Source of the DNA: [Clostridium] aerotolerans DSM 5434
Lineage (GTDB): Bacteria > Bacillota > Clostridia > Lachnospirales > Lachnospiraceae
DNA length: 64,000 nt
Assembly: GCF_000687555.1 (NCBI RefSeq)
Contig: NZ_JHWJ01000002.1
Span: 1 to 64,000 of the forward strand
Direction: 5' to 3'
Shown: positions 1 to 64,000 of the stretch, in pieces
How positions within the stretch are numbered: the first letter of the stretch is position 1
How the letters are laid out: each line of letters starts with the position of its first letter
The notes under the pieces: generated by a model
Told to the model about the DNA's origin: nothing
What the model saw: the letters and a program-made list of their open reading frames with translations, nothing else
The model's database searches: none
Position numbers and translations under genes: made by a program

Positions 1-440
1 CACATTTTGTTGGCATTACACAAGAGGGCTTTTCTACACATTTTGCCGGCATTACTCTTGCTGGCATCACGCAAGAAGGTTTTTCTGGGCATCTTGCCGG
101 CATCACACAGGTTGGTCTCTCCGGACATTTTGCTGGCATCTCTCTTGCTGGCATCACGCAAGTGGGTTTCTCTGGGCATCTTGCCGGCATCACACACGTT
201 GGTCTCTCCGGACATTTTGCTGGCATCTCTCTTGCTGGCATCACGCAAGCAGGTTTTTCTGGGCATCTTGCCGGCATCACACACGTTGGTCTCTCCGGAC
301 ATTTTGCTGGCATCTCTCTTGCTGGCATCACGCAAGCAGGTTTTTCTACACATTTTGCAGGCATTACACAGGAAGGTCTCTCCGGACATTTTGTAGGCAT
401 CTCTCTTGCTGGCATCACGCAAGAAGGTCTTTCCGGACAT
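1..440. repeat. 87-bp tandem repeat inside the Cys-rich gene
   Basis: The block starting GGACATTTTG recurs at 123, 210 and 297 with an exact 87-base period and again at 384. The units at 123 and 210 differ at only three bases. Copies outside 123-383 are shortened or diverged, with half-unit spacings such as 51 bases (384 to 435). 87 is a multiple of three, so copy-number change keeps the minus-strand frame. Confidence 0.9.
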
Positions 441-715
441 TTCATTGTGCAATTATTTGCAGCGCTGTCTGATACATTACAGCATGGTCTTTGGTTCCAA
501 GAACATGGGCCTACAGAAATATCCTGGCGGCTCATTGGTATGGGAGCTGGTACCGGATCATTGGTCCTTGCCGGGCCTGAACCGAGAGGCATATCAGGGC
601 GGATTACCGTACCGGGGCTCATAGACATATCAAAGCCCATAGCAGGCTCCCATGGGTAGGATGTACCGTTACGGTCGAAACCGTCGGGATATCCTTGTTT
701 TGCATAACAATCCAT
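1..715 (-). CDS. Cys/Met/Pro-rich tandem-repeat protein, 3' end outside window
   Basis: The minus-strand frame is open from an ATG at 715 to the window edge, giving 238 visible residues and no stop. A good ribosome site (GAAAGGAG) lies 11 bases before the ATG. The first ~90 residues are Pro/Met/Gly rich and non-repetitive, with no signal peptide or membrane segment. From about residue 93 on the protein is made of units of the form C-P-E-[KR]-P-x-C-V-M-P-A-[RK], many arranged as a 29-residue double unit that also holds REMPA. Cysteines recur as C-x5-C pairs. I do not recognise a family. Cys-rich, low-complexity, soluble proteins of this kind in spore formers can be coat or metal-binding proteins, but that is inference. 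It starts 40 bases after the FAD-Rieske oxidoreductase gene on the same strand and may be cotranscribed. The plus-strand frames here are mirror images of the repeat. Confidence 0.8.
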   Translation of the reverse strand, partial: MDCYAKQGYPDGFDRNGTSYPWEPAMGFDMSMSPGTVIRPDMPLGSGPARTNDPVPAPIPMSRQDISVGPCSWNQRPCCNVSDSAANNCTMKCPERPSCVMPAREMPTKCPERPSCVMPAKCVEKPACVMPAREMPAKCPERPTCVMPARCPEKPACVMPAREMPAKCPERPTCVMPARCPEKPTCVMPAREMPAKCPERPTCVMPARCPEKPSCVMPARVMPAKCVEKPSCVMPTKC

Positions 716-755
716 AGGATGTTTGACTCCTTTCAATTATGAAAAGTTTCTACTA

Positions 756-2090
756 TCAATCTATGAAAGGAAGACTCTGTTGTGCAGGGCCAGCAGAAAT
801 TTTTCCATTTATTTCGAAGCCTGAGCCATGGCAGGGGCATTCCCAGCGCTTGTCATATTGGTTCCAGATCAATCTGCATCCCATATGGGGGCAATTGACT
901 GCTCCTGGCTTAACTCCTGCTGACAATCCTTTTACTGACTCCAGACCATGTTCTGCAAACCGCAGAGCGGACGCTTTTACATTATGTCTCTGAGGAGAAA
1001 ATACGGCATCATAAGGCGTTCTCTTACCTGTGATCTGCATAGAAAGCATTTTAGCGGCTACCATGGAGGAGCTCATTCCCCATTTGCCAAAGCCGGTAGC
1101 AACGTACCAGTCCGGGCGGAAGGCAGAAAATGTTCCAATATAGGGAATACTGTCTAAGGTCATGCAGTCCTGAGCTGTCCAGCTTCTAAACTCTTCTGCC
1201 TGATGAAATAAATGCTCTGCCGTATGCCGCATTGTGATAAATGGGTCCGTATCCGGTGCTTTCCCCGTCCGGTGGCTCCCATAACCCAGGAGAAGCTTTC
1301 CATCGTAATTTCTAAATGAATATGCTTTTTTATCCACTCCCAGATACATACCTTCAAGATCCTCTACCGGACCAAGCTCCATGACATAGCTTTTCTCCTG
1401 ATACATTTTTGCAAAATAAAATCCAGGCACATTAACAAAAGGATAGTGGGAAGCAAAGACAATCTTTTCTGCCTTTACGATACCTCTGTCCGTTATTACA
1501 TCATGTCCCTGTACTTTTAAAACTTTTGTCCGTTCATATACAGTTATCCCGGAGGATATCTCTTTTATAAATTCCAAAGGGTTAAATTGTGCCTGACCGG
1601 TAAATTTGACAGCTCCGCAAACTGGAAATGGCAGCTTTGTCTCTCTGACAAAGGAGGCTGGCATACCAAGTTCTTTTGCTGATTGGGCTTCCTCCAACAG
1701 CTTTTTTGATTCCTGGACGGAATAGAGATAAGCATCTTTTTTCTCGTAATGGCACTGAATGGAGTATCGTTTGATCAACTTACCATACTCCTCCACCGCT
1801 AACTGATTTGCTTTTCCGTAAAGTCTGGCACGTTCTTTTCCAACGGATTTTTCCAGTTTATGATAAATTAAATTGTGCTGAGATGTGATTTTTGCAGTGG
1901 TAAAGCCTGACTGTCCGCTTCCTATGCGGTTCGCCTCCAATACAACGACGTGGACTCCATGTCTTTGCAGATAAAATGCAGTTAAAATTCCAGCCATTCC
2001 AGCCCCTATGATCACAACCTCAGTCCGTTTGTTTCCTGTCAGGGAATTACGTCTGGGAATTAATGTTGAATCCATCCAAATTGATTTCAT
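756..2090 (-). CDS. FAD-dependent oxidoreductase with C-terminal Rieske [2Fe-2S] domain
   Basis: 444 residues. The N-terminus has the DAO-family FAD fold, with IIGAGMAG at about residues 27-34 and a following acidic residue at the end of the second strand (VVVLEANRIGSGQSG). The last 45 residues form a compact Rieske site: C400-P-H402 and C418-P-C420-H421, with C405 and C420 placed for the usual disulfide. The architecture matches the B. subtilis YhfW type, which is of unknown substrate; this copy is somewhat shorter. An AGGAGG site sits 7 bases before the ATG. Oxidation of an amine or amino acid with electron transfer through the Rieske centre is the family expectation, not shown here. The Cys-rich repeat gene follows on the same strand. 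Confidence 0.88.
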   Translation of the reverse strand: MKSIWMDSTLIPRRNSLTGNKRTEVVIIGAGMAGILTAFYLQRHGVHVVVLEANRIGSGQSGFTTAKITSQHNLIYHKLEKSVGKERARLYGKANQLAVEEYGKLIKRYSIQCHYEKKDAYLYSVQESKKLLEEAQSAKELGMPASFVRETKLPFPVCGAVKFTGQAQFNPLEFIKEISSGITVYERTKVLKVQGHDVITDRGIVKAEKIVFASHYPFVNVPGFYFAKMYQEKSYVMELGPVEDLEGMYLGVDKKAYSFRNYDGKLLLGYGSHRTGKAPDTDPFITMRHTAEHLFHQAEEFRSWTAQDCMTLDSIPYIGTFSAFRPDWYVATGFGKWGMSSSMVAAKMLSMQITGKRTPYDAVFSPQRHNVKASALRFAEHGLESVKGLSAGVKPGAVNCPHMGCRLIWNQYDKRWECPCHGSGFEINGKISAGPAQQSLPFID

Positions 2091-2243
2091 TTTTTACCTC
2101 CTGCATGCGTTCCATACCAATAGTATTCTCCCAATTTTTAGAATAATGCTTATGAATTTCCTGCCAATTATTTCTTGCTTTCACCCATTAATTGTCATAC
2201 AATAACTTAAGACACAGACAGAAGAAAACAGGAGGCAGATTCA

Positions 2244-3638
2244 ATGAGTTGGTTTCGAAAAAAAGAAAACAAACCAGACGGGATGGTGGTTAAACCTCAG
2301 GTTGAATCACAGGCCGAATCAACGGCAGAATCAGCAGCTGAGAAAAATAAGCTGGAACGGGATTCTTGCTATAAGCATTTAAATCAAGCCATGGAATCAG
2401 GAGAACGAGGCGTTGTATTAAAGCTTTACATTGAAAACTTCAAGCGTCTGAATCAGATTTTCGGATATGATTACTGTGAATCTCTTTTAGAACAGATTCT
2501 TGATTTTTTAAGGGAATTGACACAAAAGAACGTTTATCATTATATCGGTGTGGAGTTTATCATTATTTTGGACGGATATACTCAGGGTCAGGCTCTTTAT
2601 TTGGCAGAAGATGTGGCAGAACGGTTTGACCGGGCATGGAAAGTGAATGGAACCGACTGTTTATGCTCCGCTCAAATGGGAATCTGTCCCTATCCCGGCC
2701 ATGCACAAACGACGGATCAGATGCTTAAATGTCTGGATCTTGCTGTTTCAAAAGCAGGAGAAGGCGGACCTAACCAGGCCGTTGTTTTTGATACCGCCTT
2801 GTATCAGCAGCTTCTGCGCAGACAAACCATTGCACATTATTTAAAGACTGCTCTTGATAACGATGAGGTGGAAATTCGTTACAGACCTACTCTAAATGCA
2901 GGTACAAAGGTATTTGTCCGGGCAGAGCTTTATATGCGCATCTTTATTAAGGGTCTTGGACTGATCGGTGCAGGAGAATTCCTGCCCGTGGCGGAAGACT
3001 CCGGGCAGATCAAAGCCATACAGTATTATGGACTGAAACAGGTGTGTGAGTGTATATCAGAGCTCCTTAAAAATGGATGTGAGTTTGAATCAGTGGCTCT
3101 TCCCATCTCCCCGGTACTTCTTTTGCAGGAAGATTTTCCCCAGGAAGTGAAGCGGGAGCTTAAAGAGTATGGAATTCCCAAGGGAAAGCTGGCTTTGGAG
3201 ATTCAGGAATCTGCTCTGACCACCGGGTATCTAAATGCGAATGTCACCTTACAGACCTTAAAGGATTTAGGGGTTGAGCTGATTCTTAATGAGTTCGGTT
3301 CCGGCTATTCGGGAATTTCCACGATTTTAGACCTTCCGGTGGATACCTTAAAGCTGGAGCGTTTATTTGTGTGGCAGCTGGAAACCAATCCGAAATCCCG
3401 GTACATCATGGAAGGCCTCATTCGAATGGCAAGAGATTTGAACCTTACCATAATTGCCGAGGGTGTGGAAACAGAAAACCAGGTAACACTTCTCACGGAA
3501 GCGGGGTGTAATTATCAGCAGGGATTTTACTACTCTCCTACTCTTGAAAAACTTGCTTTGTTGCAGATACTTGGAACTTCCTTAGATGATTCCATTCCTC
3601 TTCTGTCTGAAGAAAAACAAAAGATGAGCCGAACATAA
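2244..3638 (+). CDS. Degenerate GGDEF-EAL domain protein
   Basis: 464 residues. Residues 1-40 are a charged, Ala/Glu-rich linker with no membrane segment. A GGDEF-like domain follows (about 45-190), but the signature reads GVEF at about 102-105. The EAL-like domain (about 205-450) has AELYMR in place of EALLR, NEFGSGYS in place of the metal-binding DDFG motif, and KLER in place of K-x-D-R; AEGVET and QGFYYS are kept. Loss of GGDEF and of the acidic pair in DDFG argues against both cyclase and phosphodiesterase activity. A c-di-GMP-binding or protein-interaction role is more likely, by inference. The start has AGGAGG 8 bases upstream. It is transcribed alone and ends in a bidirectional terminator shared with the convergent CBS gene. 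Confidence 0.88.
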   Translation: MSWFRKKENKPDGMVVKPQVESQAESTAESAAEKNKLERDSCYKHLNQAMESGERGVVLKLYIENFKRLNQIFGYDYCESLLEQILDFLRELTQKNVYHYIGVEFIIILDGYTQGQALYLAEDVAERFDRAWKVNGTDCLCSAQMGICPYPGHAQTTDQMLKCLDLAVSKAGEGGPNQAVVFDTALYQQLLRRQTIAHYLKTALDNDEVEIRYRPTLNAGTKVFVRAELYMRIFIKGLGLIGAGEFLPVAEDSGQIKAIQYYGLKQVCECISELLKNGCEFESVALPISPVLLLQEDFPQEVKRELKEYGIPKGKLALEIQESALTTGYLNANVTLQTLKDLGVELILNEFGSGYSGISTILDLPVDTLKLERLFVWQLETNPKSRYIMEGLIRMARDLNLTIIAEGVETENQVTLLTEAGCNYQQGFYYSPTLEKLALLQILGTSLDDSIPLLSEEKQKMSRT

Positions 3639-3640
3639 AA

Positions 3641-3682
3641 AAGAAGCGCTTCCTGCCACTTCGGCGGGAAACGCTTCTTTTT
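3641..3682. terminator. Bidirectional terminator between EAL and CBS genes
   Basis: The hairpin pairs GAAGCG-x-TTCC-x-GCC with GGC-x-GGAA-x-CGCTTC around a short ACTTC loop. It is preceded by an A-run and followed by TTTTT, so it can serve both convergent genes. The CBS stop codon touches its right edge. Confidence 0.85.
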
Positions 3683-4133
3683 AATATTCATTTCCAATCA
3701 CTGACTGGCTTTTCACAGCCGGTTTTTGTACTTCCTGAGACTTTTCATAGAAATAGCGGATAATATCCTTGCGAGTAATTATCCCGATGAAATTCTTCTG
3801 GTCATCTACCACAGGGACGAAATTTTGCTTTAGTGCTTTATCAATTAAGCCTTCCATATCAGAATCCGCATAGACCGGGCGATTGTCAGATCTTCTGTCA
3901 ATGGCCGCCACAGTTACCCGCTCTGATTCTTTCAGGCTTAGATTCAGCTTGTTCTTAATCCCCCAAAGCATGTCCCCTTCAGTTATGGTACCAACGTATT
4001 TCCCCGTACGATTAATAACAGGTATGGCTGAGTACTTATGATACTCCATCTTCTCCAGCGCCTGGCGCAGAGAATCATCCTCGTAAATATAAGCCACTTC
4101 GTTCTTTGGTGTTAAAAAAAATAATATGTTCAT
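3681..4133 (-). CDS. CBS-domain pair protein
   Basis: About 150 residues made almost entirely of two CBS motifs: the first around SAIPVINRTGKYVGTITEGD, the second around FVPVVDDQKNFIGIITRKD. There is no fused enzyme or transporter. Tandem CBS pairs bind adenosyl ligands and act as regulatory modules; the target here is unknown. I start at the ATG at 4133 because GGGGAG (4141-4146) is 7 bases away. The in-frame GTG at 4139 would leave almost no spacing. It has its own promoter region (4134-4239) after spoIIQ on the same strand. Confidence 0.85.
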   Translation of the reverse strand: MNILFFLTPKNEVAYIYEDDSLRQALEKMEYHKYSAIPVINRTGKYVGTITEGDMLWGIKNKLNLSLKESERVTVAAIDRRSDNRPVYADSDMEGLIDKALKQNFVPVVDDQKNFIGIITRKDIIRYFYEKSQEVQKPAVKSQSVIGNEY

Positions 4134-4239
4134 AGCCACACTCCCCGTTTATTGTTCGGTATCAGTATAGCAGATGACTCTTAATCGTGTATGAACAATT
4201 TATTATTTTTTTATAACTTTTTTCCAGAAGTTTTTATTG

Positions 4240-4998
4240 TTATTTCATCTGATTCAGAGGATCAATGGCTTTGTCCTCATGGGTAATTTCGAAGAATATG
4301 TTTGCTCCTTCTACGGAATAATACTTGGTAGGTTCAGCCACATAGCCTAATACCTGACCTTCTTTCACATATTCATTTTCCTTTACCTGCATCTCTTTTA
4401 ACTGACCGCAGACAGCAGTATACTTGTTGCCCATATCAAGAACAACGTAGTTACCAATTTCTTCATTGGCTCCGATTTCTTTCACCTTAGCATTGGCTGG
4501 TGCGACAACCGGTGTGCTTACATCTCCCTGGATCACAACGCCTGGATTGCATTTATACTGGTCCAGAGTTGGGAAGTAGATGGTTGAATCCATGCTGTAG
4601 TCTAAAATGACATTTCCCTTTACCGGCCATGTCATTCTGGTTGCATCGGTAAAATTAAGTACCATAGACTTTGCAGCATTTTTGTCTGTTCCGGCTTTTA
4701 CTGCTGGTGCCTGTGTTTCCTGCTTTGCAGTTGCTTTTGCTGAATCAACTGCCTGCATTTCTTCTTTGCTCTTGGTTGCATTGGAATCTCCTGCAACGGC
4801 TACTTGTGTTTCCTGGGGAACTGATTCCTGAACAATCATATTGCTCTGATCCGGAACTTTGAGATAAGGGCTTTCTCCTCCACCATTTCCTCTTTGTACA
4901 GTAATAACTCCTGCTGCAGCTACTATAGTCAGCAGGCCTAGAACCAACAGGACAAGGAATACTTTATCCTTGAACATTTGACCTATTCTCTCTTTCAC
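4240..4998 (-). CDS. spoIIQ: SpoIIQ-like membrane-anchored LytM/M23 domain protein
   Basis: About 252 residues: one N-terminal membrane helix (about residues 9-30), a Ser/Ala/Gln-rich stretch, then an M23-like domain (PVVAPANAKVKEIG, NYVVLDMGN, EGQVLGYVAEP, IDPL). The zinc ligands are missing: the usual HxGxD region reads NPGVVIQGD and the usual LHFEI reads IFFEI, so catalysis is unlikely. The gene lies directly after spoIID (40 bases), as spoIIQ does in several clostridia, which supports the assignment as the forespore channel partner of SpoIIIAH. I prefer the GTG at 4998, 7 bases after a GAGGTG site; an in-frame GTG at 5007 overlaps that site. Confidence 0.78.
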   Translation of the reverse strand: MKERIGQMFKDKVFLVLLVLGLLTIVAAAGVITVQRGNGGGESPYLKVPDQSNMIVQESVPQETQVAVAGDSNATKSKEEMQAVDSAKATAKQETQAPAVKAGTDKNAAKSMVLNFTDATRMTWPVKGNVILDYSMDSTIYFPTLDQYKCNPGVVIQGDVSTPVVAPANAKVKEIGANEEIGNYVVLDMGNKYTAVCGQLKEMQVKENEYVKEGQVLGYVAEPTKYYSVEGANIFFEITHEDKAIDPLNQMK

Positions 4999-5038
4999 GT
5001 TTATCACCTCGGTAATATTCTTACCAAGTGTGAAAGAG

Positions 5039-5959
5039 TTATACAGGATTAATCACAATATTTTTATAAAAATATGAGAGAATTTTTTCTGCGGTCCACC
5101 CCTCGTCTGCTTTGCATTTTGCCCCGAACTGGCTCATGCCGTATCCATGGCCAATTCCCTGGCATACAATGCGGATTTTGCCCTCATATTCTTCAAAGGA
5201 AAAGGAAGTGGAAGGCAGCCCAAGGGCACGCTGGATATCTTCTCCGCTGTATGTTTTGGTACCAATCTGAATCTGTCCCACATAGCCGCCTTCATCCCGG
5301 CTGATGATCTGAATGCTTCCTGGAATCTGATCTGCCTTTACCGGCACATCTCCTGCTATCTGATTGATTTTACCTGCAAAATCTTCTTTGCTTAATTCAT
5401 TCACCGATAAATATCCCTCTGCTTCCACATCTCTTTTGCATTCAACAGGCTGCAGATAAGGGTGGTTATCATCTCCCTTTCTTGTCTTGCCGGTGCTGGC
5501 ACGATGAAACAGGGGATCTATCAAGGTATCGTTATAGGTCATGACCATTTTTGACGTAGAGCGCACGGCATCCTCAATGAGTGTATAGCTTGCCACAAAT
5601 GATTCGCTGCCCCAAAGCCGCTCCATCTGCTTTTTTTCCAGGTACTCCATGTGAAGCTCTGATTCGTTAATTTCATTTTTGCCATTCATTTTACCGTAGA
5701 TATAGGTTCTTGCAATGATTGCCTGGGCTCTTAATGCTTCCTTTCCATAATCAGCTGGCATCTGTTTTGCCACTACTCCTGGTAGATATTCCTCCACATC
5801 CATGGACGAAGAAGCGCCTTTTCTATCAAGAATAATGGTCTTTCCGCTCATTTCCAAAGGAAAGCTCTTTTTTTCTTCTATTTTACCCGTCCAGGCCAAA
5901 GTTATTATATAAGGAAATAACAGAGCGATGATGCATGCCATTGTCATTTTTTTCACCAT
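5039..5959 (-). CDS. spoIID: Stage II sporulation protein D (peptidoglycan lytic transglycosylase)
   Basis: About 306 residues with an N-terminal membrane helix (residues 5-23) and the SpoIID fold: EEYLPGVVAKQMPADYG, EALRAQAIIARTYI, and the C-terminal GIGHGYGMSQFGA. SpoIID degrades septal peptidoglycan during engulfment in the mother cell, with SpoIIP and SpoIIM. In most homologues the motif reads EMPA with a catalytic Glu; here the residue is Gln (Q66, codon CAG). The longest frame starts at 6031, but its first 24 codons run through the glgP terminator. AAAGGTGG lies just before the ATGs at 5965 and 5959, so I use 5959. spoIIQ follows. Confidence 0.88.
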   Translation of the reverse strand: MVKKMTMACIIALLFPYIITLAWTGKIEEKKSFPLEMSGKTIILDRKGASSSMDVEEYLPGVVAKQMPADYGKEALRAQAIIARTYIYGKMNGKNEINESELHMEYLEKKQMERLWGSESFVASYTLIEDAVRSTSKMVMTYNDTLIDPLFHRASTGKTRKGDDNHPYLQPVECKRDVEAEGYLSVNELSKEDFAGKINQIAGDVPVKADQIPGSIQIISRDEGGYVGQIQIGTKTYSGEDIQRALGLPSTSFSFEEYEGKIRIVCQGIGHGYGMSQFGAKCKADEGWTAEKILSYFYKNIVINPV

Positions 5960-6032
5960 AAACATACCACCTTTCTGCCTGGATACAGATTGTAACTTAA
6001 TTTTGTCCAAGGCCTTTTTCAATATATGCAAA

Positions 6033-6064
6033 AAAACGCCCCGGAATCACTTCCGAAGCGTTTT
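6033..6064 (-). terminator. Terminator after glgP
   Basis: The arms AAAACGC and GCGTTTT flank an inner GGAA/TTCC pair. The hairpin lies immediately after the glgP stop codon and reads into a T-rich stretch on the minus strand. Confidence 0.8.
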
Positions 6065-6069
6065 AATCT

Positions 6070-8529
6070 TTAATCCTCCAGCTCGACTTTTACCTTACTT
6101 AAGTGCCAGATGTCATTGACATATTCTGTTATGGTACGGTCTGAGGTGAACTTGCCGCTTGAGGCTACATTTAAAATCGCTGCCTTGGCCCACCATGCTT
6201 CATCCTGGTATGCAGAAGCTATCCTGCTTCTTGCCTCTGCGTAGGACTTAAAATCCTTCAGTATAAAATAGGTATCCGCCCGGTCGCTGCTTATGGTATT
6301 TAATAAGGAATTGTAAATGTCCCGGAACAGCTCCGGGTCTTCCGGGGAATAGTAGCCATTAATCAGCTGCATAAGCACCCGGCGGATCTCATAATCCTGA
6401 TTGAAGATTTCCATAGGATCGTATCCGCCTTCTTTTTCATAACGGATCACTTCATCCGAAGTCATGCCAAAGATGAAGGCATAATCAGCTCCCACTTCCT
6501 CTACAATCTCCACATTGGCTCCATCCATGGTTCCAAGGGTGAGAGCGCCGTTTAACATAAATTTCATGTTGCCGGTACCAGAGGCTTCCTTACTGGCTGT
6601 GGAAATCTGCTCGCTGACATCAGCTGCCGCAAAAATAATTTCTGCATTGGAAACCTTATAATCTTCAATAAAAACCACTTTGATCTTGCCACCAATACTC
6701 CGGTCATTGTTGATTACCTCAGCAACTGCATTGATCAGCTTTATGGTAAGCTTCGCTCTCTTATATCCGGCTGCTGCTTTGGCTCCAAAGATAAAGGTTC
6801 TTGGCACCATCTCCAAATTTGGATTATCCTTTAACTGATTGTATAAGTACATCACATGAAGTATGTTAAGCAGCTGGCGTTTATATTCATGGAGCCGCTT
6901 CACCTGAACATCAAAGATGGATCTTGGGTCTATCTCGATTCCGTTATGTTCCCTGATATAGTCTGCCAGACGGACCTTGTTCTGATACTTGATATCCATA
7001 AATTCCTGCTGGCATTTAGGATCCTCTGCATAAACGGCCAGACGGCGGATGTGGGGAAGGTCAACAATCCAATCCTTACCGATCTTCTTCGTCACCCAGT
7101 CCGCGAGGAGAGGATTACCATGAAGAAGGAAGCGACGCTGGGTAATGCCGTTTGTTTTGTTGTTGAATTTATCCGGCATCATCTGATAAAAATCTTTTAA
7201 TTCCTGATTTTTTAAAATCTCTGTATGAAGCCTTGCAACTCCATTGACGGAAAAGCCGCCTACAATGGCCAGATTTGCCATGCGGACCTGCCCATCATAG
7301 ATGATTGCCATGCTTTTTACTTTATCCTGATTGCCGGGATACATCTCCATGATCTTTAGCTGGAACCGGCGGTTTATTTCTTCTACGATCTGATAGATTC
7401 TTGGAAGGAGTCTGGAAAACAGCTCGATGGGCCATTTTTCAAGGGCTTCCGACATAATGGTGTGATTGGTGTATGCACAGGTCTTTGTGGTGATTTCCCA
7501 TGCCTCATCCCAGCCCAGACCATACTCATCAAGAAGGATTCGCATGAGCTCTGGAACGGCTACGGTGGGGTGGGTATCATTGAGCTGGAATACGGTCTTT
7601 TCAAAGAACTTATGGATGTCCTCATGGGCCTCCATGTACTTTTTCACTGCCCTTTGAACGCTTGCAGAGATAAAGAAATACTGCTGCTTTAAGCGGAGTT
7701 CTTTTCCAGCATAGTGGTTGTCATTGGGGTATAAGACTTCTACAATGGTCTTTGCCAGGTTTTGCTGCTCCACGGCCTTTTGATAGTCGCCTTTATCAAA
7801 GGAATCCAGGCTAAAGGTGTTGATGGCTTCTGCATCCCAGATACGAAGGGTATTCACCACGTTATTTCCATAGCCTACAATGGGCATGTCATAAGGCACG
7901 GCACGGACGGACTGATATCCCTCCTGCACAAACCGTTCCTTTCCATTTTCCCATACAGTATTGACGTAACCGCCGAATTTTACTTCGGTGGCGTATTCGG
8001 CCCGGCGGATCTCAAAGGGATAGCCATTTTTCAGCCAGTCATCCGGCACCTCTAACTGGTATCCATTCTCGATCTTCTGTTTAAACATACCGTAACGGTA
8101 GCGGATTCCGCATCCGTATGCCGGATAGCCAAGAGTTGCCAGAGAGTCTAAGAAGCAGGCCGCAAGACGGCCAAGGCCGCCATTGCCAAGAGCCGGGTCC
8201 GGCTCCTGGTCTTCTATGGCGTTTAAATCAAAGCCCAGCTCATCTAAAACTTCCTTTACCTCTGGCTGTGCCATAATGTTTATGATATTGTTTCCTAGAG
8301 CGCGGCCCATTAAAAATTCCATGGAAAGGTAGTAAAGCGTTTTTACATCCTTCTTTTCATACTCCTTATGGGTCGCGATCCATTCATCGATAATCACATC
8401 TTTTACTGCATAGGCAACTGCCTGGTACATCTGCTCTTTCGTTGCTTCATCTACTGTCCTGCGAAACACGTTCTTCATATTAAAGAGAACGCTTTTTTTA
8501 AAGGTTTCCTTATCAAATCCCATGCCCAT
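6070..8529 (-). CDS. glgP: Glycogen/starch alpha-glucan phosphorylase
   Basis: About 819 residues, normal length for glycosyltransferase family 35. It releases glucose 1-phosphate from alpha-1,4-glucans using pyridoxal phosphate. Diagnostic stretches include EPDPALGNGGLGRLAACFLD, QLNDTHPTVAVPELMR, VQVKRLHEYKRQLLN and the PLP-lysine motif EASGTGNMKFMLNGA. I start at the ATG at 8529, 9 bases after AGGAGG. The longer frame begins with the GTG that is part of that ribosome site. It follows ileS with only 21 bases between, so the two may share a transcript, which is an unusual pairing. Confidence 0.95.
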   Translation of the reverse strand: MGMGFDKETFKKSVLFNMKNVFRRTVDEATKEQMYQAVAYAVKDVIIDEWIATHKEYEKKDVKTLYYLSMEFLMGRALGNNIINIMAQPEVKEVLDELGFDLNAIEDQEPDPALGNGGLGRLAACFLDSLATLGYPAYGCGIRYRYGMFKQKIENGYQLEVPDDWLKNGYPFEIRRAEYATEVKFGGYVNTVWENGKERFVQEGYQSVRAVPYDMPIVGYGNNVVNTLRIWDAEAINTFSLDSFDKGDYQKAVEQQNLAKTIVEVLYPNDNHYAGKELRLKQQYFFISASVQRAVKKYMEAHEDIHKFFEKTVFQLNDTHPTVAVPELMRILLDEYGLGWDEAWEITTKTCAYTNHTIMSEALEKWPIELFSRLLPRIYQIVEEINRRFQLKIMEMYPGNQDKVKSMAIIYDGQVRMANLAIVGGFSVNGVARLHTEILKNQELKDFYQMMPDKFNNKTNGITQRRFLLHGNPLLADWVTKKIGKDWIVDLPHIRRLAVYAEDPKCQQEFMDIKYQNKVRLADYIREHNGIEIDPRSIFDVQVKRLHEYKRQLLNILHVMYLYNQLKDNPNLEMVPRTFIFGAKAAAGYKRAKLTIKLINAVAEVINNDRSIGGKIKVVFIEDYKVSNAEIIFAAADVSEQISTASKEASGTGNMKFMLNGALTLGTMDGANVEIVEEVGADYAFIFGMTSDEVIRYEKEGGYDPMEIFNQDYEIRRVLMQLINGYYSPEDPELFRDIYNSLLNTISSDRADTYFILKDFKSYAEARSRIASAYQDEAWWAKAAILNVASSGKFTSDRTITEYVNDIWHLSKVKVELED

Positions 8530-8550
8530 TCCACAAAACCTCCTCACCGT

Positions 8551-11500
8551 TTACTGAATCTTTTCCACTCCTAAGGTCACGTTTTCCCCGTTAATGTTCC
8601 ATTCTTTCACATATCCGGCTGCTGTTCCAAATTGAATGCTGTCTGCAAGGACCTCGCTCTTTACTTCCTCTTCGTTGTCCTTTAAGATTCCTTCAATGGT
8701 TTCATTGTCCTTACTGTACACCAGAATGTGGTCCATGACTTCAAAACCAGCTTCCTTACGCATGGTCTGAATCTTGCTGATCAGCTCACGCACAAAGCCT
8801 TCTGCAAGAAGCTCTGGTGTCAGATTGGTATCCAGTACTACGGTTATGGTGTTATCTCCCTCAGATACATATCCTTCTGTCTGAGCGGTATCAATGAGTA
8901 AATCTTCTTTGGTGAGCACTACTTCTGTTCCGTCAAAGGTAAAGGTCAGCGCTCCGGTTTCATTTAAGGTATCCATTGCCTCATTTCCGTTGATTTCAGA
9001 AAGGGCATTTTTAATACTTCCAAGCTGCTTGCCGTATTTTGGACCTACGGTCTTTAACTGGGGCTTGAAGCTGTAGGAAGTGAAGTCACGTACATCATCG
9101 GTAAATACTACCTTTTTCACATTCAGCTCTTCCTCAATGATCTCCTGATAAAAGACAGGAAGACTGTGAGGTGCTTTTACGAACATCTGGCCGATAGGCT
9201 GGCGGTTTTTGATGTTGGCTGTATTTCTTGCGGCACGGCCCATTACTACGATTTTTAATACTTCATCCATATCCACTTCTAACTGCTTGTCGATAAAGGA
9301 TTCTTCTGCAACAGGATAATCACAAAGGTGAATGCTTTCCGGCGCTGTTTTATCCACTGCGCAGACCAGGTTCTGATAGATCTGCTCGGTCATAAATGGA
9401 ATGAGCGGAGCTGCGATCTTACTTACGGTCACAAGAGATGTGTAAAGGGTCATATAAGCATTGATCTTATCCTGCTCCATTCCCTTTGCCCAGAAACGTT
9501 CTCTGCTTCTGCGTACATACCAGTTGCTCATATCATCTACAAATTCCTGAAGAGCTCTTGCAGATTCTGGAATCTGATAATTCTCAAGGCAGGTATCCAC
9601 GGTTTTCACCAGCGAATTTAACTTGGAAAGCAGCCATTTATCCATGACCGGAAGCTTCTCATAATCCAGAGTGTATTTTGTCGGGTCAAATTCATCAATA
9701 TTCGCGTAAAGCACAAAGAATGCATAGGTATTCCAAAGAGTACCCATAAACTTACGCTGTCCTTCCATAACGGCTTTCCCATGGAAACGGTTTGGAAGCC
9801 ATGGTGCACTGTTTACATAGAAGTACCAACGGATGGCATCTGCTCCATATGTCTCAAGAGCATCAAACGGATCCACCGCATTGCCCTTTGATTTACTCAT
9901 CTTCTGACCATTCTCATCCTGAACGTGGCCAAGAACGATAACATTCTTATATGGCGCCTGATTGAAAATCAGAGTGGAGATGGCAAGAAGGGAATAGAAC
10001 CAGCCTCTTGTCTGATCCACAGCCTCGGAAATAAAGTTAGCCGGGAACTGCTGTTCAAATAAGTCCTTGTTTTCAAATGGATAATGATGCTGTGCAAATG
10101 GCATGGAACCGGAATCGAACCAGCAGTCGATAACTTCCGGGACTCTCTTCATCTCTTTGCCGCACTCCGGACAGGAGATGGTCACTGCATCGATATATGG
10201 GCGGTGAAGCTCGATTTCATCCGGGCAGTTCCCTGACATCTTCTTTAATTCTTCAATGCTTCCAATGGCATGCTGATGGCCGCACTCACATTCCCATACA
10301 TTGAGTGGAGTTCCCCAATAACGGTTTCTGCTGATACCCCAGTCCTGAACGTTCTCCAGCCAGTCGCCGAAACGTCCTTTGCCGATGCTTTCCGGAATCC
10401 AGTTGATGGTATTGTTGTTGCGGATTAAATCCTCTTTTACCGCTGTCATCTTGATGAACCAGGATTCTCTTGCATAATAGATCAGAGGAGTGTCGCATCT
10501 CCAGCAATGTGGATAGCTGTGCTCAAAGACGGGAGCTGAGAAAAGGAGTCCTCTTTCTTCTAAATCCTTTAAGATCATTGGATCTGCCTTTTTACAGAAC
10601 ACACCGGCCCACTTGGTTTCCTCTGTCATCTCTCCTGCTGCATTCACCAGCTGTACAAAGGGAAGATCGTATTTTCTGCCTACCTTGGAGTCATCCTCAC
10701 CAAAGGCCGGGGCGATGTGAACCACACCGGTACCATCGGTCAGAGTTACGTAGGTATCACAGGTAACAAAGAAAGCTTTTTTATCTGGATTTACAAAGTC
10801 AAATAATGGCTCGTATTCCTTATACTCTAAATCCTTGCCCACAAAGGTCTCAAGGATGGAATAGCCTTCTTCTAACACCTTTTCGCAAAGAGCTTCTGCC
10901 ATATAGTAGGTGTATTCTCCGCTTTTTACCTTTACATAAGTCTCGTTTGGATTCACACAAAGACCTACGTTGGACGGAAGGGTCCAAGGAGTTGTGGTCC
11001 ATGCTAAAATATAGGCATCTTCTCCTTTTACCTTAAAACGCACGATAGCGGAGCGTTCTTTTACATCCTTATAGCCCTGAGCAACCTCGTGGCTGGAAAG
11101 AGGAGTTCCACAGCGTGGGCAGTAGGGAACGATTTTAAAGCCTTTATAAAGAAGGCCTTTTTCCCAGATCTGCTTTAATGCCCACCACTCTGATTCAATA
11201 AAATTATTTTCATAGGTAACGTAGGGATCATCCATATCGGCCCAAAAGCCAACCGTCTTTGAAAAATCCTCCCACATTCCTTTGTATTTCCAAACGCTTT
11301 CCTTACAATATTTAATAAATGGCTCCAGACCATATTCCTCGATCTGCTCTTTGCCGTCAAGTCCAAGGAGCTTCTCCACTTCCAGCTCTACCGGCAGTCC
11401 GTGAGTATCCCAGCCTGCTTTACGTGGTACGTCATACCCTTTCATGGTACGGTATCTTGGAATCATATCTTTAATGACACGGGTTAAAACGTGTCCGATG

Positions 11501-11664
11501 TGAGGCTTACCATTGGCCGTTGGGGGACCGTCGTAAAACGTATAGGTCTCCGCTTCCTTCCGGTTCTCCATGCTCTTTTTAAAGATCTCACGGTCTTCCC
11601 AGAATTTTTCAACCTCTTTTTCTCTCGCTACGAAATTCAAGTCTGTAGGGACTTTTCTGTACAT
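8551..11664 (-). CDS. ileS: Isoleucyl-tRNA synthetase
   Basis: About 1037 residues, the length of the longer IleRS clade. Class I signatures are HIGH in GPPTANGKPHIGHV and KMSKS in GQKMSKSKGNAVDP, with the large editing domain between them (SSHEVAQGYKDVKERS) and a C-terminal anticodon-binding part. The enzyme charges tRNA-Ile and edits mischarged valine. The start at 11664 (MYRKVPTDLNF) has GGAGG 8 bases upstream. The open frame extends 24 codons further into the T-box leader, but those codons are part of the regulatory RNA. Expression is controlled by the leader described separately. Confidence 0.95.
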   Translation of the reverse strand: MYRKVPTDLNFVAREKEVEKFWEDREIFKKSMENRKEAETYTFYDGPPTANGKPHIGHVLTRVIKDMIPRYRTMKGYDVPRKAGWDTHGLPVELEVEKLLGLDGKEQIEEYGLEPFIKYCKESVWKYKGMWEDFSKTVGFWADMDDPYVTYENNFIESEWWALKQIWEKGLLYKGFKIVPYCPRCGTPLSSHEVAQGYKDVKERSAIVRFKVKGEDAYILAWTTTPWTLPSNVGLCVNPNETYVKVKSGEYTYYMAEALCEKVLEEGYSILETFVGKDLEYKEYEPLFDFVNPDKKAFFVTCDTYVTLTDGTGVVHIAPAFGEDDSKVGRKYDLPFVQLVNAAGEMTEETKWAGVFCKKADPMILKDLEERGLLFSAPVFEHSYPHCWRCDTPLIYYARESWFIKMTAVKEDLIRNNNTINWIPESIGKGRFGDWLENVQDWGISRNRYWGTPLNVWECECGHQHAIGSIEELKKMSGNCPDEIELHRPYIDAVTISCPECGKEMKRVPEVIDCWFDSGSMPFAQHHYPFENKDLFEQQFPANFISEAVDQTRGWFYSLLAISTLIFNQAPYKNVIVLGHVQDENGQKMSKSKGNAVDPFDALETYGADAIRWYFYVNSAPWLPNRFHGKAVMEGQRKFMGTLWNTYAFFVLYANIDEFDPTKYTLDYEKLPVMDKWLLSKLNSLVKTVDTCLENYQIPESARALQEFVDDMSNWYVRRSRERFWAKGMEQDKINAYMTLYTSLVTVSKIAAPLIPFMTEQIYQNLVCAVDKTAPESIHLCDYPVAEESFIDKQLEVDMDEVLKIVVMGRAARNTANIKNRQPIGQMFVKAPHSLPVFYQEIIEEELNVKKVVFTDDVRDFTSYSFKPQLKTVGPKYGKQLGSIKNALSEINGNEAMDTLNETGALTFTFDGTEVVLTKEDLLIDTAQTEGYVSEGDNTITVVLDTNLTPELLAEGFVRELISKIQTMRKEAGFEVMDHILVYSKDNETIEGILKDNEEEVKSEVLADSIQFGTAAGYVKEWNINGENVTLGVEKIQ

Positions 11665-11689
11665 ATTTGCGACCTCCATTTCTTTCATA

Positions 11690-11728
11690 TAAAAAGTCTG
11701 GCATGCCAGACTCTGGCGCTGCCACCTT
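11690..11728 (-). promoter_or_regulatory. Second T-box core and terminator just before ileS
   Basis: On the minus strand the sequence AAGGTGGCAGCG (11717-11728) resembles the conserved T-box antiterminator segment. It is followed by an 18-base perfect palindrome (11695-11712) and a T-run, which has the form of an intrinsic terminator 26 bases before the ileS start. There is no room for a second Stem I between this and the first terminator. A semi-tandem T-box is the likely reading. Confidence 0.55.
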
Positions 11729-11815
11729 CGTGACAATCTTCCTTAAAAGCGTTATATGTCTCCCGCCCGGCAGGACTTTTATGCAATAAGACGTATTTCT
11801 TTTTACATAAAAAAA

Positions 11816-12080
11816 AGCCACGTCCGTAATCAGGACGAAGGCTATACTTACGCTTCGTTATACCACCTATTACCGCATACCAACATATGCTTTCCTTTAA
11901 CGCAGAAACTACGTCCTGACCTAATGCCAAAGCGTTCAGCCGGAAACTCCGGAGTGATATTCGATTCCAGCTACTTTCACCAGGTTTCCACCCTCCCCGG
12001 CTCTCTGTCCATTTCGCTGAGACCTACTGTCTCCATCAACGTTTTTATTTTTAATATAAGGAGATATTTTTCTTATATAC
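11816..12080 (-). promoter_or_regulatory. T-box leader of ileS, Ile specifier
   Basis: The minus-strand leader carries a T-box core (AGGTGGTATAACGAAGCG, 11851-11868) followed by a terminator pairing GCCTTCGTCC with GGACG-TGGC and a run of eight T (11814-11842). Upstream is the Stem I region with GAATATCACTCC; the ATC at 11956-11958 followed by A is the probable isoleucine specifier, and CCGGCTGAA follows as in many T-box leaders. Uncharged tRNA-Ile would stabilise the antiterminator. Confidence 0.88.
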
Positions 12081-12086
12081 TTCCTA

Positions 12087-12115
12087 ATTATAGGGATTTG
12101 GAAATGAAATGTCAA
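12087..12115 (-). promoter_or_regulatory. Promoter of the ileS T-box transcript
   Basis: TTGACA (12110-12115) and TATAAT (12087-12092) are both perfect consensus, with a 17-base spacer. It fires leftward into the T-box leader. Confidence 0.9.
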
Positions 12116-12143
12116 GGCCATTTTAGATTGGTATCAGAAAGGC

Positions 12144-12614
12144 AAAAAAGAAGAACGGGTACCGAATCATATTCATGAAATTCGATACCCGCCCTACATG
12201 CTTTCATCCATTCGTTTCTAATTACCTTTCTCTCGTTATTTTCCTTTGGCAATCCTTGGATGCTCTATATGAATTTGTTCCGTTCCCTTTTGTCTTTAAA
12301 GCCTTATCTACCAACTTATTTTAACTGCTTTCCTGATTTATTCTTCTATATTGTTATTTTACTGCCTGGGTAAATTTGATTACGTGAATCAAATGATTTG
12401 ATTCGGGGAATATTCCCTTGCAGTTATAACGAATGATAGGCATATATGAGATTGGTAAATGTTTGTTCTGCAAAAGTGAAACGGTTAGTCCTATTGCCTG
12501 ATGCTTTTAAAAATCAGGCTAAGTTTACATTTTTGGTGGAATCGACCTCCTTTTCTACCTGCCATCTTTCGTAGTACCATTGGAAAAATGGTTCTGTATT
12601 TATCTTTTGTTGAT
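12144..12614 (-). ncRNA. Candidate structured ncRNA, family not recognised
   Basis: This ORF-free stretch of about 470 bases is bounded by a strong minus-strand promoter (12621-12649) and a terminator-like hairpin (12156-12191, CGGGTA-x-CGAAT against ATTCG-x-TACCCG) followed by T6. Inside are several inverted repeats, for instance ACCATT/AATGGT, GCCTGAT/ATCAGGC, TTGCAG/CTGCAA, the palindrome GGGAATATTCCC and GAATCAAAT-x-ATTTGATTC. An AGGAGG occurs but the ATG after it is followed at once by a stop. I looked for tmRNA, RNase P and SRP signatures and saw none. It could also be a decayed gene. Confidence 0.45.
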
Positions 12615-12620
12615 GACTTT

Positions 12621-12649
12621 ATTATATACTATACTTTTCCTTTTTGCAA
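12621..12649 (-). promoter_or_regulatory. Promoter of the candidate ncRNA
   Basis: TTGCAA (12644-12649) and TATAAT (12621-12626) are separated by 17 bases on the minus strand. No coding region follows directly. Confidence 0.65.
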
Positions 12650-12784
12650 GTCTTTTTTATATTATTTTTAAAATAAATTATTAATTGTCATATTATATAG
12701 CTTTATTCTGATAATTTAAACTGTTTCAAAAACTTATTTATTGTTTCTGATCTTGTCGACATTGTTATTTTTTTATCAAATCCA

Positions 12785-12812
12785 TTGTTTTTTTGTAATC
12801 TTGTGGTATAAT
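12785..12812 (+). promoter_or_regulatory. pncB promoter
   Basis: TTGTTT, a 16-base spacer and TATAAT with an extended -10 TG. It lies 33 bases before the pncB start. Confidence 0.7.
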
Positions 12813-12844
12813 GTGCGAAAAGGATTTGTAAAAGGAGAAAAACT

Positions 12845-14308
12845 ATGAGCCAGCGAAATTTGACTTTATTAACAGATCTCTATGAATTAACCATGATGCA
12901 AGGGTATTTTAAAGAAAAGGACGCCAACGAGACTGTCATATTTGATGCTTTCTACCGCAGTAATCCCAGCGGTAACGGATATGCCATCTGCGCTGGCTTA
13001 GAGCAGGTCATTGAATATATAAACGAGCTGAGCTTTAATCAGGAGGATCTTGAGTACTTAAAATCAACCGGACTGTTTGAAGATGACTTTCTTGAATACC
13101 TTCGTCATTTTAAATTTTCCGGCGATATTTATGCCATTCCGGAAGGAACCGTGATATTTCCAAGGGAGCCACTTATTAAAGTGATTGCTCCTATTATGGA
13201 AGCGCAGCTGATTGAAACAGCTCTTTTAACCATCATCAATCACCAGAGCTTAATTGCAACGAAAACCGCCAGAGTGGTCTATGCGGCTGCCGGGGATGGG
13301 GTCATGGAATTCGGACTTCGCCGGGCACAGGGGCCGGACGCCGGAATCTATGGGGCCAGAGCTGCCATGATTGCAGGCTGTGTGGGAACCTCCAATGTAT
13401 TGGCGGGCAAGATGTTCAATGTTCCCATTCGCGGAACCCACGCACACAGCTGGATCATGAGCTTCCCTGATGAGCTGACTGCATTCCGTAACTATGCAAG
13501 GCTATATCCTACCTCCTGTATTCTTCTGGTGGATACTTATGATACCTTAAAATCTGGTGTACCAAATGCTATTCAGGTGTTTAAAGAAATGAAGGAGGCC
13601 GGAATTCCACTTAAGAATTATGGAATCCGGCTGGATAGCGGAGACTTGGCCTATCTTTCCAAGAAGGCAAAGCGCATGCTTAACGAAGCAGGCTTTTCCG
13701 ATGCCATTATTTCAGCTTCCAATGATCTTGATGAGACCCTTATTAACAGCTTAAAGATTCAGGGAGCCACCATCAATTCCTGGGGTGTTGGAACCAATTT
13801 AATCACGTCTAAGGACTGCCCTTCCTTTGGAGGCGTATATAAGCTGGCTGCCATCCTTGACCGGAAAACAGGGGAATTTGTACCTAAAATAAAGCTATCA
13901 GAAAATGCAGAAAAAATCACGAATCCAGGAAATAAGGTCATTAAGCGTATTTACAGCAAAGAGACCGGAAAGATTATTGCAGATTTGATCTGCCTGGATG
14001 GAGAGACCATAAAGGAAAGTCATTCCCTTTTACTCTTTGACCCCATTGAGACATGGAAGAAAACCCATCTGGCGCCGGAGACCTATACCATACGTGATCT
14101 TATGGTTCAGGTATTTAAAAAGGGAGAATGTATCTACCACTCTCCTGCTGTTATGGATATTCAGGCTTACTGTACCAAAGAGCTTAACACCCTTTGGGAG
14201 GAGTCAAGACGTCTTGTTAATCCTCACGAGGTCCATGTGGATTTATCGAAGAAGCTTTGGGAGATGAAAAATGAGCTGCTGGACAGCTATCATTTTACCA
14301 ACACCTGA
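12845..14308 (+). CDS. pncB: Nicotinate phosphoribosyltransferase
   Basis: 487 residues, the length of the larger bacterial NAPRTase group. It converts nicotinate, PRPP and ATP to nicotinate mononucleotide for NAD salvage. Recognisable parts are LLTDLYELTMMQGYF near the N-terminus, the region EFGLRRAQGPDAG and GTHAHSWIMSF, and the PRPP-site stretch YGIRLDSGDLAYLSK. AAAAGGAG lies 6 bases before the ATG. The gene is monocistronic, with its own promoter and a strong terminator at 14325. Confidence 0.94.
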   Translation: MSQRNLTLLTDLYELTMMQGYFKEKDANETVIFDAFYRSNPSGNGYAICAGLEQVIEYINELSFNQEDLEYLKSTGLFEDDFLEYLRHFKFSGDIYAIPEGTVIFPREPLIKVIAPIMEAQLIETALLTIINHQSLIATKTARVVYAAAGDGVMEFGLRRAQGPDAGIYGARAAMIAGCVGTSNVLAGKMFNVPIRGTHAHSWIMSFPDELTAFRNYARLYPTSCILLVDTYDTLKSGVPNAIQVFKEMKEAGIPLKNYGIRLDSGDLAYLSKKAKRMLNEAGFSDAIISASNDLDETLINSLKIQGATINSWGVGTNLITSKDCPSFGGVYKLAAILDRKTGEFVPKIKLSENAEKITNPGNKVIKRIYSKETGKIIADLICLDGETIKESHSLLLFDPIETWKKTHLAPETYTIRDLMVQVFKKGECIYHSPAVMDIQAYCTKELNTLWEESRRLVNPHEVHVDLSKKLWEMKNELLDSYHFTNT

Positions 14309-14324
14309 TAAAACGTTACAGCAA

Positions 14325-14372
14325 AAGAACAGGAGCATGACCGAATAAAGGGACATGCTCCTGTTCTTTTTA
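14325..14372. terminator. Terminator between pncB and the ROK gene
   Basis: A long hairpin pairs AGAACAGGAGCATG with CATGCTCCTGTTCT and is followed by TTTTT. Because A's precede it, it can serve both convergent genes. Confidence 0.9.
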
Positions 14373-14374
14373 AA

Positions 14375-15286
14375 TTATTTTCTGTTAAGAAAATGATAAA
14401 GGGCTCCTCTTAAATTGGAGTCGTTATAATACTCACATGCTGTAATCTTAGGCTTCTTTACCGCCATTCCATAGGCTGAACTTGGGTGGGCTTCAAACAG
14501 GTAATCAATCTCTTTTTTTATCTCTTCTAATAAGATTGGCTGCTGGCTGATGCCTCCGCCTATGGCGAAGATCTCCAGATCCAAAAGCGTCTGGAAATTA
14601 TAGATGCTCCCTGCAAGCTTTTTCACATAATTGCGAAGGACTCTGCAGGCTGTCTCATCTCCTTCATTGATCAGTTCAAACATCCTGTGTCCGTCGATTT
14701 CAGATGGGTCGATTCCGGTCTCTTTGGCATAGGTGCGTCCCAAAGCCAGGGAGGAACCGTTTACTGCCATATAGCTGTCTGACTGCTTTGGCTTATCGAT
14801 ATAAAGGTTTAAAAAGCTGATTTCTCCAGCCGTATAATTAGTTCCCCGGTATAGCTTACCATCAATAATAATGCCCATTCCAACACCGGTTCCAAGAACA
14901 ATGACAGCTCCGTTCTTTACCCCCTTAAGACTTCCGTTCCATTGCTCTGCCATGGCAGCGCATTTAGCGTCATTGTCTACGGAAGAGGGCAGATGGTAGC
15001 GTTTCTCTATCTCCTCACACAGGTTAAGGCCCATAAGGTATACAAGTCCGCCTGCGGTATGCAAAAAGCCCGTTAAAACATCTACCTGTCCGGGCGTGCT
15101 GAATGCAATCCCTTCTATCTCCTGTTTTCTGGGCAGAACAATCTGATCTAAGACATGAAAGTAATCTTCTGCTGTTTTTTTATGGTCCGGGGTAGGCTCT
15201 TTGCCTTTTTCCAAAATATTACCGGACTCATCCATTACAGCATACTTGATAAAAGTTCCTCCGTTGTCAACTGCCAAGTATTTCAT
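14375..15286 (-). CDS. ROK-family sugar kinase
   Basis: About 303 residues. The ATP-phosphate motif VDNGGTFIKYAV is at the N-terminus and the second ROK signature IVLGTGVGMGIIIDGKLYRG is in the middle, followed by AGEISF. The Cys-rich zinc site of many ROK glucokinases and repressors (CxCGxxGC) is absent, and there is no N-terminal HTH, so this is a kinase rather than a repressor. The sugar cannot be read from the sequence. The start at 15286 has AGGAGG 6 bases upstream; the longer frame is discarded for that reason. Confidence 0.85.
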   Translation of the reverse strand: MKYLAVDNGGTFIKYAVMDESGNILEKGKEPTPDHKKTAEDYFHVLDQIVLPRKQEIEGIAFSTPGQVDVLTGFLHTAGGLVYLMGLNLCEEIEKRYHLPSSVDNDAKCAAMAEQWNGSLKGVKNGAVIVLGTGVGMGIIIDGKLYRGTNYTAGEISFLNLYIDKPKQSDSYMAVNGSSLALGRTYAKETGIDPSEIDGHRMFELINEGDETACRVLRNYVKKLAGSIYNFQTLLDLEIFAIGGGISQQPILLEEIKKEIDYLFEAHPSSAYGMAVKKPKITACEYYNDSNLRGALYHFLNRK

Positions 15287-15436
15287 CCTTCTCCTCCTGT
15301 CATTCTGATTCGTACATGATTCTGAAACCATCGGTATCAGGAATCCATAACCCCTCCCAGATTCTTTTTACGGCTTCAGATATGTCCTATCTTATTATTT
15401 TGTGAAATAAAAGGCAATATGTTTTTGTTATATTTT

Positions 15437-17161
15437 TTAGTTTTTTGATGCCTCATGAAGTCTGGCATAGAGACCGCCCCGGGCGATCAGCTCCTCATGA
15501 GTGCCGGTCTCTGCAATTCCCGTTCCCTCTAACACCACGATCTGATCTGCATTTCGAATGGTAGAAAGTCTGTGAGCCACCACCAGCGTGGTCCTCTCCT
15601 TGGAAACCTCATCAAGTGCCTCCTGGATCTCCTGCTCTGTTTTCGTATCCAGGGCAGAGGTCGCTTCATCAAGGATTAAGATAGGAGAATTACGCAGTAT
15701 GGCCCTGGCAATGGAGATTCGCTGCTTTTGGCCTCCTGAGAGCCGGATTCCCCGCTCCCCGATTTCTGTCTCATATCCCTGTTCCAGTTCTTCTATGAAG
15801 CTGTGAGCATTGGCAGCCTCAGCCGCTGCAATGACCTGCTCTCTCGTAGCTTCCTTCCAGCCATAGGCGATGTTCTCATACACAGTGCCATGAAATAAAA
15901 AAGTATCCTGAAGCACCATGGAAATGTTATCTCTGAGACTTTCTAAGGTCACTTCCCGGATATCTACTCCATCCACCAGCACAGATCCCTTCTGGGGATC
16001 GTAGAACCGGTTCACAAGATTTGCTATGGTACTTTTGCCCACACCGGTAGCTCCAACCAGGGCCACGGTCTGACCTGGTTTTATGGTAAGGTCTACATTT
16101 TCTAAAATGGGAATTTCCTCATTGTAGGAGAAGGATAAGTTCTTTAACTGAATCTCACCCTTAACACGAGGCAGCTCCCTGGCTTGCTTCCCTTCCTTGA
16201 CATCTGATACCTCGTCTATGACCTCAAAGACACGACGACACCCTGCTGCTGCTTCTCCTGCCTTTTCCACAAGACTTGAGAAGTTTTTGACCGGGCCATA
16301 AAACATGGAAAGATACATGACAAAGCCTACGATATCAGCAATGGAAACGGTGCCTACGCTGATTAAGTGGCCTCCATAAACAATCACTATAACAGTTCCA
16401 AGGGCTGTTACAAAGGATAACAGGGGATATGTAGTCTCAAAAAAGAAGCTGGCGCGAAGGTATGCCATGCTATGCCTTTTTGCTAACTCAGTTACTTTTA
16501 ATTCCTCCTGCTTTTGCTGGTTGAAAATCTGAATTTCCTTAATTCCGGAAAGGTTATCCTGTACGGTTCCAGCTAACTCTCCTCTTATTCTGGAATTTTC
16601 TTTCCATACGGGAGAAACATGATTGCTCTGCCAGATGGTAATCCATACCAGTATGGGAACAGTTACAAGGCTTACAATGGAAAGTCTCCAGTTGATGGTA
16701 AAAAGAAGGGCTCCGACCCCTAAAAAGGTCAGGATATTCGTAACAAAATCAGGGATCACATGAGCCAGTAAAACCTCTGCATCCAGTGCGTCGATGACCA
16801 CACGACCCGTTAAGTCTCCGGTACGGCTTTTATGAAAATACTTTAGGCTCATGCGCTGTAGCTTGCTGTAGAGCCGGGTTCTTAAATCAGCCACATAATG
16901 TAAGGCTGCATAGTGATTTAAGTATCCGGAGGCCGAACTGCCTGCTGCCTGGAGCGCAGTGGCAAATAAAAGAAAAAGGCCGATACGGAGAGCTTCTTTC
17001 CCGAAATCAGCAGTGCCCTCTGTAGCAAGCTTCGTCAGTTCCCGAAGCGCCCAGGGCGTGTAAAAGCCTGCTGCGGTTGAAACAATCAGGGAAAGCAGAG
17101 CTACGATCAAATGTACCCAGTATTTTTTTGCTTCTCTGAATATTCGAAGGGAGGTCTCCAT
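15437..17161 (-). CDS. ABC transporter, fused permease-ATPase (MsbA-like)
   Basis: 574 residues: about six membrane helices in the first 310 residues, then an ATPase domain with Walker A GATGVGKST, signature LSGGQKQR, Walker B ILILDEATSALD and the switch His in VVAHRLST. Proteins of this build act as dimers. The gene begins 5 bases after the stop of the siderophore ATPase gene, so it is the last gene of the iron-uptake operon. That position suggests a role with siderophores, either export or, as in YbtPQ/IrtAB-like systems, import across the membrane. The type is more commonly an exporter, and the substrate is not decided by sequence. Confidence 0.88.
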   Translation of the reverse strand: METSLRIFREAKKYWVHLIVALLSLIVSTAAGFYTPWALRELTKLATEGTADFGKEALRIGLFLLFATALQAAGSSASGYLNHYAALHYVADLRTRLYSKLQRMSLKYFHKSRTGDLTGRVVIDALDAEVLLAHVIPDFVTNILTFLGVGALLFTINWRLSIVSLVTVPILVWITIWQSNHVSPVWKENSRIRGELAGTVQDNLSGIKEIQIFNQQKQEELKVTELAKRHSMAYLRASFFFETTYPLLSFVTALGTVIVIVYGGHLISVGTVSIADIVGFVMYLSMFYGPVKNFSSLVEKAGEAAAGCRRVFEVIDEVSDVKEGKQARELPRVKGEIQLKNLSFSYNEEIPILENVDLTIKPGQTVALVGATGVGKSTIANLVNRFYDPQKGSVLVDGVDIREVTLESLRDNISMVLQDTFLFHGTVYENIAYGWKEATREQVIAAAEAANAHSFIEELEQGYETEIGERGIRLSGGQKQRISIARAILRNSPILILDEATSALDTKTEQEIQEALDEVSKERTTLVVAHRLSTIRNADQIVVLEGTGIAETGTHEELIARGGLYARLHEASKN

Positions 17162-17166
17162 GATCC

Positions 17167-17979
17167 TTACACCTCCTTTTCGCCAGCTGGTTCTGCAGAT
17201 AATAAATCATAGGTAAGACAAACAGGCCGTCCGGTCTTTGGCTCAAGAACAATCTGAGCGTCTATGGAGAACGCTTCTTTTAGTACCTCCGGCACCATAA
17301 CTTCTTCTGGTGCTCCATGTTTGATTACCTTGCCGGAACGGATTGCAATCATATAGTCGGAAAAACGAGCGGCCAGGTTTAAATCGTGCAGCACCATGGC
17401 TATGGTGCAGCCCTGTCTGCGGTTTAAATCGTATAACAGCTCCAAAACCTCAAGCTGATGGGCAAGGTCCAAATAAGTCGTAGGCTCGTCCAGAAGAATT
17501 AAATCGGTCTGCTGGGCAAGGGCCATGGATATCCATACTCTCTGTCTTTGTCCGCCGGAAAGGGTATCAACCTCCCGGTTCTCAAATTCTGTCAGCTTTG
17601 TCACAGAAAGAGCCCACTGTATGATTTTTTTATCCTCTGGTGTCAGCTTTCCAAACCCTTTTTGATGAGGAAATCTTCCGTAGGCGACCAGTTCACTGAC
17701 GGTCAAACCGCTTGGAGCTGTTGGAGTCTGTGGAAGAATCGCCATTTTTTTGGCTATTTCTTTGGTGGGGAGCTTTCTGATATCGTCTCCATTTAAATAG
17801 ACCATTCCGTTCTTTGGTTTTAAAATACGGCCCACGGCCTTTAATACCGTTGATTTTCCGCAGCCGTTGGGACCAATGATGGTTGTTACCTTTCCTTTCG
17901 GTATATTTATATCCAGGGATTTTACAATCATGGCATCTTCATATGCAATATCTAAATCTTCTGTTGTAATGCTGTTCAT
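17167..17979 (-). CDS. Iron-siderophore ABC transporter ATPase (FepC/FhuC type)
   Basis: 270 residues with Walker A GPNGCGKST, signature LSGGQRQRVWISMALAQ and Walker B LILLDEPTTYLDLAHQ; the last motif is typical of the FecE/FhuC group. It energises the two FecCD permeases encoded just upstream. AGGAGG precedes the ATG. The downstream MsbA-like gene starts 5 bases after its stop. Confidence 0.93.
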   Translation of the reverse strand: MNSITTEDLDIAYEDAMIVKSLDINIPKGKVTTIIGPNGCGKSTVLKAVGRILKPKNGMVYLNGDDIRKLPTKEIAKKMAILPQTPTAPSGLTVSELVAYGRFPHQKGFGKLTPEDKKIIQWALSVTKLTEFENREVDTLSGGQRQRVWISMALAQQTDLILLDEPTTYLDLAHQLEVLELLYDLNRRQGCTIAMVLHDLNLAARFSDYMIAIRSGKVIKHGAPEEVMVPEVLKEAFSIDAQIVLEPKTGRPVCLTYDLLSAEPAGEKEV

Positions 17980-18001
17980 AAATCCTCCTTTTCTAAAAAA
18001 G

Positions 18002-19018
18002 CTACCCGTTTGATTTTCCTAATAGATATAAGAAGTAAGGGGTGCTTAATACGGTGATGACAATTCCTGTGGGCACATCAGTGCCAAGGCTTATGGTTCT
18101 GGTTATGGTATCGGCAACGAGTATGAGGATGGCTCCTGATAAGCAGGATGCAGGCATTAAAAGCTTGTGGTTTGGTCCCACCAGTTTTCTTGCCATATGA
18201 GGGGTTATCATTCCCACAAAGAAAAAATTGCCGCCAAGTGCAACACCGCCGGAAGCAAGAGCTACGGCTGCAATGGAAAGCCCTATGAATTCAGGCTTTA
18301 CTGCAACGCCAAGTCCGGAGGCGGTCTCATTACCAAGGTGAAGCGTATTGATGATACGTGATTTATAAATTACGTACAGGATTAAAATGAGGGTCCAGGG
18401 AGCCAGCACCGCTAAGTATTTCCAGTCATCTCCCCAAAGGCTTCCAGCGCCCCAGCGCTGTATAAAGTCCATTTGATTCTGATCCAGCTTTAACGTTAAA
18501 AGTGTAGTTAAGGCACTGTACCCGCTTGATAAGGCAACACCAGTTAAGATCAGTCCAGTGGGTGAAATATCTCTTCCTCTCCGATAGGAAAGTATGAATA
18601 TCAGTCCTGCAGCAGTCAGACCTCCGACAAAAGCAAGAAGAGGGAGGACAAAGGCAGAGGATACTCCTTTGGAAGCAAACATTACGACAAAAATAAGGAC
18701 GAACAGACCGGAGCCTGAACTGATTCCCAGGGTACCCGGACTTGCCATATCATTTCTTAAAAGGCTTTGCATGATGCAGCCGGAAGCCCCCATACCAAAG
18801 CCAACAAGGATGGCCAGGATAATGCGGGGAAGACGGAATTCAAATACAATAAGATTTTGCTTATCCGTTCCTTCTCCCAGGAGAACACGAAATACTTCAG
18901 AGACAGACAGGCTCATTTTACCCGTATTGATACTGATGATTGCAGCTAACACCATAATAAGGGCCATTAATATGAGAATCGTAATTCCCCGGCCATAGGT
19001 GAACCGTTTCTTTTTCAT
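18002..19018 (-). CDS. Iron-siderophore ABC transporter permease (FecCD family), second
   Basis: 338 residues, strongly hydrophobic, with the FecCD signatures NDMASPGTLGISSG near the middle of the N-terminal half and ITPHMARKLVGPNHK toward the C-terminus. It would pair with the permease encoded upstream to form the membrane channel. Its ATG overlaps the stop of that gene (ATGA), which indicates translational coupling. Confidence 0.93.
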   Translation of the reverse strand: MKKKRFTYGRGITILILMALIMVLAAIISINTGKMSLSVSEVFRVLLGEGTDKQNLIVFEFRLPRIILAILVGFGMGASGCIMQSLLRNDMASPGTLGISSGSGLFVLIFVVMFASKGVSSAFVLPLLAFVGGLTAAGLIFILSYRRGRDISPTGLILTGVALSSGYSALTTLLTLKLDQNQMDFIQRWGAGSLWGDDWKYLAVLAPWTLILILYVIYKSRIINTLHLGNETASGLGVAVKPEFIGLSIAAVALASGGVALGGNFFFVGMITPHMARKLVGPNHKLLMPASCLSGAILILVADTITRTISLGTDVPTGIVITVLSTPYFLYLLGKSNG

Positions 19019-20037
19019 TCGAATTCCCTCCTTTGCTTTCTTGCGAGGTAGAGGAAATAGGGAACTCCAATGACAGCGAAGATAATGCCGATGGGAGTCT
19101 CATACGGTTTATTGATCAGACGTCCTGTGAGATCTGCAAATACAGTTAAAAGGGCTCCGTAAAGCCCTGAGGCTGGAATGATGTACCGGTAATCCACGCC
19201 AACCATATAGCGGACAATATGAGGGGTAATAAGGCCGACAAAGCCAACAGGCCCTACCACAACTACGGAAAGACCTGTTAAGACCAGTACGATCACTGTG
19301 GAAATTATTTTTAACAATCCAGTATTAAGTCCAAGACCGATTGCCACATCCTCACCTAAACTCATCAGTGTAACCTGGGAGGACACTCCTATGGCAATCA
19401 GGAGACCGCACACAAAAAAGGGTGCAACTATGGCAAGCTCACTCCATTTAGCACCCGCGGTCCCGCCTGCGGTCCAGTAAGCCAGTGCCTGTCCTAAATG
19501 GTACCGAATGGACAGGTATTGGCTGAATGCCCCAAATAACATGGAAATGGAGATACCTGCAAGTACCAGTCTTTGAGGCGTCATCCCCCGTTTTCCCAGG
19601 GAGGCAATGAAATATGTGATCCCAGTGGCGATTGCTGCTCCCAAAAAGGCAAATGCCATGGTCTGACCATAGGTACGTGCTGGAAAAAATGCCATAGCAA
19701 CCGCGATGGCAAAGGTTGCACCGCTGCTGATTCCCATAAGGCCGGAATCAGCCAGCGGGTTTCTGGTGGTTCCCTGCATCAGGGCACCGCAGACTGCAAG
19801 GCTGCATCCCACGATAATATCCGCCACGGTCCTTGGAAACCGCAGGGACTGAATGATCTGATGTTCTGTGGATGTGGGATCAAAGTTAAAAACCGCACCC
19901 CAGGCGGTGGACAAACGCATATCGGCAGCGCCAAAAGAAATGGATGCTGCCGATACCAGTATAAGTAGTCCAACCCCCAATATCATATAGAAGGAAAAGC
20001 GGGCCACGCCTTTCCACTTGTTGGGGAAATTCTGCAT
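19015..20037 (-). CDS. Iron-siderophore ABC transporter permease (FecCD family), first
   Basis: 340 residues, polytopic, with TRNPLADSGLMGISSG, VVVGPVGFVGLITPHIVR and YMVGVDYRYIIPAS, all typical of BtuC/FecCD permeases. AAAGGAACG is 7 bases before the ATG. It follows the binding lipoprotein gene by 20 bases and overlaps the next permease by 4. Confidence 0.93.
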   Translation of the reverse strand: MQNFPNKWKGVARFSFYMILGVGLLILVSAASISFGAADMRLSTAWGAVFNFDPTSTEHQIIQSLRFPRTVADIIVGCSLAVCGALMQGTTRNPLADSGLMGISSGATFAIAVAMAFFPARTYGQTMAFAFLGAAIATGITYFIASLGKRGMTPQRLVLAGISISMLFGAFSQYLSIRYHLGQALAYWTAGGTAGAKWSELAIVAPFFVCGLLIAIGVSSQVTLMSLGEDVAIGLGLNTGLLKIISTVIVLVLTGLSVVVVGPVGFVGLITPHIVRYMVGVDYRYIIPASGLYGALLTVFADLTGRLINKPYETPIGIIFAVIGVPYFLYLARKQRREFE

Positions 20038-20057
20038 TATTTTCGTTCCTTTCCAGT

Positions 20058-21059
20058 CTATTTTGTTATGGAATTAATGGCATCTACAATATAATCCATC
20101 TGGGCGGTCAGGCTTAACACATCTGAATAATAGAAGAGTCCAGACTTACTGCTTGGTATGCTTACCACCTGATTGTTCACCACTGCTGGAAGGCTTTTCC
20201 ATATGTCAGACTTTTCATATTCGCTGGGCTCTCCCTCAGCGGAATCATAGGGGTGGAACCAAAGCATGTAATCACCGAAATAATTGGCTGCCACTTCATA
20301 GCTTAAGCCTTCTCGATTTTCTCCTTTTTCTTTAATGAGCTGCTCCAGCTTTTCCGGCTTCTTTAAGCCAAGATATTTATAAACAAGGGTGCCTCCTCTT
20401 GATTCTGTTTCATAGAATATGCCATAAGAGCCAGAACCCCAATCCTCATTGATGCTGAATGTTTTGTCTTTAAACTTATCGCTGTGAAGGGTCTCCTTTG
20501 CAGCCGCCAGTTTTGTCTCGAAGGTATCTACCACTGACTGGGCTTTTTCTTTTGTGCCGGTTGCTTCTCCCAGAAACAATACCCTGTCGATGGAACTTAA
20601 GTCTCCCTCAGGAATTACAATAACAGGGGCAATGCTTTTAAACTTATCGTAATCTTCATCACTATAGGTTACAATAAGGTCCGGTTCCAAGGCCATGACC
20701 TCTTCCTGCTCCCAGTTTTGGATTTTTGTTGTAGCCATCATCTTATCATAGTAAGGCATACCTTCATGTTCCCAGCCATAATAGCCCACTAAATTTAAGT
20801 CGAGTGCTACTACATCTCCAACATACCAATTTACTATTACCCGCTTTGGGTCTGAGGGCACTTCAATCTCTCCCTTTACTGTCTGTACCCTCCGGGTCTC
20901 TTTTGCCTCAGACTGAGTCGGTTGTTCTGTCTCTGTCCCAGTGCCCGCCTGTGTGCTGGTTTGGGAGGCTTGTTTTGTGCTTTGACAGCCAGTCACTGCT
21001 AGTAACATGGTCATGCCTAAAAAGGCAGTAAGAATTTGTTTGCTGCTTTTCTTCATCAT
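20058..21059 (-). CDS. Siderophore-binding lipoprotein (class III solute-binding protein)
   Basis: 333 residues with a lipoprotein signal and lipobox LAVTGC, a Ser/Thr/Gln-rich linker, then a TroA/FepB-like fold with DPKRVIVNWYVGDVVALDL and LEPDLIVTYSDEDYDKF. It should capture ferric siderophore at the outer face of the membrane and feed the FecCD pair. It is the first gene of the five-gene operon. The 18-bp operator at 21116-21133 overlaps its -35 region. A second, diverged lipoprotein of the same type is encoded at 22355-23278. Confidence 0.92.
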   Translation of the reverse strand: MMKKSSKQILTAFLGMTMLLAVTGCQSTKQASQTSTQAGTGTETEQPTQSEAKETRRVQTVKGEIEVPSDPKRVIVNWYVGDVVALDLNLVGYYGWEHEGMPYYDKMMATTKIQNWEQEEVMALEPDLIVTYSDEDYDKFKSIAPVIVIPEGDLSSIDRVLFLGEATGTKEKAQSVVDTFETKLAAAKETLHSDKFKDKTFSINEDWGSGSYGIFYETESRGGTLVYKYLGLKKPEKLEQLIKEKGENREGLSYEVAANYFGDYMLWFHPYDSAEGEPSEYEKSDIWKSLPAVVNNQVVSIPSSKSGLFYYSDVLSLTAQMDYIVDAINSITK

Positions 21060-21115
21060 AGTATCTCCTTTTATCCTGATCCCTGAAATGGTATTTATTA
21101 TATTGCACGAACATT

Positions 21116-21133
21116 AGTTAGACTTAGCTAACT
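21116..21133. promoter_or_regulatory. Iron-type operator, copy 1 (AGTTAG-N6-CTAACT)
   Basis: The perfect 6-bp arms flank ACTTAG. A TATAAT (minus strand, 21097-21102) lies just downstream, so the palindrome covers the -35 position of the siderophore operon. It resembles DtxR/IdeR boxes (TTAGGTTAG-type half sites) more than Fur boxes. The rest of 21060-21372 holds the start region of the divergent AraC gene and nothing else I can name. Confidence 0.65.
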
Positions 21134-21372
21134 CGCGGTGATATTCTATCATGTTAACTCTATTCTGTCAATGAGAAAGAGCTATTATAAGGGTAGGTGG
21201 ATTCAGGTAATATAGATTGAATATGTCCCGTTTTATATAGCTTTTCATCTATAAATCACAACTTTCTTATTACATATTTGGATTACTCTTATCACATTTT
21301 GGATTATATCAGCTTGAAAGCCCCGGGGAAAGCATGATATACTTTTAAGAACTGACGGAAGGAGGAATTGAC

Positions 21373-22344
21373 TTGGAATATACCGATGAATACAATTTAG
21401 GGTGGGGCGCTTTTTCAAAGCATTTTGGCTTTGATACGAAAAGAGAGGGAAATTATGCCATGCATACGGTACCCGGCAACTGGGAAAATGGCTGGATCAC
21501 AGAGGTGAATCCTGCCGAAGGACTGTTTATTGCCAGTGCATGGTTTAAAGCGGATGAGAGGCTGGATTATAAGATGTATACAGAAAAACCATGTCTTCTT
21601 ATTCTCTGCATAGATACCGGTGATATGACAATCACCCAGAAAGGTAAGAAGGCCAAGACCCTAAGCCCTTTCACCCAACTGATCATCAGCAAAGGAACCC
21701 CTCTTCGCCTGACCATACCGGCAGGTATGCATATGTGCTTTACCAGTGTGCTGATCTTTGATTCCTGCATCGAAAAATTTCTCTCTGCCACAGGATATTC
21801 CTACCCCATTCGTGTTCTTGATGCAGTCAAATGGAAACCTGGGAATATAGACGCCCCCAATGTCATGCTGGTCATGGAGCAGCTCCGCTGGGGGGTCCGC
21901 GGAAACCGGCTTCCTCTCCCGGCATACCTTTGCAAGGCCATAGAGCTTCTTTGCCTCTTTGCACATAACAGGGATAAGGAAGCGAAGAAGCCAGAACGCC
22001 GCAAATACGTCACCTGGAGCGATGAAATAAAGCTTTACCGGGTCAAGGAACGGATTGATGAGTCTCCTCTCTCCCTCCCCTCCAACGAGGAATTATGCCG
22101 CTTGGCTCAAATGAGCGGAAGCAAGCTGCGCATTTCCTTTAAAAGCCTCTACGGCAAAACGCTTTACGCATATATCAGGGAATCCACTATGAAACGGGCC
22201 ATGCAGATGCTGGCTGATGACGATTTGAACATCAAAAATATAGCCCACCTTTGTGGATATGAAAATGCCGCAAAATTCGCTGCGGCATTTAAAGAAGTTC
22301 ACGGAATCACACCAAGTGATTTCCGAAAAGGATTTGATTTGTAG
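21373..22344 (+). CDS. AraC-family transcriptional regulator
   Basis: 323 residues. The C-terminal ~100 residues hold two helix-turn-helix units (EELCRLAQMSGSKLRISFKS and IKNIAHLCGYENAAKFAAAF) ending with the family stretch HGITPSDFRKGF. The N-terminal half is a ligand domain without close landmarks. The start codon is TTG at 21373, 7 bases after GGAGG; no nearby ATG is as well placed. Lying between two siderophore-binding genes, it fits the class of AraC regulators that sense ferric siderophore and activate uptake. It converges on the second lipoprotein gene with only 10 bases between the stops. Confidence 0.9.
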   Translation: MEYTDEYNLGWGAFSKHFGFDTKREGNYAMHTVPGNWENGWITEVNPAEGLFIASAWFKADERLDYKMYTEKPCLLILCIDTGDMTITQKGKKAKTLSPFTQLIISKGTPLRLTIPAGMHMCFTSVLIFDSCIEKFLSATGYSYPIRVLDAVKWKPGNIDAPNVMLVMEQLRWGVRGNRLPLPAYLCKAIELLCLFAHNRDKEAKKPERRKYVTWSDEIKLYRVKERIDESPLSLPSNEELCRLAQMSGSKLRISFKSLYGKTLYAYIRESTMKRAMQMLADDDLNIKNIAHLCGYENAAKFAAAFKEVHGITPSDFRKGFDL

Positions 22345-22354
22345 GGTTTTTGAT

Positions 22355-23278
22355 TTATTTACCGGTCAGCTCTTTCATGAGGAAATCAAGCTGTACATTG
22401 GAAGAATATAAATCAATGTCATAGAAAAGGTCGTGGTTAATCCGGATTACATGGCCTTCCTTTACCGCAGGAATGGAGTTCCAGACAGGATTATCGGAAA
22501 GAAATCCCAGTTCACCGCTTAAAATAATATAGTCACCGGCATACTCTTTGACAGACTCCATGGAAAGTTCCCGGTACTGGTCTTTCCCTATGATATCTTT
22601 CTGGATCACATCAGGTGCTTTCAGTTTAAGCTGGCTGTAAATCAAATCTCCGCCCCGGCCCCATTTATCCCCATAGACAAATATGCGTCCGTCGCTACTG
22701 GTATCAAAAATACTATAGGTCAGGGTGTCAAGACCGCTCTCTTTCATGGTCTCCTTTGCTTTTCCTATCTTTTCCTTAAATTCTGAAAGAGCTTTCTTTG
22801 CCTCTTCCTCTTTATTTAAGACTTCGCCCAGGTATGTAACACGTTCTTCCAAGGATAGCTCTGTGAAAGGAATCATAATAGTAGGTGCAATTTTAGAAAC
22901 CTGGTCATACTGTTCTTGATTGACAACAAAAATCAAATCCGGTTCATAGGACATAATCTCTTCTGACTCAAACTTATCCCATACCGGCAAATCTGCCACT
23001 TCTTTTTCGTAGGCTGTTCCCTTGGCATTATTGGTGGCTACCGGTTTTACACCCAGTGCCAGCAAATCTCCCATTCCGTAGGTAGCGATGACCCGTTTTG
23101 GTTCTGCGGGTACCTCCACATCTCCCTGAGAGGTGTTAATAATTCTCCCTGAATTCTTTAAATCATTGGAAGCATCCGTGACTGCATTGGCTGCCGGAGC
23201 CTTGCTGCAGCCAGAGATAATGAGGGAAAGGGATATTGCAGATATTAATACTCCGGCAATTCTTTTCATTTTGTACAT
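22355..23278 (-). CDS. Second siderophore-binding lipoprotein
   Basis: 307 residues with lipobox LIISGC and the same fold as the protein at 20058-21059 (VEVPAEPKRVIATYGMGDLLALG, SYEPDLIFVVNQEQYDQV). No permease genes accompany it, so it probably delivers to the FecCD transporter next door, broadening its siderophore range. AGGAG lies 8 bases before the ATG. Operator copy 2 lies 22 bases upstream. Confidence 0.9.
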   Translation of the reverse strand: MYKMKRIAGVLISAISLSLIISGCSKAPAANAVTDASNDLKNSGRIINTSQGDVEVPAEPKRVIATYGMGDLLALGVKPVATNNAKGTAYEKEVADLPVWDKFESEEIMSYEPDLIFVVNQEQYDQVSKIAPTIMIPFTELSLEERVTYLGEVLNKEEEAKKALSEFKEKIGKAKETMKESGLDTLTYSIFDTSSDGRIFVYGDKWGRGGDLIYSQLKLKAPDVIQKDIIGKDQYRELSMESVKEYAGDYIILSGELGFLSDNPVWNSIPAVKEGHVIRINHDLFYDIDLYSSNVQLDFLMKELTGK

Positions 23279-23299
23279 GATAGTTGCTCCTTTTATATG

Positions 23300-23317
23300 A
23301 GTTCGTTGTGACTAACT
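23300..23317. promoter_or_regulatory. Iron-type operator, copy 2 (AGTTCG-N6-CTAACT)
   Basis: Same 6-6-6 layout as copy 1, with one arm changed by a base. A minus-strand TATACT (23324-23329) is directly upstream, so the palindrome covers the expected transcription start of the second lipoprotein gene. Confidence 0.6.
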
Positions 23318-23493
23318 CGAAAAAGTATATCATGGAAGGGAATAAAAGTACACCCTGTCAGTGGACAATGTTCACATTCTGGTCATAATCTTTTTACAAC
23401 ATGGTCAAACTCTCTTCATATTTGACCGATATACTAAGTTTATCAGATAAAGATGTTGCCAACATACTTTAAGAAAAAATTTTTTTCATAATT

Positions 23494-23520
23494 GCCGGTG
23501 TTCCAGATTGGAATACCGGC
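23494..23520. terminator. Hairpin after the DUF6472 gene
   Basis: GCCGGT-x-TTCCA pairs with TGGAA-x-ACCGGC around a GAT loop. It lies 25 bases past the DUF6472 stop. T-runs are weak on the minus strand, so its orientation is uncertain. Confidence 0.5.
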
Positions 23521-23544
23521 TCCTCCCTTTTTATAGGGCTTTTT

Positions 23545-23727
23545 TTATATCTGCTTTCTTACAATGGTGTACTCATCTCCGAATTTGTAATAGGGACACT
23601 GCCTGGATGAGCTGGTGATAAAACGCATATACTCGTCCTCATCTAAATTCATTTCACATTCGTAGTACTCATATTCTTCGTTATAATTATAATACATACA
23701 GCTTTCGCAGCTATCTTTTCCTGCCAT
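23545..23727 (-). CDS. Small Cys- and Tyr-rich protein (DUF6472-like)
   Basis: 60 residues with CESC near the N-terminus, CEMNLDEDEYMRF in the middle and RQCPYYKFGDEY, i.e. four Cys plus acidic and Tyr-rich stretches. This matches my memory of DUF6472 proteins common in Lachnospiraceae. The four Cys could bind a metal. AGGAG is 8 bases before the ATG, inside the end of the acyltransferase gene, which stops 2 bases upstream, so the two are coupled. Function unknown. Confidence 0.75.
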   Translation of the reverse strand: MAGKDSCESCMYYNYNEEYEYYECEMNLDEDEYMRFITSSSRQCPYYKFGDEYTIVRKQI

Positions 23728-23729
23728 GT

Positions 23730-24797
23730 CTAGTTCTCCTTTTTTAATTTCCCTTTTCTTTTGAGAGCCTCCGCCCCCTTTTTCAACAACTTTACCACTG
23801 TTTCATCTAAAATGACCGCCACTGCCAGGGAAATTAAAAAGGTCAGCGCCGTCTCAAGCAGTATCCTTGGGATATAGTAATGACGAAATCCTGTTTTTTC
23901 TATGATTCCTTTGACCACCTGATTTAAGATCAGGTAATGAATCAAATAAATAGAAAAGCTGTAACGGCTGATAACGGTCACAAGTTTCCTAAAAACCGGA
24001 ATTTTTATATCGCCGAAATGCTCAAAGAACAAAAGTATGGATATTGACATGGCGATCATGGGATAAGCCATATCGTGAATTCCGGGAGTAAAGCCAGGAG
24101 TGACGATTTTTTGAAATAAGGTAATGAAAAAGCCTGCCGCCCCAAGGACTCCAAAGGGCAGATACGTTTTTTTTCCGTATAATCGAATGATGATGTATCC
24201 TAAAACAAAATATATCAGCCAGCCTTTAAATATCAGGTATTCCATAACCGGCCCAATCTCAAGACCAAGAGCCGGCAAATAGGTATGAATACCCTGAACC
24301 AAAAGAATCATGATGAAAAAGCTTTTTAATTCCCGGTCCGTCATGGCATGGAACATACGGGCAAGAAACGGGGTGCACACGTAAAGTGCTAAAATGACAT
24401 ACATAAACCACAGATGGGGTGCCGAAGGGATTGACTCTGTGATAAATTCCTGGATAAAGAGTCCTGCATGTTCCTGTAAGGTCCGGGGTGTAAGGGAAAG
24501 ATATATATTATAATACCAGTAATAGATTCCACTATAGACTGCAAAGGGAATGAGTATTCCCAAAAATCTCTTCCAGTAAAATTCTTTGATATCCTGTTTG
24601 TAGGATTGCAATAAAAAAAGGCCGCTTAGCATAAAAAAGGTGCCAACTGAGGTTAAGAGCAGGGGAGTGAGGGCAGCGGAAAACAGCCATTGCTTTTCAT
24701 TTGCCGTCTCTCCTGGAATGGCATGGACCATGATGACTGCAAGGACAGCCAGGGTTCTTAAATAGTCGTATTTGATTTCACGTTTCTTTGATTCCAT
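23730..24797 (-). CDS. Membrane acyltransferase, family 3
   Basis: 355 residues with about ten membrane helices. The N-terminus IKYDYLRTLAVLAVIMVH has the conserved R and H of acyltransferase family 3 (OafA/WecH type), which O-acylates sugars of surface polymers. A minus-strand promoter with TTGTCA, an 18-base spacer and TATACT (24827-24856) precedes it. It forms a two-gene operon with the DUF6472 protein. Confidence 0.88.
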   Translation of the reverse strand: MESKKREIKYDYLRTLAVLAVIMVHAIPGETANEKQWLFSAALTPLLLTSVGTFFMLSGLFLLQSYKQDIKEFYWKRFLGILIPFAVYSGIYYWYYNIYLSLTPRTLQEHAGLFIQEFITESIPSAPHLWFMYVILALYVCTPFLARMFHAMTDRELKSFFIMILLVQGIHTYLPALGLEIGPVMEYLIFKGWLIYFVLGYIIIRLYGKKTYLPFGVLGAAGFFITLFQKIVTPGFTPGIHDMAYPMIAMSISILLFFEHFGDIKIPVFRKLVTVISRYSFSIYLIHYLILNQVVKGIIEKTGFRHYYIPRILLETALTFLISLAVAVILDETVVKLLKKGAEALKRKGKLKKEN

Positions 24798-24826
24798 GGC
24801 AGCTTACACCTCCCTTTTTAGTAGAA

Positions 24827-24856
24827 AGTATATCATAAAAATACGGTCATTGACAA
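24827..24856 (-). promoter_or_regulatory. Promoter of the acyltransferase gene
   Basis: TTGTCA (24851-24856), 18-base spacer, TATACT (24827-24832), reading leftward. Confidence 0.6.
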
Positions 24857-24882
24857 ATTTTTTATTTTTTTCAAAAAAAGTG

Positions 24883-24911
24883 TAGACAAACGAAAAATCC
24901 TATGGTATTAT
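24883..24911 (+). promoter_or_regulatory. tRNA-Glu promoter
   Basis: TAGACA (24883-24888), 17-base spacer and TATTAT (24906-24911), 32 bases before the tRNA. Confidence 0.75.
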
Positions 24912-24943
24912 TATGAAGCTGTCAGCAAGGACAGAGAAAAAAC

Positions 24944-25015
24944 GGCCTATTGGTCAAGCGGTCAAGACGCCGCCCTCTCACGGCGGAAACCCGGGTTCGA
25001 TTCCCGGATAGGTCA
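24944..25015 (+). tRNA. tRNA-Glu (CTC)
   Basis: A 72-base cloverleaf. The acceptor arms GGCCTAT and ATAGGTC pair, the anticodon stem CCGCC/GGCGG encloses a CTCTCAC loop with anticodon CTC, and the T arm CCGGG-TTCGATT-CCCGG is perfect. The 3' CCA is not encoded. It has its own promoter and a strong terminator, so it is a single-gene unit. Confidence 0.95.
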
Positions 25016-25020
25016 TAAAA

Positions 25021-25055
25021 CCTGATTTTCCTTTTTGGAAAATCAGGTTTTTTTT
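25021..25055 (+). terminator. Terminator of tRNA-Glu
   Basis: CCTGATTTTCC and GGAAAATCAGG pair around TTTTT and are followed by eight T. A near-identical hairpin recurs at 26945. Confidence 0.92.
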
Positions 25056-25112
25056 GCGTTCATTGCTAATTGATTGAAAAATAGATATCGTTGGATATGA
25101 ATCCATCTAAAA

Positions 25113-25176
25113 GGAATAATAAGGAATATAATTTTTCAAAATACGTCTTGACTTATTCCTTATTATTCCCTATAAT
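25113..25176 (+). promoter_or_regulatory. Promoter with paired inverted operators for the HTH cassette
   Basis: A 16-base sequence GGAATAATAAGGAATA (25113-25128) returns as its exact reverse complement at 25154-25169, 41 bases away. Each arm is itself two GGAATA copies 10 bases apart. The right arm fills the spacer of a promoter with TTGACT (25148-25153) and TATAAT (25171-25176), 17 bases apart. A protein bound there would block RNA polymerase; the adjacent HTH protein is the obvious candidate. Confidence 0.75.
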
Positions 25177-25209
25177 CAGATTATAAGTAACAATAAGGAG
25201 CAAAAACAT

Positions 25210-25680
25210 ATGAATGAGACATACTACTCTGTGGAACAGATTTCAGAAATGCTTCACATTCACCCGAAGACAGTTCAACGCTATATCCGGGAAGGAAAGC
25301 TTCGGGCTGCCAAGCTGGGAAAAAGCTGGCGTGTAACAGGACATGATTTAAGTGTTTTTATGGAGCTTACGAAAACAACCGTTGATTTTGATAGAGACAA
25401 GAAGGAAGTGAAAGGACAGTATGATATAAAAGTATCTTCTGTGATTGATATTGAAGTAAAAGGAATTGACGAGGCTGACCGCATCACAAATATGCTTCTT
25501 GCGGCCCTTAATTCCCCTCACACCAATTACGATTATCCAGCCGTTCACGCTCTGTTCATTCAGCCAGAGAGTAAGGTCCGAATTACGTTATATGGAAACT
25601 TGAAGCTGGCTCAGGATGTGCTTCACTTCATTGATACTATGACAGAAGGAATGAAAGGAGAAGATTCTTATGAATCGTAA
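25210..25680 (+). CDS. Excisionase/MerR-type HTH regulator with C-terminal sensor-like domain
   Basis: 156 residues. Residues 1-55 form a winged HTH of the excisionase/MerR type (YSVEQISEMLHIHPKTVQRYIREGKL, then KLGKSWRVT). The remaining ~100 residues are a mixed alpha/beta domain I do not recognise. There is no integrase nearby, so a role in excision is unlikely. Autoregulation through the repeats at 25113-25169 fits. The next gene starts 11 bases before this stop, so they are translationally coupled. Confidence 0.82.
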   Translation: MNETYYSVEQISEMLHIHPKTVQRYIREGKLRAAKLGKSWRVTGHDLSVFMELTKTTVDFDRDKKEVKGQYDIKVSSVIDIEVKGIDEADRITNMLLAALNSPHTNYDYPAVHALFIQPESKVRITLYGNLKLAQDVLHFIDTMTEGMKGEDSYES

Positions 25681-26524
25681 AACCAATAAGGTGTTTAAAA
25701 CACCAGAAGGAAAAGAGAAGTTTTTAACTTATTACAATCAGATTTTAAGCCATCTCCCTGGAGAATCTATTTATCTTGATACCACATATGGAAAAACGTT
25801 TGTGCTTGCCTGCGGACAGCCTGATCTTCCGCCTATGGTATTGCTGCATGGCTCCTGCAGCAACAGTGCATTCTGGGCTGCTGAGATATCCCGGTTTTCA
25901 GATAAATACCGGGTGTATGCCATTGATACCATTGGAGAAGCTGGTAACAGTGAGGAGAATCGGTACGATATAAACGACAGCGACTATTCCCTTTGGATGA
26001 AAGAGGTATTTGACCAGCTTATGATTTCCCATGCTGTTATTATAGGCAATTCTTTTGGCGGATGGATGGCTCTTAAATTTACAACTGCATTTCCGGAATA
26101 TGCTGATAAACTAGTGCTGATCTCCCCTTCCGGCTTATCTCCTATTAAGCCTGAATTCTTATCAAAATCATCTGAGTATGTATCTCAGGGGTCCGATGAG
26201 CTGGAGTCTTTTGACGATTCCATTATTGGAGAGAGCGATATTCCTGATAAGGCAAAAGAATTTATTATGCTGATACTAAGAAACTTTGACCCTATGACAG
26301 ATCCCCTTCCCGCATTTTCAGAGGAAGAATTAAGGAAGCTTCGTATGCCGGTTCTCTTGATTGCAGGAGAACAGGATGTGACCATTGATGTTCACCAGGC
26401 GGCTGACCGGCTCACTGCTCTTACACCTTCCCCTGAAATCCATATCCTTTCCGGTTATGGTCATATCATTGGGGATGCAGGTGGCATCATCGCACCATTT
26501 CTTTTAAAGGAGGGTAACAAATGA
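25670..26524 (+). CDS. Alpha/beta hydrolase
   Basis: 284 residues with the oxyanion motif LLHGSCSN, nucleophile elbow GNSFGG, likely acid in AGEQDVTID and His in GYGHIIGD, so the triad is complete. The fold and length fit esterases or C-C hydrolases of the general family; the substrate is unknown. It overlaps the HTH gene by 11 bases and the next gene by 4 (ATGA), so the three are one operon. Confidence 0.88.
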   Translation: MNRKTNKVFKTPEGKEKFLTYYNQILSHLPGESIYLDTTYGKTFVLACGQPDLPPMVLLHGSCSNSAFWAAEISRFSDKYRVYAIDTIGEAGNSEENRYDINDSDYSLWMKEVFDQLMISHAVIIGNSFGGWMALKFTTAFPEYADKLVLISPSGLSPIKPEFLSKSSEYVSQGSDELESFDDSIIGESDIPDKAKEFIMLILRNFDPMTDPLPAFSEEELRKLRMPVLLIAGEQDVTIDVHQAADRLTALTPSPEIHILSGYGHIIGDAGGIIAPFLLKEGNK

Positions 26525-26874
26525 ATGTGATTACAAGAAACAATCGCTCCATCGGAGTGGTGGATAAGGAAATGAGAATTACCGACGTTCAGACCATGCT
26601 TGATCTTATGGCTTCTGCTCATTACAACAGTGAGTGCATAGGAGTCGTTCTATATAAGGAAAGTCTTGATGAAAGCTTTTTTGAGCTTAAAACTGGATTT
26701 GCAGGTGAGATTTTGCAGAAATTTGCTAATTATAATATGAAGCTGGCTGTGGTCGGGGATTATTCCCATTATACCAGCAAAAGTCTGAGAGATTTTATTT
26801 ATGAAAGCAATAAGGGGAATCTGGCTTTCTTTAAGGATACTTTAGATGAGGCGCTTGTGGCGCTGGTTCCGTAA
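26521..26874 (+). CDS. DUF4180-type protein
   Basis: 117 residues, soluble, with FELKTGFAGEILQKFANYNMK and VVGDYSHYTSKSLRDFIYESN, which are landmarks of DUF4180 as I know it. The function is not known. It is the last gene of the HTH-hydrolase cassette; DUF4180 genes are often found beside small regulators. Confidence 0.8.
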   Translation: MNVITRNNRSIGVVDKEMRITDVQTMLDLMASAHYNSECIGVVLYKESLDESFFELKTGFAGEILQKFANYNMKLAVVGDYSHYTSKSLRDFIYESNKGNLAFFKDTLDEALVALVP

Positions 26875-26893
26875 ATAAATGTGCTTACGGCTG

Positions 26894-26931
26894 AAAGAAG
26901 GTGCTGGGACTTGCGTCCTGGCACCTTCTTT
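26894..26931 (+). terminator. Terminator after the DUF4180 cassette
   Basis: AAGAAGGTGC and GCACCTTCTT pair, with an inner GGAC/GTCC, followed by T's. It begins 20 bases after the stop codon. Confidence 0.85.
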
Positions 26932-26944
26932 GTCTACAGTCTGA

Positions 26945-26976
26945 CCTGATTTTCCTTTTTGGATAATCAGGTTTTT
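26945..26976 (+). terminator. Second terminator, near copy of the tRNA-Glu terminator
   Basis: CCTGATTTTCC pairs with GGATAATCAGG (one mismatch) and TTTTT follows. It differs from 25021-25055 mainly at one base. The last codons of the convergent nfnB gene lie inside it. Confidence 0.8.
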
Positions 26977-28352
26977 AAATATTTATCAATTCCTTTTGCG
27001 CCGGCCTTCCCTGCTCCCATTGCGAGAATGACAGTGGCCGCTCCTGTAACGGCATCACCGCCTGCAAACACACCTTCTTTTGTGGTCTGTCCGTTTTCTT
27101 CATCTGCAATAATACATTTCCACCGATTAATATCAAGACCTTTTGTAGTGGAAGAAATTAACGGATTGGGAGAGGTACCCAGAGACATGATTACCGTATC
27201 TGTTTTTATTTCATATTCCGATCCCGGTATTTCCTCCGGGCGTCTTCTTCCTGATGCATCCGGTTCCCCAAGCTTCATCTTAACGACCTTCATGCCCTTT
27301 ACATAGCCGTTCTCATCCACAAGTATTTCTTTCGGATTTGTAAGAAGGTCAAAGATAATGCCTTCTTCCCTGGCATGATGAACTTCCTCTGCTCTGGCTG
27401 GAAGCTCTGCTTCACTCCTTCTGTAAACAACGTGCACGGTTGCACCTAGTCTTGCCGCTACTCTGGCCGCATCCATGGCAACATTACCGCCGCCTACTAC
27501 AGCAACGTTAGTCCCCGCAAATATGGGGGTGTCATAATTTTCATCGAACGCTTTCATGAGGTTGGCTCTTGTTAAATATTCATTGGCTGAGAAAACACCA
27601 TTTGCATTTTCTCCCGGAATTCCCATAAACATCGGAAGTCCGGCGCCGGAGCCTATGTAAACAGCTTCAAATCCCTCATCTTCAAACAGCTGATCAATTG
27701 TCGTTGATTTTCCAATGATTACATTGGTCTCAAACCTTACGCCCAATTCTTTTACCTTTTCGATTTCTTTTGCTACAACTTTCTCTTTTGGAAGACGGAA
27801 CTCCGGAATTCCATAGACAAGCACTCCGCCTAATTCGTGAAGAGCCTCAAAGACGGTAACACAGTAACCCAGCTTTGCCAAATCCCCTGCGCAGGTTAGA
27901 CCTGACGGGCCAGAACCGATTACAGCCACCTTGTGTCCGTTTTTCTCTTTGGGGCATTCTGGTCTGATGTCATGTTCCAGGGCATAATCTGCTGCAAATC
28001 GTTCCAGCTTACCAATGGAAACCGGCTCTCCCTTGACTGCGCGGATACATTTCCCCTCGCACTGGGATTCCTGTGGACAGACACGCCCGCAGACAGCAGG
28101 GAGGGCAGATGCCTTGCTGATTACCTGATATGCTTCTTCTATATTTCCTTCCTGTAACTCTTTAATAAAACCGGGAATATCAATTGCTACAGGACAGCCC
28201 TGAATGCATTTTGCGTTTTTACACCCGAAGCATCTGGAAGCCTCTCTGACTGCTTCTTCCAGATTGTATCCTTCACAGACTTCTTTAAAATTTGTAACAC
28301 GTACTTTTGCATCCTGTTCTTTGACAGGTACTTTCTTTAACATATCAGCCAT
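26967..28352 (-). CDS. nfnB: NADPH-dependent flavin oxidoreductase, GltD/NfnB-like large subunit
   Basis: 461 residues. An N-terminal Fe-S region (CFGCKNAKCIQGCPVAIDI and CGRVCPQESQCEGKC) is followed by an FAD site (VAVIGSGPSGLTCAGDLAKLG) and an NAD(P) site (VAVVGGGNVAMDAARVAARLG), ending FAGGDAVTGAATVILAMG. Often annotated as glutamate synthase small chain, but with no large GltB chain and with an NfnA-like gene overlapping by 1 base, an NADH-dependent ferredoxin:NADP oxidoreductase (NfnAB, electron bifurcating) or SudAB-type complex fits better. It lies next to the pucR gene; a role in balancing NAD(P)H from ureide breakdown is inference. Confidence 0.82.
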   Translation of the reverse strand: MADMLKKVPVKEQDAKVRVTNFKEVCEGYNLEEAVREASRCFGCKNAKCIQGCPVAIDIPGFIKELQEGNIEEAYQVISKASALPAVCGRVCPQESQCEGKCIRAVKGEPVSIGKLERFAADYALEHDIRPECPKEKNGHKVAVIGSGPSGLTCAGDLAKLGYCVTVFEALHELGGVLVYGIPEFRLPKEKVVAKEIEKVKELGVRFETNVIIGKSTTIDQLFEDEGFEAVYIGSGAGLPMFMGIPGENANGVFSANEYLTRANLMKAFDENYDTPIFAGTNVAVVGGGNVAMDAARVAARLGATVHVVYRRSEAELPARAEEVHHAREEGIIFDLLTNPKEILVDENGYVKGMKVVKMKLGEPDASGRRRPEEIPGSEYEIKTDTVIMSLGTSPNPLISSTTKGLDINRWKCIIADEENGQTTKEGVFAGGDAVTGAATVILAMGAGKAGAKGIDKYLKT

Positions 28353-29242
28353 TAGTTACCTCCCCCGCAGTTCCCGCAGCCGCCATGATGTGTGTTTCCT
28401 TCCTTCTGCTTCAGCATGACACGGCCTTCCTCTGTTTTATACATCTGGCTTCTTTTGATTGCCTGGTCAAAATCAACCAGATGTCCGTCAAATTCCGGTC
28501 CGTCAATACATGCAAACTTAACCTGATCTCCCACCATAAGACGGCATGCTCCGCACATTCCTGTGCCGTCTACCATAACCGGATTCATGCTGACAACTGT
28601 TTTTAAATCATACTTTCTGGTCAGCAGGCATACAAATTTCATCATTATCATAGGTCCGATTGTTACACACGCATCATACTTCTTCCCCTGGTTCTGGATT
28701 AAGTCTTCCATTAAGTTAGTCACAAGACCGGTTCGTCCGTAAGAACCATCATCGGTTGTTACATACAGATTGCCGGAGACTTTTTTAAGCTCATCTTCCA
28801 GGATAAGCATATCCTTTGTCTTTGCTCCAATGATAACATCTGCCTCAATTCCATTCTCATGCAGCCATTTCACCTGGGGATAAACCGGTGCTGTCCCGAC
28901 TCCTCCCGCAACAAAAAGGAGCTTTTTATGTTTTAATTCTTCCAGATCTTCATGGACGAAATCAGAAGGGTTTCCTAAAGGTCCTGCGAAATCACGGAAA
29001 CTGTCATTTTCATTTAAATCTGCCATCTTTACGGTGGAAACTCCTACTTCCTGAAATACAATGGTGATTGTTCCTTCCGCCCTGCTATAATCACAGATCG
29101 TAAGCGGGATTCTCTCACCATTCTCTCCCATCTTAACGATTACAAACTGTCCAGGCTGGCAATTGGCTGCTATGCGCGGCGCATACACGTCCATAAGAAC
29201 TATTTTATCTGCCAGCTTTTGTGCTTTTAATATTCGATACAT
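28352..29242 (-). CDS. nfnA: Ferredoxin-NADP reductase alpha subunit, NfnA-like
   Basis: About 296 residues with an N-terminal FAD-binding barrel (ERIPLTICDYS), an NAD-binding domain (LLFVAGGVGTAPVYPQVKWL) and a C-terminal [2Fe-2S] site (GTGMCGACRLMVG plus the later FACIDGPEFDGHLVDFD). The tail after EEGRVMLKQKEG is NTHHGGCGNCGGGN, an unusual His/Cys/Gly extension. Start is at 29242 or 29245, after GGGAG; the longer frame starting at 29278 lacks a ribosome site. The gene overlaps nfnB by one base. Confidence 0.82.
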   Translation of the reverse strand: MYRILKAQKLADKIVLMDVYAPRIAANCQPGQFVIVKMGENGERIPLTICDYSRAEGTITIVFQEVGVSTVKMADLNENDSFRDFAGPLGNPSDFVHEDLEELKHKKLLFVAGGVGTAPVYPQVKWLHENGIEADVIIGAKTKDMLILEDELKKVSGNLYVTTDDGSYGRTGLVTNLMEDLIQNQGKKYDACVTIGPMIMMKFVCLLTRKYDLKTVVSMNPVMVDGTGMCGACRLMVGDQVKFACIDGPEFDGHLVDFDQAIKRSQMYKTEEGRVMLKQKEGNTHHGGCGNCGGGN

Positions 29243-29373
29243 CATCTTCTCCCTTCTTTTGCGACCCGCTTTTCCCATAATAATCGTTGTATTCTTACCG
29301 GATTATTTCTATCATGACCAGTATAGATAATTTATTAACACTTTGCATCGGAGCATGATGACAAAAAAGAAAA

Positions 29374-29404
29374 AGCGGTTTATCCAACTTAGATAAACCG
29401 CTTA
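29374..29404 (-). terminator. Terminator of the pucR gene
   Basis: AAGCGGTTTATC and GATAAACCGCTT pair around a short loop, followed on the minus strand by TTTTTC and more T's. It begins 5 bases past the stop codon. Confidence 0.88.
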
Positions 29405-29408
29405 AAGT

Positions 29409-31073
29409 CTATTTCTTATTATAGTTTTCAATCATTCTGTAAACTACAAGACCGATTCTCACGGCCAGCCTTTCGTTGGCATTATCAAAATCAATCCCTG
29501 TTATTTTAGAAATTTTTCCAATCCGGTAAGCAGCTGTTTTATAGTGAACATATAAGTCCTGAGCCGTCTTGGAAAGATTTTGATTGTAGTTTAAATAAGT
29601 CTTCAGCGTTATAATAAGATCCTGCTGCTGGGGCTTTTTATAGTTAAACAGCTTCTGAAGGGATTCGGGAACATATTCCATTAAAAGCGCCGGATCGTCC
29701 ACCTGACACAGAAGCTTAAAGATTCCCAGATCGGAAAACATCATGATATAGGCGTTCCCCTCATAAGAGATATCCGCTGCAATGTCAATAAAGGAAAATG
29801 CATCTGCAGCTTCCTTATATGACCCCTCCAGCTGCATGATTCCCTCTACGATCTTGCCTACACCTGCCTTTACTACAAGCTTTTTGTTATGCTGTGCCAT
29901 ACCTGCCTGAACCTTACTCCACATCTCTTTTAAATCTTTGCGGTACTCGGCCTGGGTCCGGTTGGGATTGGCAGTTTTTATGGCAACCACTTTGTCCATG
30001 TCCGTATGTACTTTTACATCAGTCAGCCTCTGTCTTACCACATCTTCCAGCCAGTTGATCTGCTGAAGCTTTTCATTCATTTTCTTCTGGGTGCTTCCTT
30101 CGTATGTGACTCCAAAGACAATCACACGGTAATGGTCATTGGGATCCATACCAAGGAGGCTGGCATTCTTTTTCAGCTCGTCTACAGAGGTGACTTTTCC
30201 ATTTAGAATATTATTTAATAAGTCGTGCTGGTACTTTTTCTCCAGTTTTGATACCGCGAACTTTCTTGAGAATTCATATTGGAGGGCAACAATGGCATTT
30301 TCCACCGCAATGCAGTCCATCATATTAAATTTATCGTATTTTTCCGTTATAACAAGATACATCTGTATTCCCACATTCAAATTCATTCTGACAACATAAC
30401 AGGGGCATTCCCCCTCCTGCCTGGTATATTCGTAATTGGAGAAAATACCCGGATCAAACTCAGCTGCTTTAGGGGATAATTCAAATTCATATTCCTCGCT
30501 GCCAGTTGCCGCATAACAGGACATATCCTGATTATAAAGAGCAATGGGATTGCGGATCAGCTTATTTAACATATCAAGAATATCCCCTACCGGATTTTTC
30601 TTAAAATTATTGGAAAGGGATAACGCCATAAAATTATCATGAGTTGTTTTATAATACTTTAATTTTGTCACTTCCTCATTAAAAAGCCGTTCCATAACCA
30701 ATGACATAATGGTCTGGAAGGAGACTTCAAAGGAGACTTCAATCAATGGAATCCCGAAGTTCTCTGCGTATTCCCGAAGAAGGACAATCTTGCTTTCCAC
30801 GCCTTCTACCAGTTTTCTCTTTTTTAAAATCAGTCCGCTGACATTCTTCTTCTCAAGCTCGGAAATATAGAATTTAAATTCTTCAATGGTACAGGTGTTA
30901 AATGCATATAAACCAGTCAGCAGCAGTTCTCCTCCATTAATAAATTTAACAATATCCGGTGCCTCAATGATCGTCGCGCCCTTAATTTCCTTCCTTAAGC
31001 CACTCTCTCCGCAAATCAGAGTCATTTTCCCCAAGTTCTCTGTTTTGAGAAATTCTTCTACTGTAAATTTCAT
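29409..31073 (-). CDS. pucR: PucR-family transcriptional regulator (purine/ureide catabolism)
   Basis: About 554 residues. The N-terminal PucR domain (FTVEEFLKTENL... IVKFINGGELLLTGLYAF) is followed by a long middle region and a C-terminal PucR-type HTH (LKTYLNYNQNLSKTAQDLYVH, then HYKTAAYRIGKISKITG). In bacilli PucR activates allantoin genes in response to ureides. The gene sits at the downstream end of the ureide block on the same strand and has its own terminator. I start at 31073, where GAAGG precedes the ATG; the longer frame has no good ribosome site. Its likely target is the inverted repeat upstream of allD and allE. Confidence 0.9.
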   Translation of the reverse strand: MKFTVEEFLKTENLGKMTLICGESGLRKEIKGATIIEAPDIVKFINGGELLLTGLYAFNTCTIEEFKFYISELEKKNVSGLILKKRKLVEGVESKIVLLREYAENFGIPLIEVSFEVSFQTIMSLVMERLFNEEVTKLKYYKTTHDNFMALSLSNNFKKNPVGDILDMLNKLIRNPIALYNQDMSCYAATGSEEYEFELSPKAAEFDPGIFSNYEYTRQEGECPCYVVRMNLNVGIQMYLVITEKYDKFNMMDCIAVENAIVALQYEFSRKFAVSKLEKKYQHDLLNNILNGKVTSVDELKKNASLLGMDPNDHYRVIVFGVTYEGSTQKKMNEKLQQINWLEDVVRQRLTDVKVHTDMDKVVAIKTANPNRTQAEYRKDLKEMWSKVQAGMAQHNKKLVVKAGVGKIVEGIMQLEGSYKEAADAFSFIDIAADISYEGNAYIMMFSDLGIFKLLCQVDDPALLMEYVPESLQKLFNYKKPQQQDLIITLKTYLNYNQNLSKTAQDLYVHYKTAAYRIGKISKITGIDFDNANERLAVRIGLVVYRMIENYNKK

Positions 31074-31224
31074 TTCCTTCTCTGCACAGCCCCTTCTTAT
31101 TATTTTTTCTCCTTTATCAGTATAACATAATGCAGCGGTAACTGTTAGTTCATGCAAGAAAGGCCGGGCTTTCCTGCCCGGCTGATTCCCTGCTGTATAA
31201 ACGTCTCATTGCCCCCCGGCTCAT

Positions 31225-32463
31225 TTATACAAGCAGTTTTATTGCAAGTTCCTCCATTATAATAGAAGCTTTGGCGAAATCGCTGAATTTAGTAAATTCT
31301 ACCGGACAATGGCTTCTGCCATCCTTGCTTGGTACAAAAAGCATCACAGTGGGTATTACCTGTCCGATTTCCAGTGCATCATGCCCGGCTCCGCTAGGAA
31401 GGTACTTATAACTGAAGCCATGGTTCCTGCAGCTTTCTTCCATTGTGCTCAGCATTTCCTGGGATAAGTTCACAGAAGTAATGGTAAGCTTATTGTCCAT
31501 TTCGTAAGTGCCCCCGATCGCTTTCACTTCCCGATCTAAAGCGGCACGGATTCTTTTCGCAATATCATTAATATGTTCGTTGTTTCTGGACCGTATATCA
31601 ACGGTAAACTGGCATTCTTCCGCTACGATATTCATACCGCCCGGTACTGTATTGATATAACCAACGGTTGCAACGGTTCCATCGGCTTTTTCTCTTGCCC
31701 AGTCTGCTATCTTTGAGATAACCTTGGAAGCTGCATCCACGGCATCCTTTCTCATATCCATGGGAGTTGTTCCCGCATGGTCTGATCTTCCGTGTACGGT
31801 GACCATATATCTTTGAATTCCAACGATACAGTCCACCAACCCCAGCTCAATTCCTTCTGCATCAAGGACTGGTCCCTGTTCAATGTGGGTTTCCAGGAAA
31901 TATCCGATGGAGCCGATAGGCCATCTGGCTTCTTCCACTCTTTCAGGATCCAGACCATATTCTTTCATGGCGTCATAGATGGAAATGCCATCCGTATCTT
32001 TGTATTTTCTGCAATACTCTGCATTCCTGTTTCCTAACATTGCACCGGAACCAAAATATCCGGTTCCAAACCGCATGCCTTCTTCATCACAAAATCCAAC
32101 AACCACAAAGTTTCTTTTTGGTGTCAGGTTTTTGCTCTTTAATTCCCGTGCAACTTCGATTGCACATACTATTCCGGCAATGCCGTCAAAATCTCCGCCG
32201 TTTACTACGGAATCGTAATGAGATCCCATCATAACACAGGGCAGATCAGGAGCTTCCCCCTTAAGAATCCCAAATACATTACCTGCCGCATCTTCCTGTA
32301 CCAGAAGTCCGGCTTCTTCCATAACTGTTTTAAGATAATTCACCGCAGCTCTGGACTCTTTTGTGAAAGGAAGGCGGGTGCAGCCTTCTCCCGGAGTCGC
32401 AGTAAACTTTTTTAAACATTCCAAATCCTTGGCAATTCTGCCTGTTTTTTCTGCAACAGCCAT
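31225..32463 (-). CDS. allC: Allantoate amidohydrolase (M20 metal-dependent)
   Basis: 412 residues of the M20 hydantoinase/carbamoylase group. Metal-site motifs are MGSHYDSVVNGGDFDGIAG, DEEGMRFGTGYFGSGAM and HIEQGPVLD, with the dimer-domain stretch DHAGTTPMDMRKDA. The sequence alone does not separate allantoate amidohydrolase from N-carbamoyl amino acid hydrolase; the surrounding allantoin genes decide for AllC, which turns allantoate into ureidoglycine, CO2 and ammonia. Last gene of the allD-led operon, 14 bases after a small membrane protein gene. Confidence 0.9.
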   Translation of the reverse strand: MAVAEKTGRIAKDLECLKKFTATPGEGCTRLPFTKESRAAVNYLKTVMEEAGLLVQEDAAGNVFGILKGEAPDLPCVMMGSHYDSVVNGGDFDGIAGIVCAIEVARELKSKNLTPKRNFVVVGFCDEEGMRFGTGYFGSGAMLGNRNAEYCRKYKDTDGISIYDAMKEYGLDPERVEEARWPIGSIGYFLETHIEQGPVLDAEGIELGLVDCIVGIQRYMVTVHGRSDHAGTTPMDMRKDAVDAASKVISKIADWAREKADGTVATVGYINTVPGGMNIVAEECQFTVDIRSRNNEHINDIAKRIRAALDREVKAIGGTYEMDNKLTITSVNLSQEMLSTMEESCRNHGFSYKYLPSGAGHDALEIGQVIPTVMLFVPSKDGRSHCPVEFTKFSDFAKASIIMEELAIKLLV

Positions 32464-32477
32464 TTATTTACCCTCGC

Positions 32478-32690
32478 TTATTTTGATTTATCGTATTTCA
32501 GGCAATCGTAAATATACTTTTTACAAGGTGAATAAAGCATTGCAGCAATAATAATTACTAAACCAGAGAAGCACAATACTTTATTGGCATGATTAAGTCC
32601 AACTATTATTGTAACAAATGCAACCATAATTGCAAGAAAGGCAATGGTTAATCCCCCTTCTTTTGTCCGAAAAAAATCATTCTTTTTCAT
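32478..32690 (-). CDS. Small two-helix membrane protein
   Basis: About 70 residues starting MKKNDFFRTKEGG, with two hydrophobic helices (roughly residues 14-32 and 38-54) and a charged Cys/Lys/Tyr-rich C-terminus (PCKKYIYDCLKYDKSK). I do not recognise it. It is set between the LctP permease gene (31 bases) and allC (14 bases) in the same operon. The ribosome site is poor, so translation may depend on coupling. It could be an accessory subunit of the permease. Confidence 0.65.
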   Translation of the reverse strand: MKKNDFFRTKEGGLTIAFLAIMVAFVTIIVGLNHANKVLCFSGLVIIIAAMLYSPCKKYIYDCLKYDKSK

Positions 32691-32721
32691 CTCACATTTA
32701 CTTTCACTTTCTATGTATTTC

Positions 32722-34332
32722 CTAAATTGCCAGCATGAAGAACAAAAATACTCCAATTGCAATTGTCACAGGGACTGTAACCATAAGAATTCTTTTTAAC
32801 ACTTCCCCTTCGCTTCCAAGAATATTGGCTGTTGTGGTCCCCAGTATGATTTTGCTTGGACTGACCGCACTTCCGATGGAACCGCCGGCTGACTGTGCCC
32901 CCAGAACCGCTGCCGGATTCACATGCAGAAGATTTGCTGTGGTCATCTGAAATCCTCCGAACAAAATATTGGAACTCATGTTGCTTCCAGTCATAAATGT
33001 TCCTAAAAGCCCTACAAAAGGCACCAGAGCGATATATGCTTTTCCCAGCACCTTTGCTATTCCATCTGCCAGTACTGCAGTCTGTCCCGTTCCGTCCATG
33101 ATCTTAGACATAATGACCAGACCGATTACTGCAATTCCCGATGGCATGGTCATCGAAACCGATTTGACAAATACACGCTTTGTTCCTCCCTTTTTAATCC
33201 AGCCATTCTTCTTGTAATAAATCAGTCCGGCAAGGGAAGATACCAGCAGGAAAAAGCTTGCTTGGGTAAATGGGGACAACGGAGAGAAGCTGCTGCTTGC
33301 TTTGTTTACATGTCCGTATCCGGTTACTGTCTCCGGGAATGCAAAACCAAACTGAAATTTTGCTAAAAGATCATGTACCGGTTTTATGGTAAGAACAATC
33401 AGAGTAATCGCTGAAAGAAGAAAATAGGGAACAAACGCCTGTACAAGTGTCATACCCTGGGGAAGCTCTTCCCCTTCCTGCTTTGTAAATTCCCGGTTCA
33501 TAATCGGACTGTCTTTCAGGCTCCATTCCTCTTTGTACATCCGGGTTCTTCCCAGAAGAAGGATAACAATTAAAGAAATGCAGGAGGGAACAAAACAGGA
33601 AATGGTTGTGTTGACCTGGGTCAGCAAAAGCTGTCCGCCTCCCTGAATCAGGGATATTAACATTACGGCAGCCAGACCTTTCTTAACAGCCCTGCCTTTT
33701 CCGTAAAACCAGCATACCACAACTCCTCCCACAATATTCCAGAACCAGATAAAAACAGCAGTCCAGAATGCAGTTAATAAGTATTCTTCGCTGCCTGCCT
33801 CCAGATTTACACTCATAGCCAGGGAATCCCATGCAACTCCCAGTGTTCCGAAGGTATTTCCCCAGGCCTGTCCAAGCAGAGGGATGATAACTGCCCAGAT
33901 TGGGTGGACACCGATTCCGATTAAAAGGGGAGCACCCACTGCAACGGGAACCCCAAATCCTGTGATTCCCTGGAGAAAGCTTTCAATCACCCAGCCCATG
34001 GCAAATACCAGAAGCAGCTCGTTAGGCAAAAGCTTTCTCATTCCATCCCGGATAACCAGAAAGGCTTTTGCTTCGTCTCCCACCTGGTACAAAAGGATTG
34101 CGGTCCAGACAATAATGAGGATAATCAGTGCATTCCAGATGCCCTTTGCACTTTCCGCCGCAATGATTGTGAGTCCTGCCTTAAAAAGAAATACTCCTGT
34201 AACGACTGTGATCATAAGCCCAACTGCCGCAGCTTCCGTTGCACCCCAATGAAATTTAATCATCAGGATTATGAGTGCAATAATTGGCAGAAAGGCCATT
34301 GCCCATGTAAATAGATTTACTGGTATATTCAT
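32722..34332 (-). CDS. LctP-family permease of the ureide operon
   Basis: 536 residues with a dozen or more membrane helices. Family features of L-lactate permease (LctP/GlcA) are FLQGITGFGVPVAVGAPLLIG in the first half and GTFMTGSNMSSNILFGGFQ and AAVLGAQSAGGSIGSAVSPS in the second. The family moves lactate and glycolate with protons. Here it is locked between carbamate kinase and allC genes, so the substrate is more likely a ureide-pathway acid; oxamate, the end product and a lactate/pyruvate analogue, is an attractive choice. That is inference. GAGGAAA precedes the ATG. Confidence 0.88.
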   Translation of the reverse strand: MNIPVNLFTWAMAFLPIIALIILMIKFHWGATEAAAVGLMITVVTGVFLFKAGLTIIAAESAKGIWNALIILIIVWTAILLYQVGDEAKAFLVIRDGMRKLLPNELLLVFAMGWVIESFLQGITGFGVPVAVGAPLLIGIGVHPIWAVIIPLLGQAWGNTFGTLGVAWDSLAMSVNLEAGSEEYLLTAFWTAVFIWFWNIVGGVVVCWFYGKGRAVKKGLAAVMLISLIQGGGQLLLTQVNTTISCFVPSCISLIVILLLGRTRMYKEEWSLKDSPIMNREFTKQEGEELPQGMTLVQAFVPYFLLSAITLIVLTIKPVHDLLAKFQFGFAFPETVTGYGHVNKASSSFSPLSPFTQASFFLLVSSLAGLIYYKKNGWIKKGGTKRVFVKSVSMTMPSGIAVIGLVIMSKIMDGTGQTAVLADGIAKVLGKAYIALVPFVGLLGTFMTGSNMSSNILFGGFQMTTANLLHVNPAAVLGAQSAGGSIGSAVSPSKIILGTTTANILGSEGEVLKRILMVTVPVTIAIGVFLFFMLAI

Positions 34333-34352
34333 TTTAAATTTCCTCGTTCTTA

Positions 34353-35288
34353 CTAAGCATGAATAACAGTTCCTGTCTTCCCGGCAATGCCGTCAGCGGC
34401 TTTATCAAGCAGTGTTATTAATGTTTTTCTGCCTTCTCCTGATTCTGCAAACCGGAGAGCAGCTTCAATTTTAGGAAGCATGGAGCCTTTGGCAAACTGC
34501 CCCTGGGCAATGTATTCCCTGGCTTCTTTTGTACTCAGCTCTGACAGCCATTCCTGGTTTTCTTTTCCAAAATTAACCGCTACCTTTTCCACTGCTGTTA
34601 AAATCACCAGGTAATCCGCATCAATCTGAGAAGCCAGCAGACTGCTTACATTATCTTTATCAATAACTGCATTGACACCGGAAAGCTTTCCTTCTTCGCT
34701 TACTACCGGAATTCCTCCGCCGCCGCAGGTTATGACTACATGACCTGCATTCATTAAGGTTTTGATCGTTTCCAATTCCCGTATTCTCACCGGCATAGGA
34801 GAAGGAACTACGATGCGGTAACCTCTGCCTGCATCCTCCATACACCTGATACCCTTTGCCTCATTTTTTTCTGCCTCTTCCTTTGTAAGAAATCTTCCGA
34901 TTGGTTTTGCCGGATTTTGAAACGCTTCATCATCCTTACTGACTTCAACCTGAGAAAGAATGGTTGAAACTTTTCTGTCCATGCCCCGTTTGTGAAACTC
35001 ATATTTAATTGCATTCTGCAAGTCAATTCCTATGTATCCCTGGCTCATTGCCACGCTGGTGGGAAGGGGCACCTGTTTCATGCCTTCCTGCATCAGGGTA
35101 AGATGATCCATGGCAGTCTGGATCAGCCCAACCTGGGGTCCGTTTCCATGGGTGACGATAATGGACAGACCCTGCTGTGCAAGATCTGCAATTACCTCTG
35201 CCGTCCTGGCGACAGCTTCTTTTTGCTCTTCGATATCATTGCCCAGGGCGTTTCCACCCAGAGCAATTACTATTTTTTTATTTTCCAC
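34353..35288 (-). CDS. arcC: Carbamate kinase, catabolic
   Basis: 311 residues of the amino-acid-kinase fold with ALGGNALGND at the N-terminus, VTHGNGPQVGLI, and VITCGGGGIPVV in the middle. It makes ATP from carbamoyl phosphate and ADP, releasing CO2 and ammonia. In this operon it would use the carbamoyl phosphate produced from oxalurate, the same role as AllK (YbcF) of E. coli. The start codon is GTG at 35288, 6 bases after AGGAG. Confidence 0.94.
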   Translation of the reverse strand: MENKKIVIALGGNALGNDIEEQKEAVARTAEVIADLAQQGLSIIVTHGNGPQVGLIQTAMDHLTLMQEGMKQVPLPTSVAMSQGYIGIDLQNAIKYEFHKRGMDRKVSTILSQVEVSKDDEAFQNPAKPIGRFLTKEEAEKNEAKGIRCMEDAGRGYRIVVPSPMPVRIRELETIKTLMNAGHVVITCGGGGIPVVSEEGKLSGVNAVIDKDNVSSLLASQIDADYLVILTAVEKVAVNFGKENQEWLSELSTKEAREYIAQGQFAKGSMLPKIEAALRFAESGEGRKTLITLLDKAADGIAGKTGTVIHA

Positions 35289-35304
35289 AACGTTCTCCTA
35301 AAAT

Positions 35305-38300
35305 CTACTGAGTGTATCCCAGTTTCTTTGCATAGGCTGTGATTGCTTTTTCAAAGCATTCCATTGGCGGATGCACGGTTCCTGCTCCAATTTGTCCATA
35401 TCCTGCAACTTTATGGGCAATTCCCGTATTAATTACCGGTGTAATGCCTTTTTCTACTACAAGTCTTGCATCAATTCCCAGAGTGGCTCCCTGGAAATTC
35501 CAGTTGGGAATGATAAAATTTGGGTTTCTGTCTATGGTGATCTCCGCCATCTCTGTGCTGGTACGCAGAGCATCTTCATATCCGCCTGCGCCCACAAATC
35601 TGGTAACAGCGGGAGCTGCAATCATTGCCATACCTCCTACTCCAAAGGTCTCAGTGATGGCGCTGTCACCCATATCCGGACAGCCGTCCTCTTTGTCATA
35701 TCCGGTGAAATACAGTCCCTGAGGCGTATTAACCGGCCCTGTAAACCACTGATCTCCCATACCTGCAATGCGGATTCCAAATTCCACACCATTTCGGCAC
35801 ATGGCAGTCACTATCGTACCATCGGTCACAGTACGTGCAGCATCCATAACGGACTTGCCGGTTGCCATCATTATATTTAAAAAGAACTGGTCCGTATCGG
35901 ATAAGAATTTAATGACATCGTAACGATCCTGATCGGATATCTTCATCTTTGTAATAACAGGTGCGACTTCCTTTAAAAACGCCAGGGAGGCAGCAATATT
36001 TCTCTGATGGAATTCATCTCCCATCGCAATGGCTTTTGCTACCAGAGGATTCACATTAATTCCGCCAAGCTCCCTGATCGCAGCCTGTAACACGGGTCCA
36101 AGAACATCTCTCATCCAGCGAAGTCTGTTAACAACCTCCTCGGAGTAGGCACCAAAACGAAGTACCTTTCCGATTCCTTCATTCATGGTGCAGTAACCTT
36201 CGTTGCCGTCTGTCTTATTTTCCACAACGAATACTGGCATGTTTGCAGTAGTAATCCCGCCCATGGGACCCACTGCTCTTACACTGTGACATGGCAGGAA
36301 CTTCACTTCTCCGGATTCCAAAAGCTGTCTGGCGGCCTCTTCGGTATCAGCCCATTCTTCAAAAAGGATTGCACCCACACAGGATCCCTGCATGGGATCT
36401 GGCATATCTTTATAGGCAACCGGCGGACCTGCATGAAGAATCACTTTTCCATTGTTTAATTCAGGAATTACATTTTTTGCCCGTGTATTATCTGTGATGA
36501 CTGGCTGACTGGCAACCACCTTCATAATCACTCTGCGGTTTGCTTCATCGATGTCCAGATTTTTATTGTTTCTAAGGAAATTAAGGGTTTTAATCAATTC
36601 CACATTTCCCCCTGCTGGAGGCATCCAGTCGTACTGAACCACTTCACAGCCAAACTCCTTAGCAACTTCAGAAAAGCTTTTCAGTCCAATATTGATGATT
36701 GTTGGTTTCTCTGCCAGCATCTGAAGCAGTTTATCAGATGCCTTACCAGGAATGGTATCAGAAGCTTTCTTTGACCGGATCTCTTTCTTCACCTCAGCAA
36801 AGTCAAGACCGATTGCCTGAATCGCTGTACGGACAGCCAGTTTATTGGTTTCGCATACGATTACTCCAGCATCAGTCAGCTTTATAACCGCCTCATCATA
36901 CCCCTGGAAATCCTTTCTGGTTCCGCATACAGTTGCAATAAAGAAAACCTTTCTGCCTTCTCGTTCTGCCTGATCGCCAAATTCCCTGATTGCAGGAAGC
37001 AGAGCGCCTGCCATATCGGCATGGGAGCCATATCCCAGCATGACATCAAGAAGAATGACTCCTGTTGATTTGTCATCAATGGCTTCTTTCATGCATTCAA
37101 TTCTCTTAGCCGGATCGATCATTGGGTGGGGTTTTCCCTGTGTATATACATCATCGCCAAGATCAACGACAATGTGTCCTCCGGTCTTTAACATGTATCC
37201 TTCTGCTTTTTCAGGCGGGATCTTTAAATCCAGTGCATCTTTGATCAGCATGGCAGCTTCTCCAGCGAGGGTACCGCCGGAATAATATGCCTTAATTGTC
37301 TTCTTTTCTTCCCTGCGGTAAAAGAATGATCGATCCAAGGTTACTTCGCCCTCTTTAACCGTCTCTCCCCGTACCAGGCTGACTGCCAGGCGGGCTGCTT
37401 CATCAAGGGTATAAGTATGATAGAAATTCTCCTCATGATACTCTGGTTTTTCTCCCAGGAATAAAGTAATAACCGGCTTTTTGCAGACACTGAGCCTTGC
37501 TGATACTTTTTCTCTGACTGCCTTTGCCGGCGGCTTGGAAATAACAATCATGACAGCAACACTGTCATCATCTTCCATTGCATCAATCATATCCATCATG
37601 GTGATTCCGCCCACCTGGGTTGATAAATCACGGCCTCCGGTACCAATGGCATTTTTAACCCCCTCTCCAAGGCGGTCTATGATGGTAGTCAGTTCCTGGA
37701 TACCCGTTCCAGATGCACCTATAATTCCAATGGCTCCCGGTGTTACACTGTTGGTAAATGCGATAGGTACCCCCTGAATGATGCTGGTTCCGCAATCAGG
37801 TCCCATGACCACAAGCCCTTTTTCATGAGCCTTCTCTTTTAATTTCTTTTCGTCCTCAATGGTGACGTTGTCGCTGAACATGAATACATTCATGCCCTCG
37901 TCAAGCGCACGGTCCGCCTCCAGAGCCGCGTAAGCTCCTGGTATGGAGATCACTGCAAGATTGGCATCTGGTAATTGACCAAGTGCCTGATCCCATGATC
38001 TTGCACTTTGGGATTCTTTTCCATTTCCTGCTGATACGGATTGCTTCTGAAAGAATTCCTCTGCCTCTTTCATAATGGTTTCCAGAAGACTTTCCTCTTC
38101 TACGTCAGCAACGATAACCATATCATTGGCCGTTGATTCCATTAATTCTTTTGTATCCAACCCGCTCTGCTTAAAGATGTCCTTGTTAGCAGGTGTGGCC
38201 ATCATAACAGAAGCCTTCTTCACTCCCTGAATCGTTGAGATCTGATTGGTAAGAAGCATCAGTACTACAGAATCGTGATAACTTCCCTTTTTTACTGCTG

Positions 38301-38310
38301 TTCTTAACAT
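35305..38310 (-). CDS. Fused FdrA-YlbE protein: oxamate carbamoyltransferase subunits AllF and AllG
   Basis: 1001 residues. Residues 1 to about 520 match FdrA/AllF, an acyl-CoA-synthetase-like protein (VMGPDCGTSIIQGVPIAFTN, GIIGASGTGIQELTTIID, MLGYGSHADMAGALLPAI). From about residue 540 to the end the sequence matches the DUF1116 protein YlbE/AllG (LHAGPPVAYKDMPDPMQGSC, GPMGGITTANMPVFVVEN, ITETFGVGGMAMIAAPAVTR). E. coli encodes these as separate genes fdrA and ylbE; with YlbF/AllH they convert oxalurate and phosphate to oxamate and carbamoyl phosphate. Here the first two are one chain and the third (DUF2877) lies at 43118. AAGGAG precedes the ATG. The gene sits 14 bases after allD. Confidence 0.92.
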   Translation of the reverse strand: MLRTAVKKGSYHDSVVLMLLTNQISTIQGVKKASVMMATPANKDIFKQSGLDTKELMESTANDMVIVADVEEESLLETIMKEAEEFFQKQSVSAGNGKESQSARSWDQALGQLPDANLAVISIPGAYAALEADRALDEGMNVFMFSDNVTIEDEKKLKEKAHEKGLVVMGPDCGTSIIQGVPIAFTNSVTPGAIGIIGASGTGIQELTTIIDRLGEGVKNAIGTGGRDLSTQVGGITMMDMIDAMEDDDSVAVMIVISKPPAKAVREKVSARLSVCKKPVITLFLGEKPEYHEENFYHTYTLDEAARLAVSLVRGETVKEGEVTLDRSFFYRREEKKTIKAYYSGGTLAGEAAMLIKDALDLKIPPEKAEGYMLKTGGHIVVDLGDDVYTQGKPHPMIDPAKRIECMKEAIDDKSTGVILLDVMLGYGSHADMAGALLPAIREFGDQAEREGRKVFFIATVCGTRKDFQGYDEAVIKLTDAGVIVCETNKLAVRTAIQAIGLDFAEVKKEIRSKKASDTIPGKASDKLLQMLAEKPTIINIGLKSFSEVAKEFGCEVVQYDWMPPAGGNVELIKTLNFLRNNKNLDIDEANRRVIMKVVASQPVITDNTRAKNVIPELNNGKVILHAGPPVAYKDMPDPMQGSCVGAILFEEWADTEEAARQLLESGEVKFLPCHSVRAVGPMGGITTANMPVFVVENKTDGNEGYCTMNEGIGKVLRFGAYSEEVVNRLRWMRDVLGPVLQAAIRELGGINVNPLVAKAIAMGDEFHQRNIAASLAFLKEVAPVITKMKISDQDRYDVIKFLSDTDQFFLNIMMATGKSVMDAARTVTDGTIVTAMCRNGVEFGIRIAGMGDQWFTGPVNTPQGLYFTGYDKEDGCPDMGDSAITETFGVGGMAMIAAPAVTRFVGAGGYEDALRTSTEMAEITIDRNPNFIIPNWNFQGATLGIDARLVVEKGITPVINTGIAHKVAGYGQIGAGTVHPPMECFEKAITAYAKKLGYTQ

Positions 38311-38324
38311 AATAATATTTCTCC

Positions 38325-39377
38325 TTATTCTGCAAATCGGTTCTTGTGGTCATATCGGTTAAAATGAATGGCATCACTTTTTAAGTACTCATAGATTGCA
38401 TCTACAATTTCAATTCCGCCATTGTTATAATATTTATCTCTTCTCATAACGGCTCTTTCGCCTGGATAATAAACTTTGTCATATCCGTCTGCCGGTGGGA
38501 TTGCATTTAATTCATCACAGGTAACGGACATATTTTTCATGAACTCTTCGATGTTTGTAAAACGCTTTGGATCCATAACAATATGCATATGGCCCAGTTC
38601 TCTGCCCTTTGAGCAGTCATGATACATGGAGCTTACATGCTTGCCAAAGGGTACGCCTAAGAGAATACCGGAAAAAATATCAACCATCATCATAAGACCG
38701 TAACCCTTTGCACCGGCAATGGGAACAAGTGCATTTACTTTGTTTGGATCTGTAACCGGATTTCCTTTTTCATCTACCGCCCATGTATCCGGAATGGATT
38801 CTCCTCTGGATCGTTTGTCCAGGATTTTTCCCCACGCCTGTACGGTTGTTGCCATGTCAAATACCACTTTTCTCTCATCTGCGGTCGGAGCTGCAAAGGA
38901 AATTGGATTTGTTCCGTAATACGGTTCTGTCCCGCCTGTAGGTACTGCCATTGGATCTGACTGGCAGAAGGAAATGGCTAACAGGTTCTGGTCTGCTGCC
39001 ATCTCTGTATAATAACCAAGAGCGCCGCTGTGGGATATGTTGCGGACACCGACTACAGCGATGCCGTTTTTCTTTGCCATCTCAATTGCCTGTTCCATTG
39101 CTTTTGTGGCAGCCACATATCCGCAGCCGTTGTCACCTTCAAAGATTGCAGAACATGGACCTGTCTCTTTGAATTCAAAATGAGGATCTACGGTAATGCC
39201 TCCCTTGGAAATCCGTTCACTGTAATACTCCACTCTTACTGCTCCATGGGAATGGTATCCCCTCTCATCTGACCAGGTAAGAATCTCTGCTGTGATATCA
39301 GCATGATCTTCTTTCAAACCGGCTCTCATTAATTTTTTCTTCATCAAGTCTTTTAATTCAGCTCTTACAAGTTTCAT
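38325..39377 (-). CDS. allD: Ureidoglycolate dehydrogenase
   Basis: 350 residues of the LDH2/MDH2 oxidoreductase family, with SHGAVRVEYYSERISKGG, VGVRNISHSGALGYY and ISFCQSDPMAVPTGG. It oxidises ureidoglycolate to oxalurate with NAD(P). The family also includes malate and sulfolactate dehydrogenases; the operon decides. It is the first gene of the allD-allFG-arcC-lctP-orf-allC operon. The promoter (39452-39480) and an inverted repeat (39492-39516) lie upstream. Confidence 0.92.
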   Translation of the reverse strand: MKLVRAELKDLMKKKLMRAGLKEDHADITAEILTWSDERGYHSHGAVRVEYYSERISKGGITVDPHFEFKETGPCSAIFEGDNGCGYVAATKAMEQAIEMAKKNGIAVVGVRNISHSGALGYYTEMAADQNLLAISFCQSDPMAVPTGGTEPYYGTNPISFAAPTADERKVVFDMATTVQAWGKILDKRSRGESIPDTWAVDEKGNPVTDPNKVNALVPIAGAKGYGLMMMVDIFSGILLGVPFGKHVSSMYHDCSKGRELGHMHIVMDPKRFTNIEEFMKNMSVTCDELNAIPPADGYDKVYYPGERAVMRRDKYYNNGGIEIVDAIYEYLKSDAIHFNRYDHKNRFAE

Positions 39378-39451
39378 TTATCCTTCCTCACCTTCCTGAT
39401 TTATGGTTATTTTTGTTCAGCAAATTGCTGCCAACCAGCTTTTCTTTATCT

Positions 39452-39480
39452 ATTATGGTTATTTTTCACCCCCGTTTCAA
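39452..39480 (-). promoter_or_regulatory. Promoter of the allD operon
   Basis: TTGAAA (39475-39480), 17-base spacer, CATAAT (39452-39457), reading leftward; the same elements and spacing occur before allE. Confidence 0.7.
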
Positions 39481-39491
39481 TCAAATAACTA

Positions 39492-39516
39492 GATAAATGT
39501 AGGTTTGATTTTTATC
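39492..39516. promoter_or_regulatory. Candidate PucR operator at allD (GATAAAT-N11-TTTTATC)
   Basis: The inverted repeat is 11 bases upstream of the -35 hexamer. The copy before allE has the same arms (one base different), the same N11 spacer, the same 11-base gap to the -35, and shares the flanking CCACTTT. Confidence 0.65.
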
Positions 39517-39546
39517 CACTTTCGTGGTATTTTAGAAAAATAAAAA

Positions 39547-39598
39547 AATAAAAAAACTGGCTTTCCGGTATGAATCAGACACCGGAAAACCAGTTTTT
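39547..39598. terminator. Terminator after allE
   Basis: AAACTGG-x-TTTCCGGT pairs with ACCGGAAA-x-CCAGTTT; A- and T-runs on both sides. It separates allE from the allD operon. Confidence 0.88.
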
Positions 39599-39640
39599 TG
39601 TATCTATAAAAATTCTTAGGAAGAACATCAAAAACAATGG

Positions 39641-40429
39641 TTACAGCTTTACATCCCTGTTGCAGTCCTTGGAATAGATATAAGTTAAATCTTCTTCCCG
39701 TCCTACTGCATAGCAGGCCTGTGGGCAATAAGCATCCATAAATACATAATCACCCTTTTTCACAGGAACCCAGTCATTATCCAGTCTGTACATCCCACTT
39801 CCCGTAAGGAAATACATGCCGTGCTCCTGAATATGAGTCTCTATGTAGCCGTGGGATGCACCTAAATGGAATTTTAAAATATGCATATTCATATCGAATC
39901 CAAAATTCTCTGCTGCAGGCAGGAAATCACGGATATAACAGTTCTCCATACCTTCATATGGAATCCATGGAAGATCATTTGCATTCCCCACTACAGTGTA
40001 GGCGCTGTATCCAGTCAGCTCGTCATATCTGCGTTTATAAGCAAAGAGCTTTGCATCCTCTTTTCCCGCATTTTCAAAAGAAATGGTGTTGCTGGCAGGG
40101 GAATAAATATATCCACCCTCAGTAAGCGTCTCTTCTTTGTCCGCATTTTTAACCTTAATGGAACCTTCCATTACATAAATGAATGATTCCAGTCCCTCTC
40201 CGCCGAATGCAGAATTCTTTCCGCCTTCGTGGACTGTCACTAAGTAATCCGCAAAGGAAGCTCCCATCTGAGGAGAGCCAAGAATCGTGACATCACACTT
40301 TTCATATCCTGGAATCGCATTTTTTACAATTCCGTCCGGCTCAATTAAAACATAATTTTCTTTTTTAACGACGGATCTGGTGGCTAATAAGTCATCACGG
40401 TATCCTGTCTGTCCGTTTAAATAACTCAT
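39641..40429 (-). CDS. allE: (S)-ureidoglycine aminohydrolase
   Basis: About 262 residues of the bicupin YlbA/AllE family. The first cupin holds GGEGLESFIYVMEGSIKVK; the second carries the metal site ETHIQEHGMYFLTGSGMYRL with the later Gln in CPQACYA. The Mn-dependent enzyme releases ammonia from ureidoglycine to give (S)-ureidoglycolate. I start at the ATG at 40429, 7 bases after GAGGAG; an in-frame GTG at 40444 overlaps that site. It has its own promoter and terminator and is divergent from the esterase gene. Confidence 0.93.
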   Translation of the reverse strand: MSYLNGQTGYRDDLLATRSVVKKENYVLIEPDGIVKNAIPGYEKCDVTILGSPQMGASFADYLVTVHEGGKNSAFGGEGLESFIYVMEGSIKVKNADKEETLTEGGYIYSPASNTISFENAGKEDAKLFAYKRRYDELTGYSAYTVVGNANDLPWIPYEGMENCYIRDFLPAAENFGFDMNMHILKFHLGASHGYIETHIQEHGMYFLTGSGMYRLDNDWVPVKKGDYVFMDAYCPQACYAVGREEDLTYIYSKDCNRDVKL

Positions 40430-40490
40430 AATAAGGCTCCTCACTTTCCATTAGGTCATATTGATTCAGTCAACCAATTTATACCTGTTT

Positions 40491-40519
40491 ATTATGGCAG
40501 GCATTTCAAAGTATTTCAA
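40491..40519 (-). promoter_or_regulatory. allE promoter
   Basis: TTGAAA (40514-40519), 17-base spacer and CATAAT (40491-40496), reading leftward. Confidence 0.7.
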
Positions 40520-40530
40520 TTCTATTATGA

Positions 40531-40555
40531 GATAAAATACCGATGCCGTTTTATC
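40531..40555. promoter_or_regulatory. Candidate PucR operator at allE (GATAAAA-N11-TTTTATC)
   Basis: Perfect 7-base inverted arms with an 11-base spacer, placed 11 bases upstream of the allE -35. The position suits an activator. See the copy at 39492-39516. Confidence 0.68.
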
Positions 40556-40643
40556 CACTTTTCCCCTGATTGTTTATTTTTTAACAGTTATAATGATCTT
40601 ACATTCATGTGTTTTTATCGAAAGAAGAAAGGAAATCACCACA

Positions 40644-41504
40644 ATGACGGAACAAATAGAAATGACACTCAACGAATTATCTTACCCGATTAATGTTACG
40701 GTATATCGTAATACGGCAGTTGTACCTAAGGCCTGCATCTTATATTTTCATGGCGGCGGTCTTTTGTACGGCTCCCGTCTGGATCTGCCGCAGCTGCATG
40801 TGAACAGCCTTACCAATGCCGGATATCTCATTATTTCCTATGACTATCCCCTTGCTCCCGCCGCCAAAATTGATATAATACTGAAATCTGTAATTGATTC
40901 CATCAATCACTATATTTTAAATCCGTCACTTTATGTTTCCCAGGAACTTCCCTACTTTCTATGGGGCCGTTCTGCAGGGGCATACCTATGTTTACTGGCT
41001 TCAAAAGATAAGCGTCTTCTGCTTCCTCCAAAGGGAATCCTGTCTTATTACGGTTATGGTTTCCTGTGCGACAGCTGGTTTGATACTCCAAACAGTTACT
41101 ATTGTTCTCTTCCACCCGTTAACAGTTCCTGCCTTAATGCAGTTTCTGATCAGGTTCATACTGAAGGCAATTTAGATACCCACTACAGCATTTATGTTTA
41201 CGCCAGACAGACAGGATCATGGAAATCGCTGTTTTATGAAGACCGGGATAAATATTTCTTTCTGGAGTATTCACTCCGAACCTGTGAAAAACTTCCCGCT
41301 CCTTTATTCTGTGCCCACAGTATGAATGATACAGACGTTCCTTATACAGAATTTCTTAATCTTTGCAGTATGTATCAGGCAAAGCAGTTTGTTATCCCAG
41401 GTTCCGTACACGATTTTGACAGAAATGAAGGGGACCCTGCAACTGCTCAACTTTTAAATGAAACTGTTGAATTTTTAGACAACCACACGGAACGCTTCTT
41501 ATAA
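40644..41504 (+). CDS. Alpha/beta hydrolase (HSL-like esterase)
   Basis: About 286 residues with the HSL-type oxyanion motif YFHGGGLLYGS, nucleophile GRSAGAY, acid in MNDTDVPY and His in GSVHDFDRN. It is divergent from allE and may share its operator region. It is not part of any known allantoin pathway I can name; a ureide-ester or unrelated acyl substrate is possible. I use the ATG at 40644, preceded by AAAGGAA; the longer frame start at 40593 has no ribosome site. Confidence 0.82.
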   Translation: MTEQIEMTLNELSYPINVTVYRNTAVVPKACILYFHGGGLLYGSRLDLPQLHVNSLTNAGYLIISYDYPLAPAAKIDIILKSVIDSINHYILNPSLYVSQELPYFLWGRSAGAYLCLLASKDKRLLLPPKGILSYYGYGFLCDSWFDTPNSYYCSLPPVNSSCLNAVSDQVHTEGNLDTHYSIYVYARQTGSWKSLFYEDRDKYFFLEYSLRTCEKLPAPLFCAHSMNDTDVPYTEFLNLCSMYQAKQFVIPGSVHDFDRNEGDPATAQLLNETVEFLDNHTERFL

Positions 41505-41517
41505 CCGTGAACTTGAT

Positions 41518-41552
41518 TGCGGATTCTTATGAATCCGCATATTACAGTTTTT
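41518..41552. terminator. Terminator between the esterase and allB1
   Basis: TGCGGATTC and GAATCCGCA pair around TTAT; a T6 run follows within 15 bases. It lies between convergent genes. Confidence 0.75.
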
Positions 41553-42912
41553 TAACCAGGTTTCCGAATCCTTTTTCACCTACAACTTTTCCGTCTTCTG
41601 CTACTACCTCACCGCGGACAATGGTGCAGACCGGCAATCCTTTTCCCTTCATTCCAACAAAAGCAGAAATCTTATTTACGTAGAGAAGGGAATCTTCTGT
41701 TATTTCCCATTCCTTATTTGCATCTACAATAATGAAATCCGCATCAAATCCGGTTCTGATATCTCCCTTTTTCCCATAGATTCCAAAGGCCTTAGCCGGT
41801 TTCTTTGCCATTGCATTTGCAAGAACAGATGGTGAAATTCCCCGTTTTACGCATCCTTCATGGAAGCTTACCTGAAATCCGCTCTGGATTCCACTGATTC
41901 CTCCCCATACATCAAATGGAGTTTCGATTTTATTACCCAGAATTTCCTTGAATTTTTCATCATAGGAACACGGGGAATGATCACTTGCAATACCGCTGAA
42001 TGTACCATCCTCCACATAGGTCCACAGCCTGTCCACTTCTTCCTGGGAACGCAGAGGCGGGGCGCATTTAAACAACGGTCCGTTCTTGATCACATCTTCA
42101 TCCGTCATGCTTAAATAATGAGAACAGGTTTCTGCTGTAATATCGTAACCTTCCTGCTGCGCTTCCTTAATTTTCTGAGCAACATCAGGACTGCTTACGT
42201 GGCAGATGTGTGCTTTGCAGCCGGTGGCTTTTGCAAGCTCAATGACATCAACCGTGGCTACCATTTCTGCAACAACCGGTCTTGATTCTAAAAATCCTTT
42301 CCAGTCCAGTCTGCCCTCTTTTTTCATTCTCTGTTCCTGCCACTTAATTGCGGCAAAATCTTCGCAATGGAAACCGGCACGTCCGCCAAACTCATGGATG
42401 ATCTGCATTGCCTCATAAACCTGTCCATAATTTAAGGAGCTGTAATCAGGAGAAACGGGGCCGATAAAGGATTTAAACGCAACGCAGCCCTTCTCATCCA
42501 TCCCCTTTAAATCCTGAAAATTATCAGGAATCAAACCACCCCAGAAGCAATAATCTACATATGCATTGGGAGATACCTTTTCGAACTTCTTATCAAAAAT
42601 AGCTGCGTTAGTCATGGCTGGCTCGTTTTGCAGCGGCATATCAATAATGGTTGTATATCCGCCTACCGCAGCTGCGGCAGTTCCGTGCTCATAATCCTCA
42701 CGCCATTCGTAACCGGGATCATTTAAATGTGCATGGGTATCAATTGCACCTGGGAAAACATAATTTTCTTTTGCATCAATTACCTTTTTTGCTTCCGGTT
42801 CTTCTCCTGCAAGAAGCACTGCTGCAATTTTACCCTCTTTTACCGCAATGTTTCCCGAAAATACACAATCCGCTGTTACAATCTTCCCATTTTTTACTAA
42901 TAAATCATACAT
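41542..42912 (-). CDS. allB: Allantoinase, copy 1
   Basis: 456 residues of the cyclic amidohydrolase family. Metal site: DTHAHLNDPG, the carboxylated Lys in VAFKSFIGP, His in HICHVSSPD and AETCSHYL, Asp in SDHSPCSYDEK; all present. Allantoinase opens the allantoin ring to allantoate. Dihydropyrimidinase/hydantoinase activity is the main alternative. A second paralogue lies at 45416. The gene is divergent from the DUF2877 (allH) gene across a ~205-bp shared control region. GGAGGAGAAGG precedes the ATG. Confidence 0.9.
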   Translation of the reverse strand: MYDLLVKNGKIVTADCVFSGNIAVKEGKIAAVLLAGEEPEAKKVIDAKENYVFPGAIDTHAHLNDPGYEWREDYEHGTAAAAVGGYTTIIDMPLQNEPAMTNAAIFDKKFEKVSPNAYVDYCFWGGLIPDNFQDLKGMDEKGCVAFKSFIGPVSPDYSSLNYGQVYEAMQIIHEFGGRAGFHCEDFAAIKWQEQRMKKEGRLDWKGFLESRPVVAEMVATVDVIELAKATGCKAHICHVSSPDVAQKIKEAQQEGYDITAETCSHYLSMTDEDVIKNGPLFKCAPPLRSQEEVDRLWTYVEDGTFSGIASDHSPCSYDEKFKEILGNKIETPFDVWGGISGIQSGFQVSFHEGCVKRGISPSVLANAMAKKPAKAFGIYGKKGDIRTGFDADFIIVDANKEWEITEDSLLYVNKISAFVGMKGKGLPVCTIVRGEVVAEDGKVVGEKGFGNLVKKL

Positions 42913-43117
42913 ACCTTCTCCTCCGTTTCTGGTTAATGAATGATAACTGACTGACGAAACATTTCATTATTTTATTAAATAATGCCTGGGAAAACAATGC
43001 AAAATGAGGTAAAATTTCGTTATGTTTTTTGTCCAATATGTATAATTTGTTTTATAATGTTTGTGTTTTTTTCAGCTTTTTGCTAGAATTTATACTATCA
43101 GCAAAAGGAGATAACAA

Positions 43118-43987
43118 GTGATCATGCATCTTAATATTACAACCATTGGTTCTTATGCTCTGGAGATATTAAATTCTGTGTCAGAAGGCCTGGTACACTC
43201 TGTATACAGAAAAACCATTAATATACAATTCGGAGATTATTTACTGGCTTTACAGGCAGATTTGTCGCCTGTATCACCTGTCAGTCTCATTACAGAAATT
43301 GACGCTGCATCCATGGAAACACTTCCTGTTTCTCCAGGATTAAAGGTGAAGGTAAGTCCGGGTATCCTTTCTATATACGGCTCTGTTTTTGTTATTAACT
43401 TCTATTTTTTAGAAGCAGACCTGTTTGAATCCAAACTAAACAGTAAATCTCCACAGCTTTTGCGGGATACGTTAAAGACAGTACTGGATCATTCTGCTAC
43501 AGAAGGTTTTTCCACCATATTTGCTCCCGCCTGTAGGAAGGAGCAGGAAAATAATCTGGGGGCGGAGCTTGTAACTGCAGCGGCAAAGAACCATCTTACA
43601 GCCTGCAGTACCTATATGCAGACAGCGGATTATGAAAAAGCCACAGAAGAACTGGTTTCTCTGATCGGACTTGGAGTGGGTCTTACCCCAAGCGGAGATG
43701 ACTTTTTGTGCGGTGTACTGGCAGGGCTGATACTAACGGGAAACTCAGATGGAACGTTTACTTCCCTTCTTAAGAAAAGGATTGGTACGTCTCTCAACAA
43801 TACAAACGATATCAGCCGTACCTTCCTTCGATGTGCTCTTTCATCACATTTTAGCAAACCAATTAAGGATCTTGTTTTTCCAGCATCTGCCGAAGATATC
43901 CACGCTTCCTTTGAGGCTGTGGGGCATTCCTCCGGCTTTGATTCTCTCTGCGGAATTTATTACGTTTATACTCTGATTCTTAATTAG
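43118..43987 (+). CDS. allH: DUF2877 protein, oxamate carbamoyltransferase subunit AllH
   Basis: 289 residues with the DUF2877 hallmark LIGLGVGLTPSGDDFLCGVL and a C-terminal His/Ser-rich helix region. E. coli YlbF is the same family and completes the FdrA-YlbE-YlbF (AllFGH) oxamate carbamoyltransferase. Here it lies about 5 kb from the fused AllF-AllG gene, on the opposite strand. The start codon is GTG at 43118, 7 bases after AGGAG; the ATG at 43124 is less well spaced. It is followed by a weak hairpin at about 43999-44037. Confidence 0.88.
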   Translation: MIMHLNITTIGSYALEILNSVSEGLVHSVYRKTINIQFGDYLLALQADLSPVSPVSLITEIDAASMETLPVSPGLKVKVSPGILSIYGSVFVINFYFLEADLFESKLNSKSPQLLRDTLKTVLDHSATEGFSTIFAPACRKEQENNLGAELVTAAAKNHLTACSTYMQTADYEKATEELVSLIGLGVGLTPSGDDFLCGVLAGLILTGNSDGTFTSLLKKRIGTSLNNTNDISRTFLRCALSSHFSKPIKDLVFPASAEDIHASFEAVGHSSGFDSLCGIYYVYTLILN

Positions 43988-44050
43988 TAAACCTCATAAA
44001 AAAGAAGCCTGCCGAGACAATGAATGCCACGCAGACTTCTTTCTTTTTCT

Positions 44051-45388
44051 TTATTTCTTCTTTTTAAAACACTTTATGAGCACATAATAAACAATTCCTG
44101 CAGGCAGAATACTTGCCAGCCATGATATTTTTATAAAGGTAAGAGCTGCAGCCATTCCTGCGATTAAACCTCCGATTGCAGCAAGGTTGATTCCTTTAAA
44201 CGCTCCGTCCGGATTGTAATAATCACTCAGATCAATTTTCTGTTTTTTGATGATATAATAATCCACCACCAGAATTGCAAAAACCGGTCCCAGTACAGAA
44301 GAGGAAATCAAAACAAACAGGTTGAGTCCAGCTGCAGATGACTCCTTAACAAGCTCCCATGGAAATGTAGCATATGCAAGCAGTCCCACGATAATCGCAC
44401 TCTTTTTAACTGATACTTTTAAAAGATCTACCAGTACATAGATGGGGGGAAGTGCGTTATTAAGCATATTGGTAGTCAATGTGCCGCAAACGATACAAAA
44501 TAACGTAATTACAACGATTGCTTTATTGGGCATGATATATGCAAAGCCTATGATTGGATTGGCAATTCCGGTTACACTTGTAACAAGAAGTCCGATGACG
44601 CCCATAAATACTACAGCAGGAATCATTGCAAACGCATAGGCAGAGCCTCGTTTCAAAGGGCCACATCCAGGCTTTAGCTGCCTTACTGAATCGCCGATAT
44701 TGACCAGAAGCGCGCAGTTGACTCCAATAAAGGTGGTTACAGCTCCGAAAAATGGAAGTCCCCAGGATCCCTTTTTATTAACTACTTGTGTCACTACATC
44801 GCCATGCATACCAAGAATTGTGACCAGCATATAGACCAGAGCAATAATAACAACAGCTCCGCCAATATTGTTAATTACCTTAATTCCCTGAAAGCCCAAG
44901 GCTGAAAGTCCGATCTGCATTGCCTGAAACAAAATGAACCATAAAACAATGCTGTCAAAGCCAATGACGATTTTACTGATTTCATTCAGGGCCGAAGCAC
45001 CGATCCAGCTTTGAAAACCATACCATATAACGGCTGGAATCCCTCTGCAAAGAGCAGGAATTACAGTACCTTTAAAGCCAAAAGCACCTCTTAGCTGCAC
45101 CACATATGGAATTCCTGTTGTGTAACATAGTTTATCGTTTAAGACCATGCATATAACGCAAAGCGCTGATCCCATCGTAATTGCAATAATCGCCTGAACA
45201 AGGTTCAGTCCTCCTGAAACAAGATCAGAACCAAGTGTTAAGTTAGCCGTGGAAACACAGCCCCCAAGCCAGACCAACCAGTAGGAAAATGCCCCCATTG
45301 TTCTCTTACTAACCGGAACCGGCTCCATCCCATCCTGTTTTATTACACCTACCAATGCCTTTTCTTCTGTCATCACACTTTCTCCCAT
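44051..45388 (-). CDS. NCS1-family permease, probable allantoin or purine importer
   Basis: 445 residues with about twelve membrane helices. NCS1 (cytosine/purine/uracil/thiamine/allantoin) features are LGSDLVSGGLNLVQAIIAI, RGIPAVIWYGFQSWIGASAL and VVDYYIIKKQKIDLSDYY. It follows allantoinase 2 by 27 bases in one operon, so allantoin is the best guess for substrate; hydantoin or a nucleobase is possible. AAGGAG lies 6 bases before the ATG. Confidence 0.9.
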   Translation of the reverse strand: MGESVMTEEKALVGVIKQDGMEPVPVSKRTMGAFSYWLVWLGGCVSTANLTLGSDLVSGGLNLVQAIIAITMGSALCVICMVLNDKLCYTTGIPYVVQLRGAFGFKGTVIPALCRGIPAVIWYGFQSWIGASALNEISKIVIGFDSIVLWFILFQAMQIGLSALGFQGIKVINNIGGAVVIIALVYMLVTILGMHGDVVTQVVNKKGSWGLPFFGAVTTFIGVNCALLVNIGDSVRQLKPGCGPLKRGSAYAFAMIPAVVFMGVIGLLVTSVTGIANPIIGFAYIMPNKAIVVITLFCIVCGTLTTNMLNNALPPIYVLVDLLKVSVKKSAIIVGLLAYATFPWELVKESSAAGLNLFVLISSSVLGPVFAILVVDYYIIKKQKIDLSDYYNPDGAFKGINLAAIGGLIAGMAAALTFIKISWLASILPAGIVYYVLIKCFKKKK

Positions 45389-45415
45389 GTTTTTCTCCTT
45401 ATATACGTTTACGGC

Positions 45416-46774
45416 TTACGACATTCTGGCAGGAGTGATCAGCTTTCCGCCTGAAACGGCTGTAATCTTTCCGTCCTGAAAGATAGTTCTTCCCCGCACA
45501 ATCGTCTGTGTAACCTGACCCCTAAACTTCATTCCCACATAGGGACTTACTTTATGTAAATAAAATAAGGAATCTACATCCAGCACATATTCTTTATCCA
45601 GATCAACAATTGCAAAATCCGCATCAAAACCTGTCTGAATCTTCCCTTTTCCTTCGATATGAAATACTTCATTTACATTGGAGGCAGTAAGCGCAGCAAC
45701 CTTTGTAAGCATCAGCTTTCTATCGTGGTAACCATGGGTTAAAACAGCGGGAAGTGTACTCTGGCAGCCAGAGATGCCTCCCCAGGCTTTCATGAACTCT
45801 TTTTCTTTTAATACAGGATCGCTGGGAGAATGGTCGGATGAAATAAATGTAATTTCACCATTAAACAATTTTCCCCACATCTTCTGCTGGTTTGCTGCGT
45901 CACGGATTGGCGGAGAACATTTTCCAAGAGTACCCAGTCTTTCTACATCCTCATCTGTGAGAATGAGATAATGACCAATTGTTTCACAGGAAATATCCAC
46001 GCCCCGTTTTCTTGCCTCTGTAACCAGTTCCACGCCCTTTGCCGTACTTACATGAGCAATAATCAGCTTACAGCCTGTTTCTTCTGCAAAGGTGATCATT
46101 CTGGAGATGCTTTCGATTTCTGTAATAGGCGCATGAGCCTCAAAGTAATCCTTCACTCCAGTTTTGTTCTGCGCATTCTTTAAACCGGTTACTTTTCCTG
46201 TGATACCGTCATTTTCGCAGTGGACCATAAGGGGAAGGTTCAGTTTTTTTAATTTCTCCATACCCTTGTAGGCAGTATAGTCATCAATTCCAGGGAACTC
46301 ATCAATTCCGCTGAAGCAGGAAAATGCTTTAAAACCCACAACTCCGCATTCCGCAAGCTCCTCCAGTTTGTCTAGGTTTGTGGGACATAATCCTCCCCAC
46401 AGACCGAAATCACAGACGGAATCTCTTTTTGCAATGGCAAGCTTCTTTTCGAAATTAACTCTGTCCAGTGTACAGGGAGAACTGTTTAAAGGCATATCAA
46501 AAAATACACCGCCGCCGCCTGCTGCAAGAGCCTGGCTGCCATTTTTTATGGTCTCCCATTCCGTTCTTCCCGGATCATCAAAGTGTACATGTCCGTCGGT
46601 GGCTGCTGGAAAAATGTGTTTGCCTGCCGCATCAATTACTTCTTTTCCATCCTGAGAAATCTCCTGTGATATCTCCACAATTTTTCCGTCACTTACCCCA
46701 ATATCAGCCTTTTCTATACGGTCTGGGAAAACAACCACTCCATTTCTAATGACAAGATCCATGCTTTTACCCAT
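45416..46774 (-). CDS. Allantoinase/cyclic amidohydrolase, copy 2
   Basis: About 452 residues, a paralogue of the enzyme at 41542. Metal-site residues are kept: DGHVHFDDPG, carboxylated Lys in VGFKAFSCF, His in LIIAHVSTAKG and CETIGHYL, Asp in SSDHSPSDP. Being paired with the NCS1 permease, it may be the allantoinase for imported allantoin or a hydantoinase of other specificity. Start at 46774 after GAGGAGG; the longer frame is rejected. Its promoter (TTGTCT, 16 bases, TATACT) lies about 40-90 bases upstream, with an AAAGTATTTT inverted repeat just before it (about 46888-46923). Confidence 0.87.
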   Translation of the reverse strand: MGKSMDLVIRNGVVVFPDRIEKADIGVSDGKIVEISQEISQDGKEVIDAAGKHIFPAATDGHVHFDDPGRTEWETIKNGSQALAAGGGGVFFDMPLNSSPCTLDRVNFEKKLAIAKRDSVCDFGLWGGLCPTNLDKLEELAECGVVGFKAFSCFSGIDEFPGIDDYTAYKGMEKLKKLNLPLMVHCENDGITGKVTGLKNAQNKTGVKDYFEAHAPITEIESISRMITFAEETGCKLIIAHVSTAKGVELVTEARKRGVDISCETIGHYLILTDEDVERLGTLGKCSPPIRDAANQQKMWGKLFNGEITFISSDHSPSDPVLKEKEFMKAWGGISGCQSTLPAVLTHGYHDRKLMLTKVAALTASNVNEVFHIEGKGKIQTGFDADFAIVDLDKEYVLDVDSLFYLHKVSPYVGMKFRGQVTQTIVRGRTIFQDGKITAVSGGKLITPARMS

Positions 46775-46945
46775 TCTGATACCTCCTCTTTGCACTTTGT
46801 TCACTTTTTTAATAAATACCGGCGATTTATTGTGTTATTTGCATTATAGTTTTCACCATAGTATAATTCATTGGTAAAAAAAGACAAAAAAATAAAGTAT
46901 TTTCATCTGATATAGTTAAAAATACTTTATGGAAAAAATAAAATA

Positions 46946-46992
46946 AGCCATGGATCACTGCTAAGCATCAGCAACAATCCATGGCTTATCTT
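46946..46992 (-). terminator. Terminator of the DUF3793-flavodoxin operon
   Basis: ATAAGCCATGGAT and ATCCATGGCTTAT pair around a 20-base loop; a T-rich stretch follows on the minus strand. Confidence 0.88.
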
Positions 46993-47003
46993 TTATATTA
47001 AAC

Positions 47004-47426
47004 TTATGCAAGTGCCTTTCCAAGCTCTACACACTGTGCTTCTCCATCTGCATCTGGCTCGTTGTTACAGATTACGCTTTCATGAGCGAGCACTGCGCCA
47101 TCCTTTTTACAGGTTTCTTCCCAGTCTCTCATCCATTCGCCGTCTCCCCAGCCGTAGGAACCGAATAATGCGATCTTCTTTCCTGTCAGCTTGGGCTCAC
47201 AGCCCTTGAACATTGGTTCAAATTCGCCGTCTTCTAATTCTTCGCTTCCCATGGAAGGACATCCAAAGGCAATTGCATCGAATTCATCTACCTGCTCTGG
47301 CTGGAAATCAGATGCGTTAAATAAAGAAATCTCTGCGCCCGCTTCCTTTGCTCCATCAGCTACCTTCTTTGCCATTGCTTCTGTATTTCCTGTGCCGCTC
47401 CAAAAAACAACTGCTACTTTACTCAT
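47004..47426 (-). CDS. Flavodoxin
   Basis: 140 residues, short-chain type. The FMN phosphate loop is WSGTGNTEAMA; flavin-contact loops are GCPSMGSEELE and GSYGWGDGEWMRDW. It replaces ferredoxin as electron carrier when iron is short, in line with the iron-type operator upstream of its operon (48071-48088). AGGTAGGATAAG precedes the ATG. It follows the DUF3793 gene by 31 bases. Confidence 0.94.
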   Translation of the reverse strand: MSKVAVVFWSGTGNTEAMAKKVADGAKEAGAEISLFNASDFQPEQVDEFDAIAFGCPSMGSEELEDGEFEPMFKGCEPKLTGKKIALFGSYGWGDGEWMRDWEETCKKDGAVLAHESVICNNEPDADGEAQCVELGKALA

Positions 47427-47457
47427 CTTATCCTACCTCTTCTTTCCTTTTATTTGC

Positions 47458-48012
47458 TCAGGCAGCAACTGTTAACTGCCAGACCGTTCTGCCGTTTTTC
47501 CATAAACGCGAGTAAATGACTCTGCATTTGCGGTATCTTGCAAATTTTTTCTCCGCCTCGCATTCATTGCAGTAAACCTTCCAGCAGCCGATACATTTGC
47601 AGTTTTTACCTGCATTGTTAATAAACCCGATCACATCACCCAAAGGATATCCAAGAAAGAGTCCTATTTCATGAGGGAAGGAGCCGGATTCCTTCAGCCG
47701 CTCCGTCAGCCTGGTAAGAGCATACTCTACATCCATTTGCTCATAACCGTATTTTTTAAGAAATCTGCACACACCGGGACGATTCAAATCAGCTTCCAAA
47801 TGAGTTTTCCGATAAACATAGATCAGCGCCTTGTTATTGCGGCGGTATAATTCTATGAGAGATATTCCTTTTTCACCCAGCTGGTTGTTTAAGTGATCCA
47901 GCTGTTTTTGAAGCTCTTCATCCGATGTGAAGGAATGATTAAACAGGCTGGCTGTCTTTAAGGAAGCCAGCGTTGGGGAACAATATTCGATTAGATGTCT
48001 TTCTAGTAGCAT
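47458..48012 (-). CDS. DUF3793 protein
   Basis: 184 residues, soluble. The N-terminal part (HLIEYCSPTLASLKTASLFN), the middle GLFLGYPLGDVIGFI and the Cys-rich C-terminus (CKCIGCWKVYCNECEAEKKF) are typical of DUF3793, a family common beside flavodoxins in clostridia. The Cys cluster suggests metal or Fe-S binding. Function unknown; the operator and the flavodoxin point to an iron-limitation role. GGAGG precedes the ATG. Confidence 0.85.
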   Translation of the reverse strand: MLLERHLIEYCSPTLASLKTASLFNHSFTSDEELQKQLDHLNNQLGEKGISLIELYRRNNKALIYVYRKTHLEADLNRPGVCRFLKKYGYEQMDVEYALTRLTERLKESGSFPHEIGLFLGYPLGDVIGFINNAGKNCKCIGCWKVYCNECEAEKKFARYRKCRVIYSRLWKNGRTVWQLTVAA

Positions 48013-48070
48013 TTCAATACCTCCACAGTCAAATTGTTGTTTCCCATTATTCCTTTTTTTGCAGGTTTTA

Positions 48071-48088
48071 GGTTAGTTTTGGCTAACT
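48071..48088. promoter_or_regulatory. Iron-type operator, copy 3 (GGTTAG-N6-CTAACT)
   Basis: Same 6-6-6 arrangement as at 21116 and 23300. A minus-strand TATATT (48089-48094) abuts it on the upstream side, so it covers the promoter of the DUF3793-flavodoxin operon. Confidence 0.65.
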
Positions 48089-48288
48089 AATATATAAATA
48101 TCATATTTTCCACCTACAGGCAATACTGAATTTGCTTAATGGGAAATTTTCTACTATATCATATTATCTGCAACATAGGCTCGTATACTTTTCCAATTTT
48201 TTACAGAAATTCTTCATTAATTTTATGCTTTCTTTAGGAGCAGGACAAAATTTCTTCACAATTTTACGGTATGATATTAATACGAACA

Positions 48289-48466
48289 TAGAAAAAACCC
48301 AAAGCAGTCAGAGCGCTTACTACATATGTTTTTCTAAGTCGGCAGAGTCGTCCTGAATGGCCTCTTTGCCGGCTCAACCTAATGATTAAGACTGATTCCT
48401 GGATTTCAAATGCCTGGAACGGTCTTTTATATAGAGAAAGAAGAAGCCTCGGCTTCTTCTTTTTTA
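48289..48466 (+). ncRNA. Possible small structured RNA
   Basis: In the 500-base gap between the DUF3793 and M20 genes, the plus strand shows TTCACA (48255-48260), 17 bases, TAATAC (48278-48283), then three inverted repeats in a row: AGAAAAA/TTTTTCT (48290-48335), CGGCA-x-AG/CT-x-TGCCG (48340-48372) and AAGAC-x-TTCC/GGAA-x-GTCTT (48388-48426). A terminator at 48437-48466 follows. No ORF is plausible. I do not recognise a family. The terminator could instead belong to the convergent M20 operon, which weakens the case. Confidence 0.35.
48437..48466. terminator. Terminator downstream of the M20 operon
   Basis: AAGAAGC and GCTTCTT pair around CTCG, with A's before and T6 after on the plus strand. 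It may end the nine-gene operon from the right, the putative RNA from the left, or both. Confidence 0.75.
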
Positions 48467-48514
48467 TTGGTCGTAATTTATATTTCTCATTGCAGTAATT
48501 CCACTAAGCTGTTT

Positions 48515-49654
48515 TTATAGGGCTGTAATCAATCCCAGGGCAAGGGAAGCGGTCTTTTCAAGCTGATCCACCGTCGTATATTCCTTTGTGGTATGGACTT
48601 CATTCATGCCACAGGCAACTACAATTCCTCGGATGCCGTTCTTAACAAAATGGTTATTATCGCTGCCTCCTAAGGTAACCTGAGTTACTGGAGTGAGACC
48701 AAGCTGGCTGCAGACCTTACGGAATCGTTTTACCACTTCCTCTTCGTCTCCGATTTCATAAGCTTCAATCTGCTTCTCATAAAGAAATTCTATACTTCCC
48801 TCATAAAGAGTTGCTGTCCTTGAAAATATTTCTCTTAATTTTTCCAGCTCCTTAAGCGCCCTCTCATCCTTTAAGCTTCTGATTTCTCCCAGTATGATGC
48901 AATCATCCGGCACGATATTGGTCTGTTTTCCGCCGCTGATTTTTCCGATATTCACGGTTGTCACTTCATCCACCCAGCCCTGCTTTAACTGGGAGATGGC
49001 ATGGGCACCTATTTCAATGGCATTGATTCCAAGCTGGGGACAAAATCCAGCATGAGCATTTCTCCCCTGTATTCTGATTTCAAAAGAAATGAGGGTTGGC
49101 GCTGCCGTGGCGGCCAGACCGATCTCTCCGCTTAAATCAAAGACGTATGCCAGATTGGAACTGACTTTAGAATAGTCAAAGATCTGACTTCCTTTTCCAT
49201 AGTTTTCTTCTGCCACCGGGAAAAGTATTTCAATGTCCGGGTGAGGGAGATTTTCTTCCTTTATGACCCGGACTGCCTCTAAAATGGCTGCAACACCAGA
49301 AAGGTCGTCAGCACCAAGTATAGTCTCGCCTTCTGAAGTAATGACTCCGTGTTCGTCCTGAATGGCACGTTTTCCGATGCCAGGACGTACGGTATCCATA
49401 TGGGCCGATAAAAGAACGGGGCTGCCCTCTGTGTTTCCTTTTAATCGTCCATAGAGATTTCCGGTGGAGGACTGATTTCCGTATCCGGTAATGCGCTCTT
49501 TTAGCTGTATTCCGGCATCATCTTCCTCCACCTCAAATCCCAATTCCTTTAACTGAAGGGTCAGATAGTCTGCAATCTCTCTTTCGTGGTAAGTTTCAGA
49601 ATCAAACTCTACCATTGTTTTAAATTGGCTGACAAGCCTGTTTGTGTTTATCAT
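48515..49654 (-). CDS. M20-family metallopeptidase (PepT-like)
   Basis: 379 residues with the metal motifs LLSAHMDTVRPG, TILGADDLSGVAAI and FPVAEENYGKGS, and a dimerisation domain (QGRNAHAGFCPQLGINAIEIG). The family includes tripeptidase T and aminoacylase-like enzymes; this sequence is of the short PepT-like kind. Last gene of the nine-gene operon, 17 bases after GHR-like copy 1. With two acetyltransferases in the same operon, a deacylase or dipeptidase acting on N-acyl or peptidyl cysteine compounds is plausible, by inference. Confidence 0.87.
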   Translation of the reverse strand: MINTNRLVSQFKTMVEFDSETYHEREIADYLTLQLKELGFEVEEDDAGIQLKERITGYGNQSSTGNLYGRLKGNTEGSPVLLSAHMDTVRPGIGKRAIQDEHGVITSEGETILGADDLSGVAAILEAVRVIKEENLPHPDIEILFPVAEENYGKGSQIFDYSKVSSNLAYVFDLSGEIGLAATAAPTLISFEIRIQGRNAHAGFCPQLGINAIEIGAHAISQLKQGWVDEVTTVNIGKISGGKQTNIVPDDCIILGEIRSLKDERALKELEKLREIFSRTATLYEGSIEFLYEKQIEAYEIGDEEEVVKRFRKVCSQLGLTPVTQVTLGGSDNNHFVKNGIRGIVVACGMNEVHTTKEYTTVDQLEKTASLALGLITAL

Positions 49655-49671
49655 ACGATCACCTGCCTGGA

Positions 49672-50697
49672 TTATTCATTTCCTTTTCCGTGGCGTTTAA
49701 ACTTCTCCTCTGGAGTTTTGCTTAATTCCTTCCGGTTTTGAGGGGCAGACCAAATACCTTCGTAATCAATCTGATTCACAAAACGGGAATTAAAGTCCTG
49801 GAAAAGGGATTTATTCTCTGACCGGGGCGCCGCAATATCCCGGAAATATGTGTTATTGCGGAAAGCCGGAATTACATATAAGTCTCTTAAGTATGCCCAT
49901 ATATTCTCATAATCCACCACCCGTCGCTTAATTGGGCCAAGATTGCGGTAATAATGGGTGTCAAACCTCGCTAATGTAACAAAAAGCCGGACATCACTGT
50001 CTGTGACATAATCGCCGAATAAAAAGCGGTTCTTTGACAGTCTCTCTTCTATCTCATCCAGAGCCTTGTAGAAATCTTCAAATGCCTCTTCATAGGCAAC
50101 AAGGGACTGGGCAAACATCATACGGTAGGTTGCATTGTTTACATTGGGAAAGAGCCAGTCATTGTAATCATCGATTTCCTGACGTAATTCTTCCGGATAT
50201 AAGTCCGGAGCGTCGGGAGCCTGGAACGGCCGGAAGGCTGTTTCAAAATAGTTGGTGAGCCTGTGGTAATCATTGTTCACCACCTGTTTTGTCGTGATGT
50301 CTACAAGAGCCGGAACGGTACAGCGTCCCTGATAATCCGGATCAGCGTTATAATAAAATTCACTTAAGAACTGAGCCCCCAGTACCGGATCTTTTCTGTC
50401 CTCATTATACACGAATTCCCATCCAAATGCACTGTTTTCCTTGCTGTGGCCCACAAGATTGATTCCAATGGCATCTGTAAGCCCCAGAAGCTCCCTTACG
50501 ATGGAGGCCCGGTTGGACCAATGACAGCCTTTGGCCCAGAAGAGACGGTATTTTCCTGCTTCTGCCTTTAACTCACCTTCTCCCTCTCCAAAAGGAGTTG
50601 TAAAATGATTGGGCTGGCGGATGAATGCCCCTCTTTCATCAATTTCATTTTCGATTTCTTTTGGACGCAGTCTTTGTTTCGTACTCAAGCTTGACAT
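49672..50697 (-). CDS. Glutathionyl-hydroquinone reductase-like protein, copy 1 (altered active site)
   Basis: 341 residues of the Xi-class GST family (ECM4/YqjG). Landmarks: FTTPFGEGEGELKAEAGKY, VPALVDITTKQVVNNDYH, APDLYPEELRQEID, and the C-terminal NRFLFGDYVTDSDVRLFVTL. The catalytic CPWA of the family reads GCHWSNR here; the two paralogues in the operon keep CPWA. The family removes thioether-linked glutathione from hydroquinones or phenacyl compounds; glutathione is rare in clostridia, so the thiol partner may be cysteine. AGGAGG lies 7 bases before the ATG. Confidence 0.87.
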   Translation of the reverse strand: MSSLSTKQRLRPKEIENEIDERGAFIRQPNHFTTPFGEGEGELKAEAGKYRLFWAKGCHWSNRASIVRELLGLTDAIGINLVGHSKENSAFGWEFVYNEDRKDPVLGAQFLSEFYYNADPDYQGRCTVPALVDITTKQVVNNDYHRLTNYFETAFRPFQAPDAPDLYPEELRQEIDDYNDWLFPNVNNATYRMMFAQSLVAYEEAFEDFYKALDEIEERLSKNRFLFGDYVTDSDVRLFVTLARFDTHYYRNLGPIKRRVVDYENIWAYLRDLYVIPAFRNNTYFRDIAAPRSENKSLFQDFNSRFVNQIDYEGIWSAPQNRKELSKTPEEKFKRHGKGNE

Positions 50698-50712
50698 ATG
50701 ATATCCTCCTGT

Positions 50713-51147
50713 TTAGATATATTTTTCCGTATGGATAATCTGAAAGATTCCTCCATCTATTTTTACTCCGTAATCCGGCTGATAGCCCAGGGCTTCATAA
50801 AAGCCAACTGCTTCATCCCGGCTGGTGATGACAATTTTTTTAACGCCCCATTCCCGGATCCAGTTCTCAGCTTCGCTGATCAAAAGTCTTCCGACTCCCT
50901 TACTCCGGTATTCACTTAAAACGCTGACACGCTCGATCTTTGCTATGTTCTCTTCCTCCAGAAGATGGATTCTGCAGGTTGCCACAGGGTAAATATCATC
51001 AAGAACTAAAACATACAGGGATTCGTTAAAATCTCCCTCATCGAATTCTTTCTCCATGGGAATATGAAATCCTTTTACCATGGTTTCAACTCTGACATAA
51101 TAGACACCTGCATACTGCCAGTTTTCCGATACTCTTACTGCTTTCAC
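50713..51147 (-). CDS. GNAT acetyltransferase, copy 1
   Basis: About 144 residues with the acetyl-CoA motif ERVSVLSEYRSKGVGRLLIS followed by SRDEAVGFYEALGYQPDYG, typical of GNAT N-acetyltransferases. Start codon is GTG at 51147, 7 bases after AGGAGG; the longer frame to 51189 runs into the upstream GHR-like gene. Between GHR-like copies 1 and 2 in the operon. Acceptor substrate unknown; an amino group of a cysteine conjugate would fit the context. Confidence 0.85.
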   Translation of the reverse strand: MKAVRVSENWQYAGVYYVRVETMVKGFHIPMEKEFDEGDFNESLYVLVLDDIYPVATCRIHLLEEENIAKIERVSVLSEYRSKGVGRLLISEAENWIREWGVKKIVITSRDEAVGFYEALGYQPDYGVKIDGGIFQIIHTEKYI

Positions 51148-51160
51148 CTTTTCGCCTCCT

Positions 51161-52117
51161 CTACTTGTAATTGATACTATCTCTTCCATGAGGTTTTAAA
51201 AAGCCGGAGAGCTCAGGGCCATCAGGCACAATTCCGTAAGGATTATTGGATACGGCACATAGATGGTAATGCTTTTTAATGGCATCAAAATCTGTGGTAT
51301 CCCCAAAGCCTTTCTGAGAGTATAAGTCTCTTACATAGCCCCAAAGATTTGGAAACTCAGAAATCCGGTTACGGTTTAAGTAAAAGCCATTATAGTATGC
51401 AACGTCAAACCGGACCAGTGTAACATACAGTCTTACATCCGATTCTGTGATTTTATCTCCAAATAAGTAACGGCTGTGGCTTAAACGCTCTTCCAGCCAA
51501 TCCAGACGGTTAAATACGAGAGAATAAGCCTCTTCATATGCCTCCTGGCTTCTGGCAAATCCAGCCTTGTATACCCCGTTGTTGATCTCGTCAAAAAGAA
51601 TCTGGTTTAATGCGTCAATCTCTTCCCTTAATTCCTCTGGATAGAGATCAGGGGCACCCGGCTTATGGTATTTGCTCCACTCTACCTCCCAGTATCTGGT
51701 CAGGTGATAGTAATCGTTATTTACTACGGTTCCTGAAGCCACATCCACTACGGCTGGAACGGTAAATCTTCCTGTGTAATCCGGGTCTGCTTTTAAATAG
51801 GCCTCGCTGATATAATGAATCTTTAATACCGGATCCACCTCACCATCATCTAAGGTAAATGCCCAGTCCGTCCGCTCCACATCGGGTCTTACAGGGTCTA
51901 AGGTACCCAGGCTTACGACATCTTGAAGGCCTAAAAGGCTTCGAACAATCACAGATCTGTGAGCCCATGGACAGGCTGGAGACCAAAGCAGGCGGTATTT
52001 GTTAGGTTCTACGGGGAGCTGCCCCTCCTCTATTCCAAAGGGAGTGGTAAAACGATTCTTCTGTCGTTTAAACTTCCCGTCTTTTTCTACTTCACTGGTG
52101 ATAAATCTTTCTGACAT
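51161..52117 (-). CDS. Glutathionyl-hydroquinone reductase-like protein, copy 2
   Basis: 318 residues. The catalytic site is canonical (SPACPWAHRSVIVRSLLG), and the remaining landmarks match copies 1 and 3: FTTPFGIEEGQLPVEPNKY, VPAVVDVASGTVVNNDYYHL, APDLYPEELREEID, SRYLFGDKITESDVRLYVTL. GST-fold enzymes with a catalytic Cys reduce mixed thioether adducts. AGAGGAAA precedes the ATG. Downstream gene is GNAT copy 1 after 13 bases; upstream is GNAT copy 2 after 27 bases. Confidence 0.9.
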   Translation of the reverse strand: MSERFITSEVEKDGKFKRQKNRFTTPFGIEEGQLPVEPNKYRLLWSPACPWAHRSVIVRSLLGLQDVVSLGTLDPVRPDVERTDWAFTLDDGEVDPVLKIHYISEAYLKADPDYTGRFTVPAVVDVASGTVVNNDYYHLTRYWEVEWSKYHKPGAPDLYPEELREEIDALNQILFDEINNGVYKAGFARSQEAYEEAYSLVFNRLDWLEERLSHSRYLFGDKITESDVRLYVTLVRFDVAYYNGFYLNRNRISEFPNLWGYVRDLYSQKGFGDTTDFDAIKKHYHLCAVSNNPYGIVPDGPELSGFLKPHGRDSINYK

Positions 52118-52144
52118 GGCAATTTCCTCTTTTCTTATTGGCTG

Positions 52145-52636
52145 TTATGACCTTTTCATGTCTTCTCTTCCATACTCATCCACGAACCGGTATGATTCCG
52201 GAAGCATGAATCCTTCCTCCTCCATAAAGGCTCTGGACTCTTCGGAACCGTTAAAGATACACATGGCGGTCTTGCTTCTTCGAAATCCCATTTTTTCATA
52301 TAGGGCTACCGTTCTTGGATGGGTATAAAGAATCACATTCTGGCCTTTTACCTGATCAAGAAGAAGAGTGATCAGCTTTCTGCCCACTCCAATTCCCTGA
52401 AATTCTTCCTCAATAGCTATGTTATAAATAGCTGCCTGGCAGACTCCGTCGGATAAGGCTCTCCCCACTCCGATGAGTCTTTCCCCGTGGTAGACAAATA
52501 CCACGGCATAGCTGTTTGTGAAGATGGTCTCCTGCTCCTCTTTCGTATGGTCAGAAAGTCCGGACCGGCGAAGGATATCGGAAACTTCCTGCCAGTTCAC
52601 ATGTTCTCTTGTTGTCTTATAGGTAATATCGTTCAT
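52145..52636 (-). CDS. GNAT acetyltransferase, copy 2
   Basis: 163 residues with the CoA-binding motif IAIEEEFQGIGVGRKLITLL and a later LYEKMGFRRSKTAM. Clearly different from the GNAT at 50713, so the operon holds two acetyltransferase types. GGAGG lies 6 bases before the ATG. It follows the ABC ATPase gene by 32 bases. Acceptor unknown. Confidence 0.86.
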   Translation of the reverse strand: MNDITYKTTREHVNWQEVSDILRRSGLSDHTKEEQETIFTNSYAVVFVYHGERLIGVGRALSDGVCQAAIYNIAIEEEFQGIGVGRKLITLLLDQVKGQNVILYTHPRTVALYEKMGFRRSKTAMCIFNGSEESRAFMEEEGFMLPESYRFVDEYGREDMKRS

Positions 52637-52668
52637 GTAAAACCTCCAGAAGCTTAAACTTTTTCCTG

Positions 52669-53433
52669 CTAAATTGTAAAATCCGGACTTTCCAGCATAT
52701 GAATCTTTACCAGGAACTCTTTTAAGCGTTCATTTTTAGGATTATCAAAAATTTCCTTGGGAGTTCCATCAGCTACTATTTTTCCATTTTCCAGAAACAG
52801 GATTCGGTTTGCTACGTTTTTAACAAAGTTCATTTCGTGAGTGACCAGTAATATGGTGTTTCCCTCTTTGGCTGCATTCCGAATGGTGGTCAGTACTTCA
52901 CTGACTAATTCCGGGTCAAGAGCGGAGGTGGGTTCATCCATGAGAAGAAGTCCCGGGTCCATGGCAAGTGCTCTGGCTATGGCGACACGCTGCTGCTGTC
53001 CGCCAGATAAGTGTCTGGGATAATGAAAGAGGCGGTCTCCCATTCCTACCTTTTGAAGGTGCTTTATGGCAAGCTCCCTGGCCTCATTCTTTTTTAACTT
53101 CTTTACTACCATTAAGCCTTCCATTACATTTTCAAGAGCCGTTCGGTTCTTAAAGAGATTGAACTGCTGGAAAACCATTTCCGTATATCGTCTCAGCTCC
53201 AGCTTCTCTTTGGAGGATTTGGTGGTCAAATCAATGGTTCTGCCATTGATGATTACAGTGCCCTGTTCTGGCTTCTCAAGGAGATTGATGGAGCGTAAAA
53301 GGGTTGACTTTCCCGTACCGGAAGGGCCGATGATAGCTACTACATCTCCCTTGTTAACGGTTAAATCCATGTTATCGAGTACCACATTTTCGCCGTACTT
53401 TTTACTCAATCCGCGAATTTCAATTGCGCTCAT
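52669..53433 (-). CDS. Polar amino acid/cystine-type ABC transporter ATPase
   Basis: 254 residues with Walker A GPSGTGKST, signature LSGGQQQRVAIARAL and Walker B LLLMDEPTSALDPELV. The sequence is of the GlnQ/TcyN type. It overlaps the permease gene by 14 bases. Together with the permease and lipoprotein it forms one importer; the surrounding sulfur genes suggest cystine or a modified cysteine. Confidence 0.93.
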   Translation of the reverse strand: MSAIEIRGLSKKYGENVVLDNMDLTVNKGDVVAIIGPSGTGKSTLLRSINLLEKPEQGTVIINGRTIDLTTKSSKEKLELRRYTEMVFQQFNLFKNRTALENVMEGLMVVKKLKKNEARELAIKHLQKVGMGDRLFHYPRHLSGGQQQRVAIARALAMDPGLLLMDEPTSALDPELVSEVLTTIRNAAKEGNTILLVTHEMNFVKNVANRILFLENGKIVADGTPKEIFDNPKNERLKEFLVKIHMLESPDFTI

Positions 53434-54163
53434 TTCCCATACCTCCTTTTACAACTGTTACCTGCTCCGGTACGCTCATCCTTTTTTCAATGTATGAGAA
53501 CAGTCTTTCAATGAAGATTGTCAGCACCCAGTAGATGATGGCAAGAGAACAGTAAATCTCAAAATAACGGTAGCTGCTGCCAGCTAAAATCTTACCCTGA
53601 GCGGTTATTTCCACCACGGAACAGGTAAATGCAAGAGACGTGCCTTTTACCAGACCGATGAGCGAGTTTCCAAGGGACGGTATGGCAACCGTCACTGCCT
53701 GGGGAAACAGCACTCTCCGAAAGATCTGGAAGCCGTTCATCCCTAAGGATTTAGCGGCTTCCACCTGGCCTTTTTCTACGGACTGGATGGCAGCACGTAT
53801 GGTTTCCGAGTCAAAAGCGGACTGATTTAAGCCCAATGCCACGATGGCAAAAATAATTGGCGGTATCCCGTTGACGTTATATTCGGTTCCATTGTAGAAA
53901 TTGTAGTATTTTAAGGCAATGGGAATCCCAAAGTAAGTTAGGTAGAGCTGAACGATAATAGGGGTTCCTCTTACTACCGATACGAACAGCGCACAAATTT
54001 GCCGTAAGACCGGAATGTTGTGAATTTTTACAAATGCGATCAAAAGCCCTACTACCCAGCCGATTACCAGGGCGATTACCGTCAGTTTTAAGGTTACGGG
54101 CAAGTATTTTAGTAATGCGGGAATTTCCGTAAATACCAGCTGCCAATCAAATATTTTGCTCAT
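53420..54163 (-). CDS. Polar amino acid/cystine-type ABC transporter permease
   Basis: 247 residues with about five membrane helices and the HisM/GlnP-type coupling loop EAAKSLGMNGFQIFRRVLFPQA (19 residues of it: AAKSLGMNGFQIFRRVLFP). VVRGTPIIVQLYLTYFG is also typical. It follows the lipoprotein gene by 24 bases and overlaps the ATPase gene. Confidence 0.92.
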   Translation of the reverse strand: MSKIFDWQLVFTEIPALLKYLPVTLKLTVIALVIGWVVGLLIAFVKIHNIPVLRQICALFVSVVRGTPIIVQLYLTYFGIPIALKYYNFYNGTEYNVNGIPPIIFAIVALGLNQSAFDSETIRAAIQSVEKGQVEAAKSLGMNGFQIFRRVLFPQAVTVAIPSLGNSLIGLVKGTSLAFTCSVVEITAQGKILAGSSYRYFEIYCSLAIIYWVLTIFIERLFSYIEKRMSVPEQVTVVKGGMGNERN

Positions 54164-54187
54164 CTTGTTCCTCCAGCTAATCCTTCT

Positions 54188-55120
54188 TTATTTATAGGAA
54201 GGAGAATAATCGTTACCAAACCATTTTAAGTTGATTTCCTTTGAGGTTCCGTCTTCAACGACTTCTTTTAAGGCTTTGTTTAAATCTTCCACCAGTTTTT
54301 CATTTCCTTTGCTGACGATTAAGTAGCTGAATGGTTCTCCCATCAGTTCCTTGGAAATATCATTATTTAAAGAAATGCCGGTTACATTAAAGTTGAACTC
54401 TTTCTGGTAATACTCAAACATTGGTTTATCCATTAAAACGAAATCGTATTTTCCAGCCTCTACATCCTGAATCTGAAGAACAAGGTCTTCTTCGCTGTAT
54501 TCGATGTTGATTGGTTTTGATGGATTGGCGGCATTATAATTTTCAAGTGCAGTGGTTATGTTGATGCCCGCCTGGGAAATGGTCTTTAAACCAGCAAGGT
54601 CATCCCAGGATTCAATTGTTTCTGCTTTGGCATTGTCTTTTTTAAAGATGGCAACGTATTCATTGGCAAAAATCGGGTCTGTAAATAAGTACTTTTCTTT
54701 TCTCTTTTCATTCTTTGCAAAGTTATTTACACCAATCTGGTAACGGTCTGAATCAAGTCCTGCAAAGATGGAAGGAAAATCAGTCACTTCGATTTCAAGC
54801 TTATACTGAGGAAGACGTTCAAAAATAGCTTTGATTAATTCAATGTTATGTCCTGTCAGTGTATTGTCTTTATCTACGAAGGTAAATGGCTTTGGAGAGC
54901 CGCCTGTAGCCGCGTAGATGGTGATTGGCTCTGTTTTATTCTCTCCTGCAGCTGTTGTGCTTTCCGCTGTCTTTGTTTCCTCTGAGGAAGCCTCACTGGC
55001 TTTACTCGTCTGAGCTTCTGTTGGTTTGCTCTCCTGCTTTGCGCAGCCTGCCAATGCGCCGATTACGGCTGCTGCTGTAAGGAATCCTAATACTGTCTTT
55101 TTTGCAAAATTTTTCTTCAT
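54188..55120 (-). CDS. Amino acid-binding lipoprotein of the ABC importer
   Basis: About 310 residues with a lipoprotein signal and lipobox (IGALAGC), a Ser/Thr/Glu-rich linker of ~45 residues, then a family 3 binding domain (PFTFVDKDNTLTGHNIELIK, FAGLDSDRYQIGVNNFAKN, KYLFTDPIFANEYVAIFKK). These stretches resemble cystine-binding TcyA/TcyK proteins. The ATG at 55120 lies 7 bases after GAGGAG. GHR-like copy 3 ends 23 bases upstream. Confidence 0.91.
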   Translation of the reverse strand: MKKNFAKKTVLGFLTAAAVIGALAGCAKQESKPTEAQTSKASEASSEETKTAESTTAAGENKTEPITIYAATGGSPKPFTFVDKDNTLTGHNIELIKAIFERLPQYKLEIEVTDFPSIFAGLDSDRYQIGVNNFAKNEKRKEKYLFTDPIFANEYVAIFKKDNAKAETIESWDDLAGLKTISQAGINITTALENYNAANPSKPINIEYSEEDLVLQIQDVEAGKYDFVLMDKPMFEYYQKEFNFNVTGISLNNDISKELMGEPFSYLIVSKGNEKLVEDLNKALKEVVEDGTSKEINLKWFGNDYSPSYK

Positions 55121-55143
55121 AACTTTTCTCCTCATTTTTAAGT

Positions 55144-56133
55144 TTAATATTGAACTAGTCTTTTTCCAAATTTCTCATCTCTGTTATGTGGTTCGGACCA
55201 AATGGAAGTATCCGGGCCAAGGGGAAGGATATTGTAAGGATTATGTGCGTGATTACCCAGGAGATATCCTTTCTTAATGGATACAAAATCCGTTGCTTCT
55301 TTAAAAGCTGGAATGGAATATAAGTCCTTTGCATAATTCCACAGGTTCTCAAAATCCGTAAGCCGGTTTCTGTTTGTCTTAAAGCAGAAATAATAGGCTG
55401 TATCAAATCTTGCCAGGGTCACGTATAAGCGGATATCGGAATCTGTGATCTGATCTCCAAACAGATATCTGCTTTTTGACAGGCGTTCCTCCAGCCAGTC
55501 AAGCCGTTCAAACAGTACCTCATAGGCTTTTTCATATTCCTCCTGGGACTGGGCAAAGCCGGACTTATAAACTCCGTTATTGACATCGTGGAACAAAATA
55601 ACATTCAGTTCATCGATTTCTTTTCTTAATTCTTCTGGGTATAGATCAGGTGCCCCTTCTTTATGAAGCGGCTTCCATGCCGTTTCCCAATGGTTTGTCA
55701 GGTGGTGGTAATCGTTATTTACTACCTTTCTGGTCTTTACATCTACCACAGTTGGAACCGTTGCTCTTCCCTCATACTCCGGTGCTGTCTCTGCATAGAT
55801 TTCTGGAAGATAGCGAATCTGTAATACCGGATCAACACCTCCTTCATCTAAGGAAAATTCCCAGCCCTGTTCTGTTCTTATGGGGCTTACAGTTCCTACG
55901 CTGATTGCATCCTCTAAGCCAAGAAGCTTTAATGCAATGATCTGTCGCGTGGCCCAGGGACAAAGGGGAGTCCAGATAAGGCGGTACCGTCCGGCCTCCA
56001 CCGGAAGCTCTCCTTCCCCATCTCCAAATGGAGTAATAAAGTAATTTTCCTGTCTTACAAATGCTCCTGTCTTTGATACTTCGTGAGCATCTTCCGATGT
56101 TACCACCTTGCCGAATTTCTCATCTATCGCCAT
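55144..56133 (-). CDS. Glutathionyl-hydroquinone reductase-like protein, copy 3
   Basis: About 329 residues with canonical active site TPLCPWATRQIIALKLLG and the same landmarks as the other copies (FITPFGDGEGELPVEAGRY, VPTVVDVKTRKVVNNDYHHL, APDLYPEELRKEID, SRYLFGDQITDSDIRLYVTL). It is the first gene of the nine-gene operon and is preceded by a Cys-containing leader ORF and a terminator-like hairpin. Start at 56133 after GAAGGAAA; the longer frame to 56166 runs into the leader terminator. Confidence 0.9.
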   Translation of the reverse strand: MAIDEKFGKVVTSEDAHEVSKTGAFVRQENYFITPFGDGEGELPVEAGRYRLIWTPLCPWATRQIIALKLLGLEDAISVGTVSPIRTEQGWEFSLDEGGVDPVLQIRYLPEIYAETAPEYEGRATVPTVVDVKTRKVVNNDYHHLTNHWETAWKPLHKEGAPDLYPEELRKEIDELNVILFHDVNNGVYKSGFAQSQEEYEKAYEVLFERLDWLEERLSKSRYLFGDQITDSDIRLYVTLARFDTAYYFCFKTNRNRLTDFENLWNYAKDLYSIPAFKEATDFVSIKKGYLLGNHAHNPYNILPLGPDTSIWSEPHNRDEKFGKRLVQY

Positions 56134-56163
56134 AATTTTTTCCTTCTTTCCGATTTTTGGGTA

Positions 56164-56192
56164 CAAAAAAAGCAGATGCCGTCCGACCCCTG
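56164..56192 (-). terminator. Attenuator-like hairpin between the Cys leader and the nine-gene operon
   Basis: On the minus strand AGCAGG pairs with TCTGCT around a 12-base loop and is followed at once by a run of seven T. It stands after the leader ORF and about 35 bases before the first structural gene, where an attenuator would be. Confidence 0.5.
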
Positions 56193-56220
56193 CTCACCAC
56201 AGCATACGATGCATAGGATA

Positions 56221-56304
56221 TCAGGTTTCGCTATACGTACAGCATAAGGAGAGTCTGCACATGACGGTTAAATTATTGCTTGATTTCATTTTCCAACGCT
56301 TCAT
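56221..56304 (-). CDS. Cys-containing leader peptide of the nine-gene sulfur operon
   Basis: A 27-codon ORF, MKRWKMKSSNNLTVMCRL then SLCCTYSET, with a strong ribosome site (AAAGGAG, 7 bases before the ATG). Three Cys codons fall within seven residues near the end. It lies between the likely promoter (TATGAT around 56345) and a hairpin with a T-run (56164-56192). This is the layout of a ribosome-mediated attenuator that would respond to charged tRNA-Cys. Nothing homologous is known to me. Confidence 0.5.
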   Translation of the reverse strand: MKRWKMKSSNNLTVMCRLSLCCTYSET

Positions 56305-56384
56305 CTGAAAACTCCTTTCTGGGCTTCCTTGCTTCTTTCTTAAATCATACCATTCCTATAGGTTTCTGTATAATACGAAAAAAA

Positions 56385-56423
56385 TACAGCTGGCAATAAG
56401 ATTTTCTTATAACCAGCTGTAAA
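56385..56423 (-). terminator. cysK terminator
   Basis: ACAGCTGG-x-ATAAGA pairs with TCTTAT-x-CCAGCTGT; T7 follows on the minus strand. It begins about 30 bases past the cysK stop. Confidence 0.88.
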
Positions 56424-56454
56424 TACCACCAGTCACCTTGTATGTCAGATCTCT

Positions 56455-57387
56455 TTAGCCAAATAATGGGGTGGACAGATAGCGGTCACCGGAATCAGGT
56501 AATACCACAACAATGGTCTTTCCCTTGTTTTCAGGTCTTTCTGCTAATATTTTTGCTGCTCTCAATGCTGCACCAGATGAAATACCTACAAGGATTCCCT
56601 CGGTAACTGCAAAGGTCTTTCCTTCTGCAAATGAATCTTCATTCTCTACTGTGATGACCTCATCATAAATTTTTGTATCCAATACCTCTGGTACGAATCC
56701 TGCTCCGATTCCCTGAATCTTATGAGGACCTGGATTTCCTCCGGAAAGTACCGGGCTGCTTGCAGGCTCTACGGCTACGATCTTAATATCCGGATTCTTC
56801 TCTTTTAAATAAGAGCCTGCTCCAGTGATGGTTCCGCCAGTTCCTACGCCTGCAACAAAGATATCTACGGTTCCATCGGTCTGCTCCCAAATCTCTGGTC
56901 CGGTGGTCGCTCTGTGCACCTTAGGATTTGCTGGATTTACGAACTGGCCAAGGATTACAGCACCAGGAATGGACTCCTTTAATTCCTCTGCCTTTGCAAT
57001 GGCGCCCTTCATGCCTTTGGCTCCTTCTGTCAGTACCAGCTCTGCGCCGTAAGCTTTTAATAAGTTTCTTCGTTCCACACTCATGGTATCCGGAAGAGTA
57101 AGTACAGTCTTATAGCCCTTTGCTGCTGCAACTGCTGCAAGGCCGATTCCTGTATTGCCGGAGGTTGGCTCGATAATGGTAGCACCCTCCTTTAATACGC
57201 CGCTTGCTTCTGCGTCTTCGATCATAGCAAGTGCGATACGATCTTTTACAGAGCCTGCCGGATTTAAGTATTCCAGCTTCGCAAGAATGGTAGCGTCCTT
57301 GATCCCTTCCTTTGCACTGTAGCGGTTTAATTTAAGTAACGGTGTTCCTCCAATTAATTCTAATGCGCTTTCTTTGATTGCTCCCAT
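56455..57387 (-). CDS. cysK: Cysteine synthase (O-acetylserine sulfhydrylase)
   Basis: 310 residues, standard CysK length. The PLP lysine is in [15 protein letters not shown] and the substrate loop is [24 protein letters not shown] binds phosphate. It makes cysteine from O-acetylserine and sulfide. Start at 57387, 8 bases after GGAGG. It has its own promoter (57675-57703), a poly-Cys leader ORF and a long hairpin directly before the ribosome site, suggesting cysteine-dependent control. Confidence 0.95.
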
Positions 57388-57426
57388 GATATGTTCCTCC
57401 ATTTTTTAATTTGATTATGAATAAGA

Positions 57427-57460
57427 GCAGCTGCCACTTTGGCACCTGCTCTTTGGTATT
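57427..57460 (-). promoter_or_regulatory. Hairpin directly before cysK
   Basis: AAGAGCAG-x-TGCCA pairs with TGGCA-x-CTGCTCTT, extendable by ATGAAT/ATTCAT. It has no T-run. It lies between the leader ORF and the cysK ribosome site, so it may affect translation rather than termination. Confidence 0.55.
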
Positions 57461-57520
57461 CATGAAATAGAAATATACTGCTATTTCATCCCTTAAAGCT
57501 GTCAGGCAACGCAAATGGCA

Positions 57521-57619
57521 TTACAATAAAACCGTATCACTCTCCATACATACAGCCTGACAACAACATTTATTATTAAAATAGATCCGATTAGAGATAA
57601 CATTCGTATTATATTTCAT
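57521..57619 (-). CDS. Poly-Cys leader peptide of cysK
   Basis: A 32-codon ORF (MKYNTNVISNRIYFNN, then KCCCQAVCMESDTVLL) with ribosome site AAGGTGG 6 bases before the ATG. Three consecutive TGT codons (57560-57568) are followed by a fourth Cys three codons later. The RNA of the third Cys codon and the next residues (TGTCAGGC, at 57555-57562) is an exact 8-base complement of GCCTGACA at 57500-57507, past the stop codon, so a ribosome held at the Cys codons would disrupt that pairing. I read it as a cysteine-sensing leader. The frame is also open upstream, but without a ribosome site. Confidence 0.6.
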   Translation of the reverse strand: MKYNTNVISNRIYFNNKCCCQAVCMESDTVLL

Positions 57620-57674
57620 ATGAGACCACCTTTTCCATTTACATACATGTTTAATATGTTTATATGTTATAATT

Positions 57675-57703
57675 ATATTAATACATGAAAAGGTGTGTGT
57701 CAA
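57675..57703 (-). promoter_or_regulatory. Promoter of the cysK leader transcript
   Basis: TTGACA (57698-57703), 17-base spacer, TAATAT (57675-57680); about 55 bases before the leader ATG. Confidence 0.7.
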
Positions 57704-57721
57704 TATCTTTTTCATATTTTT

Positions 57722-58906
57722 TTAAAGTTCTGCTATGGCAGCCTTCAGCTTATCAAGAGCCAGCTTTAAGGTTGACTTCGGACATGCAATGTTAATCCGC
57801 TCAAACCCTTCTCCAGCTTCTCCGAAAATAGCACCGCTATCCAGCCAGAGACCCGCTTTTGTTACAATCATTGACTCCCGCTCTTCTTCTGTGAGTCCAA
57901 GTCCCCGAAAATCAAGCCATATAAGATAAGTACCCTCCGGCTCAATCAGCTTGATCTGAGGCAGATGTTCCTTTAGATACTCCCTTACAAAGGAAAGATT
58001 TTCTTTTAAGTACTCCATCAGCTCCTCATGCCACGCTTCTCCATGGCGGTATGCTGCTTCACAAGCCGTAAGTCCCAGGGTGTTTAGCTGACTGTAGCCT
58101 GCGGCTGCGATTTCTTTTTTAAACCTTCTTCTGATATCAGCATTTGAAATAAAAATATTGGAGACCTGAAGACCGGCCAGGTTAAAGGTCTTGCTGGGAG
58201 CCGTACAGGTGATCGTTCTGTTTCTAAGCTCGTCTCCAATGTTTGCAAATACCTGATGCTTTCCGTCGTAAATAAAATCCTGATGGATCTCATCGCTGAT
58301 GACAAGAATGTCGTGGCGGATGCAGATTTCACCCAGCTTTTCTAATTCCTCTCTGGAATAGACTCTTCCCACCGGATTGTGGGGATTGCATAAGAGGAAT
58401 AATTTCACCTTGTTTTCCACAGCCTTTTTTTCAAAGTCTGCCAGGTCCATTCTGTAAATACCGTCTTCTGAAAGGACCAGGGTATTGTCCACGATCCTTC
58501 TGTCATTGTCCTCAATCACTTCGCTGAAGGGATAATAAACCGGCTGCTGGATCATAACTCCGTCTCCCGGCTTTGTAAAGGCCCTCACAGCCATTGCCAG
58601 GGCGAACACGACGCCAGGAGTCTTAACAAGCCATCTCCGCTCCACAGACCAGTCATGCCGCTCTTTCATCCAGTCCCTTACTGCTTCAAAATAATCCTCC
58701 TGTACCTCGCTGTAGCCGAAAATACCATGGGAAACCCGTTCCGTTATGGCATCTAAAATCTCCTGAGAGACTCTAAAATCCATATCTGCGACCCACAAGG
58801 GCAGTACATGCTCCGGTTTTCCTCTGCGCAGGGCAAAGTCGTATTTCAGACAGTTGGTATTCCTTCTCTCTATTAATTCATCAAAATCGTAATTTCTCTT
58901 ACTCAT
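57722..58906 (-). CDS. patB: PatB/MalY-type cysteine-S-conjugate beta-lyase
   Basis: 394 residues, PLP fold type I. Landmarks: LPLWVADMDFRVSQEI, LLCNPHNPVGRVYSREEL, VISDEIHQDFIYDG and the PLP lysine in TAPSKTFNLAGLQVSN. MalY/PatB enzymes cleave the C-S bond of cystathionine and other S-substituted cysteines to give a thiol, pyruvate and ammonia. That activity fits the neighbouring importer and GST-like genes. The ATG overlaps the end of the upstream PLP lyase gene by 8 bases, so the two form an operon. Confidence 0.93.
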   Translation of the reverse strand: MSKRNYDFDELIERRNTNCLKYDFALRRGKPEHVLPLWVADMDFRVSQEILDAITERVSHGIFGYSEVQEDYFEAVRDWMKERHDWSVERRWLVKTPGVVFALAMAVRAFTKPGDGVMIQQPVYYPFSEVIEDNDRRIVDNTLVLSEDGIYRMDLADFEKKAVENKVKLFLLCNPHNPVGRVYSREELEKLGEICIRHDILVISDEIHQDFIYDGKHQVFANIGDELRNRTITCTAPSKTFNLAGLQVSNIFISNADIRRRFKKEIAAAGYSQLNTLGLTACEAAYRHGEAWHEELMEYLKENLSFVREYLKEHLPQIKLIEPEGTYLIWLDFRGLGLTEEERESMIVTKAGLWLDSGAIFGEAGEGFERINIACPKSTLKLALDKLKAAIAEL

Positions 58907-60053
58907 GAAATACCTGCTCCAATTCTTTGATTAAATCTTCTGCATCTTCAATTCCTACGGATAACCGTAAAATCCGGTCCGTAACTCCATTAGCAGCCAG
59001 AACCTCTTTCGGTACATCGGCATGGGTCTGGGTGATGGGATAAGTAATCAGAGTTTCTACCCCTCCCAGGCTCTCCGCAAAACGGATCAACCGGACCTCC
59101 TTTAAAATCTTATGGGCCAGTTCCTTTGATTCCACCTCAAAGGTGACCATACAGCCAAAGCCTCTCGCCTGCTTTTTACAGACCTCATGTCCCGGATGAT
59201 CTTTAAGCCCCGGGTAACAGACCTTTGTTACCTTCTTTTCGTTACAAAGAAAGGAAACCAGCTGCTCTGCATTTTTCTCTGCCCGGTCCATTCTAAGGGC
59301 CAGTGTCTTAATTCCTCTTAAGATCAGCCAGCTGTCAAATGGAGCAAGTCCTGAGCCCACTGTCTTAATAAGGAAGCGCAGCTTTTCAGAAAGCTCTTCG
59401 GTTGAGGCTACTAAAAATCCAGCTATGGTATCGTTATGTCCTCCCAGATATTTGGTTCCGCTGTGAACCACAATATCTGCCCCCAGCTTTAAGGGATTCT
59501 GAAAATAAGGAGACATAAATGTATTATCAACAATAAGGAGAAGTCCATGTCTTTTTGATATCTCTGCCAGCCTTTCAATGTCAATGACATTCATCATTGG
59601 ATTGGTGGGCGTCTCAATAAAGATAGCTTTTGTATTTTCTCCTACCAGCTTCTCAAATTCTTCGGGAGAACATTTTGCGCAGTCCACGTTGCTGAATAAG
59701 ATTCCATTTTTCTTGCTCACGTTGTCAAAAAGACGAATGCTTCCTCCATATAAATCGCAATCCGTAATGATATGGTCACCTGGACGGAATAATTCCATCA
59801 AAGCCGTAATAGCTGCCATTCCACTGGAAAATGCCAGGGCATCCACGCCATTTTCCAAAGCTGCCACTACCTTTTCCAGCTGTTCTCTTGTTGGGTTTTG
59901 GAGACGGCTGTAATCGTACCCGGTGCTTTCTCCCACACCTCTATGTGCGAAGGTAGCTGTCTGATAAATAGGGAAGCTGATTGCCCCTGAACGATCTACC
60001 GTTTCCTCTGTTCCATTGCCGTATAAACACTTTGTTGATATTCCATATTCCAT
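58899..60053 (-). CDS. Cys/Met-metabolism PLP enzyme (cystathionine lyase/synthase type)
   Basis: 384 residues, the length of cystathionine gamma-synthase and beta/gamma-lyases. PLP lysine is in VVHSGTKYLGGHNDTIAG; other landmarks are YDYSRLQNPTREQLE and ETPTNPMMNVIDIE. The reaction (MetB, MetC or gamma-lyase) cannot be fixed by reading alone. Start at 60053 after GCGGTGG; the longer frame is discarded. It heads an operon with patB. A LysR-type palindrome is centred about 67 bases before its likely transcription start. Confidence 0.88.
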   Translation of the reverse strand: MEYGISTKCLYGNGTEETVDRSGAISFPIYQTATFAHRGVGESTGYDYSRLQNPTREQLEKVVAALENGVDALAFSSGMAAITALMELFRPGDHIITDCDLYGGSIRLFDNVSKKNGILFSNVDCAKCSPEEFEKLVGENTKAIFIETPTNPMMNVIDIERLAEISKRHGLLLIVDNTFMSPYFQNPLKLGADIVVHSGTKYLGGHNDTIAGFLVASTEELSEKLRFLIKTVGSGLAPFDSWLILRGIKTLALRMDRAEKNAEQLVSFLCNEKKVTKVCYPGLKDHPGHEVCKKQARGFGCMVTFEVESKELAHKILKEVRLIRFAESLGGVETLITYPITQTHADVPKEVLAANGVTDRILRLSVGIEDAEDLIKELEQVFHE

Positions 60054-60141
60054 ACTTATCCACCGCTTTCTCATTTTATTTTCTCTTATAAGTATACCCA
60101 TATGGTAGGTTGAACCGCTAATACTAAAAAACGATAGCCTG

Positions 60142-60160
60142 CTATAGTTTCTTTCTATGG
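60142..60160. promoter_or_regulatory. LysR-type site at the lyase-patB promoter
   Basis: Plus strand CTATAG-N7-CTATGG, i.e. near-palindromic ATAG/CTAT arms with a 7-base spacer. It lies about 67 bases upstream of the start expected from TATACT (minus strand, 60091-60096). It overlaps the arms of the short lysR terminator (about 60126-60147). Confidence 0.5.
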
Positions 60161-60172
60161 TTCAATATCTTC

Positions 60173-61081
60173 TTACAATAGCTGGGCTTCATACTTTTTT
60201 AGCTCGTCAATATATTTCGTTCCAAGAACACTTAAAGGCATTTTTTTCTTTTTAATATACCCAATTCTCATCTTATCCTCTGTATCAAGAGGAATGGCAC
60301 GATATTCGCCTCCGTTTAAATCCTCACAGATGATACCGCAGCAAAGAGTGTAGCCATTTAACCCCACCATGAGATTTAATAAGGTAGCCCTGTCATCTGC
60401 CTTAATGATCTGCTTATATTCATAGGTGCTGAATACTTCTTCTGCCAGATAAAAGGAATTGTTATTCCCCTGTTCAAAGGAAAGACAGGGATAATTTTTA
60501 AGGTCTTCAAATCCGATCCGGTCCATGGCTGCAAGGGGATTTCCTTTCCAAAGATACACATAGATCCCGCATCGAAACAGATCGATGAACTCTAAGTCAT
60601 TGTCAGCAAGAAGTTTTTCCATGGCTTTCTGGTTAAAATCATTTAAATAAAGGATTCCCACTTCGCTCTTCTGGTTTTTTACATTTAATATAACTTCATA
60701 GGTCTTTGTTTCATGGACGGCAAACTCATAATCATCCATACCAAACTCTTTTGCCATATGAATGAAAGCCTGAACCGCAAAGGTATAATGCTGCATGGAA
60801 ACACTGAACTTCTTTTTAAACTTTTCCTTTTTAACAAACCGTTCTTCCATCTGACGGTACTGCTCTAACATCTGTCTGGCATATCCTAAAAATTCTTCCC
60901 CATCCGGTGTGATCACAATGCCACGGTTGGAACGAAGAAATATGGTCAGACCTATCTCCTCCTCTAAATCCCTTATGGTGCTGGACAGGCTCGGCTGGGT
61001 GATGAATAGCTCCGCGGCGGCCTTGTTCATGGATTTCTGGTTGGCAATGCAGACGGCGTACCGTAACTGTTGTAATGTCAT
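60173..61081 (-). CDS. LysR-family regulator of sulfur genes
   Basis: 302 residues. The N-terminal winged HTH is canonical (QLRYAVCIANQKSMNKAAAEL then FITQPSLSSTIRDLEEEIG), followed by a LysR substrate domain. Its place between the lyase-patB operon and metY, with matching palindromes at both promoters, points to control of these genes, as CysL/YtlI/MetR-type regulators do elsewhere. The co-inducer may be O-acetylserine or O-acetylhomoserine, by analogy. AAAGGAG lies before the ATG. Confidence 0.91.
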   Translation of the reverse strand: MTLQQLRYAVCIANQKSMNKAAAELFITQPSLSSTIRDLEEEIGLTIFLRSNRGIVITPDGEEFLGYARQMLEQYRQMEERFVKKEKFKKKFSVSMQHYTFAVQAFIHMAKEFGMDDYEFAVHETKTYEVILNVKNQKSEVGILYLNDFNQKAMEKLLADNDLEFIDLFRCGIYVYLWKGNPLAAMDRIGFEDLKNYPCLSFEQGNNNSFYLAEEVFSTYEYKQIIKADDRATLLNLMVGLNGYTLCCGIICEDLNGGEYRAIPLDTEDKMRIGYIKKKKMPLSVLGTKYIDELKKYEAQLL

Positions 61082-61109
61082 AGTTTCTCCTTTCCTGACA
61101 CGCGCTCAA

Positions 61110-61137
61110 CAGGCTGCCATATGGTAATGGCAGCCTG
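61110..61137. terminator. Hairpin between metY and lysR
   Basis: CAGGCTGCCAT pairs with ATGGCAGCCTG around a short ATGGTA loop. It lies just past the metY stop; T's are few, so strength is uncertain. Confidence 0.55.
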
Positions 61138-61154
61138 CGTGCGGTTATGTACTC

Positions 61155-62462
61155 CTATTCCACTGCTTTGAATGCTTCTGCTAAATCTTCAATGATATCT
61201 GCTGCATGCTCCGTACCAATGGAAAGACGAATGGTGTTTGGCTTAATTCCAGAGCCTAAAAGCTCCTCTTCCGTCATCTGGGAATGTGTGGTGGAAGCCG
61301 GATGAATTACCAGGGATTTTACGTCAGCAACATTTGCCAGTAAGGAAAACAGCTCCAGCTGGTCAATGAAATCTTTTGCTTTCTTTGCATCTCCTTTAAT
61401 CTCAAAGGTGAAGATGGAACCGCCTCCATTTGGGAAATACTTCTTATAAAGCTCCTGCTGCTCTGCATCCTCTGAAATAGATGGGTGATGCACCTTCTCT
61501 ACCTGAGGATGATTCTTTAAGAAGTCCACTACCTTAATGGCATTTTCTACATGGCGCTCGACTCTTAAGGATAAGGTCTCAAGTCCCTGTAAGAAAATAA
61601 AGGAATGGATGGGGGAAATGGATGCCCCTGTGTCACGAAGTAAAATAGCCCGGATCTTTGTAATATAGGCTGCAGCTCCTGCTGCCTTTGTAAAGCAGAT
61701 TCCGTGATAGCTTGGATTCGGCTCTGTTAAAGTCTCAAATTTACCGGAGGCTTCCCAGTCAAATTTTCCGCTGTCAACAATCACGCCGCCAATGGTGGTT
61801 CCGTGGCCACCGATGAATTTGGTTGCTGAATGCACTACGATATCCGCACCGTATTCAATAGGTCTTACCAGATAAGGAGTCGCAAAGGTATTATCCACGA
61901 TTAACGGAATTTTATGTGCATGAGCGATATGAGCAATTTTCTCAATATCCACTACGTCGGAGTTAGGATTTCCAAGAGTCTCGATTAAGATGAGCTTTGT
62001 ATTCTCCTGAACCGCCTTGTCTAAAGCATCGTAATCAAAAGGATCCACGAATGTGGTCTCAATGCCATATTCCGGCAGAGTGTGTGCCAGCAGATTATAG
62101 GTACCGCCGTAAATATTGTTTGCAGCAACAACATGATCTCCATTTTTTGCAATATTCTCAACAGAATAAGCTACGGCTGCTGCTCCAGAGGCAACAGCAA
62201 GAGCTGCGAGTCCGCCCTCCAGTGCTGCAATTCTCCGTTCAAATACATCCTGGGTAGGATTTGTAAGTCTTCCGTAAATATTGCCTGCATCCGTCAGATT
62301 AAACCTTGCTGCGGCATGCTCGCTGTTATGAAATACATAAGAGGATGTCTGGTAAATAGGGACTGCTCTGGCATCGGTAACAGAATCTGCCTGTTCCTGA
62401 CCAACGTGTAACTGTAATGTTTCAAACTTAAATTCTCTCTCTGCTCTATTCTTCTTTGCCAT
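61155..62462 (-). CDS. metY: O-acetylhomoserine sulfhydrylase
   Basis: 435 residues, the length of OAH sulfhydrylase rather than the ~380 of cystathionine enzymes. Landmarks: FETLQLHVGQEQADSVTDA, IYQTSSYVFHNSEHAAARF, ETLGNPNSDVVDIEKIA and the PLP lysine in VVHSATKFIGGHGTTIGG. It makes homocysteine from O-acetylhomoserine and sulfide. AGGAGG lies 8 bases before the ATG. Its promoter has TATAAT (62519-62524), a poor -35 and a LysR-type palindrome at about -66, so it is probably activator dependent. Confidence 0.93.
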   Translation of the reverse strand: MAKKNRAEREFKFETLQLHVGQEQADSVTDARAVPIYQTSSYVFHNSEHAAARFNLTDAGNIYGRLTNPTQDVFERRIAALEGGLAALAVASGAAAVAYSVENIAKNGDHVVAANNIYGGTYNLLAHTLPEYGIETTFVDPFDYDALDKAVQENTKLILIETLGNPNSDVVDIEKIAHIAHAHKIPLIVDNTFATPYLVRPIEYGADIVVHSATKFIGGHGTTIGGVIVDSGKFDWEASGKFETLTEPNPSYHGICFTKAAGAAAYITKIRAILLRDTGASISPIHSFIFLQGLETLSLRVERHVENAIKVVDFLKNHPQVEKVHHPSISEDAEQQELYKKYFPNGGGSIFTFEIKGDAKKAKDFIDQLELFSLLANVADVKSLVIHPASTTHSQMTEEELLGSGIKPNTIRLSIGTEHAADIIEDLAEAFKAVE

Positions 62463-62567
62463 GGGAAATTCCTCCTGTTTACATCTTCTCTGGTTTGTTT
62501 GATTTCTATCTTGATCATATTATACCGTGTTTGAACCGTTAGTGTTAATATGTATAATTACTATCTG

Positions 62568-62588
62568 GTTATAGGCAAAATCTATAAC
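62568..62588. promoter_or_regulatory. LysR-type site at the metY promoter
   Basis: GTTATAG-N7-CTATAAC, perfect 7-base arms, centred about 66 bases upstream of the start expected from the TATAAT at 62519-62524. That is the classical recognition position of LysR proteins. Confidence 0.65.
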
Positions 62589-62740
62589 AAACACCCAGAG
62601 CTGGCTCCTTGACCATTTACTGTTTCTTTATTATACAACACTCTTAAACAGCTTACACTATTTTTTTCTTCCTTGCTTATCCATCATATATCAGACTTAC
62701 TTGAATATACATATACAAAAATGCAAAAGGATAACAGCCC

Positions 62741-63553
62741 ATGAACGAACATTACCCATTTGTGAATCCTCCGCTTCCGTACGCCTATGACGCTCTGGAG
62801 CCTTATATTGACACACAAACCATGTATCTTCATCATGACAGGCATTTACAGAGGTATGTGGTTGAGCTCAATACAATTTTAAGAGATTATCCGGAACTGC
62901 AGAACTTATCCCTTCCGGAGCTGATTTCAAACCCGGAAAACCTTCCTGAAGAAATACGCCAAGGCATTATCAATTATGGAGGAGGCGTTTATAATCATAT
63001 TCTTTATTTTAACGGCATGACCAATTCCCAGAACCGTGCCCAGGCCGAAACTCTCTATCCAGCCATTGTTCAGGATTTTGGTAGTCTGGAAGAGTTCTTT
63101 AACGAATATAAACGAAAAGCCTTATCTGTATTTGGATCAGGATTTGCCTGGCTCGTAGTCGCTCCCAATGGAAGCCTTGAATTAGTCACCACCCGGAATC
63201 AGGATACTCCACTGGCCGATGGATATTGCGTGGTAACGGGCATGGATGTGTGGGAGCATGCATATTATCTGAAACGATTTAACGACCGTGCGGCATACAT
63301 CGAAGACTGGTTCCATGTAGTCAACTGGGAAATGGCAGACGAGCTTTATAAACAGTGTATGAATAACCTGGAAAATCAGCGGGCGAATGCTCCCCAACCG
63401 CCAGCTAATACGTTAGGTGCACCTACTGCTGAAGAAGAGCCTGTGCCAGCTCCTGAGACTTATACAGGACCAGGTTCCGGACTGGAAGATCTTCCGGCTG
63501 CAGGGCCAGAGACACCTGCTACTCCAGAAGAGGAAGTTGTTCCTACGGTTTGA
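62741..63553 (+). CDS. Fe/Mn superoxide dismutase with C-terminal Pro/Glu-rich tail
   Basis: 270 residues. Residues 1-205 are a SodA/SodB domain: YAYDALEPYIDTQTMYLHHD with the first metal His, GGVYNHILYFNGM with the second, and DVWEHAYYLKRFNDR with Asp and His. The usual HH after HHDR/K reads HL, and the second-shell GGHxxH reads GGVYNH. The last ~60 residues are Pro, Ala and Glu rich with several TP/APE repeats and no counterpart in ordinary SODs. In some clostridia SodA is a spore coat enzyme; the tail might serve attachment. No signal peptide. AAAAGGA precedes the ATG. Confidence 0.9.
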   Translation: MNEHYPFVNPPLPYAYDALEPYIDTQTMYLHHDRHLQRYVVELNTILRDYPELQNLSLPELISNPENLPEEIRQGIINYGGGVYNHILYFNGMTNSQNRAQAETLYPAIVQDFGSLEEFFNEYKRKALSVFGSGFAWLVVAPNGSLELVTTRNQDTPLADGYCVVTGMDVWEHAYYLKRFNDRAAYIEDWFHVVNWEMADELYKQCMNNLENQRANAPQPPANTLGAPTAEEEPVPAPETYTGPGSGLEDLPAAGPETPATPEEEVVPTV

Positions 63554-63653
63554 TACATAGCTTACATAGCGGTTTATGGGATTTACTTAATAAATCTAGT
63601 TGATTGTAAACGTTCGTTCAGCATGTTTCTTTTGTATATTCGTAAGAAATACG

Positions 63654-63687
63654 GAGCCGATATTACGGTTCCTTTTCTTTTGGTTTT
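63654..63687 (+). terminator. Terminator of the superoxide dismutase gene
   Basis: GGAGCCG and CGGTTCC pair around ATATTA (one G-U), followed by TTTTCTTTT. Confidence 0.65.
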
Positions 63688-63805
63688 TAAGCTATATTTT
63701 TCTGGTAATAAGTCCATGATATAGATGGAGATGTACTGTTTGAAAGGTATTACTTATTTTATACTTTTGTGGTAATATGAAATAAAAATAATGGAAGGAG
63801 AAACT

Positions 63806-63988
63806 ATGGACAAGTTTTTGAAAAGTGAATGGAGCTATCTTGAAAAGAAGCTGATTGTATCAACCTTTTTCTTATCAGGAGTCGTAATTGGTTTTTTATT
63901 TGCTCCCATTAAAAAAGGGATTTATTGCGGGAACAATAACGGGGCTACTATCCATACAAAAAAGGGGGGTAAGAAGGAGCATAAATGA
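63806..63988 (+). CDS. Small single-helix membrane protein
   Basis: 60 residues: charged N-terminus (MDKFLKSEWSYLEKK), one membrane helix (about 16-36, ending GFLFAPIKKGI) and a Gly/Asn/Lys-rich tail with one Cys. The layout recalls small YtxH-like membrane proteins but I cannot name a family. GGAAGGAG lies 6 bases before the ATG at 63806. A TG-extended TAATAT at about 63771 may be its -10. Confidence 0.7.
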   Translation: MDKFLKSEWSYLEKKLIVSTFFLSGVVIGFLFAPIKKGIYCGNNNGATIHTKKGGKKEHK

Positions 63989-64000
63989 TTTGATTTATTG

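Follow-up and report, generated by a model that had tools for sequence, protein, structure and literature searches.

Background

Among the described systems closest to the locus reported here, the scm (yxe) pathway for S-(2-succino)cysteine of Bacillus subtilis and its 2SL variant resemble it in combining an amino-acid ABC importer, an acetyltransferase, a variable breakdown enzyme and an M20-type hydrolase, according to passages of PMC9706529 and PMC12757645. An scm/yxe locus is defined in passages of PMC9706529 by at least three of YxeK, YxeL, YxeMNO, YxeP and YxeQ, and 11 of 102 yxe loci are counted there with neither YxeK nor 2SL. In the ytmI/cmo salvage of S-alkylcysteine, as outlined in parts of PMC10863075, N-acetylation is followed by removal of the S-group and by deacetylation, the order also proposed here; cmo possesses two flavoenzymes, CmoO and CmoJ, whereas the present locus encodes relatives of Xi-class glutathione transferases (GST), the glutathionyl-hydroquinone reductases (GHR). 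YqjG, ScECM4 and TvGSTX belong to the same sequence family as these GHRs and have in common with them the catalytic Cys and two or three residues of the Tyr triad. The motif CPWA is strictly conserved in Xi-class GSTs (passages of PMC6345682), and contacts given in parts of PMC5063366 place the glutathione site of ScECM4 at the Glu-Ser pair E173/S174. Short ORFs with tandem Cys codons, like those described below, precede sulfur genes in the cys operons of Actinobacteria (passages of PMC1262725) and, as uORFC-8-2 and with a terminator, the Cys-tRNA gene cysS of Rhodobacterales (passages of PMC8632094), in other phyla and before other genes than here; C. perfringens cysK is under a Cys T-box instead (PMC2940859, in part).

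Here, we analysed a window, meaning a whole stretch of 64,000 nt of [Clostridium] aerotolerans DSM 5434 (GCF_000687555.1, NZ_JHWJ01000002.1, positions 1 to 64,000, forward strand). In this Lacrimispora-group anaerobe and in many relatives, we describe a conserved gene set that is probably switched on at cysteine shortage and may serve to take up cysteine in chemically blocked form and to release it by an unusual family of GST-like enzymes. Neither an operon of GHR, cystine transporter and GNAT genes nor a poly-Cys attenuator in Firmicutes was found in literature titles and abstract openings among the matches listed, in a search that covered few subscription papers.

Results

A sequence-only reading had proposed a nine-gene operon with three paralogues of the GHR family. 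This was borne out, as the nine genes, all encoded on the minus strand, follow the proposed order of transcription (GHR3 - binding lipoprotein - permease - ATPase - GNAT2 - GHR2 - GNAT1 - GHR1 - M20) and their Pfam assignments fit the names. The features of the operon and its neighbourhood are the following.

48515..49654, minus strand, M20 family metallohydrolase, PepT-like (TIGR01883; NCBIfam 313.1 bits, cut-off 274.25)
49672..50697, minus strand, GHR1, Xi-GST relative with active site C-H-W-S, not C-P-W-A (Pfam, alignments)
50713..51189, minus strand, GNAT1 acetyltransferase (Pfam)
51161..52117, minus strand, GHR2, Xi-GST relative with CPWA (Pfam, alignments)
52145..52636, minus strand, GNAT2 acetyltransferase (Pfam)
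52669..53433, minus strand, cystine-type ABC transporter ATPase (best NCBIfam model TcyN)
53420..54163, minus strand, cystine-type ABC permease (best NCBIfam model cystine permease)
54188..55135, minus strand, substrate-binding lipoprotein, family 3, start at 55135 or 55120 (Pfam, NCBIfam, PDB relatives)
55144..56133, minus strand, GHR3, Xi-GST relative with CPWA, first structural gene (Pfam, alignments)
56165..56193, minus strand, candidate terminator between leader ORF and GHR3, stem 56172-56193, U-run 56165-56171 (10 aligned leaders)
56221..56304, minus strand, leader ORF of 27 codons, three of them Cys (..MCRLSLCC..; genus counterparts)
56344..56372, minus strand, promoter-like site with extended -10 upstream of the leader (promoter scan, in which the overall number of such sites was not above shuffles)
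56455..57402, minus strand, cysK (TIGR01139, over cut-off)
57425..57451, minus strand, terminator hairpin of the cysK leader (fold and alignment)
57521..57619, minus strand, cysK leader ORF of 32 aa (..NNKCCCQAVCM..; genus counterparts)
57722..58906, minus strand, PatB-type C-S lyase (TIGR04350, over cut-off)
58899..60101, minus strand, PLP enzyme of the cystathionine lyase/synthase family (below every cut-off shown)
60173..61081, minus strand, LysR-type regulator (named by eye from sequence), with a homologue in 11 of the 80 GHR1 loci described below

Within the operon, genes are separated by gaps of 17, 15, 27, 32 and 24 bases or overlap, by 29 bases for GNAT1/GHR2 and 14 for ATPase/permease. 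The gap between lipoprotein and GHR3 amounts to 8 or 23 bases, depending on whether the lipoprotein ATG is placed at 55135 or at 55120, the latter having the better ribosome-binding site. GHR3 starts at 56133 (ATG) or 56166 (TTG); at position 56304, previously given as the upper end of the operon, a different and short Cys-containing ORF starts.

The same relative gene order was present in 17 of 25 genus genomes, which are all 17 with near-full-length GHRs; some of these operons have extra genes inserted, one is split over two contigs and one lies on a truncated contig. Around GHR1, the operon's gene families recur in other families and phyla: the 80 named loci gathered with a GHR1 profile come from Lachnospiraceae, Streptococcus, Paenibacillus, Clostridium, Treponema and Lonepinella, and contain a GNAT in 69 cases and a GNAT together with a binding protein or permease in 56. 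The co-occurrence in relatives on which the sequence-only reading depended was thus found, both as genus gene order and as recurrence at these loci. Among other genomes of the family, 13 of the 16 examined encode, close to a GHR, an ABC ATPase with 44% identity or more, a count that leaves three further matching genomes outside. Because Paenibacillus and Streptococcus carry the cluster, it is not confined to anaerobes, and the earlier limitation of its function to anaerobic conditions was too narrow.

GHR1, GHR2 and GHR3 are mutually 45-60% identical and are therefore old paralogues; a fourth copy on another contig is 58% identical to GHR2. Both GHR2 and GHR1 resemble solved Xi enzymes over most of their length, with 3m1g, which we take to be MstX of C. 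glutamicum, as the best solved match (E 3.9e-100 and 4.3e-58, respectively). The catalytic Cys is retained in 163 of 164 aligned GHRs. CPWA is present in GHR2 and GHR3 of the window and absent in GHR1, where 89 of 89 rows read C-H/N/Q-W-S, and fourth-type GHRs read CPHA/CPHS (14 rows); by alignment, GHR1 is a divergent clade (CHWS/CNWS). In the tyrosine triad, the Tyr224 and Tyr301 positions are kept in 162/163 and 163/163 rows, and Tyr346 in 59/60 CPWA and 14/14 CPHA rows. Tyr346 is lost in GHR1, which, lacking this third tyrosine and the Pro of CPWA in contrast to YqjG, ScECM4 and TvGSTX, may differ in its chemistry. GHR2 and GHR1 share one open frame in six of the relative loci retrieved, and in-frame GHR2-GHR1 fusions show two different junctions.

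All five glutathione- or gamma-Glu-Cys-type Xi sequences displayed carry Glu-Ser in the glutathione site, whereas GHR1-3 have Asp-Tyr/Phe; among the GHR rows the Glu position is Asp in 158 of 163, and the Ser position is Tyr/Phe in 149 of 149 GHR1 and CPWA rows. Since the G-site Glu-Ser is replaced and none of the families searched for glutathione and bacillithiol (TIGR01435, PF04107, PF10079) is matched in the genome, glutathione is not likely to be the thiol. The Asp-Tyr/Phe G-site is common to the mycothiol-type enzymes 3m1g and 4pts, and mycothiol carries an N-acetylcysteine. This match is partial, as both lack Arg155, which the cluster GHRs keep. The N-D-Y/F G-site is thus shared with MstX, which differs in lacking Arg155 and for which no salvage operon appears in the passages of PMC6815410.

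At family level, the locus contains the amino-acid ABC importer and GNAT of scm/yxe loci. The best model for the ATPase, TcyN, gives 308 bits, under its cut-off of 406, and that for the permease, cystine permease, 174 bits, under its cut-off of 300. The proposed likeness to a ytmI-type importer was supported by the lipoprotein, which has YtmK (2o1m) as its third best PDB match (E 8.5e-29). Both acetyltransferases of the proposed operon are present in the window; every one of the 17 operon-bearing genus genomes has GNAT2, but GNAT1 was recognisable in only 6 of the 17, so that its place as a core gene was rejected and, from this distribution, it is dispensable.

Contrary to the earlier assignment, the M20 protein is not of the amidohydrolase subfamily: it scores over the cut-off for TIGR01883 and far below that for the amidohydrolase subfamily TIGR01891, by which a YtnL/YxeP-type deacetylase was rejected, and its PDB relatives, which include 3gb0 and 3rza, are annotated as peptidase T / tripeptidase. 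TIGR01891, to which we take YxeP to belong, has no over-cut-off match in the genome. In 11 of the 80 other loci a TIGR01891 M20 is a cluster member (nine of the 11 were checked and are over cut-off), and in seven it occurs without a PepT-like M20, four times inside the gene run, as in the Streptococcus sobrinus order SBP-GNAT-GHR2-GHR1-M20. In support of the sequence-only reading, the FMN monooxygenase family TIGR03860, presumably that of YxeK, has no match in the genome; as a control, the family was matched in 9 of 14 genomes, including that of B. subtilis. Unlike scm/yxe, the locus has a Xi-GST relative as predicted breakdown enzyme and an M20 of another subfamily, and a YxeQ gene was not recognised in the operon.

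Relatives, too, have poly-Cys leaders ahead of their GHR operons and of cysK, with clustered Cys codons and a ribosome-binding site. Of 16 regions upstream of GHR3 in the genus, 11, the window's among them, contain a GHR3 leader ORF and five lack it; the cysK leader ORF has a counterpart in each of the 16 genus regions examined upstream of cysK. Intergenic DNA of the 80 loci holds 20 poly-Cys leader ORFs in sense against 2 in antisense orientation, and terminator-like stems were read by eye after the leaders of Roseburia, a Coprococcus MAG and G142, which are unrelated. These leaders suggest induction by cysteine starvation and independently indicate the link to cysteine supply that the sequence-only reading had drawn. 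A known riboswitch or T-box was rejected, as Rfam models at gathering scores matched nothing in the window except a tRNA.

The attenuator structures are only partly supported by the leader alignments and folds. Folding of the whole GHR3 leader was not better than shuffles (z -0.17) and was set aside as evidence. Its candidate terminator is conserved in the 10 aligned leaders (97.1% of cells paired, nearly invariant) with no covariation above controls; in the window, the stem is imperfect and absent from the predicted fold, and a generic terminator scan missed it. The window leader, the only GHR3 leader folded, is predicted to be antiterminator-like with or without a stalled ribosome. For cysK, the terminator is conserved (83.8% of cells paired) and antiterminator pairing occurs in 81% of cells with no covariation above shuffles, the antiterminator winning in one of four leaders folded with the Cys-codon region withheld. 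A double change in the cysK protector helix (columns 21/79) falls in a Cys codon (UGU/UGC), so that coding may explain one side of it.

Discussion

On balance, we lean towards the operon being a cysteine-starvation-induced salvage system for S-substituted cysteine in which GHR cleavage follows N-acetylation. Scarce charged tRNA-Cys would stall the ribosome on the Cys codons of the leader, by which the downstream terminator would be avoided. To judge by its family, the cystine-type ABC importer would then take up S-substituted cysteine, which a GNAT would N-acetylate. From the known Xi mechanism and the changed G-site, the catalytic Cys of a GHR is predicted to attack the sulfur, releasing the S-substituent as R-H and leaving an enzyme-S-S-N-acetylcysteine to be resolved by a second thiol; the M20 hydrolase would finally strip the acyl or amino-acid group to yield cysteine. 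GHRs would hereby stand in for the monooxygenases on which the scm/cmo pathways of Bacillus rely and which depend on oxygen, GHR2 and GHR1 possibly acting as a pair and several paralogues widening the range of S-substituents. The likeliest natural substrates would be adducts of cysteine with quinones or with other compounds from which carbon can leave as a stabilised carbanion, for example plant polyphenol adducts; judging from the chemistry established for the Xi family, S-succinyl-cysteine seems an unlikely substrate.

Several observations count against salvage by GHR cleavage: the M20 kin are named peptidases and the transporter subunits score below specific cut-offs, TIGR03860 monooxygenases also occur in 7 of 25 other cluster genomes, and the adjoining PatB, CysK and lyase offer a GHR-free C-S lyase route. 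The residues lost in GHR1, the partial G-site match, the five genus loci lacking a GHR3 leader and the folding and covariation results for the leaders point the same way. The cystine-type transporter, the cysteine-linked leaders and the thiol transferase activity recorded for the Xi-type MstX in passages of PMC6815410 would also suit an import of cystine, S-sulfocysteine and other S-thiolated cysteines, with the GHRs as glutaredoxin-like thiol transferases leaving the C-S bond intact. We consider this unlikely, as it leaves unexplained the GNAT and M20 genes and the existence of three or four old GHR paralogues whose active sites differ, and no thioredoxin or glutaredoxin is among the ten neighbour families recurring in at least 24 of the 80 loci, rarer neighbours and ORFs shorter than 90 aa having been identified in part. 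Alternatively, the PepT-like M20 with its peptidase T / tripeptidase kin could be a peptidase acting on cysteinyl-peptide conjugates such as Cys-Gly, with GHRs cleaving the free conjugate and GNATs detoxifying its excess, protective N-acetylation being discussed in passages of PMC9706529 and PMC12757645; the binding protein, however, is of amino-acid and not peptide type, and the seven loci with a TIGR01891 amidohydrolase in place of a PepT-like M20 make this quite improbable. Defence against quinone or electrophile stress, in which GHRs regenerate thiols from intracellular quinone adducts while the transporter merely replenishes cysteine, is in line with known activities of Xi enzymes (parts of PMC5063366 and PMC6815410) and with locus titles that name herbivore guts and koala as sources, but is very improbable given the linkage to importer, GNAT and M20 in several phyla and the Cys leaders, which point to sulfur acquisition, and the unmatched glutathione and bacillithiol families.

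The salvage route is best read as a form of the known acetylate-break-deacetylate scheme for cysteine that does not depend on oxygen. More tentatively, and with rather less than even confidence, we propose a third, oxygen-independent class of S-cysteine breakdown, with a subfamily of Xi transferases re-tooled to N-acetylcysteine instead of glutathione, with GHR2-GHR1 pairs and further paralogues for different S-substituents, and with a cysteine-attenuated operon spread among gut, soil and oral bacteria to harvest sulfur from polyphenol- or xenobiotic-capped cysteine. Control by Cys leaders would render the sulfur link directly testable. If salvage by GHR cleavage is true, it would explain how anaerobes recover cysteine from S-adducts without oxygen, provide a candidate breakdown enzyme for part of the 11 yxe loci, out of 102, that were left with none (passages of PMC9706529), give transferase-like enzymes a role in a bacterium that yielded no glutathione gene in the families searched, and suggest a gut-microbial route removing cysteine conjugates of plant phenols or drugs.

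Operon layout and surroundings

We found the nine genes on one strand and in the order proposed by the sequence-only reading, closely spaced (8-32 bases apart, or overlapping), and transcribed from GHR3 first to M20 last. GHR1, GHR2 and GHR3, relatives of the Xi-type (glutathionyl-hydroquinone reductase) enzymes, share 45% (GHR1-GHR2), 48% (GHR1-GHR3) and 60% (GHR2-GHR3) identity.

48515-56133, minus strand: M20-GHR1-GNAT1-GHR2-GNAT2-ATPase-permease-binding lipoprotein-GHR3 (low to high coordinate)
56221-56304: leader ORF containing three Cys codons, with a good ribosome-binding site
G000:C9:75541-76470 (another contig of this genome): fourth GHR paralogue, CPHA type, adjoining sulfonate-ABC-transporter-like genes

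Upstream of the operon lie cysK and genes for a PatB-type lyase, a cystathionine lyase/synthase-type enzyme and a LysR-type regulator (named by eye). Directly downstream of M20 (47004-48012) are a DUF3793 protein and, by eye, a flavodoxin-like protein, a pair seen among genus loci in L060-L063 only. The fourth GHR heads a gene run (L059:9497-17178, on G000:C9) that pairs it with a sulfonate-type importer (SsuA/SsuC/SsuB-like ABC genes, below model cut-offs); the run also encodes a GldA-like dehydrogenase and, in addition, a HisC-like aminotransferase.

Conservation of the gene set

GHR2 was matched in 18 of 25 genus genomes, the window's included, 17 times at near full length and once over 90 bases. 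The relative order GHR3-binding protein-permease-ATPase-GNAT2-GHR2-GHR1-M20 was kept in 17/17 genomes with a near-full-length match, with extra genes inserted in some, one set split over two contigs and one on a truncated contig; GNAT1 was recognised in six of them. In five genus genomes (L065-L069) the operon holds an inserted gene run after GHR3 and before the binding protein, and this run includes another ABC ATPase (41-42% identical). On one chromosome (L070, also L140, CP070896.1) GHR1, GHR3 and the PatB, lyase and LysR genes are each in pieces, a pattern more suggestive of sequencing indels than of biology. Family-wide, 21 of 397 genomes had a GHR2 match (E 1e-20 or better), and in 13 of 16 examined out of the 19 matches outside the genus an ABC ATPase of 44% identity or more lay near a GHR, being absent in three. 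A phylum-wide draw gave 3/398 genomes at 1e-60, the window's own counted, and the distribution is therefore patchy.

By scanning GTDB genomes with a GHR1 profile we obtained 422 relatives, the best 80 of which were analysed; these include Lacrimispora, Kineothrix, Konateibacter, Roseburia, Coprococcus, Streptococcus, Paenibacillus, Clostridium, Paucilactobacillus, Treponema and Lonepinella, and many MAGs. Same-strand neighbours up to about 9 kb away were counted by tblastn at E 1e-5, a cut-off that admits weak matches of about 30%, in a sample with many short contigs and some near-duplicates of genus genomes: GNAT in 69/80, binding protein in 57, permease and ATPase in 52, PepT-like M20 in 36, lyase in 30, PatB in 28 and CysK in 26. 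A GNAT occurred with a binding protein or permease in 56/80 loci; together with the genus-wide gene order, this bears out the co-occurrence in relatives that the sequence-only reading had expected. Clustering of neighbouring ORFs of at least 90 aa gave ten families present in at least 24 of the 80 loci, each corresponding to a window gene; every other family was confined to 11 loci or fewer.

Two MAGs titled Paenibacillaceae (L102 and L147; SIG286, SIG287) hold Lacrimispora-like loci with a GHR1 90% identical to the window's, and are probably mislabelled records. In Treponema sp. UBA4873 (L113) four GHRs stand together with transporter, GNAT and M20 genes in a Lachnospiraceae-like set, reflecting either horizontal transfer or a binning error.

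The family found in 11/80 loci is an M20 of subfamily TIGR01891 (9/9 checked members over cut-off), of which the window's genome has none over cut-off. Seven of these loci have no PepT-like M20; the TIGR01891 gene lies within the gene run in L120, L121, L139 and L144, several kb off in L146 and L150, and on the opposite strand in L156. The two subfamilies may thus fill one slot, which supports a deacylation or a peptidase step, either one.

Active sites of the GHRs

A quick tree without bootstrap, built from 164 GHRs (156 different), gathers GHR1 into a single, fully supported group of 89 rows set on a long branch; every one of the 89 has the motif C-H/N/Q-W-S. The CPHA/CPHS type forms one group of 14 rows, and the CPWA type requires three changes. 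The catalytic Cys is retained in 163/164, with Arg in one Paenibacillus copy.

As described in PMC5063366, ScECM4 contacts the glutamyl group through E173 and S174 and its carbonyl through R15, the cysteine through W79 and V158 and the glycine carboxylate through R155, with Tyr 224/301/346 as further contacts. Transferring these positions by motif, we found Asp at E173 in 158/163 grouped rows; Tyr at S174 in 89/89 GHR1, Tyr or Phe in 60/60 CPWA and His in 11/14 CPHA rows; and mostly Thr or Ile at R15. R155 is retained in 162/163 rows, W79 in 151 and V158 in 146; the third Tyr is kept in 59/60 CPWA and 14/14 CPHA rows and lost in GHR1.

Among seven displayed chains, with six other listed Xi-type chains (including a mutant of one of the seven) outside the comparison, Natrialba, E. 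coli YqjG, 3ppu and two Trametes enzymes have N-E-S, whereas 3m1g and 4pts, also the best matches, have N-D-Y or N-D-F. Both N-D chains lack the Arg at R155 that the cluster enzymes retain, so the latter are not simply mycothiol-type. We take 3m1g to be MstX and 4pts presumably to come from a mycothiol-maker; mycothiol contains an N-acetylated cysteine. PMC6815410 describes reduction of mycothiolyl-hydroquinone by C. glutamicum MstX. Loss of the glutamyl pocket with retention of the Arg for a free carboxylate would fit N-acetylcysteine, the product that the operon's GNATs would supply.

GHR2 and GHR1 are fused in a single open frame of 652-658 residues in six genus genomes (L068, L071, L072, L073, L075 and L076) and, with a frameshift, in L070. 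As the L068 junction is unlike the others, the fusion likely arose twice, and the fusions suggest that GHR1 and GHR2 function as a pair. GNAT1, which separates them in the window, was not recognised in the fusion genomes.

Cysteine leaders

Counterparts of the window leader with at least three Cys codons precede 11/16 genus GHR3 genes (window counted), and several of these contain four or five consecutive Cys; the remaining five have a short intergenic region with the leader absent. A CCC-Q leader stands in every one of the 16 genus cysK upstream regions. Across the 80 loci we searched intergenic DNA for short ORFs that have a ribosome-binding site and carry three or more Cys within six residues; 20 lay on the sense strand, 8 of them from the window's genus, and 2 on the other.

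By eye, terminator-like stems follow the GHR-operon leaders of Roseburia inulinivorans, a Coprococcus MAG and genome G142; the Treponemataceae GHR leader has no clear one. The Cys-codon region of the cysK leader is paired with an arm further downstream (94.3% of cells) and is followed by a separate terminator stem (83.8% of cells paired); the 5' half of that terminator can instead pair with another arm (81%), with covariation not above shuffles. When the Cys-codon region was withheld, the antiterminator became the predicted fold in 1/4 cysK leaders. For the window GHR3 leader an antiterminator-like pairing was predicted whether or not a ribosome stalls, and folding of the leader as a whole was no better than shuffles. 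Attenuation is thus the reading that suits the leaders best, short of proof of the mechanism.

Most aligned genus loci retain, with minor differences, a CCTATAGGAATGGTA stretch ahead of the leader (window 56348-56362) that resembles a CymR-type site. In locus L107, poly-Cys short ORFs precede a sulfonate-type ABC gene run (4252-4353, ..SCCCMCCCRMCD) and an O-acetylhomoserine sulfhydrylase gene (14373-14441, ..MCCCL); from these, Cys leaders may govern a wider sulfur regulon in Lachnospiraceae.

Alternative thiol and breakdown families

The window's genome (99.97% complete) gave no match to TIGR03860 (FMN monooxygenases), TIGR01435 (GshF-like), PF04107 (GCS2) or PF10079 (BshC); control matches occurred in 9, 3 (none over cut-off), 5 and 3 of 14 genomes, respectively. 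TIGR03860 over cut-off was absent from 18/25 other cluster genomes and present in seven, all Paenibacillus or Bacillus.

Discussion

The operon is real, conserved and cysteine-linked; its gene set, conservation, leader ORFs, active-site pattern and the lack of matches to the four families searched for are established at the level of sequence. Under cysteine starvation it would be induced, the importer would take in S-substituted cysteine, and a GNAT would N-acetylate it. A GHR would then cleave the conjugate, releasing R-H and leaving a mixed disulfide for a second thiol to resolve, with deacylation as the last step.

Xi enzymes act on hydroquinone adducts and, for some, acetophenone adducts, according to PMC6815410. 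This chemistry points to cysteine carrying substituents that leave as stabilised carbanions, e.g. plant-phenol quinol adducts. Koala-gut Lonepinella, described in PMC7583611 as a degrader of tannin-protein complexes and listed there with a COG0435 gene, and herbivore-gut MAGs among the titles of the best 80 of 422 GHR1 relatives fit such substrates, which under biased sampling is only suggestive. The operon is a plausible oxygen-independent variant of the acetylate-break-deacetylate salvage strategy described in PMC9706529 and PMC12757645, with predicted GHR breakdown at its core.
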